From Lachnospiraceae bacterium (lineage in GTDB: Bacteria; Bacillota; Clostridia; Lachnospirales; Lachnospiraceae): DNA of 43,486 nucleotides. Shown here piece by piece: positions 1 to 43,486 of the stretch. The notes under the pieces are model-generated. The model was not told where the DNA came from and searched no databases. It saw only the letters and a program-made list of their open reading frames with translations. Position numbers and translations under genes: made by a program. Every line of letters starts with the position of its first letter. Positions within the stretch are counted from its first letter, which is position 1. The DNA is taken from contig JAIDOW010000044.1 in NCBI GenBank assembly GCA_029063085.1, positions 1 to 43,486 of the forward strand, in the 5' to 3' direction.

Positions 1-67
1 AAATCAGATGTAGTGATACGATAGCAGCCTGGGTCTCGTGTTCTGGTAGATGTTTATAAGATATCAG
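1..67. other. Probable Nextera P7 adapter contamination (left end)
   Basis: The first 67 bases follow the order of the Illumina P7/Nextera read-2 adapter with scattered errors: an ATACGA segment at 16-21, CAGCCT at 25-30 (start of the N710 i7 index as seen on this strand), GTCTCGTG at 33-40, then AGATGT, TATAAGA and CAG up to 67. The right end of the window carries the reverse complement with a matching index. I infer that this is library sequence and not genome; real sequence probably starts near 68. Confidence 0.8.
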
Positions 68-224
68 TATTTTTTCTATTGAGCTTTTTATACTGCTCCA
101 GTTGGAGCGTAAAGAAATATGGAACCCTTTATATGCTGGCAAATAGAAAATAGCATGGAAGTGGAATCGTTGCATTGGAAACGGTGCAAAAAACGATATA
201 GACAAAAGAATAACATACTTCTAC

Positions 225-261
225 ATACCATAGTCCCCAAGGGGATTGTGGTATTTTTTAT
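225..261 (+). terminator. Rho-independent terminator
   Basis: An inverted repeat (arms about 225-238 and 241-254, with G-U pairs) is followed by a T-rich run. It would end transcription entering from the left. I see no credible gene in 68-224, so the upstream gene may lie outside the window. The rest of 262-425 is AT-rich leader for the HTH gene. Confidence 0.6.
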
Positions 262-425
262 TTCGACAAATTCTTTTGTATTTCTATTTTCTTTTCTAAT
301 ATTCCTCTTAAAAACTTTTTTTATGACAATCGGCAGACACTGGATTTTTCGGTGTCGTACCCCGACAGCCTTCTGATTTTTAACAAGAAACTTGGTAAAT
401 CAGTTTTAGAAATCAGGAGGGTAAA

Positions 426-755
426 ATGTATTATTATAATTTGGCAGAGAGTGGAAAACGCCTGAAAGACCTAAGAAATGAAAAAGGAAAAGCATATACA
501 CAGGAGAAGGTGGCAGAGGAGGTTGGGATATCAAGAGAATACCTTAACCGTCTTGAGGCAGGGAAAAAGGGATGCAGTGTAGATTTGCTCGTTATATTTG
601 CACAGTATTATGATGTAACGATGGACTATATTGCATACGGAAAAGAGGAAAGAATACATAGTATCAGTTTGTCAGAAAAGATGGACAAGCTGCCAGCAGA
701 TCGCAGGATACTGGCAGGGAAACTTATTAATGGTATACTGGATAATCTTTTATAA
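426..755 (+). CDS. XRE-family HTH transcriptional regulator
   Basis: A 109-residue DNA-binding protein. Residues about 7-70 form a Cro/C1-type helix-turn-helix: KRLKDLRNEKG opens the domain, YTQEKVAEEVGISREYLNRLE is the two-helix reading unit, and a closing helix ends in the YDVTMDYIAYG pattern usual for these repressors. The C-terminal 40 residues are a short helical tail. AGGAGGG lies just upstream of the ATG. It sits upstream of a promoter with a palindromic operator (772-800) and a second small HTH gene, an arrangement typical of mobile-element control regions. The target is not shown by sequence; control of the element's own genes is an inference. Confidence 0.88.
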   Translation: MYYYNLAESGKRLKDLRNEKGKAYTQEKVAEEVGISREYLNRLEAGKKGCSVDLLVIFAQYYDVTMDYIAYGKEERIHSISLSEKMDKLPADRRILAGKLINGILDNLL

Positions 756-771
756 AAAGTAAATATTTATA

Positions 772-800
772 TTGACGCACCACGCATAGCGTGGTATAAT
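772..800 (+). promoter_or_regulatory. Sigma-A promoter with palindromic operator in the spacer
   Basis: TTGACG (772-777) and TATAAT (795-800) are separated by 17 bp. A perfect 7-bp inverted repeat with a 3-bp centre, ACCACGC-ata-GCGTGGT (779-795), fills almost the whole spacer. A repressor bound there would block RNA polymerase. The likely binders are the HTH proteins encoded on either side (426-755 or 837-1070). It drives the 837 gene and perhaps the transglutaminase-like gene. Confidence 0.85.
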
Positions 801-836
801 AAAGTTAGAAATAAAAGAACACATGATTGAAGGGGG

Positions 837-1070
837 ATGGACAAATTGGAGAACAGGGAATTATTGAAGCAGATCCGTTCAGAAACGGGGATGAGCCAGA
901 AAAGATTTGCGAGTTATTTTAAGATACCAATACGCACTTATGAGGATTGGGAAAGGGGGATACGGAAGATGCCAGAGTATCTGTTATGCCTTATGGCATA
1001 CAAACTCAAGGCAGAGGAAATGATTGAACACATTCCGGATCGACTTGCGGATGAAACGAATGATGAGTAG
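837..1070 (+). CDS. Small helix-turn-helix protein
   Basis: A 77-residue protein with an HTH-like core: LLKQIRSETGMSQKRFASYF, then a second helix containing IPIRTYEDWERG. The 'TYEDWERG' segment is common in small Lachnospiraceae HTH proteins that act with phage or ICE modules. The AGGGGG ribosome site (831-836) touches the ATG at 837, while a TTG at 846 sits 9 bases away. The true start may therefore be 846 (74 residues). It lies directly behind the palindromic promoter at 772-800 and overlaps no other real gene; the next start is at 1096. Its function as a repressor or antirepressor is inferred. Confidence 0.75.
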   Translation: MDKLENRELLKQIRSETGMSQKRFASYFKIPIRTYEDWERGIRKMPEYLLCLMAYKLKAEEMIEHIPDRLADETNDE

Positions 1071-1095
1071 GCAGTATAGAAAGGAGCTGGTTGTT

Positions 1096-2145
1096 ATGAA
1101 AAAAAGAGGTTATTGTTTATTTATCTGTATGGTTTTGTTGGTAACAATACTCATTCCTATGGAGAATGTTCAGGCGAAAGCAAAACCAAAGCTGTCTATA
1201 AAGAATAAGACAATGTATGTAGGAAAGACAGCAACACTTATCCTGAAAAATGCGGGAAAAGTGAAGTGGAAAACCAGTAAGAAATCTGTAGTTACTATCA
1301 CTAAGAAAAAGAAAAACAAAGTTACCATTAAGGCAAAAAAAGCAGGAAAGGCAACAATTACAGCCACTTATAAAAAGAAAACCTATAAGTGCAGGATTAC
1401 CGTTAAGAAGAAAACAGAAAAGACAGAGCAGGATAATCCGGTGTTGAATGCGACAGATGTTTCCCTGTATTATCTTGGAGATACTTATAAAAACTATATC
1501 CAGTATGAACCGAGCCATTTAAGAGAATTTCGTTTCCGGGTATCCGGCACAAAAAAAGAAGTACGGACATGGAAACTGGAAGGTGAAGGAAAAGACTTTT
1601 TCAAGATAACTGATTATGGTCTGGTAACGATGTTATGGGGACCGTCATACAGTGACTGGTCACAAACAGCTACAGTTAAGGCAACTCTGGAGGATGGCAG
1701 AGTGCTGACGGCAAAGGTTACCTGTTATGCAGAGTCCAATTTCTACATGAATACCTTATTAGAGAAATTTGAAAGCCAGTACATTACCACTGGAATGACA
1801 GATAAGGAAAAAGCAGAGAAAGCGGCATGGTATATTGGTTATACAACCGATTACCAGTCTGGGCAGAATGACTGGATGCTCCTATTCTTTCAAGGAAAAG
1901 GAGATTGTCTGGCAAGCCGGACAGCATTGGAGTATATGTGCAGGCACATGGGGATCAAGGCAAGAGCCTGTGGAGAATTTGATTATCATGGACAGACTTT
2001 GATAAAAGCGGAAGGAAAGTTTTATATCATAACCACTGGATATAATGAGCCAAAACCGAGAAGTTATAGCATTACAGAAGTAAGTGGAGCAGTTTTAGAA
2101 AAAATCATGGAGGAAAACCATCTTAAAATGTGGATGTTTGAGTAA
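1096..2145 (+). CDS. Secreted Big2-like protein with transglutaminase-like domain
   Basis: A 349-residue exported protein. The ATG at 1096 is chosen because AAGGAG lies at 1081-1086 and the translation then begins with a classic signal peptide (KK-R, hydrophobic core, cleavage after VQA near residue 27). Residues about 32-105 are a very lysine-rich Ig-like/Big2-type domain with the AKKAGKATITA signature. The C-terminal third (about 235-345) resembles a transglutaminase core: KGDC at Cys271 before a helix, and DYH at His298. The usual acidic third residue is not obvious, so catalysis is uncertain. The same Big2-like module recurs in the proteins at 8978 and 19833. It probably acts on the cell surface. 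It is cargo beside the recombinases, and its substrate is unknown. Confidence 0.78.
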   Translation: MKKRGYCLFICMVLLVTILIPMENVQAKAKPKLSIKNKTMYVGKTATLILKNAGKVKWKTSKKSVVTITKKKKNKVTIKAKKAGKATITATYKKKTYKCRITVKKKTEKTEQDNPVLNATDVSLYYLGDTYKNYIQYEPSHLREFRFRVSGTKKEVRTWKLEGEGKDFFKITDYGLVTMLWGPSYSDWSQTATVKATLEDGRVLTAKVTCYAESNFYMNTLLEKFESQYITTGMTDKEKAEKAAWYIGYTTDYQSGQNDWMLLFFQGKGDCLASRTALEYMCRHMGIKARACGEFDYHGQTLIKAEGKFYIITTGYNEPKPRSYSITEVSGAVLEKIMEENHLKMWMFE

Positions 2146-2149
2146 TGTA

Positions 2150-2181
2150 AAGCAGGCAGGCGGATAGCCTGCTTGTTTTTT
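2150..2181 (+). terminator. Rho-independent terminator
   Basis: A perfect 8-bp stem AAGCAGGC/GCCTGCTT (2150-2157 and 2167-2174) is followed by a T run, five bases after the stop codon of the transglutaminase-like gene. Confidence 0.85.
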
Positions 2182-2220
2182 GGGGCAAAGGAATTATAAA
2201 AAGCTATTTTATGAGAAAAA

Positions 2221-2265
2221 GAGGAAAAGTGAGACAGATGAAAATGGGACTTTTCTTCTTTTTTA
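2221..2265 (+). terminator. Second terminator-like hairpin
   Basis: A 10-bp stem (2221-2230 with 2249-2258, one G-U pair) is followed by a T-rich run. With the hairpin at 2150 it gives a double stop and isolates the 3' recombinase region from upstream transcription. Confidence 0.6.
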
Positions 2266-2269
2266 TTTG

Positions 2270-2880
2270 CAAAAAATTATATGAAATGTGACCTGCCGGG
2301 TTACAAATGTGACTGATTGGTTCCTAAAAATAGATGACAGAATCCCCTAAAATGAACTTACAATTTCATAGGACACGCACATTCCACAATGATATTTTCG
2401 CCTCTGCTGTATGGCAGGGGTGGCAGAATCCCATTTCGTGCGACGATGAGCCTGCATAGCATTTTACAGAAACGCTATGTAGCCCGTGAAGGTTCCGAGC
2501 AGAGGGTTGTGCCTACCTGTGTTGCAGCAGGAGATAATGAGGTGTCATGTGTATCCGGATTTCAGCAGAAAGCATTTCCGGGGAGTGGCTGCCTGTAGAC
2601 GAGCCTTGATGGGCATGGCAAGGTACAATGATGGTTTTAGCAGACCATGTTTGTGTTACCCCGCTGGGGGTGCCGGAAAGACCGGCAGTGATGAGGATGA
2701 TGGCTGCATTTGCAGTCAGTTGTCCTCTGAAATCAGTGTTTCCAATGCCAAAGATTCAAACAAAGATATAAACAAGCGGCTTTCGGGTTATTGGGAACAT
2801 TGATTTGGGAGGATAACAAAGCCTTTTTAATGTATGAGGACAGATACGGATATCAAGGGTAGGTTTGCCGGATGGAGGAA
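2270..2880 (+). other. Gene-poor stretch with several potential RNA stems
   Basis: About 600 bases without a convincing protein. The open frames here (2389-2598, 2486-2803) have no ribosome site and low-complexity, cysteine-rich translations that look non-coding. The composition is richer in G and C than the flanks. Several local inverted repeats are visible: CCTCTGC/GCAGGGG near 2400-2420, CATAGC/GCTATG near 2455-2480, TGCCGG/CCGGCA (2671-2676 and 2682-2687), and CTGCA/TGCAG near 2703-2715. It could be a structured non-coding RNA, a regulatory leader for the recombinase genes, or decayed sequence. I cannot assign a known family. Confidence 0.4.
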
Positions 2881-2885
2881 GTGGC

Positions 2886-3026
2886 ATGGAAGATAAAAAG
2901 TATCACTATGAAGTGACAGAAGATGGAACGGACGTGCTGGATCAGAATGATGAAATTGTGGTTCAGTGTCCAACGGAGCAGGAAGCAGTGGAATATATCA
3001 AAGAGCATGGGGAGAAGCCGGAATAA
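2886..3026 (+). CDS. Small acidic protein, 46 residues
   Basis: A short ORF, ATG 2886 to TAA 3024-3026, beginning MEDKKYHYEVTEDG and ending in GEKPE. A GGAGGA ribosome site lies upstream (about 2873-2878). It is acidic, charged and has no membrane segment, and the composition looks like a real cytoplasmic protein. It sits 33 bases before the DUF6870-like gene and upstream of the serine recombinases, so it is probably part of the element's recombination module. I do not recognise a function. Confidence 0.6.
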   Translation: MEDKKYHYEVTEDGTDVLDQNDEIVVQCPTEQEAVEYIKEHGEKPE

Positions 3027-3059
3027 GGTTTCTCTCTTTTGTCTGGAAGGGAGATAAAA

Positions 3060-3314
3060 ATGGTGTCAGTAGAAGAATTGGAAAAAATGGCAGATATTCC
3101 GATTAGCGGGATTGACCGGAAAGAGGTTGTCGAGTTTGGCAGTATCAGGATAGATGAAGGAAAAACAGTGGAAGAAAGGACATTATCATTGATTGAGCAG
3201 TCCGGCAATCCGTATTTTCGCAGAAAAGGAAACCATGTTGTGAAAATATCCTTTGCCAATAACGGGCAGTCTTTTCAGGATAATTTTGTGTCAGCACTGG
3301 ATGGGCAGGCATAA
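3060..3314 (+). CDS. DUF6870-like small protein of mobile elements
   Basis: An 84-residue protein starting MVSVEELEKMADIPISGIDR, with a middle part containing GKTVEERTLSLIEQ and an end containing GNPYFRRKGNHVVKISF. From memory this matches a conserved small family (DUF6870) often found just upstream of recombinase genes in Clostridia. The ATG at 3060 is preferred over an upstream TTG because GGAAGGGAG lies at about 3046-3053. The function is unknown. The position suggests a role in element maintenance or recombination control. Confidence 0.65.
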   Translation: MVSVEELEKMADIPISGIDRKEVVEFGSIRIDEGKTVEERTLSLIEQSGNPYFRRKGNHVVKISFANNGQSFQDNFVSALDGQA

Positions 3315-3490
3315 GCCGCTATATTGTATGCGGTTTGAGATTTTGCAGATGAAAGTCAATTTGCTGTGGAAATTTTATGGCGGGGATGGTATAATGGTAT
3401 CAATAAGGACAAATCTAATTTTATATGAAATATACCATTCCTCTTGAATTTGGGGCTTCTAACATAGAAAATCAAAAGGAGTGGTAAGTA

Positions 3491-5152
3491 ATGAACGAAG
3501 CAAGACGTATTTATAAAGCTGCCATCTATGTTAGATTATCTAAGGAGGATGGCGATGTTGCAGATGCGAAAAAGGCAGAGAGCAACAGTATCTCAAATCA
3601 GAAATCTCTGATTTTGAATTTCCTGAAGGACAAAGAAGATATTGAAGTGGTATCGGTGCGGGAAGATGATGGATATTCCGGTGCGACTTTTGAACGTCCG
3701 GCATTTCAGTTGATGATGCAGGATGTGCAGAATGGTCTGGTTGACTGTATTGTGGTCAAGGATTTATCCCGTTTCGGCAGGGAATACATTGATGCTGGGC
3801 GGTATATTGAAAGGCTGTTCCCGGCTATGGGGGTACGGTTTATTGCCATCAATGACAATTATGACAGTGCAAACAGCAGTGGACAGTCGGATGAGATTGT
3901 CATTCCCTTTAAGAACCTCATTAATGATGCCTATTGCCGGGATATTTCTATTAAAATACGCAGCCATCTGGAAGTTAAGCGGCAGAATGGGGAGTTTGTA
4001 GGCAATTATTGTGTCTACGGCTACCGTAAATCAGAAGAAAACCACAACAGGCTGGAGCCGGACGAGTATGCAGGTCATGTGGTGCAGGATATGTTCCAGT
4101 GGGTTAAGAATGGCATGAGTCTGGATGCTGTCAGCAAAAAGTTAAATGCTCTCGGTGTGCTTTCTCCGATGGAGTATAAATTAAGCAACGGGGAGAATTA
4201 CAAATGCAGCTTTAAGAAAAAGGAAACTTGTGAATGGACACCCACCGCTGTCCGCAGGATTGTGACAAATCCGATTTATACTGGTATGCTGGTGCAGGGC
4301 AGGGTAACAACTCCAAACCATAAAGTAAAGACACAGATACAAAAAGAAGCTGACGAGTGGGCGGTAGTGGAAAATAGCCATGAAGCATTGGTAAGGCAGA
4401 GGGACTTTGATATTGTCCAGAGGCTTCTTGCTATAGACATGAGAACCTCACCGGGGCAGGATTCCATCTATACCATGTCAGGGATTGCCGTATGTGCAGA
4501 CTGTGGGGCGTTGATGACAAGAAAGGTATCTACGGTTTCCGGCAAAAAGTATGTTTATTACCTGTGTTCCAACCACAAAAAATTTAAGCGTTGTACTTCC
4601 CACCGTATTCGGGAGGATGAATTGGAGGAAACGGTGCTGTCCACGTTAAAGGAGCTGATCGGACAGCTTCTGGATGCGGATGAAGTCATACGGCAGGCAG
4701 GGGAAATGCAGAACAGAAGAATAGATATCCAGAAGATGGAGGAACGGATACAGGCAAACGAGGAAGAAATCAACCGTTATAACCGTATGCTGGTATCGCT
4801 CTATGAAGATTATAAGGAAGGGATTGTGGATAAAAAGGACTTCCAGTTGATTAAGGAGAACTTTGAACAGAAGAAATCCATTGCGGAGCAGGCAATCCGC
4901 AATATTGAAAAAGAGGCGGAAACAGCGGCACAGGAAAGGGACAGTGACCGTTCATGGATAGAGGAATACCGGGAGAACAGAAATATTTCCTCCCTTACCC
5001 GCAGCCTTGTGGTCAATCTGATAAGAGAGGTCAGGGTATATGAAAAGGGAAATCTTGAGGTTGTGCTGGACTGTGATGATAAATTCCATTCCATGCTGGA
5101 ACAGGCGGCAAGGATACAGAATATCGAGAGGGCAGAAAGGATGGCGGTGTAA
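3491..5152 (+). CDS. Large serine recombinase 1
   Basis: A 553-residue site-specific recombinase. Residues 8-160 are the resolvase/invertase catalytic domain with the nucleophile Ser17 in YVRLSKED, the GYSGATFERPAF loop and the DLSRFGR arginine motif. The Recombinase domain spans about 170-290 and contains GYRK and NPIYTGML. A zinc ribbon follows (CADCG ... CSNHKKFKRC). A coiled coil (about 385-480) then closes the protein, the typical plan of large serine integrases and TndX-type transposases. AAAGGAG precedes the ATG. Its stop codon abuts the next recombinase start (TAAATG). It is expected to excise or integrate the mobile element, probably together with the two following proteins. Confidence 0.95.
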   Translation: MNEARRIYKAAIYVRLSKEDGDVADAKKAESNSISNQKSLILNFLKDKEDIEVVSVREDDGYSGATFERPAFQLMMQDVQNGLVDCIVVKDLSRFGREYIDAGRYIERLFPAMGVRFIAINDNYDSANSSGQSDEIVIPFKNLINDAYCRDISIKIRSHLEVKRQNGEFVGNYCVYGYRKSEENHNRLEPDEYAGHVVQDMFQWVKNGMSLDAVSKKLNALGVLSPMEYKLSNGENYKCSFKKKETCEWTPTAVRRIVTNPIYTGMLVQGRVTTPNHKVKTQIQKEADEWAVVENSHEALVRQRDFDIVQRLLAIDMRTSPGQDSIYTMSGIAVCADCGALMTRKVSTVSGKKYVYYLCSNHKKFKRCTSHRIREDELEETVLSTLKELIGQLLDADEVIRQAGEMQNRRIDIQKMEERIQANEEEINRYNRMLVSLYEDYKEGIVDKKDFQLIKENFEQKKSIAEQAIRNIEKEAETAAQERDSDRSWIEEYRENRNISSLTRSLVVNLIREVRVYEKGNLEVVLDCDDKFHSMLEQAARIQNIERAERMAV

Positions 5153-6802
5153 ATGGCGAGAAAATCAAGAATGAGACAGCCGGCGCCGGTTCGGTCTGCC
5201 GGGAAAAGTGACAGGAAAGTATATAAGACAGCCCTCTATGCAAGGTTATCCGCAGAGCGTGAAGATACAAGGGAGAGGGGAACGATACAAAACCAAATCA
5301 ATTTTATCCGTCACTATGTGGAACAGCAGGAGGATATGGAAATTTATGATACCTATATGGATGACGATATTTCCGGCACGAGGTTTGACAGACCTGCCTT
5401 TGAACGCATGATGTCAGACATGAGAAACGGCAGGATAGACTGTATTGTAGTCAAGGACTTATCCCGGCTTGGCAGGGATTACATTGAAACCGGGAACCTG
5501 ATTGAGCGTGTGTTCCCGATGTTCCGGCTCCGGTTTGTGGCAGTCAACGACCAGTTCGATTCCACAAAGGGCGGGGCAGAAATGATTATGACAGTGACGA
5601 ATATTGCCAATGCCCTGTATGCGCAGGATATTTCTAAAAAGATTGCCACAGCAAAGGAAAATCAGATGAAACAGGGTATTCCCTGTAGCATGGTTCCCTA
5701 TGGATACCGGGTAGAGAAAAGTGCCGGGAATGACAAAAGCATGGTGCCGGATGAAGAATCAGCAGGGATTGTCAAAAGGATTTTTGAGGAAGTCGCTGCC
5801 GGAACGTCACAGACAGCAGTTGCGGAAATATTAAACAAGGAAGGAATTCCAACACCGTACCAGTACCGTATGAGAAATAACCCGGAAAAACTGGCAGAAA
5901 AACCGCACTTAAAATGGAACAGGGATCACATAGCAGTCATTTTGAAAAATGAGGTGTATTTGGGGAGATATGTATCGGGAAAAGACAAGGTGTGTCTGTA
6001 CCGGCATGAGAAACGCCATACAGCAGATAAAGAGCAGTGGAATGTGTTTGAGAACCACCATGAACCGCTTGTGACAGAACAATTATTTGAAACCGCAAAT
6101 GCCCGTAAGGAAGAAAGGAAACAGGGAAAATGCGGGGTAGATAATTTCTTCAAACGGAAAATATTCTGTGGGTGCTGCGGAAGTGGCATGGTTATCCGTC
6201 CAGAAAAAAAGTATCGCTGTTATATCTGTACCAGAAAAAGACAGTACGGAAAGGACAGCTGTAACTGTCTGCCTGTCAAAATGGATATGGTATATGATAC
6301 CGTATTTCTGGCAGTGAAAGAGCAGATAAAGCTGCTGTTGGATACAGATGCCCTGCTCCGGCAGATGAACCAGTCCCGGGAGGCAAAGGAGAAAATAGCA
6401 TCTTTTTCCGAGGCACTGAATAAATGCCATGCGGATTTGCAGAAAGTGGCAGCATTAAAAAGTGGTCTGTATGCAGATTATCAGCAGAGCCTTTTGAGTG
6501 AAAAGGAATATCTGCAACTGAATGAGGAATATTCAGGGCGGATTGAAAAGCTGGAACACTATGCCGACGAATTGGCAGAGGCAATGGAGGGGTATCGTCA
6601 TACTCCCATGCGTGGGACAGAGTTAAGGAAAATCATTGAGAAGTACCGGAGTAAGCGGAAGTTGTCAAAGGAAATGGTGGAAGAACTGGTGGAACGGGTG
6701 ATTGTCCATGAAGATAAAAGCATGGAAATCGTTTTCCGTTATGATGATGAAATGAAGAAACTGCTTATGGCAATGGAACAGCGGAAAGGGGAGATAGCAT
6801 GA
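5153..6802 (+). CDS. Large serine recombinase 2
   Basis: A 549-residue large serine recombinase. An N-terminal basic extension of about 22 residues precedes the catalytic domain, where Ser33 lies in YARLSAER and the arginine motif is DLSRLGRDY. The Recombinase domain (about 190-310) carries PYGYR and NEVYLGRYVSG. The zinc ribbon is CGCCGSGM with a second pair in CYIC, and a coiled coil follows. The start follows the previous stop directly (TAAATG), and the stop overlaps the next start (ATGA), so the three genes are translationally coupled. Its sequence differs clearly from its neighbours, so this is not a recent tandem copy. Distinct roles in integration and excision are possible. Confidence 0.95.
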   Translation: MARKSRMRQPAPVRSAGKSDRKVYKTALYARLSAEREDTRERGTIQNQINFIRHYVEQQEDMEIYDTYMDDDISGTRFDRPAFERMMSDMRNGRIDCIVVKDLSRLGRDYIETGNLIERVFPMFRLRFVAVNDQFDSTKGGAEMIMTVTNIANALYAQDISKKIATAKENQMKQGIPCSMVPYGYRVEKSAGNDKSMVPDEESAGIVKRIFEEVAAGTSQTAVAEILNKEGIPTPYQYRMRNNPEKLAEKPHLKWNRDHIAVILKNEVYLGRYVSGKDKVCLYRHEKRHTADKEQWNVFENHHEPLVTEQLFETANARKEERKQGKCGVDNFFKRKIFCGCCGSGMVIRPEKKYRCYICTRKRQYGKDSCNCLPVKMDMVYDTVFLAVKEQIKLLLDTDALLRQMNQSREAKEKIASFSEALNKCHADLQKVAALKSGLYADYQQSLLSEKEYLQLNEEYSGRIEKLEHYADELAEAMEGYRHTPMRGTELRKIIEKYRSKRKLSKEMVEELVERVIVHEDKSMEIVFRYDDEMKKLLMAMEQRKGEIA

Positions 6803-8391
6803 GAAGGACATTGGCATTATATATCCGCCTTTCCGTCAGTGATGCTGATGTGGTTTTCAGTGGGAAGGAAGAAAGCAACAGCATTACCAGCCAGAGAAAA
6901 CTCCTGTATGCCTATATCCGTTCCCATGAGGAATTTGCAGAATATGAAGTGCTGGAATATTTCGATGATGGGGTGTCCGGCACAGGTTTTGAGAAACGCA
7001 CAGAGTTTCAGAGAATGCTTGCGGATGCACAGTCAGGAAAGTTTGAGTGCCTGCTTGTAAAAGATTTTTCCCGGTTTGGCAGGGATTATCTGGAAGTGGG
7101 GAACTATATGGAGTTTGTGTTTCCAGTTATGGGCATACGGTTCATTTCAGTGAATGACGGATATGACAGTAAACAGCAGAACGGCATGACCGGGGGAATG
7201 GATGTGGCATTCCGTAATCTTATATACCAGATGTACAGCAGGGATTTGTCACGCAAGGTCAAATCAGCCCGCAAAAACAGGAACGAGCAGGGGGAGTATA
7301 CCGCTTCTTTTACTGCATTTGGTTACCGTAAAAATCCATCTGATAAGCATAAACTGGTTGTGGATGAACCGGCAGCCGAAGTGGTCAGGGAAATCTTTGC
7401 ACTGGCGGCAGGCGGGAAAAGTGCAGCAGAGATTGCCCGTATTCTGAATGAGAGAAAAACGCCTACCCGTCTGCAACGGCAGTGGGAACGGGGGATAAAT
7501 TACAAGCCCACGCACAATATGGGGGATTATCTTTGGGAGAATACGGAGGTGCTGGCAGTCATAAGAAATCCCATCTACAAAGGAACACTGATACAAAACC
7601 GCTATGAAACGGTTGGGTTTGGGGATGATAAAAAAATAGTAAAGCGGGAGAAATCAGAGTGGAGTGTCGTAGAGAATGTGGTTCCTGCCATTATCAGTAA
7701 AGAGTTGTTTGAAAAGGCAAATGCAACGTTCAGCGGATATACGGGAAACAGGAAAAAGCCAAAGAGTGTGAATTTGTTCCATTGTCCGTATTGTGGGAGG
7801 AAATTAAGGAAAACACAGCATAAGCCAAAGTATGTATGCAGTGTCAGAAATACGAATCCAGATTTGCCCTGTGCAAGGATTTTCATGGAAAAAGGGGAGG
7901 CAGAGCAGATGGTTCTGGAAACGGTAAGGGAGGCTTGCCGGATGCGTCTGGACAATCTGATGGTTCAAAAACAGACAGATAATAAGAAGAAAACTTCCGT
8001 ATGTCTGTTAGCAGAACTGGAACGGGAGAAACAGCGTGTGGAGGATAACACAATCCAGTTGTATAAAGAGTATGCCTCCGGCGGTTATTCCAAAGAAGAA
8101 TACTTGTCATTGCGAAAAAGAAATCAGAGTCTGCTTGGGGAACTGGAGGAAAAGATTGCTGGTATAGCAGAGCAGGAGAGTAAGCGGGAACCGGAGGAAA
8201 ACGAGGACGATCTGAAACAGTGCAGTGTGCTGGAGGAATATGATGGCAACATCTTATCAAAACTGATTGACAGGGTGTATCTCTATAATGACGGCAACTT
8301 GCAGGTGGTGTTTAAGAATGATGATTATTTTCAGACGGTTTGTGTGGAGGGGATTAAGGACAATATAACTCCATCACTTTATGAAACGTAA
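6799..8391 (+). CDS. Large serine recombinase 3
   Basis: A 530-residue large serine recombinase with the catalytic Ser12 in YIRLSVSD, VSGTGFEKR, and DFSRFGRDY. The Recombinase domain contains FGYRKNPSD and RNPIYKGTL. The zinc ribbon is CPYCGRKL ... CSVRNTNPDLPC. A C-terminal coiled coil (about 400-470) is present. It starts inside the stop codon of recombinase 2 (ATGA). It is the last gene of the element on this side; a truncated host-type flavodoxin follows about 190 bases later. Three co-transcribed large serine recombinases at an element end are a known but little-studied arrangement in Clostridia. Which of them is required is not shown here. Confidence 0.95.
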   Translation: MRRTLALYIRLSVSDADVVFSGKEESNSITSQRKLLYAYIRSHEEFAEYEVLEYFDDGVSGTGFEKRTEFQRMLADAQSGKFECLLVKDFSRFGRDYLEVGNYMEFVFPVMGIRFISVNDGYDSKQQNGMTGGMDVAFRNLIYQMYSRDLSRKVKSARKNRNEQGEYTASFTAFGYRKNPSDKHKLVVDEPAAEVVREIFALAAGGKSAAEIARILNERKTPTRLQRQWERGINYKPTHNMGDYLWENTEVLAVIRNPIYKGTLIQNRYETVGFGDDKKIVKREKSEWSVVENVVPAIISKELFEKANATFSGYTGNRKKPKSVNLFHCPYCGRKLRKTQHKPKYVCSVRNTNPDLPCARIFMEKGEAEQMVLETVREACRMRLDNLMVQKQTDNKKKTSVCLLAELEREKQRVEDNTIQLYKEYASGGYSKEEYLSLRKRNQSLLGELEEKIAGIAEQESKREPEENEDDLKQCSVLEEYDGNILSKLIDRVYLYNDGNLQVVFKNDDYFQTVCVEGIKDNITPSLYET

Positions 8392-8417
8392 TGCAAGTGA
8401 GATAAAAAATAGTATTT

Positions 8418-8455
8418 CAGCCACTACGGAAAGAAGTAGTCTGTGGTGGCTGTTT
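8418..8455 (+). terminator. Possible terminator after recombinase operon
   Basis: A 7-bp perfect stem CAGCCAC/GTGGCTG (8418-8424 and 8446-8452) is followed by a short T run. A competing inner pairing (CACTAC/GTAGT) exists. The T run is short, so termination may be weak. Confidence 0.45.
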
Positions 8456-8581
8456 CACAGGAAGGCAAAATATGCTGGTTTGTTAGATATAACCTTTAGG
8501 TATATACAACATAACGATTTGGAGTATTCCTTGCTTTAAAGAGGTGGTTTATAATAAAAGAAATTTTTTTTTGTCCTTTAC

Positions 8582-8842
8582 TTGACAGATGCAGGTTATC
8601 CCAATTGGTGGGCAGATATGCCACAGGTTCTTTACAGCTTTTTTGATGAGTATGATTTGTCCGGTAAGACGATTATTCCATTTAATGTTCATAATGGAAG
8701 CCGTTTTTCCGGAACGATTGAGACTATACAGGAATTAGAGCCGGGGGCAACAGTAATTACCGATGGCTTCACTGTTAATGAAAAGGATGTGCCGGATGCA
8801 GCAGAAGATGTTGCAAACTGGCTGACTACGCTTAATTATTAA
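8582..8842 (+). pseudogene. Flavodoxin, 3' fragment only
   Basis: The reading frame encodes the C-terminal half of a flavodoxin: GYPNWWADMP, EYDLSGKTIIPFNVH, then a helix ending in ANWLTTLNY. The N-terminal half with the FMN phosphate loop is missing. In-frame sequence before GYPNWW is a phenylalanine-rich stretch that runs back to a stop at 8555-8557, not flavodoxin, so homology breaks near 8590. No ribosome site fits the nominal TTG start. The break lies about 190 bases after the recombinase operon. The simplest reading is that the mobile element inserted into, or recombined with, a flavodoxin gene. The intact double flavodoxin gene downstream is its probable relative. Confidence 0.75.
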
Positions 8843-8977
8843 TAGCGTAGACCTCGCACATAATTATGCCAGACGGGAATCACTGCATGAATACTGTATA
8901 TTTAGGGTGGAAAAACTATTCCAAAAAGATAAATAATAAATTGTCTGGTAGTCGGTTTAGATAAAGGAGGATATGTT

Positions 8978-10321
8978 ATGGGAAACAGTAAAAAATGGAA
9001 AGAATCAGTATATATTTTGGGGGCACTTATTCTACTGATTGGATTGCTGTTTGTAGGACGGGCAGATGTATATGCAGCAGGCAAAAAAAAGGCGTTAAAT
9101 GTTACGAATATTTCTCTTTCTGTCGGACAAAGCAGGAAGCTTAGTGTATCGAATACAAAAAAGGTGAAATGGATTTCATCTAAAAAGTCAGTTGTAAGTG
9201 TTAGTAAAAAAGGGAAAATCAAGGCAAAGAAAGCCGGAAAGGCAACGATAACAGCAAATGTTTCAGGGAAAAAACTGAAATGTAACGTGATTGTCAATAA
9301 ACCGTCTGTGGAGAAAAAAGATATTCTTATTGTATATTTTTCTCAAACCGGCACAACACAAGCTGTGGCAAAAAAGCTGCAAAAATTAACAGGTGGAGAT
9401 TTACTGCGGATTAGAGAAAAGGACAAATATACCAGCAATTATGATAAGCTGACAAAAATAGCGAAAAAGGAAATAAGAAAGAATGCAAGACCAAAGATTA
9501 CGACGGAAGCACGGAATATGAAATCATATGATGTAATCTATGTAGGTTATCCGATATGGTGGGGAACTACACCAAGGGTAGTGAATACTTTTCTTGAAAA
9601 ATATGATCTTGCAGGAAAGACAGTGATCCCGTTTTGTACCAGTGGTGGCAGTGATATAGATGGCAGTCTTCCTGATTTGAAAAAATCATGCGAGGGTGCA
9701 ACATTTAAAGAAGGTTATACAGCAGATACCGGGAGCATGGCAGAGATTAGAAAGTGGCTTACGCAAATTGGAGAATTAGGAAATACGGCTGAAAATTCGG
9801 AACCACCAAAGACCCCAGAGCCAACCCCAACCCCGTTACCGTCTGGAAATGGCAAAATATTGGTAGCTTATTTTTCATGGAGTGGTACAAGTGAAAGGAT
9901 TGCTCAAAATATTATTGCCCAGACCGGAGCAGATTCTTTCCGTATCGAAAGAGAAACTCCATATAGCACAGATTATACAGAGACTGCATATGGAGATGCA
10001 AAGACAGAGGCGGATAATAATGCAAGACCTCCGATAAAAAATCCACTGGCTTCGGTTGCACAATATGACAAAATCATCTTGTGTTATCCAATCTGGTGGC
10101 ATACTGCTCCAATGACAGTGGGAACTTTTTTGGAAAGCTATGATTTGAGTGGAAAGCATATTTATCCGGTCTCACAGTCAGCTTCAATGGATAGGACACA
10201 GTATAATCAGTCTGTTGCATTTATTAAAGAATGTGCAAAAGGGGCAGCTGTTGATGATGGTATATTTTCAAAAAATAATACGGATATCAGCACATATATA
10301 GAGAATACAGTACTAAAATAA
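8978..10321 (+). CDS. Secreted Big2-like protein with two flavodoxin domains
   Basis: A 447-residue exported flavoprotein. AAAGGAGG (8963-8970) sets the ATG. A signal peptide ends near Ala34 (VYAAG). Residues about 38-107 are a lysine-rich Big2-type domain (AKKAGKATITA). Flavodoxin domain 1 (about 112-265) has YFSQTGTTQ and GYPIWWGTTP. A Pro/Thr-rich linker (about 266-288, PEPTPTPLP) follows. Flavodoxin domain 2 (about 290-446) has YFSWSGTSERIAQ and CYPIWWHTAP. Each domain keeps an FMN phosphate-binding loop and a WW isoalloxazine loop. Flavodoxins are usually cytosolic; two FMN sites tethered outside the membrane suggest envelope electron transfer. It is followed by a lipoprotein hydrolase and a DUF4405 protein, probably in the same operon. 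Confidence 0.85.
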   Translation: MGNSKKWKESVYILGALILLIGLLFVGRADVYAAGKKKALNVTNISLSVGQSRKLSVSNTKKVKWISSKKSVVSVSKKGKIKAKKAGKATITANVSGKKLKCNVIVNKPSVEKKDILIVYFSQTGTTQAVAKKLQKLTGGDLLRIREKDKYTSNYDKLTKIAKKEIRKNARPKITTEARNMKSYDVIYVGYPIWWGTTPRVVNTFLEKYDLAGKTVIPFCTSGGSDIDGSLPDLKKSCEGATFKEGYTADTGSMAEIRKWLTQIGELGNTAENSEPPKTPEPTPTPLPSGNGKILVAYFSWSGTSERIAQNIIAQTGADSFRIERETPYSTDYTETAYGDAKTEADNNARPPIKNPLASVAQYDKIILCYPIWWHTAPMTVGTFLESYDLSGKHIYPVSQSASMDRTQYNQSVAFIKECAKGAAVDDGIFSKNNTDISTYIENTVLK

Positions 10322-10353
10322 GCCTGGTACAGTGAATAATGGAGGCAGACAGA

Positions 10354-11280
10354 ATGAAGAAAAAAGGAATAGTCTTATTCTGCGTAGGGCTTATGATTTT
10401 GATATTTACAGCATGTGAACAACAAAAGGATGCGGCTTCCACTTCGGATGATATACAGAATAAAACCGTTTTAGAAGAGAACAATTCTTTAGAAGAAGCT
10501 TCTGAAATTATAGATAGTACAGTTTTTGTTAATGATGCTGGCATTAAGAATGAAAGTAGCCTTTTACCGATGAAAAATGGATTTGTCACAGCACAGATTT
10601 TGAGTGGAAACAATGGTGATATTCATTATAGTTATTATTTACCTGAGAACTATAATGATAATAAGAACTATCCGATGGTTGTGGTAATGCCGGGATACGA
10701 CAAAATGTGGTTTGGCGAGGATTCTTCAGGAACTAATCTGGATTGGGAAGGCGTACTTTCATGGACTGAATTAGATGAGGATATTATTGTGGTTTCTGCA
10801 CAGCTTACTGATTGGGGTGAAAATTCAGCACGGCAGGCTGTCCAGCTGACAGAGTATTTCCTTGAAAATTTTCCGGTTGATCCGAACAGGGTGTATGCAG
10901 CAGGATATTCTGCTGGAGGGGAAACCATGTCCCAGGCAGTAGCTATGCGTCCTGACTTGTTTGCAGCTTATTTACATGGAGCTTCCCAATGGGATGGTAC
11001 ATATGAAATGATTGCAAAAAATAGAGTTGCTGTATATATATTTATGGCAGAAAATGATGAATATTATGGCTCTCAGAAGGCAAGAGATGCTTATGACAAC
11101 CTACATGATGCCTATGAGAATGCAGGACTGTCAGATTCTCAGATAGATGAGGTATTAAAGTTGGAGATTCCGGATAACGAATACTTTAACAGCCGTGGGA
11201 TTTATAACTATCATGGTGGCGGAAGCATTCTGTTTGAAGACGAATCGATTCTGAATTGGATTCTTTTACAGGAGAAATAG
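10354..11280 (+). CDS. Lipoprotein alpha/beta hydrolase (esterase-like)
   Basis: A 308-residue lipid-anchored hydrolase. The ATG at 10354 is chosen because GGAGG lies at 10341-10345; the upstream ATG at 10339 has no site. The lipobox LIFTAC gives Cys21. The catalytic domain (about 75-305) is an alpha/beta hydrolase of the esterase or polyhydroxybutyrate-depolymerase type. The candidate triad is Ser186 in GYSAGGE, Asp235 in MAENDEYYG and His287 in YNYHGGG, all in the expected order. It lies 32 bases after the double flavodoxin gene and 40 before the DUF4405 gene. The substrate is unknown; a surface ester (polysaccharide acetyl or feruloyl group) is plausible. A link to the redox neighbours is not evident. 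Confidence 0.8.
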   Translation: MKKKGIVLFCVGLMILIFTACEQQKDAASTSDDIQNKTVLEENNSLEEASEIIDSTVFVNDAGIKNESSLLPMKNGFVTAQILSGNNGDIHYSYYLPENYNDNKNYPMVVVMPGYDKMWFGEDSSGTNLDWEGVLSWTELDEDIIVVSAQLTDWGENSARQAVQLTEYFLENFPVDPNRVYAAGYSAGGETMSQAVAMRPDLFAAYLHGASQWDGTYEMIAKNRVAVYIFMAENDEYYGSQKARDAYDNLHDAYENAGLSDSQIDEVLKLEIPDNEYFNSRGIYNYHGGGSILFEDESILNWILLQEK

Positions 11281-11320
11281 AAGCATTATTCATTAAGAAT
11301 ATGAAAAGGAGACAGCTGGC

Positions 11321-12010
11321 ATGAGAAGAAAAATAGTTTTGAAAATAGCAGTTGATATTGGAATGACAGTTATCTTATTGCTGTTGATGGCTTATGAGCT
11401 GATTGGACAGGCCGTGCATGAATGGCTTGGCATTGGAATGTTTCTGTTATTTGTTGTGCACCATATTTTAAATAGCAAATGGAGCGGTAATGTACTGAAA
11501 GGAAAATACACGGTTTATCGTGTGTTGCAGACAGTGCTTGTAGTGTTAGTGCTAGTTTCCATGTTGGGATCCATGGTCAGCGGAGTTATTCTTTCACGTC
11601 ATGTATTGTCGTTTCTGCCGATTAAAGGTGGGCATTCTTTTGCACGAACTATACATATGATTTCTGGCTATTGGGGTTTTGTGTCGATGAGTCTGCACCT
11701 TGGTTTTCACTGGAGCATAATGATGGGAGTGGCAAAGAAAATGGTAGGCAGATCATACGCCTCCTATAAGTGGCTGCTCCGTGGAATTGCTGTGATAATT
11801 GCAGGATACGGATTATATGCGTTTATCCGGCGTGATATCGGAAGCTATATGTTATTGAAAAGCCGGTTCGTGTTTTTCGATTTTGAAGAGCCATTTGTGA
11901 TGTTTCTTACAGACTATATGGCAGCCATGGGATTGTTCGTGTTTACAGGGCATTATTTATCTGAATGGCTGAAACGATTACAATATAAGAAAAAGTATAC
12001 TGTAAGCTGA
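11321..12010 (+). CDS. DUF4405 cytochrome b-like membrane protein
   Basis: A 229-residue integral membrane protein with about five hydrophobic segments (approximately 8-28, 34-50, 66-90, 105-130, 150-170, plus a further C-terminal one near 200). Histidines at membrane positions, in FVVHHILN and in SLHLGFHW, are candidate haem ligands, as expected for DUF4405 proteins, which resemble the b-type cytochrome of formate dehydrogenase and ferric reductase-like proteins. AAAGGAG precedes the ATG. It follows the secreted double flavodoxin and the lipoprotein, and a strong terminator closes the operon. I infer that it could pass electrons across the membrane to the external flavodoxins, but this is untested. 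Confidence 0.72.
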   Translation: MRRKIVLKIAVDIGMTVILLLLMAYELIGQAVHEWLGIGMFLLFVVHHILNSKWSGNVLKGKYTVYRVLQTVLVVLVLVSMLGSMVSGVILSRHVLSFLPIKGGHSFARTIHMISGYWGFVSMSLHLGFHWSIMMGVAKKMVGRSYASYKWLLRGIAVIIAGYGLYAFIRRDIGSYMLLKSRFVFFDFEEPFVMFLTDYMAAMGLFVFTGHYLSEWLKRLQYKKKYTVS

Positions 12011-12113
12011 GATTCTTAACTGCATGGATTTATTTTAAGTACCAGATGATAAAATACCTTTTTGGGGAAATCTTGAGTGAATAGTGCTGGATATAGAATG
12101 AATGATTTTAGAA

Positions 12114-12139
12114 GAGAGGCAAAATGTCTCTCTTTTTAT
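12114..12139 (+). terminator. Rho-independent terminator
   Basis: A perfect 7-bp stem AAGAGAG/CTCTCTT (12114-12120 and 12130-12136) with a T run closes the 8978-12010 operon. The nominal start of the downstream open frame (12102) lies before this hairpin, which argues against that frame being a normal gene. Confidence 0.75.
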
Positions 12140-12165
12140 TTGCGCGGAAGGCATAAGCCAAGCTG
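12135..12165 (+). repeat. 31-bp dispersed repeat, copy 1
   Basis: The sequence TTTTTATTTGCGCGGAA and its continuation to 12165 matches 28 of 31 positions with 18472-18502. Both copies begin inside the T run of a terminator. This may be an intergenic repeat family or the degraded start of a once-duplicated gene. Confidence 0.65.
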
Positions 12166-12518
12166 GAATGTTTGCTGACGGAAGGGTAATTGTACCGGAA
12201 GATGTGGTTTTGTTGTATGATTCCTTTCAGGGTAAGGAATTTGAGGAAGACAGAAAAAGGATTGGCTATATAGTATGCTGTCTGCGAGCAGTAGCAAACT
12301 TATACGGAATTGTGCCATTTTCTGTTTTTATGAAACTCGCATTAGCAAATCCTTCGTTGCAGATAGAAGAAGAGGTAAAAGCTATAATTGCCAATATACC
12401 ATCGGAGGCAAATGAATGTGTGTTGGTGAATGATATAATTGATAGAAAGGAAAATGGATGCGGAGACAGAGGAAGCGGAGAGGGCATGTGCAGTTATCCC
12501 AATGCAGATTTCCGATGA
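12141..12518 (+). pseudogene. Degraded ORF, function not recognised
   Basis: The frame is open here and its middle looks like real protein: DVVLLYDSFQGKEFEEDRKR, then a helical segment YIVCCLRAVANLYGIVPFSV and a further helix. The nominal start codon lies upstream of a terminator and there is no ribosome site. The last 25 residues (RKENGCGDRGSGEG) look out of frame, and a stop follows. I read this as a remnant that has lost its start and been frameshifted near 12440. The helical pattern recalls SEC-C/YecA-associated proteins, but I cannot place it. Confidence 0.5.
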
Positions 12519-12735
12519 TTGTCAAATGCAGGATATCCTTTAATGTTTTTGATGAGTAGGGATTGGTATTGGAAGATGAAAGCCAGCTTAATAGGTTGAT
12601 GCAGTGGATGGACGGCAAAATATTGTTTTACCAGGGTCTATACATATGAGGGACATTCCTATGTGATTGCGATTTTAGGAAGTTCAGGGGACGGAGCACG
12701 TTTTAGTGATGCACATTTTAAAGAAATTATCTGCT
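12519..12735 (+). pseudogene. Remnant coding sequence
   Basis: There is no intact ORF. A short stretch near 12640-12735 translates as YVIAILGSSGDGARFSDAHF before a stop near 12750, and looks like the tail of a real protein, possibly a serine hydrolase or carboxypeptidase-like domain. Together with 12141-12518 it makes about 600 bases of decayed genes between two active units. Confidence 0.35.
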
Positions 12736-12763
12736 TGAAAAAAGCCTGAAATTTGTTATAATT
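12736..12763 (+). promoter_or_regulatory. Promoter for the coiled-coil gene
   Basis: TTGAAA (12736-12741) and TATAAT (12758-12763) are separated by 16 bp, 37 bases before the TTG start at 12801. Confidence 0.65.
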
Positions 12764-12800
12764 TTAATAGTGCAGAGAGAAATATTAGGGAGGAATCAAA

Positions 12801-13217
12801 TTGACAGATAATGAAATACTGCTTGCAATGTCTAATATGCTTGATCCTATTAGAGAAGATGTTCTGAATATTCGGGAAGGTCTTAGGGACGTCAAAGAAG
12901 ATGTACAGAATTTGAAGGAAGATGTACAGAATGTCAAGGAAGATATGCAGAATTTGAAGGAAGATGTACAGAATTTGAAAGAAGATATGCAGACTGTCAA
13001 AGAAGATGTTCAGGATATCAAAGTTCGGGTAAAGAAGATTGAGATAACTCAGGAAAATGAAATATTGCCGCGGCTGAATACAATAGAATCCTGTTATACT
13101 TCAACGTATGGAAGATATAAAGATAGTGTTGAGGATTATGCTGTAATGAAGCAGGATATGGCGATTGTTAAAAAGGTTGTGGCAGAACATTCGGAGAAAT
13201 TGCAAAGGATAGGTTGA
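12801..13217 (+). CDS. Coiled-coil protein with heptad repeats
   Basis: A 138-residue protein. The start is TTG at 12801, with GGGAGG at 12788-12793. Residues about 25-80 are a perfect heptad array (V/L-K-E-D-V/M-Q-N/T repeats), encoded by near-identical 21-bp DNA units (about 12885-13020). This predicts a long parallel coiled coil. The remaining part is also helical. There is no signal peptide or membrane segment. Similar small coiled-coil proteins are common in Lachnospiraceae and have no assigned role. It has its own promoter and terminator, so it is transcribed alone. The repeat array may vary in copy number between strains by slippage. Confidence 0.8.
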   Translation: MTDNEILLAMSNMLDPIREDVLNIREGLRDVKEDVQNLKEDVQNVKEDMQNLKEDVQNLKEDMQTVKEDVQDIKVRVKKIEITQENEILPRLNTIESCYTSTYGRYKDSVEDYAVMKQDMAIVKKVVAEHSEKLQRIG

Positions 13218-13235
13218 TAAGCAGATGATTAAAAG

Positions 13236-13281
13236 AAGTGTATAGGTTACTAACTAAAAAACTTATACACTTTGTTTTTTT
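13236..13281 (+). terminator. Rho-independent terminator
   Basis: An inverted repeat AAGTGTATA/TATACACTT (13236-13244 and 13264-13272) is followed by a T run, closing the coiled-coil gene. Confidence 0.8.
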
Positions 13282-13353
13282 ATGTAAGATATAGTAATAT
13301 GAAATGTAGAGCTGCGTGTACGAATTAGAGTAACTGTTTTCAGAAATCCATGG

Positions 13354-13359
13354 TATAAT
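13354..13359 (+). promoter_or_regulatory. -10 element upstream of hemerythrin-receiver gene
   Basis: A consensus TATAAT lies 84 bases before the ATG at 13443. The matching -35 (near 13331) is weak, so an activator or an alternative sigma factor may be needed. Confidence 0.5.
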
Positions 13360-13442
13360 GAAAAATTATTTGTTCACAAGGTTTCTGAGAATATAAAATA
13401 TTACAGTAATAATAATCTTGACGGCGATAAAGGAGGAAGGGT

Positions 13443-14804
13443 ATGGAAAATCAGCTGGTATGGAAAGATCGGTTTAATATTGGTGTGGAGGTTATTGATA
13501 AGGAGCATAAGAAACTTTTTAAGATCATTAACAAGCTTTTTAACTTTGGGGAGGATGAAGAGAAAAGCCAATGGGTCTGCCAGGAAGGAATTAAATATTT
13601 CAAGGATCATGCGGTTAAGCATTTTGCAGATGAAGAAGAATATATGGAGTCCATTCATTACAGTGGATTAGAAATGCATAAGCGTATTCATGACGATTTT
13701 CGGGAGAAGACGATTCCTGCATTGGAAAAGGAACTGGAACAGACGGAGTATTCTCCGGATGCGGTTAGTCATTTTCTGGGTGTCTGTACCGGCTGGCTGC
13801 TGGGACATACGCTGACAGATGATCGTGCCATTACAGGAGAAGCAACGAGCAAGTGGGACAATCTGCTGCCAGAGGAAGAGCATGCAGCTATACGGGAAGC
13901 GATTCTTCAGCTTGTATATGATATGTTTCAACTGGATTCCCAGGTAGTCAGTGAAAGTTATAGTGGTGAGAAGTTTGGAAAAGGAGTATATTATCGCTTA
14001 ATTTACGGTAATAAAGAGGGCAAAAAGTGGGAGACGATCTTGGTGTTCGAGGAAAAACTGCTGATCAATACGGTGGGCAAGATGATGGGAGTTAAAACGG
14101 ACAAGGTCAATATGGTGCTTGTAAATGCTGTTCGATATACCGCAAGGCAGTTTGTAAATTGTATTATGGAAAATTTCTCTGCTGCGGATGAGTACGAAAT
14201 AAAGGCAGAAAACCTGCTGACATATGAGCAGTTTAAAAAAGTGTTTGAGAGAGAGAATCCACAGTTTAGTCTGTTGTTTGATACCGGTAAGGGATATTTT
14301 GCATATTGTATCATTGCACCTCATTTAAAGGAAAGTGGAATCGGAACTTCCATTCAGGCGGAAAATGCATTGACAGAGATAGAAAAGTATCTTAAGAAGA
14401 ATGAAATGCAGCAAAAAGAAATAAGCAGGAAGAAGAAAATACTTGTGGTAGATGATTCACAGGTTATATTACAGGCAATGAATGAGCTTTTGAGTGAAAC
14501 TTATGAGATTACAAGTGTTAATTCCGGCCTATCAGCTATCAGAAGTCTTACACTGAACAGACCGGATTTGATTTTGCTGGACTATGAAATGCCGGTGTGC
14601 GATGGAAAACAGGTACTGGAAATGATTCGTTCAGAGAAAGATTTTGCGGATATTGCGGTCATTTTTCTTACCGGGAGGGTGGATAAGGAGAGTGTCAAGC
14701 AGGTATTATCATTAAAACCGGCAGGGTATCTGTCAAAAAGCTTAAATCCTGCGGAGATTAAGAAGAATATTGATCATTATTTTGAAATCAGCAAGTCCTC
14801 CTGA
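13443..14804 (+). CDS. Hemerythrin - CheX-like - response receiver fusion
   Basis: A 453-residue signalling protein. Residues 1-135 are a bacteriohemerythrin domain with the di-iron ligand pattern His22, His60, Glu64, His79, His83, His122 and Asp127; it binds oxygen or senses iron/redox state. Residues about 170-310 resemble the CheX/CheC-type phosphatase or GGDEF-associated fold (YRLIYGN, LVNAVRYTARQFVNCIMENF). Residues 331-450 are a response-regulator receiver domain with acidic DD and phospho-acceptor Asp380 in LLDYEMP and Lys in YLSKS. It has no output DNA-binding domain. A strong AAAGGAGGAAGG ribosome site is present. It is probably an oxygen-sensing phospho-relay component linked to chemotaxis or c-di-GMP. 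The next gene is a ferredoxin. Confidence 0.85.
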   Translation: MENQLVWKDRFNIGVEVIDKEHKKLFKIINKLFNFGEDEEKSQWVCQEGIKYFKDHAVKHFADEEEYMESIHYSGLEMHKRIHDDFREKTIPALEKELEQTEYSPDAVSHFLGVCTGWLLGHTLTDDRAITGEATSKWDNLLPEEEHAAIREAILQLVYDMFQLDSQVVSESYSGEKFGKGVYYRLIYGNKEGKKWETILVFEEKLLINTVGKMMGVKTDKVNMVLVNAVRYTARQFVNCIMENFSAADEYEIKAENLLTYEQFKKVFERENPQFSLLFDTGKGYFAYCIIAPHLKESGIGTSIQAENALTEIEKYLKKNEMQQKEISRKKKILVVDDSQVILQAMNELLSETYEITSVNSGLSAIRSLTLNRPDLILLDYEMPVCDGKQVLEMIRSEKDFADIAVIFLTGRVDKESVKQVLSLKPAGYLSKSLNPAEIKKNIDHYFEISKSS

Positions 14805-14883
14805 TTTTGCTATTGATACATACATAGGATATTTGTTCTGGAAAAGACAGAATTGAATAAAATGCAATAGGAGGAGCAAGGCT

Positions 14884-15081
14884 GTGGAAAAAAGATTAAA
14901 TGTGATTGTAGAAAATTGCCCGCAAAATCATTCATGTCCATCGGTCAAAATATGTCCGGTGGGTGCATTGACACAGGAAGGTTTTTATGCACCTGTGGTG
15001 GATGACAGTAAATGCATCAGATGTGGGAAATGTGCAAATTTCTGTCCGAAACAGGCATTGGTTTTAGAGCAGAATGAATAA
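14884..15081 (+). CDS. Small 4Fe-4S ferredoxin
   Basis: A 65-residue iron-sulfur protein with two clusters of cysteines. The N-terminal set is C-P-x3-SC-PSVKIC-PVGA, and the C-terminal set is CIRCGKCANFCP, a classic 4Fe-4S binding motif. The start is GTG at 14884, with AGGAGG just upstream. Its size fits small two-cluster ferredoxins, although the first motif is not perfectly canonical, so the number of clusters is uncertain. It lies 79 bases after the hemerythrin-receiver gene and may be co-transcribed. It probably donates electrons to an oxygen-protection or ferritin-like protein nearby, which is an inference from position. Confidence 0.85.
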   Translation: MEKRLNVIVENCPQNHSCPSVKICPVGALTQEGFYAPVVDDSKCIRCGKCANFCPKQALVLEQNE

Positions 15082-15314
15082 CAGAAGCGGTGTTATAGTG
15101 ACAATGAGTGTAATGCAGCGAGTACTGATTCCTGAAAAGTTGCCAGAAAACATTCAAATAGAGCCCCACTTTTTGTGGTAGAGTCTACGTTAAGGTTGGA
15201 ATTAGATGTGCCACTGAGACAGGATAAATATCAGCAAGGAAAAGAAAAATAAATGCACATCATGGGAAAATGTCAATATATTATCTATAAAAGATAGTAT
15301 TAGGATAAGTGTAG
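15082..15314. other. Intergenic region, no gene seen
   Basis: A 233-base gap between the ferredoxin and ferritin-like genes. It holds only a short hairpin (CCCAC...GTGG near 15160-15180) and an AT-rich stretch near 15280-15300 that could carry the promoter of the next gene. No consensus -35/-10 pair is clear. Confidence 0.4.
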
Positions 15315-15866
15315 ATGGGAGAAAAAAGGAATACCCTAACCAATACCTGTGAGTTTTTCGGGGTAAGCCCGATTATGATGGATTTGCCGTATCCGCCGAT
15401 TCAGGTAAAAGAAAGAAATCAGGCCTATGCAAATCTGCTTAGTGTGGATTATTGTGGCTCAGTATCTGAGATGTCTGCAATTACGCAGTACATTAACAAT
15501 GAAAACCGGATGTCCAGTGAAAGATGCCCATTGGCAAAAACAATTTTAGGGATTGCCATGGCAGAAATGATCCATTTACAAAAGCTGGGAGAATTAATAT
15601 TTTTGCTTGGCGGGAATATCGACTTTATTGCAAGGCCAAGGAATGGTGCACCTAAGATGTGGACGCCGGAGTATCTGGCAATTCCGGGGAATATAGGGAA
15701 GATGCTGCTGGCTGATATTGAAGCTGAGAAAGCAGCAATCAATCAGTATCGAATGCACATAAAAATGATAAATGACGGGGGAATAAATGCAGTACTGGCA
15801 AGAATCATCAAGGATGAAGAATACCATATTATGATGTTGCAGACTTTGATGAAAGAATTATCGTAA
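15315..15866 (+). CDS. Ferritin-like di-iron / Mn-catalase-like protein
   Basis: A 183-residue four-helix-bundle protein. Helices carry the metal-ligand pattern of ferritin-like enzymes: SEMSAITQYINNENRM in helix 1, AEMIHLQKLGELI in helix 2 (E-x2-H), DIEAEKAAINQYRMHI in helix 3, and KDEEYHIMMLQTL in helix 4 (E-x2-H). The PYPPI...YANLLSVDYCGSVSE lead-in resembles manganese-catalase and CotJC-like families. The start at 15315 is uncertain because the ribosome site is weak; 15375 is an alternative ATG. It probably removes peroxide or oxygen, or stores iron. Its neighbours (hemerythrin, ferredoxin, carbonic anhydrase) support an oxidative-stress or gas-handling theme. Confidence 0.75.
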   Translation: MGEKRNTLTNTCEFFGVSPIMMDLPYPPIQVKERNQAYANLLSVDYCGSVSEMSAITQYINNENRMSSERCPLAKTILGIAMAEMIHLQKLGELIFLLGGNIDFIARPRNGAPKMWTPEYLAIPGNIGKMLLADIEAEKAAINQYRMHIKMINDGGINAVLARIIKDEEYHIMMLQTLMKELS

Positions 15867-16025
15867 AAAAGAGATGAAATTTTATGCTGTTTATGGTATG
15901 ATAAATACTACTAAAAAGTCGATGTGGTCCGATACAGTGTGTTGTATGAATCCTTATCTGTATATATGTTAGATTTTTATCACACTGTATTGGTACGGGG
16001 TTTTACGACAGAAATGGAGGAGATT

Positions 16026-16589
16026 ATGCAAAAAGAAAATTTATCTGCATCAGAGGCATTGGAAAAGTTAAAGAAAGGAAATCAGAGTTATTTAGCTGCC
16101 ACAACCAATTCAGGGGATATATCACCTAAGATCAGGCAGACTACTTGCGATGAAGGGCAGACCCCTTACGCAATTGTTGTAACATGTTCAGATTCCCGTG
16201 TAATTCCGGAAAGCATTTTTATGGCAGGAATCGGTGAATTGTTTGTAATTCGTGTAGCCGGTAATGTAATGGATAAGCATCAGTTAGGAAGTGTTGAATA
16301 TGCAGCTGATCATCTTGGTACCAATCTTGTAGTAGTATTGGGACATGAGCATTGTGGAGCAGTAGGAGCAGCAATGGGTGGTAATCCGGGCGGATACATC
16401 AAGTACATAACAGATGAGATTCGTGCAGCAATCGGGGAAGAAAAGGACGAATTCCGCGCATGCTGTTTAAATGTAGAACGAAGCGTAGCTGCCATTAAGA
16501 ATAGTCTTGGGATTAAAGATGGAGATAAGCTGAAGGTATGTGGAGCATTTTATCATATCGGCAGCGGCGAAGTTGAATTTTTAGATTAA
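16026..16589 (+). CDS. Beta-class carbonic anhydrase
   Basis: A 187-residue zinc enzyme that interconverts CO2 and bicarbonate in the cytoplasm. Zinc and active-site residues are visible: Cys54-Ser-Asp56-Ser-Arg58 (CSDSR) and His107-x2-Cys110 in GHEHCGAV. The GYIKYITDEIRAAI helix and the VCGAFYHIGSGEVEFL strand end are typical of the small plant-type beta family. The open frame extends upstream to 15924, but GGAGG at 16016-16020 places the start at the ATG at 16026. A TATGAT -10-like box lies near 15897. It is separated from the ferritin-like gene by about 160 bases and ends before a strong long hairpin. Confidence 0.93.
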   Translation: MQKENLSASEALEKLKKGNQSYLAATTNSGDISPKIRQTTCDEGQTPYAIVVTCSDSRVIPESIFMAGIGELFVIRVAGNVMDKHQLGSVEYAADHLGTNLVVVLGHEHCGAVGAAMGGNPGGYIKYITDEIRAAIGEEKDEFRACCLNVERSVAAIKNSLGIKDGDKLKVCGAFYHIGSGEVEFLD

Positions 16590-16657
16590 AGGGTATATGT
16601 GTCAGAGGTTTTGGGGCTGATATGCAGCTTTGAACCAATATGAAGATAATTTTAAGA

Positions 16658-16742
16658 GACTGTCGCATTAAATTTTTTCTTGTTCTTTGTTAAATTTATG
16701 TAGCAAAGCAGAGAAAAAATTTTAGTGCGTCAGTCCTTTTTC
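16658..16742 (+). terminator. Very long hairpin, terminator or small MITE-like repeat
   Basis: Arms at 16658-16680 and 16712-16735 pair over about 23 bp with one or two mismatches, followed by CTTTTTC. The outer bases (GACTGTCGCATT) resemble the end sequences of some insertion sequences. It therefore may be a MITE-type element used as a terminator. Confidence 0.65.
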
Positions 16743-17096
16743 TTGTATGGCATGTTGTATGGTAGGTTTTATTTGTAAAGTGTTGTTATGATACAATATC
16801 AGAGTTTTCAAGTAGAACATTAAAAGCATTTGTTCTGCAAAGTATAACTAAAAAAATGCGAATCATACCAAATATATTTTTTTAGTTAATATATTTGATA
16901 TGATAGTAAAGATTGTTATACAGATTTTTTATGACAATGGATAGCATTGTAAACTAGGGGTATCCTCTGAAGAGATGAGTACGAGCATGGATGGAATATA
17001 CCGAAAAAATGAGATATATTCCCAAACAATTTCTGGCTTATTTCTTTTTGTTAATATATAATAGAGTTCTTAGGACAAAAAAGGAGTATGGGAATA
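16743..17096. other. AT-rich intergenic leader, no gene seen
   Basis: About 350 bases between the hairpin and the PAS-GAF-GGDEF gene. It is very AT-rich, with possible -10-like boxes near 16895-16905 (ATATGATAG). There is no clear -35, ORF or known riboswitch fold. It may hold the promoter of the cyclase gene. Confidence 0.4.
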
Positions 17097-18410
17097 ATGG
17101 CAAATATCGAAACATGGGAATTTTATGAGAAATTGAATGAGATTGTATATGTTACGGATATGGATAGCTATGATCTGATATACATGAACCGAAAGGCCCG
17201 GGAAATATACGGTATTCATTCCATGGAGGAGGTAAAAGGGAAAAAGTGCTATGAACTGTTTTTTGGAGGTCAAAGCCCCTGTGTATTTTGTAATAATAGT
17301 CAGTTGAAGTCTAATTGCTTTCTGGAAGAGATGCGGTATCATCCGGCATTTAAGAGAAGCCTTGTACTGAAACAGACTATGATAGAAAAAGACGGCAGGA
17401 GATATCGTTTTGAGTTAGCAATAGATTTGAGCATATGGAATCAGTGGGGGAGTGAGTATGAAGCGAATGCAATCATGGTGAATGAGGGGCTTCGTGCTGC
17501 CATGACAGCACACTCACCGGAAAGATCCATTGCAATTTTGCTGGAATATTTAGGGCAGGTGCTAAAAAGTGAGAGGGTTTATATTTTTGAAGAATCAGGG
17601 GAAGGCACCTTTGATAATACGTATGAATGGTGTGCTGCCGGAGTTATTCCCCAGAAGGAGAATTTGCAGGATGTCCCCTTTGAGGTTGTCAGTATGTGGT
17701 ATAAGAGATTTCATAGTGGAGAAAGTGTTATTATAAAAAATCTGGAAAACATACGGGAAACGGATCCTGCATTATATGACTACTTAAAACCGCAGAATAT
17801 TCATTCATTGGTGGTAAGCCCTCTTGTAAGTGAGGAAAAAATCATCGGTTTTTATGGGGTGGATAATCCTCCTGAACAGTTCCTCGGGCATATTACAGCA
17901 CTTTTTCAGATTCTGGGATATTTTCTGGTATCATTTTTTCATAGAAGAAATCATGTCAAAAAACTTGAGGCTTTGTGTTTTGAGGACCAGTTGACAGGAA
18001 TGGGTAACAGACATGCTATGAATGAGTATATTGCTGCGATGACGCCTGAGAAAAGTATTGGTATTCTTTACTGTGATGTTATGGGACTGAAAAAGGCGAA
18101 TGATTCCATGGGGCATCAGGCAGGCGATAATTTATTGATTCGTGCCAGTGAATGTCTGCGGAGTGAATTTAAGGAATATGCACTGTTTCGAATAGGCGGT
18201 GATGAGTTTCTTGCTCTATGTACGGGAATTGGAGAAAAAGAATTATTAGAAAAAACGGAACAGGTCAAGATAGAAATGCGGAAACAGAATGCAAATATGG
18301 CTATGGGGCTCATTTGGAGACCCGACAGCAGAGAAGATATAGATAAACTTATTACACAGGCGGATAATCTGATGTATGAGGATAAAAGGGCGTGGTATGC
18401 CAAGCATTAG
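17097..18410 (+). CDS. PAS-GAF-GGDEF diguanylate cyclase
   Basis: A 437-residue cytoplasmic enzyme that should make the second messenger c-di-GMP from two GTP. The PAS domain (about 5-115) has VYVTDMDSYDLIYMNRKA and a cysteine pair in CVFCNN. The GAF domain (about 130-275) ends in PLVSEEKIIGFYGVDNP. The GGDEF domain (about 285-435) has the intact catalytic sequence RIGGDEFLAL, and the substrate region DQLTGMGNRHAM. No RxxD inhibitory site stands out. The ATG at 17097 is preferred over 17088 because AAGGAG (17081-17086) is too near the latter. It is a monocistronic gene with a terminator. The PAS cysteines could sense redox or a ligand, which is an inference. Confidence 0.9.
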   Translation: MANIETWEFYEKLNEIVYVTDMDSYDLIYMNRKAREIYGIHSMEEVKGKKCYELFFGGQSPCVFCNNSQLKSNCFLEEMRYHPAFKRSLVLKQTMIEKDGRRYRFELAIDLSIWNQWGSEYEANAIMVNEGLRAAMTAHSPERSIAILLEYLGQVLKSERVYIFEESGEGTFDNTYEWCAAGVIPQKENLQDVPFEVVSMWYKRFHSGESVIIKNLENIRETDPALYDYLKPQNIHSLVVSPLVSEEKIIGFYGVDNPPEQFLGHITALFQILGYFLVSFFHRRNHVKKLEALCFEDQLTGMGNRHAMNEYIAAMTPEKSIGILYCDVMGLKKANDSMGHQAGDNLLIRASECLRSEFKEYALFRIGGDEFLALCTGIGEKELLEKTEQVKIEMRKQNANMAMGLIWRPDSREDIDKLITQADNLMYEDKRAWYAKH

Positions 18411-18434
18411 AAAATAAGATAAGAATTGATTAAT

Positions 18435-18476
18435 AAGGTGTATGGAAATGAGAAATCAATGCCATATGCCTTTTTT
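18435..18476 (+). terminator. Rho-independent terminator
   Basis: An 11-bp stem with G-U pairs (18435-18445 and 18462-18472) runs into TTTTTT, 24 bases after the cyclase stop. Confidence 0.75.
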
Positions 18477-18502
18477 ATTTGCGCGGAAAGCGTAAGCCAG
18501 GC
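18472..18502 (+). repeat. 31-bp dispersed repeat, copy 2
   Basis: Matches 28 of 31 positions with 12135-12165; see that entry. It is followed by about 200 bases without a gene, which contain a stem AACGA-GAGAAAC/GTTTCTC-TCGTT (about 18535-18575). Confidence 0.65.
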
Positions 18503-18533
18503 GAATACCTGCATTCCAATTTGGTGCCGCCTG

Positions 18534-18577
18534 TGAACGAGAGAAACTCGCAAAGCGCGTTTCTCATCGTTGATAGG
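18534..18577 (+). other. Hairpin in intergenic region
   Basis: Arms AACGAGAGAAAC and GTTTCTCATCGTT pair over 12 bp with one bulge around an 11-base loop. No T run follows, so it is not an obvious terminator. It does not match a riboswitch I recognise. Confidence 0.5.
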
Positions 18578-18717
18578 GTTTTGATATATACCTGTAAGCT
18601 ATGATAACATATTCAGGATAGGTATTTGCTATTATGATGGTTTTGGCATAGAATACAATTAGAGAAAAGCATTTGACAGCTTACTATGCGAATATCTGAT
18701 AGAGGAGGATGATTTTC

Positions 18718-19605
18718 ATGAGACAGATGATAAAAAACAGGCAGTATGATGAAGAAAGGGCATTATACCATTTGAAGGATACAGATGTATTAAATTGTGT
18801 TTTTGCAGGGGAGGCTGACGGAGAATCCGTATTGAAGGAGGCAAGGGACGTGAACCTGAAGGATTGTAGTTTTTCCCTTCGTTATCCTCTATGGCATGTG
18901 AGGAAGTTTTCCATGAACCATGTAACAATGGATGAATGTACCCGTGCAGCAATCTGGTATGCCAGTGATGCAGAGATTACAGATTCTGTATTAGGAGGTA
19001 TTAAGGCGGTCAGAGAATGCAAGAATATTACGTTAAAAAACTGCAAGATAGACTCTACCGAGTTTGGGTGGAAATCACGTGGGATTACGTTAGAGGGATC
19101 GGAGATTGTATCGGAATATCTGTTTATGGATAGTAAAGATGTCACACTCCGTAATGTAAAAATGAAAGGAAAATATTCTTTTCAGTATATGGATAATCTC
19201 GAAATTACGGACAGTGAACTGGATACAAAGGATGCATTCTGGCACAGCAGAAATGTAACGGTACGTAACAGTGTTGTAAAGGGAGAATACCTTGGATGGT
19301 TTTCGGAAGCATTAACACTGATCAATTGCAAAATTATTGGGACACAGCCCCTTTGTTATTGCAGGAATCTGAAACTGGTAAATTGTACGATGGAAGATAC
19401 TGATCTGGCATTCGAGTATTCGGAAGTGGAAGCGGATATCCACAGTCATGTGCTGTCTGTTAAGAATCCGAAGTCCGGTATGATTATTGTGGATAGCCTG
19501 GGGGAAGAAATCTGGGATGATCCAGTGATGGAATGTAACGGAAAAATTGTACTTCGAAAAGATGCAGATATAACGGATATGGAAAAGATGGGGCGTGCCG
19601 GATGA
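18718..19605 (+). CDS. DUF3737 family right-handed beta-helix protein
   Basis: A 295-residue protein of the DUF3737 family. Successive ~20-residue coils end in alternating phrases such as DVNLKDCSF, NITLKNCKID, DVTLRNVKMKG, NVTVRNSVVKG and LKLVNCTMED, the pattern of a right-handed beta helix like pectate-lyase or pentapeptide proteins. It has no signal peptide, so it is probably cytoplasmic. The ATG at 18718 is used because GAGGAGG lies at 18702-18708; the ATG at 18709 is too close. Its function is unknown, although these genes are often found next to a pyridoxal-phosphate aminotransferase or hydrolase. Its stop overlaps a 37-residue ORF (TGATG). Confidence 0.85.
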   Translation: MRQMIKNRQYDEERALYHLKDTDVLNCVFAGEADGESVLKEARDVNLKDCSFSLRYPLWHVRKFSMNHVTMDECTRAAIWYASDAEITDSVLGGIKAVRECKNITLKNCKIDSTEFGWKSRGITLEGSEIVSEYLFMDSKDVTLRNVKMKGKYSFQYMDNLEITDSELDTKDAFWHSRNVTVRNSVVKGEYLGWFSEALTLINCKIIGTQPLCYCRNLKLVNCTMEDTDLAFEYSEVEADIHSHVLSVKNPKSGMIIVDSLGEEIWDDPVMECNGKIVLRKDADITDMEKMGRAG

Positions 19606-19718
19606 TGTTTCAGATGAACACTATTGATGATTTGGTACAAAATATGGTGGATGCAGCAAAGAGGAAGTGTCCTGTTTTTGTGAATGCAGGAAAAAACAGA
19701 ATCAGGATGAAGAACTAG
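19605..19718 (+). CDS. 37-residue ORF coupled to DUF3737 gene
   Basis: A small ORF starting in the stop codon of the DUF3737 gene (TGATG), beginning MFQMNTIDDLVQNMVD and ending IRMKN. The coupling suggests translation. The next 80 bases contain in-frame-like coding text (RHNIEVLDYLITKVEN) in another frame. This may therefore be the front piece of a gene broken by frameshift or deletion, with its tail near 19735-19812. Confidence 0.4.
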   Translation: MFQMNTIDDLVQNMVDAAKRKCPVFVNAGKNRIRMKN

Positions 19719-19832
19719 ATATTCTGTAAACATGCCGGGAAAACGCGGGATATTCATCGGATTCGGCATAATATTGAGGTGCTGGATTATCTGATTACAA
19801 AGGTAGAGAACACCAAAAAAAGGAGGATTAGT

Positions 19833-20549
19833 ATGGCAGGCATTAGTATAAAGGGAAATAGAGAAAAAGATGCTAAAAAGAGAAAAAACGGGTTGATATT
19901 TTTGTTTTTACTCCTGTTGCTATTGATGTGCCCGGCAAGAATAGCAGATGCAAAAGAAAAAACTGTATTAAGTACTGCGAGACTTACGATTACAGAAGGA
20001 ACGACAAAAACTTTGAAATTGAAAAATAATAGGAAAAAGGTAACGTGGAATGTGATTTCCGGTAAAAAGAATATCAGACTTCAGAATAAGAGTAAAAGCG
20101 GCGTAAGGATTGCTGCAAAAAAGCAGGGAATTGCAAAGGTTCAGGCAGTGATCGGAAAAAGGAAATATATATGTCTGATAACGGTAAAAAGAAAGCGGGT
20201 GACAGAGTTGGATATAATGGTAAACGGCAAAAAATTTAGAGCGGAGCTTTCGGATACTGTTGCTGCAAAAGCCCTGGTTAAAAAGCTGCCAATCACTATT
20301 AATATGAAAGAGTTAAATGGGAATGAAAAATACTATTACCTGAAATCCGAGCTGCCGGCAGAGGAAAATGTTTCAGGACAGATTCAGGCAGGCGATATTA
20401 TGCTTTTTGGGTCTGACTGCCTGGTGCTATTTTATAAAAGCTTTCAGACTTCCTACAGCTATACCAGAATAGGAAAAATATTGAATTCTGATAAATTGGC
20501 AGAGGCTGTGGGATCGGGAAATGTGGATGTGACAATTCAGATAAGGTAA
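19833..20549 (+). CDS. Secreted Big2-like protein with cyclophilin-like domain
   Basis: A 238-residue exported protein. AGGAGG (19821-19826) and the ATG at 19833 give a basic N-terminus and a strong hydrophobic core (leucine run), with probable cleavage near ADAK. Residues about 45-120 are a lysine-rich Ig/Big2-like domain. The C-terminal part (about 125-238) matches the cyclophilin-like fold family: MVNGKKFRAELSD, VKKLPITINMKELNGNEKYY, AGDIMLFGSDCLVLFYKSF and YTRIGKI. That fold is annotated as 'cyclophilin-like' without shown isomerase activity. It is a cell-surface protein. The Big2 module parallels those at 1096 and 8978. An unusually long hairpin terminator follows. Confidence 0.8.
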   Translation: MAGISIKGNREKDAKKRKNGLIFLFLLLLLLMCPARIADAKEKTVLSTARLTITEGTTKTLKLKNNRKKVTWNVISGKKNIRLQNKSKSGVRIAAKKQGIAKVQAVIGKRKYICLITVKRKRVTELDIMVNGKKFRAELSDTVAAKALVKKLPITINMKELNGNEKYYYLKSELPAEENVSGQIQAGDIMLFGSDCLVLFYKSFQTSYSYTRIGKILNSDKLAEAVGSGNVDVTIQIR

Positions 20550-20640
20550 AGAACAGGAGATACCGACAGCGAATGAAGAAAAGATTGTTTATAGTATGTG
20601 ATGAAGCGTAAGACGCAGTAATTCAATATTTATTATAAAA

Positions 20641-20695
20641 AACATACATTGACAAGAGGTATAAAACCTCTTTTGTCATTGTATGTTCTTTTTTG
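20641..20695 (+). terminator. Strong, probably bidirectional terminator
   Basis: A stem of about 20 bp (20641-20660 with 20666-20687, two bulges) is followed by TTCTTTTTT. It separates the Big2-cyclophilin gene from the two-component operon. Confidence 0.8.
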
Positions 20696-20726
20696 TTTGA
20701 GGGAATTTGTTTGAAATTGTTGTTTG

Positions 20727-20760
20727 TTGTAGTGAAATGTAATTTTTTGTATGAAATATG
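20727..20760 (+). promoter_or_regulatory. Possible LytTR direct-repeat site upstream of the sensor operon
   Basis: Two TTGTA-led half sites start at 20727 and 20747, 20 bp apart (TTGTAGTGAAATG and TTGTATGAAATAT). The same spacing is seen in the pair before the biosynthetic operon (22708-22740). LytTR regulators bind pairs of direct repeats about 20-22 bp apart. A TATGAT -10-like box follows at 20779-20784. Autoregulation is inferred. Confidence 0.4.
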
Positions 20761-20824
20761 TGGTGAATAAATTAGATGTATGATAATATAGTAAGTAGTT
20801 ACATAAGGAATAGGGGGAAGGGTA

Positions 20825-21562
20825 ATGGAAATTGCAATTTGTGATGATGACAATGCAGATTTAAAAATTATGGAAAAGCTGTTTCGGGAAATTTTTTTTA
20901 ATTTTGAAGTGGATTGTAATTTGCAATTATTTAATTCTGCTGCTCAAATGTTGAAAAAAGTAAAAAGGATTGATATAGCGATATTAGATATTGCAATGGA
21001 GGAATTAAATGGTATTGATTTAGGAAGAAAATTGAAAATACGATTTCCAGAGGCGCATATAATTTATACGACTAGTTACCGACAATACTGTATGCAGGCT
21101 ATCAATGAAGTGCATGCGTTTTCTTTTTTGTGTAAACCATTAAAAAAGGCAGTGGTAAAAAAGCAGATAGCAGGAGTCTTGAAGGAGATTCATCAGTTGG
21201 AGGATATAAGAGAGAAAACATTTTATAAAGTTTCGGATATGGAGGGAAAAGAATTTGCAGTTTTAAGGATAAATTTAAATGACATTATTTATTTTGAATA
21301 TATAAAATTAAAAAGAAAAATAGCTATTATACTTGAAAATAAGGTATACGAATACCCGGGTGTTATGAAAAAGCTTATAGAAGAATTGGAAGATGATGGC
21401 TTTGCAGTAAATTGCAGGGGGATTTTGATAAACTTAAGGCACATTAAAAAAATCAGGGGATACGACATATATATGGATAATGGCATGGTACTGGCCTTGT
21501 CACAAAAAAGAGTAATGAAATTCAAGGAGAAAGTAAATAGTTATATTCATGAACATATTTAG
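20825..21562 (+). CDS. AgrA-type LytTR response regulator
   Basis: A 245-residue transcription factor. The receiver domain (1-120) has the acidic triad DDD near residue 8, phospho-acceptor Asp55 in AILDIAM and Lys in FLCKPLKK. The DNA-binding LytTR domain (about 140-243) has NDIIYFEYIKLKRKIAIIL and the VNCRGILINLRHIKKI signature. A GGGGGAAGGG ribosome site precedes the ATG. It is followed 12 bases later by a GHKL histidine kinase, the AgrA-AgrC arrangement, but no agrB/agrD-type peptide genes are present. It is the best candidate regulator for the large operon immediately downstream, which begins with a direct-repeat pair. Confidence 0.9.
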   Translation: MEIAICDDDNADLKIMEKLFREIFFNFEVDCNLQLFNSAAQMLKKVKRIDIAILDIAMEELNGIDLGRKLKIRFPEAHIIYTTSYRQYCMQAINEVHAFSFLCKPLKKAVVKKQIAGVLKEIHQLEDIREKTFYKVSDMEGKEFAVLRINLNDIIYFEYIKLKRKIAIILENKVYEYPGVMKKLIEELEDDGFAVNCRGILINLRHIKKIRGYDIYMDNGMVLALSQKRVMKFKEKVNSYIHEHI

Positions 21563-21574
21563 GGTGGGATATGA

Positions 21575-22687
21575 ATGGGGGAAATAATACTATATTTATG
21601 TACTGGCTTGTCTTCGTTCGTTATGATAACCATTCCTATAGATTTTATGAATAGAAGATATATAAGGATACATAAAAGTAGTTACATGTATGCAGGGGTA
21701 GAATTCGTTATAATTATCTGGATTACGGAAGTTAATCTGAATAGAAATATATTTTGGAATTTGCTGGCATGGATTTTGATAGTCGCATTTAACTCATGCT
21801 TCTTTTTTTATGGGGAATTTGAACAGCCAATAAAAAGAATTTTAGAAAGTGAAGGAATGTTATTTGTCTGCATAGTTTGTGAGTTGCTAGGGACAGCAGT
21901 GGTGAATTATTTTATCTATACAATGCAAATAGAAATTTTGATAGGTTTGAAGAAAAAATATGTTGAACTGTTTTTCTCTACGGGGACAGTCATTTTTATA
22001 TATTATATGTTGATATGTAGATTTGCAAATATTATAAATGAGAAAAAAGACTTGGAATATGAAGTGGGATTGCTGAGAAATCAAGCCAAAATACAACGAA
22101 GATATTATATTCAGCAAGAAAAAAAGTATAATCAGACTGTTCGGATTTTACATGATGTGAATAAACATATTAAAATGATTGAACAGTTATATAGGAATGA
22201 AATGGTGGGACGGGCTGCAAAATATACAAAGCAAATTAAATATATGCTACATCCGCTTATTCCGGTAAAATATACGGGAAATCCTGTTTTAGACATATTA
22301 CTGACAGACAAAGCCTTGATTATAAAAGAAAAGGAAATAGAGTTTGAAATTAAAGTAAATAATGTAAATCTAAGTTTTATTGATTCGTTGGATGTTACTA
22401 TCATTTTTGGAAATTTATTGGATAATTCGATAGAAGCTTGTGAGACTGTAGAAACTGAAAAGAAGATTTTTATTGATATCCATTCATACTATGAGATTAT
22501 ATCGATCAGAATTGAAAACACCTGTACTGTTGTAAAATGGAAAAAAGGATTGCCCGTTTCAGAAAAAGGTATAGATAGGGGAATTGGTTTATTCAATGTT
22601 ATGCGTTGTGTAGAAAAATATGATGGCAACATGAAATTAAATAGTAATGACGGTATATTTACGGTAGATATTATTTTAAATTCTTAA
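21575..22687 (+). CDS. AgrC-type GHKL sensor histidine kinase
   Basis: A 370-residue membrane kinase. The N-terminal half (about 1-150) has five to six hydrophobic segments forming the sensor. The dimerization helix contains the phospho-acceptor His193 in ILHDVNKH. The ATP-binding domain (about 260-368) has the N box NLLDNSIEAC and the glycine motif DRGIGLFNV, typical of the AgrC/NatK HPK10 group. Such kinases usually sense a cyclic peptide or small molecule at the membrane. Here no peptide precursor is encoded nearby. The kinase may respond to the operon's own product or to a distant peptide. A terminator follows. Confidence 0.9.
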   Translation: MGEIILYLCTGLSSFVMITIPIDFMNRRYIRIHKSSYMYAGVEFVIIIWITEVNLNRNIFWNLLAWILIVAFNSCFFFYGEFEQPIKRILESEGMLFVCIVCELLGTAVVNYFIYTMQIEILIGLKKKYVELFFSTGTVIFIYYMLICRFANIINEKKDLEYEVGLLRNQAKIQRRYYIQQEKKYNQTVRILHDVNKHIKMIEQLYRNEMVGRAAKYTKQIKYMLHPLIPVKYTGNPVLDILLTDKALIIKEKEIEFEIKVNNVNLSFIDSLDVTIIFGNLLDNSIEACETVETEKKIFIDIHSYYEIISIRIENTCTVVKWKKGLPVSEKGIDRGIGLFNVMRCVEKYDGNMKLNSNDGIFTVDIILNS

Positions 22688-22710
22688 AAGGGCAAAATGC
22701 CCTTTTTTTT
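22688..22710 (+). terminator. Rho-independent terminator
   Basis: AAGGGC-AAAAT-GCCCTT stem followed by eight T residues, immediately after the kinase stop. It separates the sensor operon from the biosynthetic operon. Confidence 0.9.
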
Positions 22711-22780
22711 GTACTTCGTGTCAAAAATTTGTATCTCGTGCTATAACTATTCAAAAAATTTTTGAAAAGTGCAATACTAT
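22708..22780 (+). promoter_or_regulatory. Probable LytTR-activated promoter of the biosynthetic operon
   Basis: Two near-identical direct repeats, TTTGTACTTCGTG (from 22708) and TTTGTATCTCGTG (from 22728), lie 20 bp apart. A TACTAT -10-like box at 22775-22780 follows with no good -35, a layout expected when a LytTR protein activates transcription. The overlapping TATAAC (22742) is an alternative -10. The repeats lie between the terminator of the sensor operon and the first biosynthetic gene. A related single half-site, GTATCTCATG, lies at 25099-25108. Confidence 0.55.
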
Positions 22781-22819
22781 GTTGGTAATAACAAAGATAT
22801 AGGAGGTGTAAATCAGTAT

Positions 22820-23821
22820 ATGAAGAGAAAAGACTATATGATGGATGGGACAGCTACATTTGTTATGCCACATTGGAGAGCAGAGAATACATTAAGTAAA
22901 ATCCATTTGGAAGAAGCGATTGCGTCTGTTAAGTGTCAAACGGATCCCGATTGGCATTTAGTCATTGTTGATGATTGTTCACCCTGTGAGGAAGCCGTAA
23001 ATTATCTTGAACAAATAAAAGATGACCTGCGGGATAAAGTGACAATTTTAAAATTAGAACGAAATTCTGGTTCAGGAATGGCCAGAAACAGAGGGATTGA
23101 GTGGGCCTATCAGAATGATTCACCCATCGTTCTTTTTCTTGATGCAGATGATGTCAGTCATTCTAAGCGATTAGAAACCGTAAGAGCATACTTTGTTCAG
23201 GATTCTAAAGTAAATGTAGTGTATTCGACTTTTGAAGTGATTGATGAGTATGGAGAGAGAACACCGGATGAAAAGATTGCACCGGCTATCAGAGAGATTT
23301 TGGACGGACATAAGGAAAATGTGGTAGAAGGAGAAAATGCATGGATTCAAATTGCGACAGAAAAAAATTATACCAATCTAACATCTTCTACAGCAGTTCG
23401 GACAGAGATTGCATACAAAACCCCCTTTCCGGATGTCAGGGTATCAGAAGATGCTCATACATGGCTGAGATATGGGGCACATAAAGGAACTTTTGTTTAT
23501 GATGAAACTATACCGTCCTTATATCGTATACCCTCCGGTTCAAAAAGTGCTTCTGCATCAAGGGAAAGGCTGGAAAATTTTTGTGCCAGAAAAGTAAGGG
23601 TGGATACAGATGGTTTTTTTAAAGCGATGGAGATTGCATTAGAAAATGGAACAATAAAACCAGATGAGAAAGACGAACTGCTGATTCGTTTTTATATTAA
23701 ACTTGCGGAAAGTATGAAATATGCGGGAGCAGATAATTTAAAAACAGAATTGGCGAAGAAAGCAAAGCTGCTAAATCGAAATCTGGCAGAAAAACTGATA
23801 GAAGAAAAGGAACTGATATGA
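22820..23821 (+). CDS. GT2 family glycosyltransferase, first gene of the cluster
   Basis: A 333-residue cytoplasmic glycosyltransferase of the GT-A fold. AGGAGGTG (22801-22808) sets the start at the ATG at 22820 and excludes the upstream extension. The nucleotide-sugar domain has HLVIVDDCSP and GSGMARNRGIEWA, and the metal-binding DxD is in FLDADDVSH (around residue 107-113). The C-terminal region (about 200-330) is helical. Its acceptor is unknown. It precedes the UDP-sugar pyrophosphorylase and heptose genes, so I infer that it transfers a sugar made by this block, perhaps the heptose. The stop codon overlaps the next start. Confidence 0.85.
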   Translation: MKRKDYMMDGTATFVMPHWRAENTLSKIHLEEAIASVKCQTDPDWHLVIVDDCSPCEEAVNYLEQIKDDLRDKVTILKLERNSGSGMARNRGIEWAYQNDSPIVLFLDADDVSHSKRLETVRAYFVQDSKVNVVYSTFEVIDEYGERTPDEKIAPAIREILDGHKENVVEGENAWIQIATEKNYTNLTSSTAVRTEIAYKTPFPDVRVSEDAHTWLRYGAHKGTFVYDETIPSLYRIPSGSKSASASRERLENFCARKVRVDTDGFFKAMEIALENGTIKPDEKDELLIRFYIKLAESMKYAGADNLKTELAKKAKLLNRNLAEKLIEEKELI

Positions 23822-25062
23822 GAGATGAAAGGAATCTTTATCAATGTGTTTGGAACAAATTGCGAGAACACAATCAATTACAGCTTTTAAAATGGTATGC
23901 GTCTTTGGGAGAAAAAGAAAAACAAACTCTGCTGTTACAGTTGAATGAGATTGATTATACAAATTTGGAGCAGGCTTTTGACAGGCAGGAAAAACAGCAA
24001 GGGAATCTGTCAATAGAACCTATAGATGTATTAAAACTGGAGGAAATAACAAGAAACAAGGAAAAATTGCAGAAGTTAGGAATAAATGAAATTAGCAGAG
24101 GGCATGTTGCAGTAGTTCTGCTTGCAGGAGGACAAGGTACACGAATGGGATTGGATGGTTCTAAAGGCATGCTGGATATCGGATTGGAAAAGCCGCTGTA
24201 TTTATTTGAGATCGTTGTTAGAAAGCTAAGAAAAACAGCAGATTTAGCAGGATGCTATATAGATTTATACATAATGTTGAATGAAAGGGATGCTGAATCG
24301 GTAAAAGAATTTTTTGAAAAACATGATTATTTTGAATATCCCAGAGAGAATATTTTGTTTTTTCGGCAAAAAATGTATCCTAAGCTTTTCTTTGACGGAA
24401 AGATTGCATTGGAACAGAAGGGACAAGTAGCCATGGCACCGGGAGGCAATGGAGCGTGGTTTGAGGCACTGGAACAAAGTCACTTTGTGGAAAGGATGCG
24501 GAAGAAACATATAAAGTGGATTAACTTAGTATCTGTAGATAATCCTTTATACAATATTATTGATACAGCATTTTTGGGGGCTTTAATAAAACAAGACGGG
24601 CAGCTTGGAGTTCAAGTTGTTGAAAAAAGCAGCCCGTATGAAAAAGTTGGTGTGATTTGTAAAAAGGAGGGGAAACCGTATGTAAAAGAATATTATGAAA
24701 TGTCAAGGGAAGAGCAGGAAGCAGTGAATGAGCAAAATGAATTGTGTTATCGGTATGGAGTAATATTGAATTATATGTTTGATTTGAATGAAATGGAAAA
24801 CATACACACGGTTGATTTGCCAGTTCATCTTGCAGTTAAAAAAATACCGTTCATTGACCAGCGTGGGAAAACAGTGTTTCCGGAACAGGAAAATGGGTAT
24901 ATAGCAGAGCGGCTTGCATTGGATATGATTCATTTATTTGAACGTGTATTGGTATATGAGGTTGATAGAAAGAAAGACTTTGCACCAATTAAGAATAGAG
25001 TAGGAGAGGATTCTATTGAATCTGCAAGAAAATTACTGGTGGAGAATGGCTATGTACTATGA
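23818..25062 (+). CDS. UDPGP-type UDP-sugar pyrophosphorylase
   Basis: A 414-residue nucleotidyltransferase of the UDPGP type 1 family (eukaryotic-style UAP/UGP). The UTP-binding loop is VVLLAGGQGTRMG, followed by SKGMLDIGL; VSVDNPLYNIID and VVEKSSPYEKVGV match UDP-HexNAc pyrophosphorylases. It makes a UDP-sugar from UTP and a sugar 1-phosphate. It could supply UDP-GlcNAc for the GT2/deacetylase step, or UDP-glucose for the RifL-type step. It could also be the missing nucleotidyltransferase for the heptose 1-phosphate produced by the next three genes, since no HddC/HldE homologue is present. Its start (ATGA) overlaps the previous stop. Confidence 0.85.
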   Translation: MRDERNLYQCVWNKLREHNQLQLLKWYASLGEKEKQTLLLQLNEIDYTNLEQAFDRQEKQQGNLSIEPIDVLKLEEITRNKEKLQKLGINEISRGHVAVVLLAGGQGTRMGLDGSKGMLDIGLEKPLYLFEIVVRKLRKTADLAGCYIDLYIMLNERDAESVKEFFEKHDYFEYPRENILFFRQKMYPKLFFDGKIALEQKGQVAMAPGGNGAWFEALEQSHFVERMRKKHIKWINLVSVDNPLYNIIDTAFLGALIKQDGQLGVQVVEKSSPYEKVGVICKKEGKPYVKEYYEMSREEQEAVNEQNELCYRYGVILNYMFDLNEMENIHTVDLPVHLAVKKIPFIDQRGKTVFPEQENGYIAERLALDMIHLFERVLVYEVDRKKDFAPIKNRVGEDSIESARKLLVENGYVL

Positions 25063-25142
25063 GGAAAAAGATTAAAAAATTTTTAACATTAAGAGCATGT
25101 ATCTCATGACTTAACCTGTCTGTGTGATGCGTTAGGAGGCGA

Positions 25143-25730
25143 ATGATGGAATATATAATTAAAGAATACGTTAGAGAAGAAATCTGTGCATTGCAAAATT
25201 TGGATTTTGACAAAGTGAATGAAATATTAAAAAGTATTGTATCTGCATATCAGACCGGTGGACGTGTATACCTAATGGGGAACGGTGGAAGTTCAGCAAA
25301 TGCATCACATTGGGTAAATGATATGAGGAAAAACATAAGAAATATTAATAATGGTTTTGATGTGGTATGTCTTACAGATAATGTACCGTTATTTACAGCA
25401 TATTCAAATGATTCTGCATATGAAGATTCATTTTTGGAACAGATAAAAGGGCGTATACGGCAAAAGGATGTTGTAATTGCATTGTCTGTTTCAGGAAATT
25501 CCCCTAATCTGGTCAGAGCATTTCAATATGCAAAAGAGATGAATTGTCGGACAATTTCGATTATCGCTGATTACAATGGTGATTTGATGAAATTGTCGGA
25601 TGTTGCTCTTGTTATAGGAACAAAAAATTATGGCATTGCAGAGGATATTCAGCAAACAATTAATCATATTTTGGTACAGACAATTAAAGAGCAGCCTGTA
25701 ACGATGATAAGAGAGGAGAATGTCTGTTGA
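25143..25730 (+). CDS. gmhA: Sedoheptulose 7-phosphate isomerase
   Basis: A 195-residue SIS-domain enzyme that converts sedoheptulose 7-phosphate to glycero-manno-heptose 7-phosphate. The SIS domain has RVYLMGNGGSSANASHWVND, where the serine cluster binds the phosphate, VVIALSVSGNSPNLVRA, and a C-terminal helix with IQQTINHILVQTI. It follows an 80-base gap with a good AGGAGG ribosome site. Next are the heptose kinase and heptose bisphosphate phosphatase, so it opens a dedicated heptose block. In Gram-positive bacteria such sets feed S-layer glycans or antibiotics; here the rest of the operon points to a small-molecule product. Confidence 0.9.
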   Translation: MMEYIIKEYVREEICALQNLDFDKVNEILKSIVSAYQTGGRVYLMGNGGSSANASHWVNDMRKNIRNINNGFDVVCLTDNVPLFTAYSNDSAYEDSFLEQIKGRIRQKDVVIALSVSGNSPNLVRAFQYAKEMNCRTISIIADYNGDLMKLSDVALVIGTKNYGIAEDIQQTINHILVQTIKEQPVTMIREENVC

Positions 25731-26728
25731 AATACGTGGCAAGAGTACCTTTAAGGGTAAGTTTTTTTGGAGGAGGTACAGATATTCCGCCATATTGTAA
25801 TGAATTTGGTGGTGAGATTTTATTTTGTACGATTAACAAATATGCTTATTGTGAGATTGAATCTTTGTCAGGAACCAATGCTATTTTACTCGGAGAATCG
25901 GATGAGGTGTATCTGGACGGTGATGAAGAGTATATGGGGAAGAACGGTATTATAAAAGCTGTCTTACATGAACAAAAGATTAGAACAGGATGCAGGATTA
26001 AGATATATTCCGATACGGCACCAGGGACCGGACTTGGTGGTTCATCGGCACAGATAGCTGCAATTATATTAGCATGCTGTAGTCTGGAACATAAAGAAAT
26101 TTCCAAGCGGGAATTAGCAAGACAAGCTTATTATATTGAGAGAATGATAATGCATGTAAGCGGCGGTTATCAAGATCCGATTACAACCGTTTATGGAGGT
26201 ATTGGATATTTAAAGGTTTATGATATAGAAAATTTTAATGTGGAATTGTTGAAACTAGATGCAGGTAGAGCAGAAGAATTAAGAAAGCATTTGCTGCTTT
26301 ATAATACGGGAATCCGGCATGATTCGTCTGTCATCATGGAAGACCATATTAAGGAGCAGCTGAAAGGCAGGAAACAGAGTAAAGAGACTTTGGATTTTAT
26401 AAAGTCATTGGCAATCAAAGCAAAGATGATGCTGGAACAGGGAAATATTATGGAATTCGGAGCAATGATGCATTATGGCTGGGAATATAAAAAAAGGATG
26501 TCCGTACAGGTGTCAAATATTGATATTAACAGATTATATGACAATGTAAAAAGGGCAGGTGCGTTGGGAGGAAAAATATTAGGGGCAGGCAGTGGAGGTT
26601 ATCTGTTGATTTTTTCTGATTTAAAGAATCAGAAGAAAATCAAGGCTTCTCTTTTAGAGGAGAAGGGCGGTATAGAAGAAGGATGGCAGTTTGATTTTAC
26701 AGGTGCGAGAGCGGAACGAATTAGATGA
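25727..26728 (+). CDS. hddA: D-glycero-alpha-D-manno-heptose 7-phosphate kinase
   Basis: A 333-residue GHMP-family kinase that phosphorylates the anomeric carbon of heptose 7-phosphate, giving the 1,7-bisphosphate. Visible features: VPLRVSFFGGGTDIPPYC near the start, the GHMP ATP loop PGTGLGGSSAQIAA (about 101-114), the SGGYQDPITTVYGG segment characteristic of HddA, and the C-terminal GGKILGAGSGGYLLIF motif. The start is TTG at 25727, overlapping the gmhA stop. The alpha-anomer route (HddA) normally leads to GDP-heptose, unlike HldE in LPS. It works with gmhA and gmhB on either side. Confidence 0.9.
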   Translation: MKYVARVPLRVSFFGGGTDIPPYCNEFGGEILFCTINKYAYCEIESLSGTNAILLGESDEVYLDGDEEYMGKNGIIKAVLHEQKIRTGCRIKIYSDTAPGTGLGGSSAQIAAIILACCSLEHKEISKRELARQAYYIERMIMHVSGGYQDPITTVYGGIGYLKVYDIENFNVELLKLDAGRAEELRKHLLLYNTGIRHDSSVIMEDHIKEQLKGRKQSKETLDFIKSLAIKAKMMLEQGNIMEFGAMMHYGWEYKKRMSVQVSNIDINRLYDNVKRAGALGGKILGAGSGGYLLIFSDLKNQKKIKASLLEEKGGIEEGWQFDFTGARAERIR

Positions 26729-27285
26729 AAAAAGTGGTTTTTTTAGATAGGGATGGAACAATTAATAAAGAGGTTGGTTATCTGCATAAAAAGGAAGACT
26801 TTGTATTTATACCGAGAGCGGCACAGGCTATTCATTTACTTAATAATAATGGGTTCATGGTCGTGGTTGTTACCAATCAGGCAGGAGTGGCAAAAGGATA
26901 TTACAAAGAGGAAGATATATTGCAGCTTCACCGATATATGCAAGAAGAATTGAGAAAAGTGGATGCAGGAATTGACGAGTTTTGTTATTGCCCGTATCAC
27001 ATTGACGGGAAGATACATCACTACAAAAAGGATAGTGAGGATCGAAAACCTGGAATTGGAATGTTCCGGGTTATTGAAAAAAAGGTTGAGATTGATAAAG
27101 CAAATTCATGGATGATTGGTGATACGGACAGTGATATACAGGCGGGTATCAATTTTGGCATTCATACGATTTTAGTAGCAACTGGATATGGAAGAAAAAC
27201 ATATGAAAAGGGAAAATCCGGTTATGAACATTATGCCTCAGATCTTTGGGAAGCAGTAAAAATAATTTTATCTGAAACAAAATGA
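26725..27285 (+). CDS. gmhB: D-glycero-D-manno-heptose 1,7-bisphosphate 7-phosphatase
   Basis: A 186-residue HAD-superfamily histidinol-phosphatase-like enzyme. The catalytic motif FLDRDGTIN, motif II VVVTNQAG, a zinc-binding CYCPYH segment and the metal-binding MIGDTDSDIQAG are present. It removes the 7-phosphate to leave heptose 1-phosphate. Its start overlaps the hddA stop (ATGA). With gmhA and hddA it completes the route to D-glycero-alpha-D-manno-heptose 1-phosphate. No GDP-transferring HddC gene follows; instead the next gene encodes a BtrH-like protein. Confidence 0.9.
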   Translation: MKKVVFLDRDGTINKEVGYLHKKEDFVFIPRAAQAIHLLNNNGFMVVVVTNQAGVAKGYYKEEDILQLHRYMQEELRKVDAGIDEFCYCPYHIDGKIHHYKKDSEDRKPGIGMFRVIEKKVEIDKANSWMIGDTDSDIQAGINFGIHTILVATGYGRKTYEKGKSGYEHYASDLWEAVKIILSETK

Positions 27286-27311
27286 CATTTTATGCAAAGG
27301 AGGAATAAAGA

Positions 27312-28877
27312 ATGCATATTCAGTTGAGCCCTGTTACGCATGAATTTAATAACTGTTTTCAGGGACAGATAGAAACTATTGTAGAAGAATACTATCATAA
27401 AAATTATCTGTTGACACAATTTTGCCGATGGACAACGGATTGGGATGTTGTAAATGGAAAAATAGAAAGAGTTTCGGATAAAGGTTTTTTTAATGCGGAA
27501 GAGTTGGAACAGATTGGGATTACACAAGTAGTGGAAACCTGCAAAAATAATCAGGAAATGATTAAAAAAATAAAACAGGAACTAAGCAGGAATATACCTG
27601 TAATGGTTGGAATTCAAGTAACGGATTGCCCGTGGGATCCGAATTATAAAAAACAATTTGAAATGGAACATATTATTATACTGAACGGATGGAATCAGAA
27701 GCAGAGCGCCTTTATCTGTTGTGATGCTACGTATAATAAGCAGAATGTGCTTCTTCCTGTAGAGGAATTTGAAACAGGCTGTACAAATGAATATCGGAGA
27801 CTTATTGAATTTAGTAGAGAAACCGTTTTGTCTGAACAGGAAATGGATTTATTGTTGACACAAAAAGCAAAAGAATTGATTAGTGGAAAGGATTTCCATT
27901 TCAAACGATTAGAAAGACTTGGAGCTTTTTTAATTGAATATGCATGTACTATACATAAAAAAGAAACAAATCTGGATAAAGTTCTCTTTTCAAAAGAATA
28001 TATGGTGATCCGGGACTGTGTGAAAACAAGAGAAATGCTGGTTTTTATGCTCGATTTAAATAATGGGGAAAAGGACAGGATTTTAAAAGAACTTTTTAAA
28101 CTCTGTATGAAAAAGTGGCTGAAAATAAGAAATTTATATGTGAGAGCGGTAACTGTACAGGATGCGGAAAACTATTGGAAGAGGATAGGAACGGGTTTAC
28201 ATGAGATAAAAGAAATAGAAGAAAGAATTGCAAATTATATTGTATATCATGATAAAAATCTGGTGGAAGCATATTTGAACGGAGAGGAAAGAGATTCAAT
28301 AGGTAACTTGATGGAAAGACGGAATAAATCAGAGAAGCCGTATATCATAAATCTAAAGTCGATTTACAATAATAAAGCTTTTGGAAAAGTTGAGGATGGA
28401 GAGACTGCAAGATTTTCAAATCTGGGTGAGTATATGATTGCTCCGCAAGAGGGACATTTTTGTCTGTTAGATAATAATGAGAAACTTTATCTGGATATTC
28501 CGGAGGGAATGGACAATGTACTTTGCAGAAGTCAGCAAATAGAGGTTTTCTTAAGAAATGTAACGGAGCTTTTGGTAATTGGCACTACGGAACTTGGTGG
28601 AGAAAAAGAAGAATTGATTTTGAAATTGGAATCAGGAGAGGAGAGACGATTAAGGTTAGATTTTCCGGAATGGTATACGGAGATTATCTCTGATGAATCA
28701 CTTATCATGCAGCAAAAGGTAATAGCAAGGGAAGCGGACAGGATAGTTATGACATCATTTTCGGGCAAAATCTTTTTAAAGAAGTATTGCCTGTCAGGAG
28801 AAGCAGTTACAGGAATAAGGTTTCCGGAAGATGGAAGAGTTCATATCTTTCAAATAGTAGTATATACAAGGTCTTAA
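27312..28877 (+). CDS. BtrH-like acyltransferase protein (BtrH_N), long form
   Basis: A 521-residue protein. Its N-terminal 250 residues resemble the BtrH_N domain, a papain/C39-peptidase-like fold. BtrH in butirosin biosynthesis moves an acyl chain from a carrier protein onto an aminoglycoside amine. A candidate triad is Cys15 (NNCFQG), His120 (EHIIILNGW) and Asp138 (CCDATYN). The His-Asp distance (18) equals that in the second BtrH-like protein at 39897. The remaining 270 residues are a helical and beta-rich extension I do not recognise. A strong AAGGAGG site precedes the ATG. In this operon, which also encodes a carrier protein and a ligase, it could form the amide bond that releases the product. 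Confidence 0.75.
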   Translation: MHIQLSPVTHEFNNCFQGQIETIVEEYYHKNYLLTQFCRWTTDWDVVNGKIERVSDKGFFNAEELEQIGITQVVETCKNNQEMIKKIKQELSRNIPVMVGIQVTDCPWDPNYKKQFEMEHIIILNGWNQKQSAFICCDATYNKQNVLLPVEEFETGCTNEYRRLIEFSRETVLSEQEMDLLLTQKAKELISGKDFHFKRLERLGAFLIEYACTIHKKETNLDKVLFSKEYMVIRDCVKTREMLVFMLDLNNGEKDRILKELFKLCMKKWLKIRNLYVRAVTVQDAENYWKRIGTGLHEIKEIEERIANYIVYHDKNLVEAYLNGEERDSIGNLMERRNKSEKPYIINLKSIYNNKAFGKVEDGETARFSNLGEYMIAPQEGHFCLLDNNEKLYLDIPEGMDNVLCRSQQIEVFLRNVTELLVIGTTELGGEKEELILKLESGEERRLRLDFPEWYTEIISDESLIMQQKVIAREADRIVMTSFSGKIFLKKYCLSGEAVTGIRFPEDGRVHIFQIVVYTRS

Positions 28878-28918
28878 TATATTTGACAGAACCTTGAAAA
28901 GGATAAAGGCGGTGAAGA

Positions 28919-30049
28919 ATGATGGAAGGCATAGTAAATATAGGAATAATCGGATGTGGATGGATTACGGAATATGCACATGTACCAGCATTAGTTAAGG
29001 AAAGTATGTGCAAGGTGGTTTCTCTGTTTGATCCAGATTATGAGAGGGTGGAGAAACTGGGAAAAAAATGGGGGATTTCTAATACATATAATGATTTATG
29101 GGATTTCTTAAATTCTGGTGTAGATGCGGTGATTATTGCTACACCAAATGTATTTCATGTGAAGTATACAATTGAAGCATTAAAAAAGGGGATTCATGTA
29201 TTGTGTGAAAAGCCGGTTGCATTTCATGTGGAAGAAATGGAGCAGATCAGGCAGATATTGCAAGCAGGCAGTGTCGTATATGTGCCGGGATTTGTGAATC
29301 GGTGGAGAGAGGATATTCAGAAGTTGTATCAAATAATACGGGAGGAACAGGTTGGAAAAATAGTAAGGATGGAGGCTGGATGGCTGCGAAAAGCAGGGGT
29401 GCCCCGTCCAGGTACATGGTTTACAAATCGTGAATTGGCTGGTGGAGGAGTGCTGACGGATTTAGGTTCGCACATTGCAGATATCTGCTTATTTTGCTTG
29501 GGTAACCGGGAACCGATTTCTTATAAATTGGAAAGTGCAATTTGTGACAATGAAGAGATAAAAAAAGCAGGAGGGGCAGAGTGGTTTTTGAAAAAAGATG
29601 CCAGTCTGTTTGATATGGATGTAGAGGACAGCATAATAGCAGATGTTATGTTTAAAGATGATGTAGAACTACAGATGAGATTGAGCTGGCTTGCTCCGGT
29701 AGAGGCAGATTGTACGTATTTTAAAATTTATGGGACTCAAGGGGAAATTTTGCTGAAAACCCTGTTCGGTTTTAGCACACAGCGTTTATGGGAAAAAGAT
29801 ATTTTGGAGATTACGAGGAATGGCATGAAGACGGAGCTGATATTTAATGAAGACAATAGCAGTGCAAGGCATGCATTTGAGAAAATGATAAGTTATTTTG
29901 TAGAAGCCGTTATCAATCGCAAAGCAGGGTTTACCAATATTATGGATGCAGGAAAAACGGTTTCCTTGATAGAGAATTTATATATGAACGAAAATCAGGG
30001 GGCGTTAAAGAACAAAAGAAATATAGTTCCCGACTGGCTGGTAGTGTAA
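28919..30049 (+). CDS. Gfo/Idh/MocA oxidoreductase, RifL-type
   Basis: A 376-residue NAD(P)-dependent dehydrogenase. The Rossmann motif IGIIGCGWITEYAHVPAL lies at the start, the EKPVA motif follows (CEKPVAFHVEEM), and the C-terminal alpha/beta substrate domain has GGGVLTDLGSHIADICLF. Family members oxidise sugars, and RifL works with RifK to turn UDP-glucose into UDP-kanosamine. Five consecutive genes here match RifL, N, J, M and K types, so I assign this role by context. It starts 42 bases after the BtrH-like gene. Alternatives are an inositol or other sugar dehydrogenase. Confidence 0.85.
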   Translation: MMEGIVNIGIIGCGWITEYAHVPALVKESMCKVVSLFDPDYERVEKLGKKWGISNTYNDLWDFLNSGVDAVIIATPNVFHVKYTIEALKKGIHVLCEKPVAFHVEEMEQIRQILQAGSVVYVPGFVNRWREDIQKLYQIIREEQVGKIVRMEAGWLRKAGVPRPGTWFTNRELAGGGVLTDLGSHIADICLFCLGNREPISYKLESAICDNEEIKKAGGAEWFLKKDASLFDMDVEDSIIADVMFKDDVELQMRLSWLAPVEADCTYFKIYGTQGEILLKTLFGFSTQRLWEKDILEITRNGMKTELIFNEDNSSARHAFEKMISYFVEAVINRKAGFTNIMDAGKTVSLIENLYMNENQGALKNKRNIVPDWLVV

Positions 30050-30062
30050 AGGGGCAGGAAAA

Positions 30063-31034
30063 ATGAAAACAAACTATTTTTATATCGGGATTGATTTGGG
30101 AGGTACAAATGTCCGCATTATTGCGGTTGAAGAGAGAACGAAGAGAATTCTTGTATACAGGAAAGAAACATTTCAAAAAGCAAATTCAGGAGAGAAGGAG
30201 CTGTCTATTAATATTTTTAGACTTGTGGATGAAGTGTGTGATGTGTGCAAAGCCAAGGAGACTGTAATTGGAGGAATTGGAATGGCACTTGCGGCTTCTT
30301 TTAACAGAAAAACAGGTGTAATAACAAAATGGCCTAATAATCCGAAATGGAATGGAATACATCTAATGGAAGCTTTGGAAAAACGTTATCAGATACCGGT
30401 TGTTTTGGAGGATGATGCAAATGCGGCAGCATTGGGAGAACTGATTGCCGGTAAGGGGATTGGATATCATGATTTAGTATATGTTACGATCAGTACTGGA
30501 ATCGGATGCGGAATTGTAATAAATGATAAGCTGCTGACAGGTCAATGTGGGGGTGCAGGAGAGCTGGGACATATTAAAGTGACAGAAGATACGATACTGT
30601 GTAACTGCGGTGCTTATGGATGTTTGCAGGCAATTGCGTCTGGTCCTGCAATTTTAAAACGTTATCTTGGATTCACAAAACAAAGCAGTCAAAATTTTGA
30701 ATTGCAGCAAGTTGTAGAGTATGCCCAAAGCGGGGACTTGGCGGCAATTGAGACATTTCGAATGGCTGGAGAACATGTTGGTCGTGCAATTGCCAATATT
30801 GCCATATTGCTGGATATTTCTCTTTTTATCTTGGGAGGGGGAGTAATGCGTGCGGGCAGCTTTATCATGTATCCAATAGAAGAAGCTATAAGTGATTCAT
30901 TGCAGGATAAGAAAAAAATCAAGTTGATAGTTTCAGAGGATAGTGATAGGAGTGGTGTATTCGGGGCATTGGCACTCCTTCATCAGCATGTTTCTTTAAA
31001 TAAAAACTATCTTCGGGGGAGGGAATCTAGATGA
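30063..31034 (+). CDS. ROK family sugar kinase, RifN-type
   Basis: A 323-residue ROK-family kinase with the ATP-binding GIDLGGTNVRIIA at the N-terminus, a catalytic-type LEDDANAAALGE, the GELGHIKV segment and a zinc-binding CNCGAYGC (normally CxCGxxGCxE; here the last residue is Q). The ROK family includes glucokinases and RifN, which phosphorylates kanosamine at the 6 position. Its position between RifL-type and RifJ-type genes supports kanosamine 6-kinase. The change E to Q in the last motif residue may alter sugar choice. It starts 13 bases after the previous stop and overlaps the next start (ATGA). Confidence 0.85.
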   Translation: MKTNYFYIGIDLGGTNVRIIAVEERTKRILVYRKETFQKANSGEKELSINIFRLVDEVCDVCKAKETVIGGIGMALAASFNRKTGVITKWPNNPKWNGIHLMEALEKRYQIPVVLEDDANAAALGELIAGKGIGYHDLVYVTISTGIGCGIVINDKLLTGQCGGAGELGHIKVTEDTILCNCGAYGCLQAIASGPAILKRYLGFTKQSSQNFELQQVVEYAQSGDLAAIETFRMAGEHVGRAIANIAILLDISLFILGGGVMRAGSFIMYPIEEAISDSLQDKKKIKLIVSEDSDRSGVFGALALLHQHVSLNKNYLRGRESR

Positions 31035-31495
31035 AGAAAAAGGTTTTGCAGATTGGAGTAATCAATGGTCCTAATATAAATTTATTAGGAATCAGGGAGC
31101 CTGAAATTTATGGAAAGGTTACATGGGAACATATTGAAACACGCTTGCGAAAGCAGGCAGAGAGATTAGGAGTAAAATTGATTACTTTTCAATCTAATCA
31201 TGAAGGGGAGTTGGTTGACTTTATTCAGGAACATTTGGAGTATTTAGATGGTGTTGTGATAAATCCGGCAGCCTTTACAAACACAGGCTATTCTATATTA
31301 GATGTCCTGACGGCCACAGATCTGCCATTTGTTGAGGTACATTTATCCAATATTTTTGCAAGAGGTGGCTGGCATGCAGAAACAATATTTGCAGAAAAGG
31401 CAGTGGGACATATAAACGGATTTCAATCGGATATTTATGAATTGGGTCTACAGGGGATTTATCAGTATCTTATGAAGACAGATTGGGGGGAATAA
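31031..31495 (+). CDS. aroQ: Type II dehydroquinase, aminoDHQ dehydratase (RifJ-type)
   Basis: A 154-residue protein of the type II 3-dehydroquinate dehydratase family (usual length about 145-155). NGPNINLLGIREPEIYG contains the catalytic Tyr27 and Arg22; FQSNHEGELVDFIQ, VVINPAAFTNTG and VEVHLSNIFARGG are the other family blocks. Two usually conserved histidines are replaced: the 'HT' of GAYTHTS is Asn here, and the His in 'SNIHAR' is Phe. These changes suggest an altered substrate such as 5-amino-5-deoxydehydroquinate, as for RifJ, instead of housekeeping shikimate synthesis. It overlaps the ROK kinase gene. Confidence 0.88.
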   Translation: MKKKVLQIGVINGPNINLLGIREPEIYGKVTWEHIETRLRKQAERLGVKLITFQSNHEGELVDFIQEHLEYLDGVVINPAAFTNTGYSILDVLTATDLPFVEVHLSNIFARGGWHAETIFAEKAVGHINGFQSDIYELGLQGIYQYLMKTDWGE

Positions 31496-31502
31496 AAAAC
31501 AG

Positions 31503-32162
31503 ATGAGAAAAGGAGTAATCTTTGATTTTGACGGGGTGATTATTGATTCTTTCAAGGTACAGGAAAAGGCTTTAATGGAAAGTTATAAAATGGTGGTAGG
31601 GGAGGGAAAACCGTCGTTAGAAGAATTTTTTAGTTATAGTGGTGACAGTATTGAAAATATATTCCGGCAAATGCATCTGCCGCTGACCATGGTAGAACCG
31701 TATAAAAAAATCAGCAGAGAAAATCTTGATAGTATCGTTGTTTTTGATGGCATTTTTGAACTTTTAGCATATTTGACAGAGAGGGGATACAAAATCGGAT
31801 TATGTACAGGCAAAAATAGAGAACGTACTGTAGAGATATTGGACTATTTGGAATTGTCGCAATATTTTAACACAGTTGTTTGTTCTGATGATGTGGAACA
31901 CCCTAAACCCGCACCAGACAGTCTGGAAGCTTCCATACGATATCTGGGACTTGATAAGAACAATGCAGTAATGGTTGGTGATGCTCCCAATGACATTCAA
32001 TGTGCAAATAATCTGGATGTGAAATCTATTGCAGTGACCTGGGGGGAAATAAGCAGGGAACGGTTAGAAGAGGAACAGCCAGACTGCATTATAGATAGCG
32101 TAAGTGAACTGGAGGAAGCAATAGAATTATTGTTAAAAACCGAAAGGAGAATTATATGTTAA
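31503..32162 (+). CDS. HAD hydrolase, RifM-type phosphatase
   Basis: A 219-residue HAD-superfamily phosphatase of the phosphoglycolate phosphatase-like group. Motif I is FDFDGVIID with nucleophile Asp and acid-base Asp two residues later. A helical cap follows; motif II is GLCTGKNRERT, motif III has the lysine in HPKPAP, and motif IV is MVGDAPNDIQC. RifM in the rifamycin AHBA pathway is the same kind of enzyme, placed next to RifL/RifN. Here it could release kanosamine from its nucleotide form. It starts 8 bases after the dehydroquinase gene and overlaps the next start. Confidence 0.85.
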   Translation: MRKGVIFDFDGVIIDSFKVQEKALMESYKMVVGEGKPSLEEFFSYSGDSIENIFRQMHLPLTMVEPYKKISRENLDSIVVFDGIFELLAYLTERGYKIGLCTGKNRERTVEILDYLELSQYFNTVVCSDDVEHPKPAPDSLEASIRYLGLDKNNAVMVGDAPNDIQCANNLDVKSIAVTWGEISRERLEEEQPDCIIDSVSELEEAIELLLKTERRIIC

Positions 32163-33298
32163 AAATACCGGTATGGCCTTATGCAGACCAAAAAGAAGAA
32201 GAAAAGTTAAAGGAGGTTTTGAATTCCTCAGTATGGTGGAGAAATCCGGGTACACAGGTAAAGGCCTTTGAACAGGAATATGCGGATTTTTGTCACTGTA
32301 ATGGTGCGATTTCTACTGCAAATGGAACGGTTGCAATTGAGATTGCATTAAAAGCCTTAAAAATTGGAGCCGGTGATGAAGTGATTGTTCCGGCATTTAC
32401 ATTTTATTCCACGGTATCGGCAGTTTTGGCAGTGGGAGCAATTCCGGTTTTGGTAGATGTGTCAGCTGATGATTATTGTATAAATTCAGAATCGATCAGA
32501 AAGGAAATCAGTGATAAAACAAAAGCTGTCATAGTAGTGCACATGGCAGGAAATGTAGTGGATATGGATGCCGTGAATGCAGTTGCCAGAGAATATGATT
32601 TATATGTTATTGAAGATGCAGCACATGCACATGGGGCAGAATATAAAGGAAAAAAAGCAGGTTCATTAGGAATATGCGGTACATTTAGTTTTCAAAATGC
32701 TAAGCTGCTGACGGCTGGAGAAGGCGGAATGCTTACAAGTAATGATAGAGAATTTTTGAATATGGCATTTCTGGAATCTAATTGTGGGCGTGCCGAAGGG
32801 GATACGGACTATCAGCATATTTTGGTGGGAACAAATGCCAGATTATCTGAATTTCAAGGTGCGGTGCTAAGAATGCAGCTGGCCAGACTGAATGAGCAAT
32901 TAAGGAAACGGGATAACAATTATCAATATTTGAAAATGCAGTTAGAGAAAATAGATGGAATTGTACTACAGAAAATAGGGAAAGATGTGACATTAAACTC
33001 TCATTATATGGTTATGTTTTACTATGATGAAAAGTATTTTAAAGGTTCCAGAAAGGAATTTGTGCAATATTTGAGGGAAAATGGAATCCCCTGTAACCGT
33101 GCCTTTGAGGCACTTCACAGACTTCCGGTATTTCAAAGTTTAGATAAAGAACGATTTAAAATAGCAAAGGAGGGTGGATGTCCTAATTCTCGGCGGATAG
33201 CGGATACGGTTGTGTGCCTGAATCATAATATTTTATTAGGTGACAAGGTATTGATGGAAGAAATCGCAGATGTGATTAGGCAATATAGAAAAGAATGA
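32156..33298 (+). CDS. DegT-family AHBA synthase-like enzyme, copy 1
   Basis: A 380-residue pyridoxal-phosphate enzyme of the DegT/DnrJ/EryC1 family. Compared from memory with RifK, it keeps the SVWWR entry motif, EVIVPAFTFYSTVSAV, VVHMAGN, EDAAHAHGA, FSFQNAKLLTAGEGG with the PLP lysine Lys183, and NSHYMVMFYY. AHBA synthase both aminates the UDP-keto-sugar (with RifL) and aromatizes aminodehydroshikimate to AHBA. AAAGGAGA precedes the ATG. It overlaps the HAD gene by seven bases and the PIG-L gene by four. A second paralog is at 37913. Confidence 0.9.
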   Translation: MLKIPVWPYADQKEEEKLKEVLNSSVWWRNPGTQVKAFEQEYADFCHCNGAISTANGTVAIEIALKALKIGAGDEVIVPAFTFYSTVSAVLAVGAIPVLVDVSADDYCINSESIRKEISDKTKAVIVVHMAGNVVDMDAVNAVAREYDLYVIEDAAHAHGAEYKGKKAGSLGICGTFSFQNAKLLTAGEGGMLTSNDREFLNMAFLESNCGRAEGDTDYQHILVGTNARLSEFQGAVLRMQLARLNEQLRKRDNNYQYLKMQLEKIDGIVLQKIGKDVTLNSHYMVMFYYDEKYFKGSRKEFVQYLRENGIPCNRAFEALHRLPVFQSLDKERFKIAKEGGCPNSRRIADTVVCLNHNILLGDKVLMEEIADVIRQYRKE

Positions 33299-34044
33299 TC
33301 GGAGAAATCAGAGTGGAGAAAAAATATATTTTAATGTCACCTCATCCGGATGATACCTGTTTTTCGTTAGCCGGTACAATATTAAAAAATAATGTAAATA
33401 TACAATTTGTTAATTGTGATGTATTTACTAAAAAAAAGTACAATATCCTTCATGTGCCTGAGGATAGGGCATATGACATTATAATAGATGAGGAAGCCGA
33501 AGCAGTTAGGAAAATGAATATTGCTAATATCATGCTTGGATATGAAGATTCTTATACGAGAAGCAGGAGTAAACTAAGTAATATTTTGGGAAAAGAAATC
33601 AGCGAAGCAGAGATTATACAGGAGACTATATATAAGGAAGTAAAACAGAGTATTTGCAGGGTAATAAACGATCTTCATCCGGACGCGGTATTTGCACCTT
33701 TAGGATGTGGATGGCATAAAGACCATTTAATTGTAAAAAAATCCATAGAAGAATGCTTTAAAAATGAAGAATGGTTTACCCTATATTTTTATGAGGATAT
33801 GCCGTACTCAGCTAATTCTTCCTGGCTGGCAAAAGGATTAGAGAATGCCTGTGCTAAGTATATCTTAGAAGAAAAAATCATTAAAATAGATGATGTCATA
33901 GAACAAAAAAATGAATTACTCCAAATATATAAAACGCAGATAAAATCGAGGGATATCAGGATGATGAATGCATATATGAGAAATATTAAGGAGGGTTTTA
34001 TATGCGAAAGATTTTGGAAAGTAAAGCAGGAAAGGAGGAATTAA
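33295..34044 (+). CDS. PIG-L/LmbE-family N-acetylglucosaminyl deacetylase
   Basis: A 249-residue zinc-dependent deacetylase. The HPDD zinc motif (His17, Asp19, Asp20 in MSPHPDDTCF) and the second metal site in GWHKDHLIV are both intact. Family members remove N-acetyl groups from GlcNAc-linked small molecules (MshB, BtrD, MitC). In mitomycin biosynthesis MitC deacetylates GlcNAc on carrier-bound AHBA. Here the enzyme sits between an AHBA-synthase gene and the carrier protein gene. The start may be ATG 33295 (overlap ATGA) or GTG 33313, which has GGAGA at 33301-33305. Confidence 0.88.
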   Translation: MIGEIRVEKKYILMSPHPDDTCFSLAGTILKNNVNIQFVNCDVFTKKKYNILHVPEDRAYDIIIDEEAEAVRKMNIANIMLGYEDSYTRSRSKLSNILGKEISEAEIIQETIYKEVKQSICRVINDLHPDAVFAPLGCGWHKDHLIVKKSIEECFKNEEWFTLYFYEDMPYSANSSWLAKGLENACAKYILEEKIIKIDDVIEQKNELLQIYKTQIKSRDIRMMNAYMRNIKEGFICERFWKVKQERRN

Positions 34045-34047
34045 AGC

Positions 34048-35223
34048 ATGGATTTTTTAAAGAATGAAGAGGGAAAGATAAAAATGCTTTTTAATGATTA
34101 TGTAATCAAGTTTGATGTATGTAATTTTAGGTGTGATTATTGCCTGAATTTATTAGAACCCAAAAACACAGAGCTTTGGATGGATACAAAGCAAAAAATG
34201 ATAGAGGAGCATGATCATTATAAAAGGGATATTCTGGCTGATGAATTAAGAAATGAGAACGTATATGAATGTCAAAATGAGTTGGGGAAGAGAATTAACC
34301 GAATGTTAGATTCTTTTGAAGAGATTATAGATACACCTATTTTAAGACTTAGTGGAGGTGAATTATTTGCGATAAGAAATATAGAAGAGTTTATTGTGGA
34401 GCGTGGGGAAAAATATGCTGTGGTGCAGATTGTTACTAACGGTTATTATCTGGATGAAAAACTTATTGCCAGATTAAAAAACTGTGGCAATGTACATATA
34501 CATTTTTCTTTGGATGGGCATACATTGGAGATGAACCAAAAGAGAGTGAAGAACTGGCAGGTGCAGGAGCGCTTGCTTGGGAATCTGGATATGTTGATAC
34601 AAAATGATATTCCGGTGGAAATCAATAGTGTAATGTCAAATGCCAATACAAAAGATTATCCGGAATTTTTAGATTATCTGTTAAGATACGAGGACAAATT
34701 AGTGGCATTTCCGTCACCGATACGTGGTGTAGCATTAGAGGAACATCAGCCAGACTTTGTAAGCACCCGGGTATTTGAAAAAGTGGCAGATGACTATACG
34801 AAATACAGTCGTATTTTACCGCCAAAACAATATTTTGAACGTCTGGCGGCTTTTTACAGGGACGGTATCCGCAAAGATCAATGCGTTCTGCCGGAATTTT
34901 GCATACAGTCTTTAGATGATGGGATGATTACCCCGTGTGCACTGGGATGGACAAGGCAGTTAGGAAATCTGTTTGCAGAAGATTTAAAAACAGTTCAGGA
35001 CAGGATTGGTCATGACAAATTATATAAGCTTTTGTGTGGCGAGAAAATACGGATGGACTATTGTAAAAAGTGTTATTCAACCTATGAGGTCTGTAACCTG
35101 TTCTTTAATGACATATTATCTATTGAAGAGATGAGAGGGATGCCATTGTATTCGGATCGAAGAGTATGCAAAAGACTCATGGAATTAAAGGAGCATAGGG
35201 AGAAAAATAAGCCACGGTTCTGA
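34048..35223 (+). CDS. Radical SAM/SPASM enzyme
   Basis: A 391-residue radical S-adenosylmethionine protein. The cluster-binding motif is Cys25-x3-Cys29-x2-Cys32 (CNFRCDYC), followed by a TIM-barrel with LRLSGGELF and VTNGYYL. The C-terminal part has additional cysteines (ITPC, MDYCKKCYSTYEVC) that could hold auxiliary Fe-S clusters as in SPASM/twitch enzymes such as BtrN. It lies between the deacetylase and the acyl carrier protein genes. Mitomycin clusters also contain radical SAM genes (MitD, MmcD). A dehydrogenation, epimerization or ring-forming reaction on the glycosyl-AHBA intermediate is possible, but the substrate is unknown. AAAGGAGG precedes the ATG. Confidence 0.88.
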   Translation: MDFLKNEEGKIKMLFNDYVIKFDVCNFRCDYCLNLLEPKNTELWMDTKQKMIEEHDHYKRDILADELRNENVYECQNELGKRINRMLDSFEEIIDTPILRLSGGELFAIRNIEEFIVERGEKYAVVQIVTNGYYLDEKLIARLKNCGNVHIHFSLDGHTLEMNQKRVKNWQVQERLLGNLDMLIQNDIPVEINSVMSNANTKDYPEFLDYLLRYEDKLVAFPSPIRGVALEEHQPDFVSTRVFEKVADDYTKYSRILPPKQYFERLAAFYRDGIRKDQCVLPEFCIQSLDDGMITPCALGWTRQLGNLFAEDLKTVQDRIGHDKLYKLLCGEKIRMDYCKKCYSTYEVCNLFFNDILSIEEMRGMPLYSDRRVCKRLMELKEHREKNKPRF

Positions 35224-35250
35224 TGAAAGCATTTTTAGGAGGATAAAACT

Positions 35251-35508
35251 ATGAGTAGAGAAGAAATTGAAATCAAGGTTAAGCAGTTGATTATTAGTGA
35301 GTTAGAGTTGGAAGAAGAATATACGCAAAAGGATATTACAGATGATTTTCTGGCAGTATTTAATATAAATTCCATAGATGCCATGGATTTACTGTTACAA
35401 ATAGAAGGGGAATTTGATATTGAATTACCGGATGAGTGTTTTAATGCACAGATTTTCAAATCAGTTGACGACGTGATAGATATGATAAAGGAGTTGTTAG
35501 AACAGTGA
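35251..35508 (+). CDS. Acyl carrier protein
   Basis: An 85-residue acidic four-helix carrier protein. Ser41 in NINSIDAMDLL is the expected 4'-phosphopantetheine site (the usual DSL motif is altered to NSI). The FDIELPDECF turn and the KSVDDVIDMIKELL helix are typical of ACPs. A strong TTAGGAGG site precedes the start. It sits directly before the GT2 gene, which overlaps it, and two genes before the adenylating ligase. In mitomycin biosynthesis the equivalent protein MmcB carries AHBA. A phosphopantetheinyl transferase is not encoded here, so the host enzyme would be needed. Confidence 0.92.
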   Translation: MSREEIEIKVKQLIISELELEEEYTQKDITDDFLAVFNINSIDAMDLLLQIEGEFDIELPDECFNAQIFKSVDDVIDMIKELLEQ

Positions 35509-36419
35509 CACAAAGGAAAAATAACGGAAAAATAAGTGTGGTGATTCCTACATTTAATCATTTAAGCCGTTTGAAGCTTACACTGGCATCTATTGATATT
35601 CAAAAAATGGATGTTGATAAATTTGAAGTGATTATTGTGAATGATGGATCTACAGATGGTTCGGCAGAGTATCTGAAAAAGCGTAAAACGGAGTGGAATT
35701 TAAGGGTGATCAATCAAAAAAATGCCGGTAGGGCAGCTGCCAGAAACAGAGGTGCATTGGAAGCGGAAGGGGAAATTATTTTATTTTGCGATGATGATTG
35801 TATCCTTTCCCCTGATTTTATTGCGGCACATTATCACCACCAAAAAGAGTATCCTAGAATCCTGCATGGGAGGATTGTTACATTAACACAGATGAAATTT
35901 TTTGAGGATCCCTCCCGGGGCATACTGGTATGCCATAATGAAGGCTTACAGGCAAAGGATTCTCTGATGAAAAGGATTATAACAGAAAGTGATATAAAGA
36001 CGGAATTTTTTTCAAAAATAGCACCGAACCAAAGATTAAATTCGATTGAAAGATTAATTAAGGAGATTTTTGACAGAAAAAAAGAAACCTTATATTGGAT
36101 AGGCTTTACCGGTGGGAATGTATCAATGCCGCTGACATGGATGAAGTCTGATGAGATGTTCAATGTAGAATTTGGAAGAGCGTGGGGATGTGAAGATTTA
36201 GAATTGGGATACCGGCTGGGTAAAAAAGCATATCCGTTTGCATATTTGGATGAGGCGGTCAATTATCATATAGCACATGCACACTTTGATTTTAAGCAAG
36301 AAGTTGAAACCTCTTTTTCTAATTTTGCTGCTCTGCATGATGATGAGAGTGTCTGCTATTTAAAAGAGTATCTATTGGGAAATATAGATGTTCAAACAAT
36401 GATGAAGCAGAGTGTGTAG
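35505..36419 (+). CDS. GT2 glycosyltransferase, MitB-type by context
   Basis: A 304-residue GT-A-fold glycosyltransferase with PTFNHLSRLKLTLASID, VIIVNDGSTDGSAEYL, NAGRAAARNRGALEA and the metal-binding FCDDDCILSPDFI. WGCEDLELGYRL is the family's usual ED catalytic-base motif. The start is GTG at 35505, overlapping the ACP stop. In mitomycin, MitB attaches GlcNAc to the amine of AHBA while it is bound to the carrier; the adjacent ACP, ligase and deacetylase genes suggest the same role. It is distinct from the first cluster glycosyltransferase at 22820, which lies near the heptose genes. Confidence 0.87.
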   Translation: MTQRKNNGKISVVIPTFNHLSRLKLTLASIDIQKMDVDKFEVIIVNDGSTDGSAEYLKKRKTEWNLRVINQKNAGRAAARNRGALEAEGEIILFCDDDCILSPDFIAAHYHHQKEYPRILHGRIVTLTQMKFFEDPSRGILVCHNEGLQAKDSLMKRIITESDIKTEFFSKIAPNQRLNSIERLIKEIFDRKKETLYWIGFTGGNVSMPLTWMKSDEMFNVEFGRAWGCEDLELGYRLGKKAYPFAYLDEAVNYHIAHAHFDFKQEVETSFSNFAALHDDESVCYLKEYLLGNIDVQTMMKQSV

Positions 36420-36504
36420 GTGATTTAGATATATTGTACAACAGGCAGTAGCGAAAACAGAGCTTCGCTGCTGACTGACAGAATACATGAAAGAGGTGAT
36501 TACT

Positions 36505-37878
36505 ATGTTTGATTGGATGGAACAATATAATCAGGGGAAAGAAAATAGCTGCACGCTGAAGAATCAGACATATGAAATTACATATGGAGAGCTTGCTGAT
36601 TTCATTGCATATAGGCAGGAAGAATTGAAGGAGATTTATAAATCAGGTGATAAGGTTATTTTACAGGTAAAAAGTCAAATGGCTTTTGCAATTGATTTTT
36701 TATGTTATGTTTCGATTGGATGCTGGGTTCTTCCGGTTCCAGGGGATATGAAGAAGGAGGAATTGACGGATTTACATAATATTACCGGTGGAGATATTCA
36801 GGTAAGTAATGAAAATACGATAAAGCAGTGTATTGCAGTTTGGGGTGGCAATAGAAAAGAAGTCAGATGGGATAAACATAATGGTGGAATTTTACATATG
36901 ACTTCCGGCACAACGGGAAAAACAAAGTTATGTATTCGGGACTTTGAAAGCTTATTAGCTGAAGGAAACAGTTATATTCAATGCTTTGGTATCCATCAGC
37001 AGGACAGGATATTAAGTGTCTGTCCGATCACGCATTCTTTTGCATTTGGCGGAGCTTTTCTACCTGCCCTTATTTCCGGTGTGGATATTTATGTTGTTGA
37101 ACAGTTTGTACCCAGAAAGGTATTGAAAACAATCAGTGAAGAAAAGATGACAATTGTGTTGATGGTCCCGGCAATTGCTGATGCGATGGCGGCTGTGGAT
37201 AGAAATAATAAATATGATATTTCATCCTTGAGAATTGGATTGGTTGGTGCAGGAAAAACCTATAGTCATTTATTTAATAGTTACAAGGAGAAATATAATA
37301 TTATCTTGTCTGGTAATTATGGCAGTACGGAAACAGGAGGATTAGCCTCAAGGGTTTCCGGTGAAAATTATGAGTCTGTGGGTAAAACTATGCCCGGAGT
37401 AGAAATACAGATCCGCAGTAAGAACGGAATGATATTGAAGTGTGGACAGGAAGGGGAAATTTATGTAAAATCCCCCGCAATGTTTAGCGGTTATTTTGGA
37501 GAATCGGAATCTACGTTTGATGAGAACGGTTATTTTAAAATGGGTGACATTGGAAAAATAGATGAAGAAGGTTATGTGTATATATTGGGGCGGAGTAAAC
37601 ACTTGATTAAAATAGGCGGGAAAACAGTGAATCCCAGAGAAATTGAATCGGTTATCATGAAACATACAAAGATAACAGACTGTGTTATTGTGGGAAAAAC
37701 GGATGAGAAGAGCATAGAGTATATGAAGGCTTATATTGTGGCAGAAGATATTTCCAAGGAAGAAGTGAGGTTATATCTGTCACAGCATTTAAGCAGCAGG
37801 CAGATACCAAGAGTAATTGAACTTGTAAGATCCATTAAAAAGAATGCAATTGGAAAAGTGGATTATTCTGTTTTATAA
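36505..37878 (+). CDS. Acyl-adenylate ligase, MitE-type by context
   Basis: A 457-residue ANL-superfamily ligase that should activate a carboxylic acid with ATP and load it on the carrier protein. The P-loop MTSGTTGKTKL, A5 motif YGSTETGG, the hinge GRSKHLIKIGGKTVNPREIE and the invariant lysine Lys451 in GKVDY are intact. Its length (457) is shorter than typical acyl-CoA synthetases (about 500-550) and fits acyl-ACP ligases. The start at 36505 is preferred because AAGAGGTGA (36491-36499) precedes it. Because an AHBA pathway surrounds it, AHBA is the expected acid, as for MitE. No condensation domain is fused. Confidence 0.88.
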   Translation: MFDWMEQYNQGKENSCTLKNQTYEITYGELADFIAYRQEELKEIYKSGDKVILQVKSQMAFAIDFLCYVSIGCWVLPVPGDMKKEELTDLHNITGGDIQVSNENTIKQCIAVWGGNRKEVRWDKHNGGILHMTSGTTGKTKLCIRDFESLLAEGNSYIQCFGIHQQDRILSVCPITHSFAFGGAFLPALISGVDIYVVEQFVPRKVLKTISEEKMTIVLMVPAIADAMAAVDRNNKYDISSLRIGLVGAGKTYSHLFNSYKEKYNIILSGNYGSTETGGLASRVSGENYESVGKTMPGVEIQIRSKNGMILKCGQEGEIYVKSPAMFSGYFGESESTFDENGYFKMGDIGKIDEEGYVYILGRSKHLIKIGGKTVNPREIESVIMKHTKITDCVIVGKTDEKSIEYMKAYIVAEDISKEEVRLYLSQHLSSRQIPRVIELVRSIKKNAIGKVDYSVL

Positions 37879-37912
37879 GCAGAAGATACATTTAAGAAAG
37901 GAAGAAAAATAT

Positions 37913-39133
37913 ATGAATGAAAAGATGAGTAAGCTTGCAGTAAATGGAGGCATACCGTATAAGCAGGATAGCTTTCCGAAGTGGCCCTATGGTGATGAAA
38001 AAGAAATTGCATTATTGACAGAGGTTGTACAGAGCGGTAAGTGGTGGCGAACCACTGGTCGTAAAGTGATTGAATTTGAAGAAAAGTTTGCCACAATGCA
38101 GGAATGTGAATTTTGTTTAGGTGTTACCAGTGGGACACATGCATTGGAAATATCCATGTCTGCACTGGGCATATCCCATGGTGATGAAGTGATTATACCG
38201 GCATTTTCTTATATTTCTACCTGTTCGGCAGTGATTTATTGTAATGCAGTTCCTGTTTTGGTGGATGTAGATCCTGAAACGTTTTGCATGGATCCGAAAG
38301 CCTTTGAACAGGCGATAACACCAAAAACCAAGGCAGTTATTCCGGTACATATGGCCGGACATTCTTGTAATATGGATGAAATTTGTAGAATTGCTAAAAA
38401 ACATGGGATATACGTTATCGAAGATGCGGCACATGGGCATAACGGGAGCTATAAAGGGAAAAAGCTGGGATCTTTTGGTGATATGGCAATCTTTAGCTTT
38501 CAAAACGGTAAGCTGATGACATGTGGAGAGGGAGGTGCTATTGTCACAAATAATAAAAATTTGTATGAACAGGCCTATTTGATACATGGTGTGGGGAGAC
38601 CGAAAGATGATAAGGGTTATACGCATACTGTTGTAGGCTCTACCTGTAGAATGAATGAATTTCAGGGAGCTGTACTGTTGGCACAAATGGACAGAGTGGA
38701 AGAGATGATGAGGAGAAGAATTGAAAATGCCCAATATTTGGATAGTTTGATGAATAAGGTTGATGGAATTAAACCGCAAAAGCCTGCTGATTATGCGGTT
38801 GAGGGTATGACGCACTATATGTACATGTTTTATTATGAAGACAGCAAATTTGGGGGGCATCCCAGACAGGAGTTTGTAGAAGCACTGAAAGCGGAAGGAA
38901 TACCTGCATTCATTTCATTTCCGGTACTATCTAAGACGCAGTTTTTTATGGAAAATAATTTTATGGGAAAAATACCGGGATATGATTATAAGAAGGAAAA
39001 GGATTTGCCTAATGCCAATAAAATAGGTGAGAAGGTGGTATGTATTCCCCAATATACATTGTTAGGAGCACAAAAAGATATGGAAGATATTGCAGGCGCA
39101 GTTTTGAAGATTCAGGAAGCATTTTGTCAATAG
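37913..39133 (+). CDS. DegT-family AHBA synthase-like enzyme, copy 2
   Basis: A 406-residue PLP enzyme related to copy 1 at 32156 but clearly diverged. It keeps KWWRTTG, VTSGTHALEISM, EVIIPAFSYIST, PVHMAGH, EDAAHGHNG, FSFQNGKLMTCGEGG with the PLP lysine Lys200, and RMNEFQGAVLLAQM. These match the AHBA synthase signature, even more closely in FSFQNGKLMT. GAAAGGAAG precedes the ATG at 37913. Two such enzymes may share the work: one aminates the UDP-keto-sugar with the RifL-type partner, the other aromatizes. It lies 34 bases after the ligase gene. Confidence 0.9.
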   Translation: MNEKMSKLAVNGGIPYKQDSFPKWPYGDEKEIALLTEVVQSGKWWRTTGRKVIEFEEKFATMQECEFCLGVTSGTHALEISMSALGISHGDEVIIPAFSYISTCSAVIYCNAVPVLVDVDPETFCMDPKAFEQAITPKTKAVIPVHMAGHSCNMDEICRIAKKHGIYVIEDAAHGHNGSYKGKKLGSFGDMAIFSFQNGKLMTCGEGGAIVTNNKNLYEQAYLIHGVGRPKDDKGYTHTVVGSTCRMNEFQGAVLLAQMDRVEEMMRRRIENAQYLDSLMNKVDGIKPQKPADYAVEGMTHYMYMFYYEDSKFGGHPRQEFVEALKAEGIPAFISFPVLSKTQFFMENNFMGKIPGYDYKKEKDLPNANKIGEKVVCIPQYTLLGAQKDMEDIAGAVLKIQEAFCQ

Positions 39134-39179
39134 GAAATGAAATCCAATAAAAGTTCTTGGAGCAAAAGGAGAAAGTAAT

Positions 39180-39893
39180 ATGAATATTTTAGACGAAAAA
39201 ATCACTGCGAATTTAATGGGACCGAATTGTCTGCGGATGATGGAAGAGACATTACAGTATGTGGATATTAAAAAGGATATAAAAATACTTGATTTGGGAT
39301 GTGGGAAAGCACTTACATCCATCTATCTGGCAAAACAGTATGAGGTAAAGGTATTTGCCAATGATTTGTGGATTCCGCCTACTGATAATATGAAAAGAAT
39401 AGAGGAATACAAAGTAGAAGACAAAGTGTTTCCAATAAAGGCAGAAGCAAGAAATCTGCCATATGCAGATGAGTTTTTTGATATGATCGTATCTTATGGT
39501 GCATATCATTATTTTGGAACAGATGAGAATTATCTGAATACATATCTGCTTCCGTTGCTTAAGCCAAATGGGTATTTTGTTATGTCTGGTCCGGGTCTGG
39601 TAAAGGAATTTGAGGAAGGTATACCAGACAGCCTGAAGCCATATTGGAATGAAAAGGAGAATACCACATTCCATTCATTGGAATACTGGAAAAAGTTGTG
39701 GGAGAAAAACCAAAGCTTGGTAATTGAAAAAGCATGGAATCTTGAGTGCTGTGAGTCTGCGTGGAATGACTGGTTAAACAGTAAAAATATAATGGCAAGA
39801 AAAGACTGCAAATTTTGGAATGCAGATACCGATAAGCAGCTAGCCATTATTGGACTGATAGCGAGAAAAACAGTAGAGAAGAAAGAGGTATGA
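39180..39893 (+). CDS. SAM-dependent methyltransferase
   Basis: A 237-residue class I methyltransferase. The SAM-binding motif ILDLGCGKALTS (about residues 36-47), an acidic post-I region (ANDLW) and the motif IV-like MIVSYGAYHYF are visible; the C-terminal 70 residues complete the cap. AAAGGAG precedes the ATG. It could be an N- or O-methyltransferase acting on the aromatic amine, a hydroxyl group or a sugar. It is placed between the second AHBA-synthase gene and a BtrH-like gene, so it is probably a tailoring enzyme. The target atom cannot be read from the sequence. Confidence 0.85.
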   Translation: MNILDEKITANLMGPNCLRMMEETLQYVDIKKDIKILDLGCGKALTSIYLAKQYEVKVFANDLWIPPTDNMKRIEEYKVEDKVFPIKAEARNLPYADEFFDMIVSYGAYHYFGTDENYLNTYLLPLLKPNGYFVMSGPGLVKEFEEGIPDSLKPYWNEKENTTFHSLEYWKKLWEKNQSLVIEKAWNLECCESAWNDWLNSKNIMARKDCKFWNADTDKQLAIIGLIARKTVEKKEV

Positions 39894-39896
39894 TAA

Positions 39897-40958
39897 ATGG
39901 AGGCAGAATACATAGGTTTGACTCAATATGAATTATGCCAGGGACACATATGCTTTCTGGCATGCCTCGCAGATCTTGCCAGAAATATGGGGACAGATAT
40001 TTCAGAGGAGATTATTTTGGGGTTATCAACGGGGCTGCAATTTAAAACGGAGGCAGACAAGAAGGGCAATCTGGTAAGTGCAAGCATTGAATGTGCCAAT
40101 ATGGTAGATGACGAAAAGGAAATTAGCAGATGCCTGGAGCTGTTTGGGATTCGTTTAGGGGTTATGGATATGAGGGATGTTACCAAGGGATTAAAATTGA
40201 TCAAGGAAAAGCTGGCATGTGGGATTCCCGTTATGGTTTCTGTAGATATTTATTATATGGATTATCATATTGAGTATGGGAAAAAGCATGGTGATCATGA
40301 TATTGTTGTGTTTGGAATAGATGAACAAAAGGGGCTGGCATATATTGCAGATAATTATATTCAGACAATAGCTGGAACAACATTCAAAGGTGCAATAAGC
40401 ATAGGGCATTTACTGGATGCAATGCAGTCAGGGATGGGCACTGACGGTACTTGGGCATATATAATTTTCTTGGAATCTTCAGGAGAGGAAGCTGTTATAA
40501 ACAAAGAATATATCTGTAGGAAAATAAAAGAAAATGCGGAGAGGGTGGCAGACAAAACAATGCAAAATGGAAATGTTTTGAAAAGCATCCGTTTGCTGAG
40601 CGGATACTTTTCAACAATAGGTGATTGGAAGACAGATGATATTTTATGTATGGAATTGGAGAAGATCAGTTCAAGAATTGTCGGGTTTGCAGGACCTGCT
40701 CCCACAAGGTTATTATATGCCCGGTTTTTGGAGTGGGCATCCGGGCAATACTCCTTATCCATGCCTCAAAGTATAGTGGAAGGATATATCGACTTGAGTA
40801 AACAGTGGAAGATAGCCGGAAATTTATTGATCAAGATGCTGTATGTTAAACAGCAATCTATATTGCAGAGGATCATAAGCCGCTTGGAAGATATTGAAAA
40901 AAAGGAACTGGAATTAGCTGCAAAATGTATTGAATTTGCAACGGACCCCAATATTTAA
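39897..40958 (+). CDS. BtrH-like acyltransferase protein, short form
   Basis: A 353-residue protein with a BtrH_N-like papain/C39-like fold. Catalytic candidates are Cys14 (or Cys19) in YELCQGHICF, His134 in HGDHDIVVFG and Asp152 in YIADNYIQ. The His-to-Asp distance is 18, as in the longer BtrH-like protein at 27312, but overall similarity by eye is low. The C-terminal 150 residues are helical. It starts four bases after the methyltransferase stop. Two such proteins in a pathway with a single carrier protein is unusual; they may act on different acceptors or form a heteromer. Confidence 0.72.
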   Translation: MEAEYIGLTQYELCQGHICFLACLADLARNMGTDISEEIILGLSTGLQFKTEADKKGNLVSASIECANMVDDEKEISRCLELFGIRLGVMDMRDVTKGLKLIKEKLACGIPVMVSVDIYYMDYHIEYGKKHGDHDIVVFGIDEQKGLAYIADNYIQTIAGTTFKGAISIGHLLDAMQSGMGTDGTWAYIIFLESSGEEAVINKEYICRKIKENAERVADKTMQNGNVLKSIRLLSGYFSTIGDWKTDDILCMELEKISSRIVGFAGPAPTRLLYARFLEWASGQYSLSMPQSIVEGYIDLSKQWKIAGNLLIKMLYVKQQSILQRIISRLEDIEKKELELAAKCIEFATDPNI

Positions 40959-41023
40959 AAACAGTATGGATGAAAGAGCTTTAGCATAGGATAGATGATG
41001 ATTCGATATAGTGAGGATAAATT

Positions 41024-42103
41024 ATGAAAATAATTCGTGTGAACATGGAACAACGAGGTTATGATATTTGCATTCATTCTGATTTAGCATGTTTATTGCA
41101 TAGGATTATAAAATTATTAAAACATCAGCGTATTTTAATTGTAACAGATCAAACTGTGCATCAGTTATATGGAGAATGTATTAAATCTTATTTTTATGAT
41201 GAAATGATAGAGGTACATCAATATATTATGCCTGCTGGTGAAAAATCAAAACAGCTGGAAACAGTACAAAATATCTATACCTTATTATTGCAGAAACAGT
41301 TTGACAAAGAGGATATGATTCTGGCATTCGGAGGAGGTGTAGTTGGTGATACTGCCGGTTTTGCGGCATCAACTTATCAAAGAGGGATAGGGTTTATTCA
41401 ATTGCCGACTACATTGTTGTCACAAGTAGACAGCAGTGTGGGAGGGAAAGTTGGGGTAAACTGCAAAATGGTCAAAAATGCAATAGGGAGTATTTACCAG
41501 CCTGAAATAGTATGTATTAACCCGCAGTTTTTAAAGACATTGGATAAAAGGCAGCTGCGAAATGGTTTGGCAGAAATAGTAGTGCATTCTATTATTGCAA
41601 GTGAAGGGCTTTTTGCGTATGTTGAGGAATATGCAGAAAACATTTTAAAATGTGATACCGAAGTGATGGAATATCTTATAGAAGAAAATTGCAGGATAAA
41701 GCGGGATGTAGTAATGCAGGATGAGCATGATAAAGGAAGAAGAGCCATATTAAATTTTGGACATACGATAGGACATGCAGTTGAGGCATGCAGTGATTAT
41801 ACATTATTACATGGGGAAGCAGTTTCTGTTGGTATAATGGGGGCAATAGAGTTAGCAGTATATCTGAAAATGCTGGCATTAGATGAATATAAAAGAATAA
41901 AAAGCCTGCTTGTAACAATAGGTTTACCGGTAAAAGTTAAAGGAATATCTGTTGATGAAATTTATTTGAAAATGCTAAATGATAAAAAGAGAAGAATGGA
42001 AGAGTTCCGGTTTGTTTTGCCTTGTACAATTGGTGAAGTTAAAATTATTGAGTATTCAGACAAAGAAGTATTACTTAGAATATTAAACCGGCTGGTTGAT
42101 TAG
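41024..42103 (+). CDS. aroB: AroB-family sugar-phosphate cyclase (RifG-type)
   Basis: A 359-residue member of the dehydroquinate synthase family. NAD-binding GGGVVGDTAGFAAST, PTTLLSQVDSSVGGKVGVN, and the zinc ligands Glu184 (GLAEIV), His247 (FGHTIGH) and His263 (LLHGEAV) are conserved, so catalysis is likely. The substrate-side segment normally read as 'EVIKY' is EIVVHS here, lacking the lysine. This departure argues for a non-housekeeping substrate, such as aminoDAHP as for RifG, or another cyclitol precursor. It is the last gene of the operon; a weak terminator follows. Confidence 0.88.
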   Translation: MKIIRVNMEQRGYDICIHSDLACLLHRIIKLLKHQRILIVTDQTVHQLYGECIKSYFYDEMIEVHQYIMPAGEKSKQLETVQNIYTLLLQKQFDKEDMILAFGGGVVGDTAGFAASTYQRGIGFIQLPTTLLSQVDSSVGGKVGVNCKMVKNAIGSIYQPEIVCINPQFLKTLDKRQLRNGLAEIVVHSIIASEGLFAYVEEYAENILKCDTEVMEYLIEENCRIKRDVVMQDEHDKGRRAILNFGHTIGHAVEACSDYTLLHGEAVSVGIMGAIELAVYLKMLALDEYKRIKSLLVTIGLPVKVKGISVDEIYLKMLNDKKRRMEEFRFVLPCTIGEVKIIEYSDKEVLLRILNRLVD

Positions 42104-42105
42104 TA

Positions 42106-42145
42106 AGAGTGTGTTGCGAAAGAAGAATCGGGCACATCTTTTTTC
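42106..42145 (+). terminator. Weak terminator at operon end
   Basis: AAGAGTGTG pairs with CACATCTT (one bulge) around a 20-base loop, followed by TTTTTC. It lies immediately after the AroB-type gene. Confidence 0.5.
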
Positions 42146-42188
42146 TTGACATTTCTATATTTTACGCTACAATAGTTCTAAAAAGAAC
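42146..42188 (+). promoter_or_regulatory. Promoter with candidate MarR operator
   Basis: TTGACA (42146-42151) and TACAAT (42168-42173) are 16 bp apart. A perfect inverted repeat GTTCT-AAAA-AGAAC (42175-42188) lies at the expected start site, 16 bases before the MarR start codon. It fits autorepression by the MarR protein. Confidence 0.8.
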
Positions 42189-42204
42189 AAAAAGAGGTGC
42201 GGAT

Positions 42205-42648
42205 ATGATCCCATTGAATCCGTGGGAGCATCATAATGCAATTAAAGTGCTCTATGCAAAGTGTGTAGAGGGTGTATGTGAGAAATACCATATTACCCGT
42301 ATAGAATTGGATATCCTTTTATTTCTGGCGAATAATCCGGTTTTTGATACTGCATCGGATATTGTAGAGATCAGGTATTTATCAAAATCACAGGTATCTG
42401 CTGCTATTAAGAGATTAGAAAAAAACGGCTGTCTGGAAAAACAGTATGCAACGGACAATCGGAAAACAGCACATCTGATGATAGGTAAAGCTGCGGAAGA
42501 TATTATTACAGATGGAAGGGCTGCACAGGAGAAATTTCTGGCAATCATGTTTGATGGAATATCCGAAGAGGAGATTGCAGCATTGCAAAGGTGCAATACG
42601 CATATGCTGAAAAATATTAACCGGCATCTAAGGGAGGAGACGAGATAA
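42205..42648 (+). CDS. MarR-family regulator
   Basis: A 147-residue winged-helix repressor. The domain spans about 5-130: a helical dimerization N-terminus, ITRIELDILLFLANN, the recognition helix SKSQVSAAIKRLEKNGCLEK, the wing YATDNRKTAHLMI and C-terminal helices. The ATG at 42205 with AAAGAGGTG is preferred; the open frame to 42109 would run back through the promoter. It controls itself and the following permease, as the palindrome suggests. MarR proteins often respond to phenolic acids or oxidants, so a link to the aromatic product made upstream is tempting but unproven. Confidence 0.88.
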   Translation: MIPLNPWEHHNAIKVLYAKCVEGVCEKYHITRIELDILLFLANNPVFDTASDIVEIRYLSKSQVSAAIKRLEKNGCLEKQYATDNRKTAHLMIGKAAEDIITDGRAAQEKFLAIMFDGISEEEIAALQRCNTHMLKNINRHLREETR

Positions 42649-43415
42649 TGTACCAATTTTTAATATGTTTTATTGCAGGTATTGGAGCAGGGCTTGGAAC
42701 CGGATTTGCAGGTATGAGTGCAGCAGCGGTGATCAGTCCTATGCTGATCACATTTTTGGGAATGCCCGCTTACGAAGCAGTAGGTATCGCACTGGCCAGT
42801 GATGTTCTTGCAAGTGCAGTCAGTGCATATACCTATGGAAAGAATAAAAATCTGGATGTCCGCAACGGACTGGTGATGATGATTACGGTTTTATTGTTTA
42901 CTATGGTGGGAAGTTTTACGGCAAGCAAGGTTCCTAATACAACAATGGGAAGCTTTTCCGTATTTATGACATTTCTGCTGGGAATCAAATTTATTGTAAA
43001 ACCGGTTATGACTACGAAGGAATCCATGAATGCTGTCAGTGGTAGCAAGAGGATGATGCAGTCCGTCATCAGTGGTGTTGCCGTTGGTTTTATCTGTGGT
43101 TTCATTGGTGCAGGAGGTGGAATGATGATGCTTCTGATATTGACGAGTGTTCTGGGGTATGAATTGAAAACCGCAGTGGGAACCAGTGTCTTTATCATGG
43201 CCTTTACTGCTTTTACGGGAGCTGTGAGCCACTTTGTGATTGGAGGGATGCCGGATATTAAATGTCTGGTTTTTTGTGTGGCATCGACACTATTATGGGC
43301 TAGGATTGCAGCTAAATTTGCAAACAAAGCCAGTGCAGTAACCTTAAACCGTGCGACAGGTATTGTTCTTGCGGTTCTTGGAGCAGCGATTCTTGCAGTG
43401 AACTATTTGGGATAG
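42648..43415 (+). CDS. TauE/SafE family membrane permease
   Basis: A 255-residue integral membrane protein with about eight hydrophobic segments in two similar halves. The repeated GxGxGxxGAGGG-like turns, AGIGAGLGTGFAG near the start and CGFIGAGGGMMM in the middle, mark the TauE/SafE (formerly DUF81) family of sulfite or organic-anion transporters. Its start overlaps the MarR stop by one base. The substrate is unknown. Export of sulfur or organic anions is typical. It may also serve the neighbouring cluster as an exporter, but its own promoter and regulator suggest an independent function. The stop TAG ends at 43415, nine bases before adapter-like sequence. Confidence 0.88.
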   Translation: MYQFLICFIAGIGAGLGTGFAGMSAAAVISPMLITFLGMPAYEAVGIALASDVLASAVSAYTYGKNKNLDVRNGLVMMITVLLFTMVGSFTASKVPNTTMGSFSVFMTFLLGIKFIVKPVMTTKESMNAVSGSKRMMQSVISGVAVGFICGFIGAGGGMMMLLILTSVLGYELKTAVGTSVFIMAFTAFTGAVSHFVIGGMPDIKCLVFCVASTLLWARIAAKFANKASAVTLNRATGIVLAVLGAAILAVNYLG

Positions 43416-43424
43416 TAGTTTATA

Positions 43425-43486
43425 TGTCTCTAATACACATAACCGAGCCCCCGAGACGAAGGCTGAGGGCGTATGCCTGCTTGTCG
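43425..43486. other. Probable Nextera adapter contamination (right end)
   Basis: From 43425 the sequence follows the Nextera mosaic end and P7 adapter with errors: TGTCTC, ATACACAT, CCGAGCCC, CGAGAC, an index-like AGGCTG, CGTATGCC and CTTG. It is the reverse complement of the pattern at 1-67, with a compatible N710-type index. It is library sequence, not genome. Confidence 0.85.

Follow-up and report, generated by a model that had tools for sequence, protein, structure and literature searches.

Organization of the locus

Twenty genes occupy positions 22769-42103 of the window, the whole 43,486-nucleotide stretch of DNA analysed here. All lie on the plus strand and they are packed tightly, with intergenic gaps of ≤80 bases (Table 1). 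In the middle of the run, five intact open reading frames (33295-37878) encode, in order, a PIG-L deacetylase, a radical SAM enzyme, an acyl carrier protein (ACP), a GT2 glycosyltransferase (GT2b) and an acyl-adenylate ligase. A sequence-only reading of this DNA had reported this order and had placed the block between two AHBA-synthase genes; the open reading frames and Pfam families bear out the first point, and the second holds in that both flanking DegT-type proteins, which are 42% identical to each other, have 1b9h as their best solved relative.

Table 1. Genes of the 20-gene run (window coordinates)
Feature	Position	Strand	Match
GT2a glycosyltransferase, first in run	22769..23821	+	PF00535 1.7e-21
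UDP-N-acetylhexosamine pyrophosphorylase-like nucleotidyltransferase	23818..25062	+	PF01704 2.8e-40
GmhA-like sedoheptulose-7-phosphate isomerase	25143..25730	+	TIGR00441 7e-26, below cut-off
HddA-like heptose-7-phosphate kinase	25727..26728	+	NF049969 1.7e-49, below cut-off
GmhB-like heptose-1,7-bisphosphate phosphatase	26725..27285	+	NF006506 1.4e-47, 161.6 bits vs cut-off 178
C39/BtrH-like protein, weak match, candidate acyltransferase	27312..28877	+	PF13529 3.4e-05; PF14399 1.8e-04
Gfo/Idh oxidoreductase, RifL type	28919..30049	+	PF01408 4.8e-26
ROK kinase, RifN (kanosamine kinase) type	30063..31034	+	PF00480 6.7e-66
Type II (amino)dehydroquinate dehydratase, RifJ type	31031..31495	+	PF01220 1.6e-46
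HAD phosphatase, RifM type	31503..32162	+	TIGR01454 1.2e-48, below cut-off
AHBA synthase-type DegT 1	32156..33298	+	1b9h 1.1e-81
PIG-L deacetylase, MitC counterpart	33295..34044	+	PF02585 3.5e-11
Radical SAM enzyme, MitD counterpart	34048..35223	+	Radical_SAM PF04055 4.6e-12
Acyl carrier protein, MmcB counterpart	35251..35508	+	PP-binding PF00550 4.8e-06
GT2b glycosyltransferase, MitB counterpart	35505..36419	+	Glycos_transf_2 PF00535 1.5e-26
Acyl-adenylate ligase, MitE counterpart	36487..37878	+	AMP-binding PF00501 2.8e-41
AHBA synthase-type DegT 2	37844..39133	+	1b9h 3.3e-83
Class I methyltransferase	39180..39893	+	PF08241 1e-10
BtrH-type acyltransferase, candidate for ACP release	39897..40958	+	PF14399 1.4e-20; NF053550 DarH_acyl 1.8e-09, below cut-off
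(Amino)dehydroquinate synthase, RifG type	41024..42103	+	PF01761 2.4e-45; TIGR01357 aroB 371 bits, above cut-off

AHBA supply genes

Genes for 3-amino-5-hydroxybenzoate (AHBA) biosynthesis are present in the run: beside the DegT genes, Pfam and NCBIfam identify RifL-, RifN-, RifJ-, RifM- and RifG-type genes, which we take to perform the corresponding Rif steps and which would cover most of the rest of the route. A search for class II DAHP synthases (PF01474), the RifH type of aminoDAHP synthase, found none in the three genomes examined, the window genome included. The best NCBIfam model for the RifM-type phosphatase is AHBA_synth_RP (TIGR01454; 165.5 bits against a cut-off of 246.65), and the protein is 41% identical over 199 aa to one from the Streptomyces roseoverticillatus mitomycin-type cluster. 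The Gfo/Idh protein shares 35-46% identity with Gfo/Idh proteins adjoining AHBA-type DegT genes in loci L018-L021. Both window DegT proteins share one best-matching DegT gene in these loci (54-63% for DegT 2, 43-44% for DegT 1), and, of the DegT pair in the Lachnospiraceae MAG and the Ruminiclostridium papyrosolvens loci described below, one member matches DegT 1 at 59-62% identity. Judged by sequence, DegT 2 is probably the AHBA synthase proper and DegT 1 may be a kanosamine-forming transaminase. Ordinary sugar transaminases were considered for both and dropped, because the RifG/J/L/M/N-type genes co-occur with them and 1b9h is the top solved match of each.

Similarity to early mitomycin assembly

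During biosynthesis of the anticancer drug mitomycin, as set out in a review (PMC9570651), AHBA is loaded on MmcB, glycosylated with UDP-GlcNAc by MitB and then deacetylated, and MitF acts together with MitD in processing the sugar. Our reference is a cluster of S. roseoverticillatus (G547 C28, L105-L107), with relatives in S. klenkii and Streptosporangium nondiastaticum. We treat it as mitomycin-type given its gene order (AHBA synthase-GT2-PIG-L-radical SAM-ligase-SDR on one contig) and its matches to MitM (8zc8, 9.4e-159) and the mitomycin-binding protein (1kmz, 6.7e-75). The counterpart names MitA, MitB, MitC, MitD, MitE and MmcB were assigned in it by order and family. E-values of the main comparison were computed for 24 proteins only.

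The radical SAM enzyme matches the MitD-like protein at 29% identity over 371 aa (4.5e-67 in the 24-protein comparison), and at 1.5e-56 in a whole-genome search in which 10 of 82 loci, chosen as promising, were taken; a MitD-like enzyme is therefore present in the run. No other relative was found among 143 other relatives at E≤1e-20; a search of 397 other genomes from the phylum at E≤1e-15, of plasmids at 1e-8 and of viral contigs gave none either. A CxxxCxxC motif and four further cysteines are invariant across the seven rows of the MitD-family alignment, and a tree sets these seven rows on one side of a branch (88/94, not starred) against 19 other radical SAM rows, an outgroup drawn from 19 loci. 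With a model of the MitD family, 48 of 397 genomes of the same family pass 1e-10 (best other match 6.0e-24, over part of the model); we take these to be ordinary radical SAM proteins. Across the class, 3 of 391 genomes pass 1e-20: the window genome and a pair belonging to a single genus. For one member of that pair the E-value holds by construction, since the genome is probably that of R. papyrosolvens, which contributes a row to the model. Its match has the contig number and location of the R. papyrosolvens one, and from this we place the window genome, searched as a member of the same class, in the Clostridia.

GT2b and the MitB-like protein are best matches both ways (29% over 306 aa; 5.2e-35 in the 24-protein comparison, 3.8e-22 genome-wide). 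The MitB search of the window genome reported GT2b as its sole match at E≤1 (2.4e-22, two candidates scored), and the dependence of this MitB-like glycosyltransferase on the ACP is putative. Its best match falls in the mit-type cluster in five of five genomes, with a narrow lead in two of them (7.7e-13 vs 4.2e-12 for a gene truncated at a contig end, and 3.3e-11 vs 1.9e-09). Chondroitin synthase is the best solved relative of both GT2b and MitB, for MitB over 60 residues at 1.6e-08. GT2a was also tried as the MitB counterpart and rejected, being absent from the MitB matches in the window genome at E≤1.

The ligase aligns with the MitE-like protein at 25% identity over 453 aa (1.1e-37, 24-protein comparison), and a MitE search of the window genome ranks it first (6.8e-22; runner-up 2.5e-06; four candidates scored). 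The reference ligase carries a C-terminal domain of about 300 residues that the window ligase lacks. A tree capped at 40 rows, among them duplicates of the MitE rows and a short piece from the window genome, puts the window ligase in a group with three further ligases from clostridia (three rows, 96/91; four rows, 91/75); branches are long, and MitE does not fall beside them. A MitE-like ligase is thus present, and the tree gives it no sisterhood with MitE.

Matches to the two remaining counterparts are weak: 20% over 190 aa for PIG-L and MitC (3.7e-09) and 29% over 45 aa for the ACP and MmcB (5e-05), both in the 24-protein comparison. PIG-L is the sole but weak match of a MitC search of the window genome (E 0.042, one candidate scored), and its alignment has invariant HxDD and distal DH motifs. 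Enzymes of the PIG-L family de-N-acetylate sugars. The reverse searches of the window genome scored few candidates: two with MitB, four with MitE and one with MitC.

Because MitD-, MitB- and MitE-like proteins match window genes, the five-gene block is, by sequence relationship beyond family names, a relative of early mitomycin assembly. The sequence-only reading had claimed this for the entire block; it stands for MitD, MitB and MitE, and is weak for MitC and MmcB.

Extra genes and late mitosane steps

Pfam scans of the 20 genes, on which the claim of missing late domains rests, detected no SDR (MitF type), carbamoyltransferase, B12-binding or B12-radical SAM, phosphodiesterase, glyoxalase-type or polyketide synthase domains. 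At 1e-6 the MitF and mitomycin-binding-protein places of the reference have no match among the 24 window proteins, which is weak evidence since at that threshold the window PIG-L, ACP and RifN-type proteins likewise find nothing in the reference. MitM finds a weak, general methyltransferase match in the window proteins (1.2e-07). As MitF works with MitD in mitomycin and the run has no MitF-type SDR, the radical SAM enzyme may act differently here. Upstream of the run, window positions 1-22700 gave no plasmid matches.

The pyrophosphorylase-like protein is far closer to a UDP-GlcNAc pyrophosphorylase (1vm8, 4.5e-75) than to the best UDP-glucose pyrophosphorylase (5.5e-11). It is a possible source of the UDP-sugar donor but could instead uridylylate a heptose phosphate; GlcNAc as donor is likely but unproven, because the operon also seems to make heptose phosphate.

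Related clostridial clusters

Fuller mitomycin-like clusters were found in an uncultured Lachnospiraceae MAG (L102 and L016) and in R. papyrosolvens (L112 and L103). In the MAG, the B12-radical SAM gene spans two pieces that overlap (L102:18626-19999 and L016:15-1010) and are one gene, and a single fusion protein joins a MitD-like domain to a RifM-like phosphatase (L102:8729-10471). Close to the R. papyrosolvens cassette are genes for a GT9 protein, of the heptosyltransferase family, and for a ManC-like nucleotidyltransferase. Plasmid AHBA loci were rejected as mitomycin references, since the three examined (H1-H3, from 20 records) have polyketide synthases close by. Our literature search found no published description of such clostridial mitomycin-related genes, and in the literature searched, Streptomyces is the only reported source of early mitomycin assembly in which a radical SAM enzyme acts on an amino-sugar aryl glycoside bound to a carrier.

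Proposed pathway and alternatives

So, what does the run make? We put at roughly 68% the probability that it forms a small biosynthetic cluster, homologous in its middle part to the opening stage of mitomycin biosynthesis, with the other genes acting as proposed here; all the reactions, and likewise the sugar, the acceptor and the end product, are what we infer from the genes. The aminoshikimate genes would produce AHBA, which the ligase would adenylate and then load on the ACP. GT2b would transfer an N-acetylhexosamine to the carrier-bound AHBA; the likeliest such sugar is GlcNAc, with UDP-GlcNAc as donor. In mitomycin the sugar is N-linked, attached to the AHBA amine, and this would be the site for GT2b if it acts likewise. 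PIG-L would deacetylate the ACP-bound glycoside; the block, as its genes suggest, most likely builds carrier-bound glucosaminyl-AHBA. After deacetylation, the MitD-like enzyme would rearrange the sugar part. From there the pathway is predicted to diverge from that of mitomycin, the MitF-dependent and late mitosane steps being replaced: one or both BtrH/C39-like proteins would release the completed acyl group from the ACP onto an acceptor, a heptosyl unit would come from GT2a together with the heptose genes, and the methyltransferase would decorate the product. Since early mitomycin-type enzymes are joined to different finishing genes, the product is probably a related, so far unknown sugar-aromatic compound.

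The GmhA-, HddA- and GmhB-like genes and the nucleotidyltransferase in the same run, together with the ManC-like and GT9 proteins near the R. papyrosolvens cassette, could instead mean that AHBA-ACP is glycosylated with operon-made UDP-heptose, that PIG-L acts on another amide, and that the product is a heptosyl-AHBA. We consider this unlikely: UDP-GlcNAc pyrophosphorylases are the nearest relatives of the nucleotidyltransferase, and the PIG-L family acts on N-acetylated sugars. Moreover, the MitB counterpart is GT2b rather than GT2a, and MitB uses UDP-GlcNAc according to the review (PMC9570651).

The sequence-only reading had raised the prospect of a mitosane-related DNA-alkylating compound. 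A true mitosane- or FR900482-like alkylator would need late enzymes encoded in another part of the genome, or unrelated anaerobic enzymes in their place; the early set, MitD-like enzyme included, is in place, and the related clostridial clusters carry late mitomycin-like genes. However, a product that is a mitosane or alkylates DNA is unsupported because Pfam detects neither SDR nor carbamoyltransferase, B12-radical SAM or phosphodiesterase domains in the run, and its BtrH/C39-like proteins and heptose genes suggest a different ending, which makes such an alkylator quite improbable. It is very improbable indeed that a surface-polysaccharide or carrier-lipid operon has brought together by chance five genes unrelated in purpose, with DegT enzymes for amino sugars: sugar operons commonly contain each of these families and the run has heptose genes, but RifJ-, RifG-, RifL-, RifM- and RifN-type genes accompany the DegT genes, GT2b and MitB are best matches both ways, and the MitD-like enzyme is rare.

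More broadly, and tentatively, anaerobic Clostridia might hold a family of mitomycin-related pathways; it is possible, if doubtful, that the window branch leads to a BtrH-released, heptosylated AHBA-amino-sugar and the MAG and R. papyrosolvens sisters to mitosane-like DNA alkylators with oxygen-independent late steps. The clostridial counterparts are independent examples of the MitD step, which is poorly understood, and the window cluster is a natural test of MitD function without a neighbouring MitF. They give a concrete reason to seek AHBA-amino-sugar metabolites, possibly DNA-reactive, in anaerobes, and the pathway is testable in a named strain, R. papyrosolvens C7.

Comparison with known systems

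Mitomycin (mit/mmc) type clusters share with the window the AHBA genes and the MitA, MitB, MitD and MitE counterparts, with weak matches for MitC and MmcB. They differ in that the run shows no SDR, carbamoyltransferase, B12-radical SAM or phosphodiesterase domain, nor, among the 24 window proteins at 1e-6, a match at the mitomycin-binding-protein place; the run adds heptose genes, a UDP-GlcNAc-pyrophosphorylase-like enzyme, a methyltransferase and BtrH/C39-like proteins. The Lachnospiraceae MAG cluster has in common with the window the MitB, MitD, MitE, PIG-L and ACP counterparts, two AHBA-type DegT genes and the RifJ, RifL and RifN types. Unlike the window, it encodes a B12-radical SAM enzyme, three phosphodiesterase-family proteins and carbamoyltransferase parts, and its called genes include no match to the window heptose genes. 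R. papyrosolvens shares the ligase (41%), GT2b (41%), radical SAM enzyme (34%), ACP and PIG-L, with its AHBA-type DegT genes on a separate contig from the cassette. It differs in having a carbamoyltransferase, U32-family proteins and three proteins 31-33% identical to the reference B12-radical SAM (one checked by Pfam). Ansamycin clusters of the rifamycin type share the AHBA pathway genes, but the three ansamycin-type loci examined have type I polyketide synthases nearby and the window run has none. Although an aminoglycoside set of the butirosin type was not recognised among the 20 genes, the run resembles the butirosin system, in which BtrH has an acyl transfer role, in that a protein with a BtrH_N domain accompanies an ACP pathway.

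Gene block and genomic context

The sequence-only reading had placed deacetylase, radical SAM, carrier, glycosyltransferase and ligase genes between two genes of the 3-amino-5-hydroxybenzoate (AHBA) synthase type, and this arrangement is confirmed, with all five genes between the flanks intact on the + strand. The best solved relative of each flanking DegT-type gene (DegT 1, 32156-33298; DegT 2, 37844-39133) is AHBA synthase 1b9h. Together with the genes on either side, the block forms a 20-gene run (22769-42103), in whose middle it lies; the run is on a single strand, with intergenic gaps of ≤ 80 bases.

Coordinates of the block genes and of U32-family proteins in related clusters
Feature	Coordinates	Strand	Remark
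PIG-L	33295-34044	+	intact ORF
Radical SAM	34048-35223	+	intact ORF
ACP	35251-35508	+	intact ORF
GT2 (GT2b)	35505-36419	+	intact ORF
Ligase	36487-37878	+	intact ORF
U32-family proteins	L112:7891-8910, L103:872-1921, L104:3790-4731		recurrent in clostridial clusters

Translations place a LytTR-type response regulator and sensor pair 5' of the run (20825-22687) and a MarR-type regulator and TauE/SafE-like membrane protein after it (42109-43415). A terminator-like hairpin follows the LytTR-type pair (22686-22706), but is not evidence by itself because the window holds 11 against 8.5 expected. No obvious dedicated exporter was seen within the run. Three large serine recombinases, also read from translations, lie in tandem ~14 kb upstream of the cluster (3491-8391); the first of them shares 38-43% identity with proteins of four phage records that derive from human faecal samples, and this region is possibly a mobile island.

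Similarity to early mitomycin proteins

A genome scan with an AHBA-synthase alignment (A1) matched 346 stretches, 186 encoding relatives; the best 80 gave 79 loci. These, and three loci from plasmids, were searched for matches to the window proteins. Matches to GT2b, the radical SAM enzyme and the ligase occur near an AHBA synthase in 2 of these 82 loci, from Streptomyces roseoverticillatus (L023) and S. klenkii (L067). Micromonospora marina (L022) has GT2b and ligase matches, and Streptosporangium nondiastaticum (L034) a GT2b match at a contig end. The S. roseoverticillatus contig, our reference, was treated as a mitomycin-type cluster because it encodes matches to the mitomycin-binding protein 1kmz (6.7e-75) and to MitM 8zc8 (9.4e-159); its Mit names follow gene order and family.

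Against the reference, with E-values that refer to 24 proteins only, the radical SAM enzyme matches at 29% over 371 aa (4.5e-67), GT2b at 29% over 306 aa (5.2e-35), the ligase at 25% over 453 aa (1.1e-37), the PIG-L at 20% over 190 aa (3.7e-09) and the ACP at 29% over 45 aa (5e-05). Genome-wide, the first two reach 1.5e-56 and 3.8e-22. In reverse searches of the genome that holds the window, GT2b is the sole hit of MitB at E ≤ 1 (2.4e-22), MitE finds the window ligase at 6.8e-22 (runner-up 2.5e-06), and MitC reports the window PIG-L alone, but at E 0.042. GT2b has its best match within the mit-type cluster in 5/5 genomes; the lead is clear in three of them and narrow in the other two. In a ligase tree the four clostridial ligases group together (91/75), and MitE does not join them.

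Working motifs are retained: DDD and WGCEDxE are common to GT2b and MitB, the ligase has its AMP-binding motifs and late GK, and the PIG-L keeps HxDD and a distal DH. CxxxCxxC and four further cysteines are invariant across seven radical SAM rows, the latter fitting one auxiliary cluster.

The radical SAM enzyme is rare, matching 1 of 144 at 1e-20 and 1 of 398 at 1e-15, each time the window's own; a MitD-family model finds 3 of 391 at 1e-20, the window's own and two genomes of one genus. Of that pair, one is probably Ruminiclostridium papyrosolvens C7 and the other a further carrier of the enzyme. Ten AHBA-bearing genomes were searched at 0.001, with matches in five (an uncultured Lachnospiraceae MAG, R. 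papyrosolvens and three actinobacteria with a mit-type block) and none in the Bacteroidetes, two Paenibacillus, Lachnoclostridium phytofermentans and Micromonospora genomes. The first four of these (L018-L021) have gene sets of the AHBA type but lack a MitD-like enzyme. In a radical SAM tree, a branch with 88/94 support (not starred) separates the seven MitD-family rows from 19 further proteins of the superfamily.

AHBA supply

RifL-, RifN-, RifJ-, RifM- and RifG-type genes all lie within the run. DegT 1 and DegT 2 are 42% identical; in L018-L021 one DegT gene is the best match of both (54-63% to DegT 2, 43-44% to DegT 1), and the MAG and R. papyrosolvens loci have one of each kind (59-62%). 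We infer that DegT 2 is an AHBA synthase, and DegT 1 is perhaps a transaminase forming UDP-kanosamine. Class II DAHP synthase, the RifH type that would serve the aminoDAHP step, was found in 0/3 genomes (the window's own and two relatives).

Related clostridial clusters

The MAG encodes MitB, MitE, PIG-L and ACP counterparts with AHBA genes (L102:8729-19999 and L016:1-15058). In one ORF (L102:8729-10471) a MitD-like radical SAM domain is fused with a RifM-like phosphatase, tying this AHBA-pathway function to the MitD-like function. This mitomycin-like cluster is much fuller than the window's: it also has three phosphodiesterase-family proteins (22-34% to four reference places), one B12-radical SAM gene present in both overlapping loci (40-41%), and a carbamoyltransferase whose N and C parts (33% and 51%) lie in consecutive ORFs separated by a stop (L016:2612-4249), which may be a sequencing error or a true split. 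Reference MitE (L106:10530-12845) ends in an additional domain that contains the stretch DWLTHGG, and this stretch recurs in a separate MAG ORF directly after the ligase (L102:16919-17812). A second MitD-type locus of this MAG (L114 and L104) encodes a MitF-like SDR (match at 3e-23) alongside radical SAM, ligase, ACP, BtrH-like and U32 proteins; no match to the window's GT2b or PIG-L is among its called genes.

R. papyrosolvens C7 (L112 and L103) carries a cassette of ligase, GT2, PIG-L, ACP and MitD-like enzyme, with AHBA-type DegT genes on another contig (L017), along with a carbamoyltransferase (39%), U32 proteins and three proteins 31-33% identical to the reference's B12-radical SAM. Oxygen-independent hydroxylation of aromatic rings is an activity of some U32 proteins, so those of the clostridial clusters could substitute for oxygenases of the mitomycin path. 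No clostridial or anaerobe mitomycin-type or AHBA cluster of this sort is described in the titles and abstract openings of the literature matches listed. This wider family is a more striking result than the window cluster itself.

Proposed pathway and comparison with mitomycin

In mitomycin assembly (PMC9570651, PMC8621148), MitE loads AHBA onto MmcB, MitB adds GlcNAc from UDP-GlcNAc, MitC deacetylates, and MitF together with MitD process the product. By homology, the window would perform the first three steps (AHBA loading on the ACP, sugar addition and deacetylation) and the MitD-type reaction. A UDP-HexNAc donor fits the operon's own UDP-GlcNAc-pyrophosphorylase-like gene (4.5e-75). UDP-heptose is a less likely alternative, suggested by the GmhA-, HddA- and GmhB-like genes that adjoin this pyrophosphorylase-like gene.

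So, is this a mitosane cluster? The proposed mitomycin-type interpretation stands for the early block, given the radical SAM, GT2b and ligase matches, and is unsupported for a mitosane product. Pfam detects neither an SDR nor a carbamoyltransferase, B12-binding or phosphodiesterase domain in the run's 20 genes, and we do not class the window as a mitosane cluster because these domains are absent from the run. At 1e-6, 0/24 window proteins match the reference's SDR, phosphodiesterase, B12-radical SAM, carbamoyltransferase and mitomycin-binding-protein places; PIG-L, ACP and RifN-type likewise miss at this threshold. The run does encode one clear BtrH-type protein (PF14399, 1.4e-20) and one weak C39/BtrH-like protein, which suggest that an amine or alcohol may receive the acyl group carried by the ACP. 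The window appears to resemble early mitomycin assembly in its working and then to depart from that route, its predicted ending differing from that of mitomycin in the BtrH-type and C39/BtrH-like proteins on the window side.
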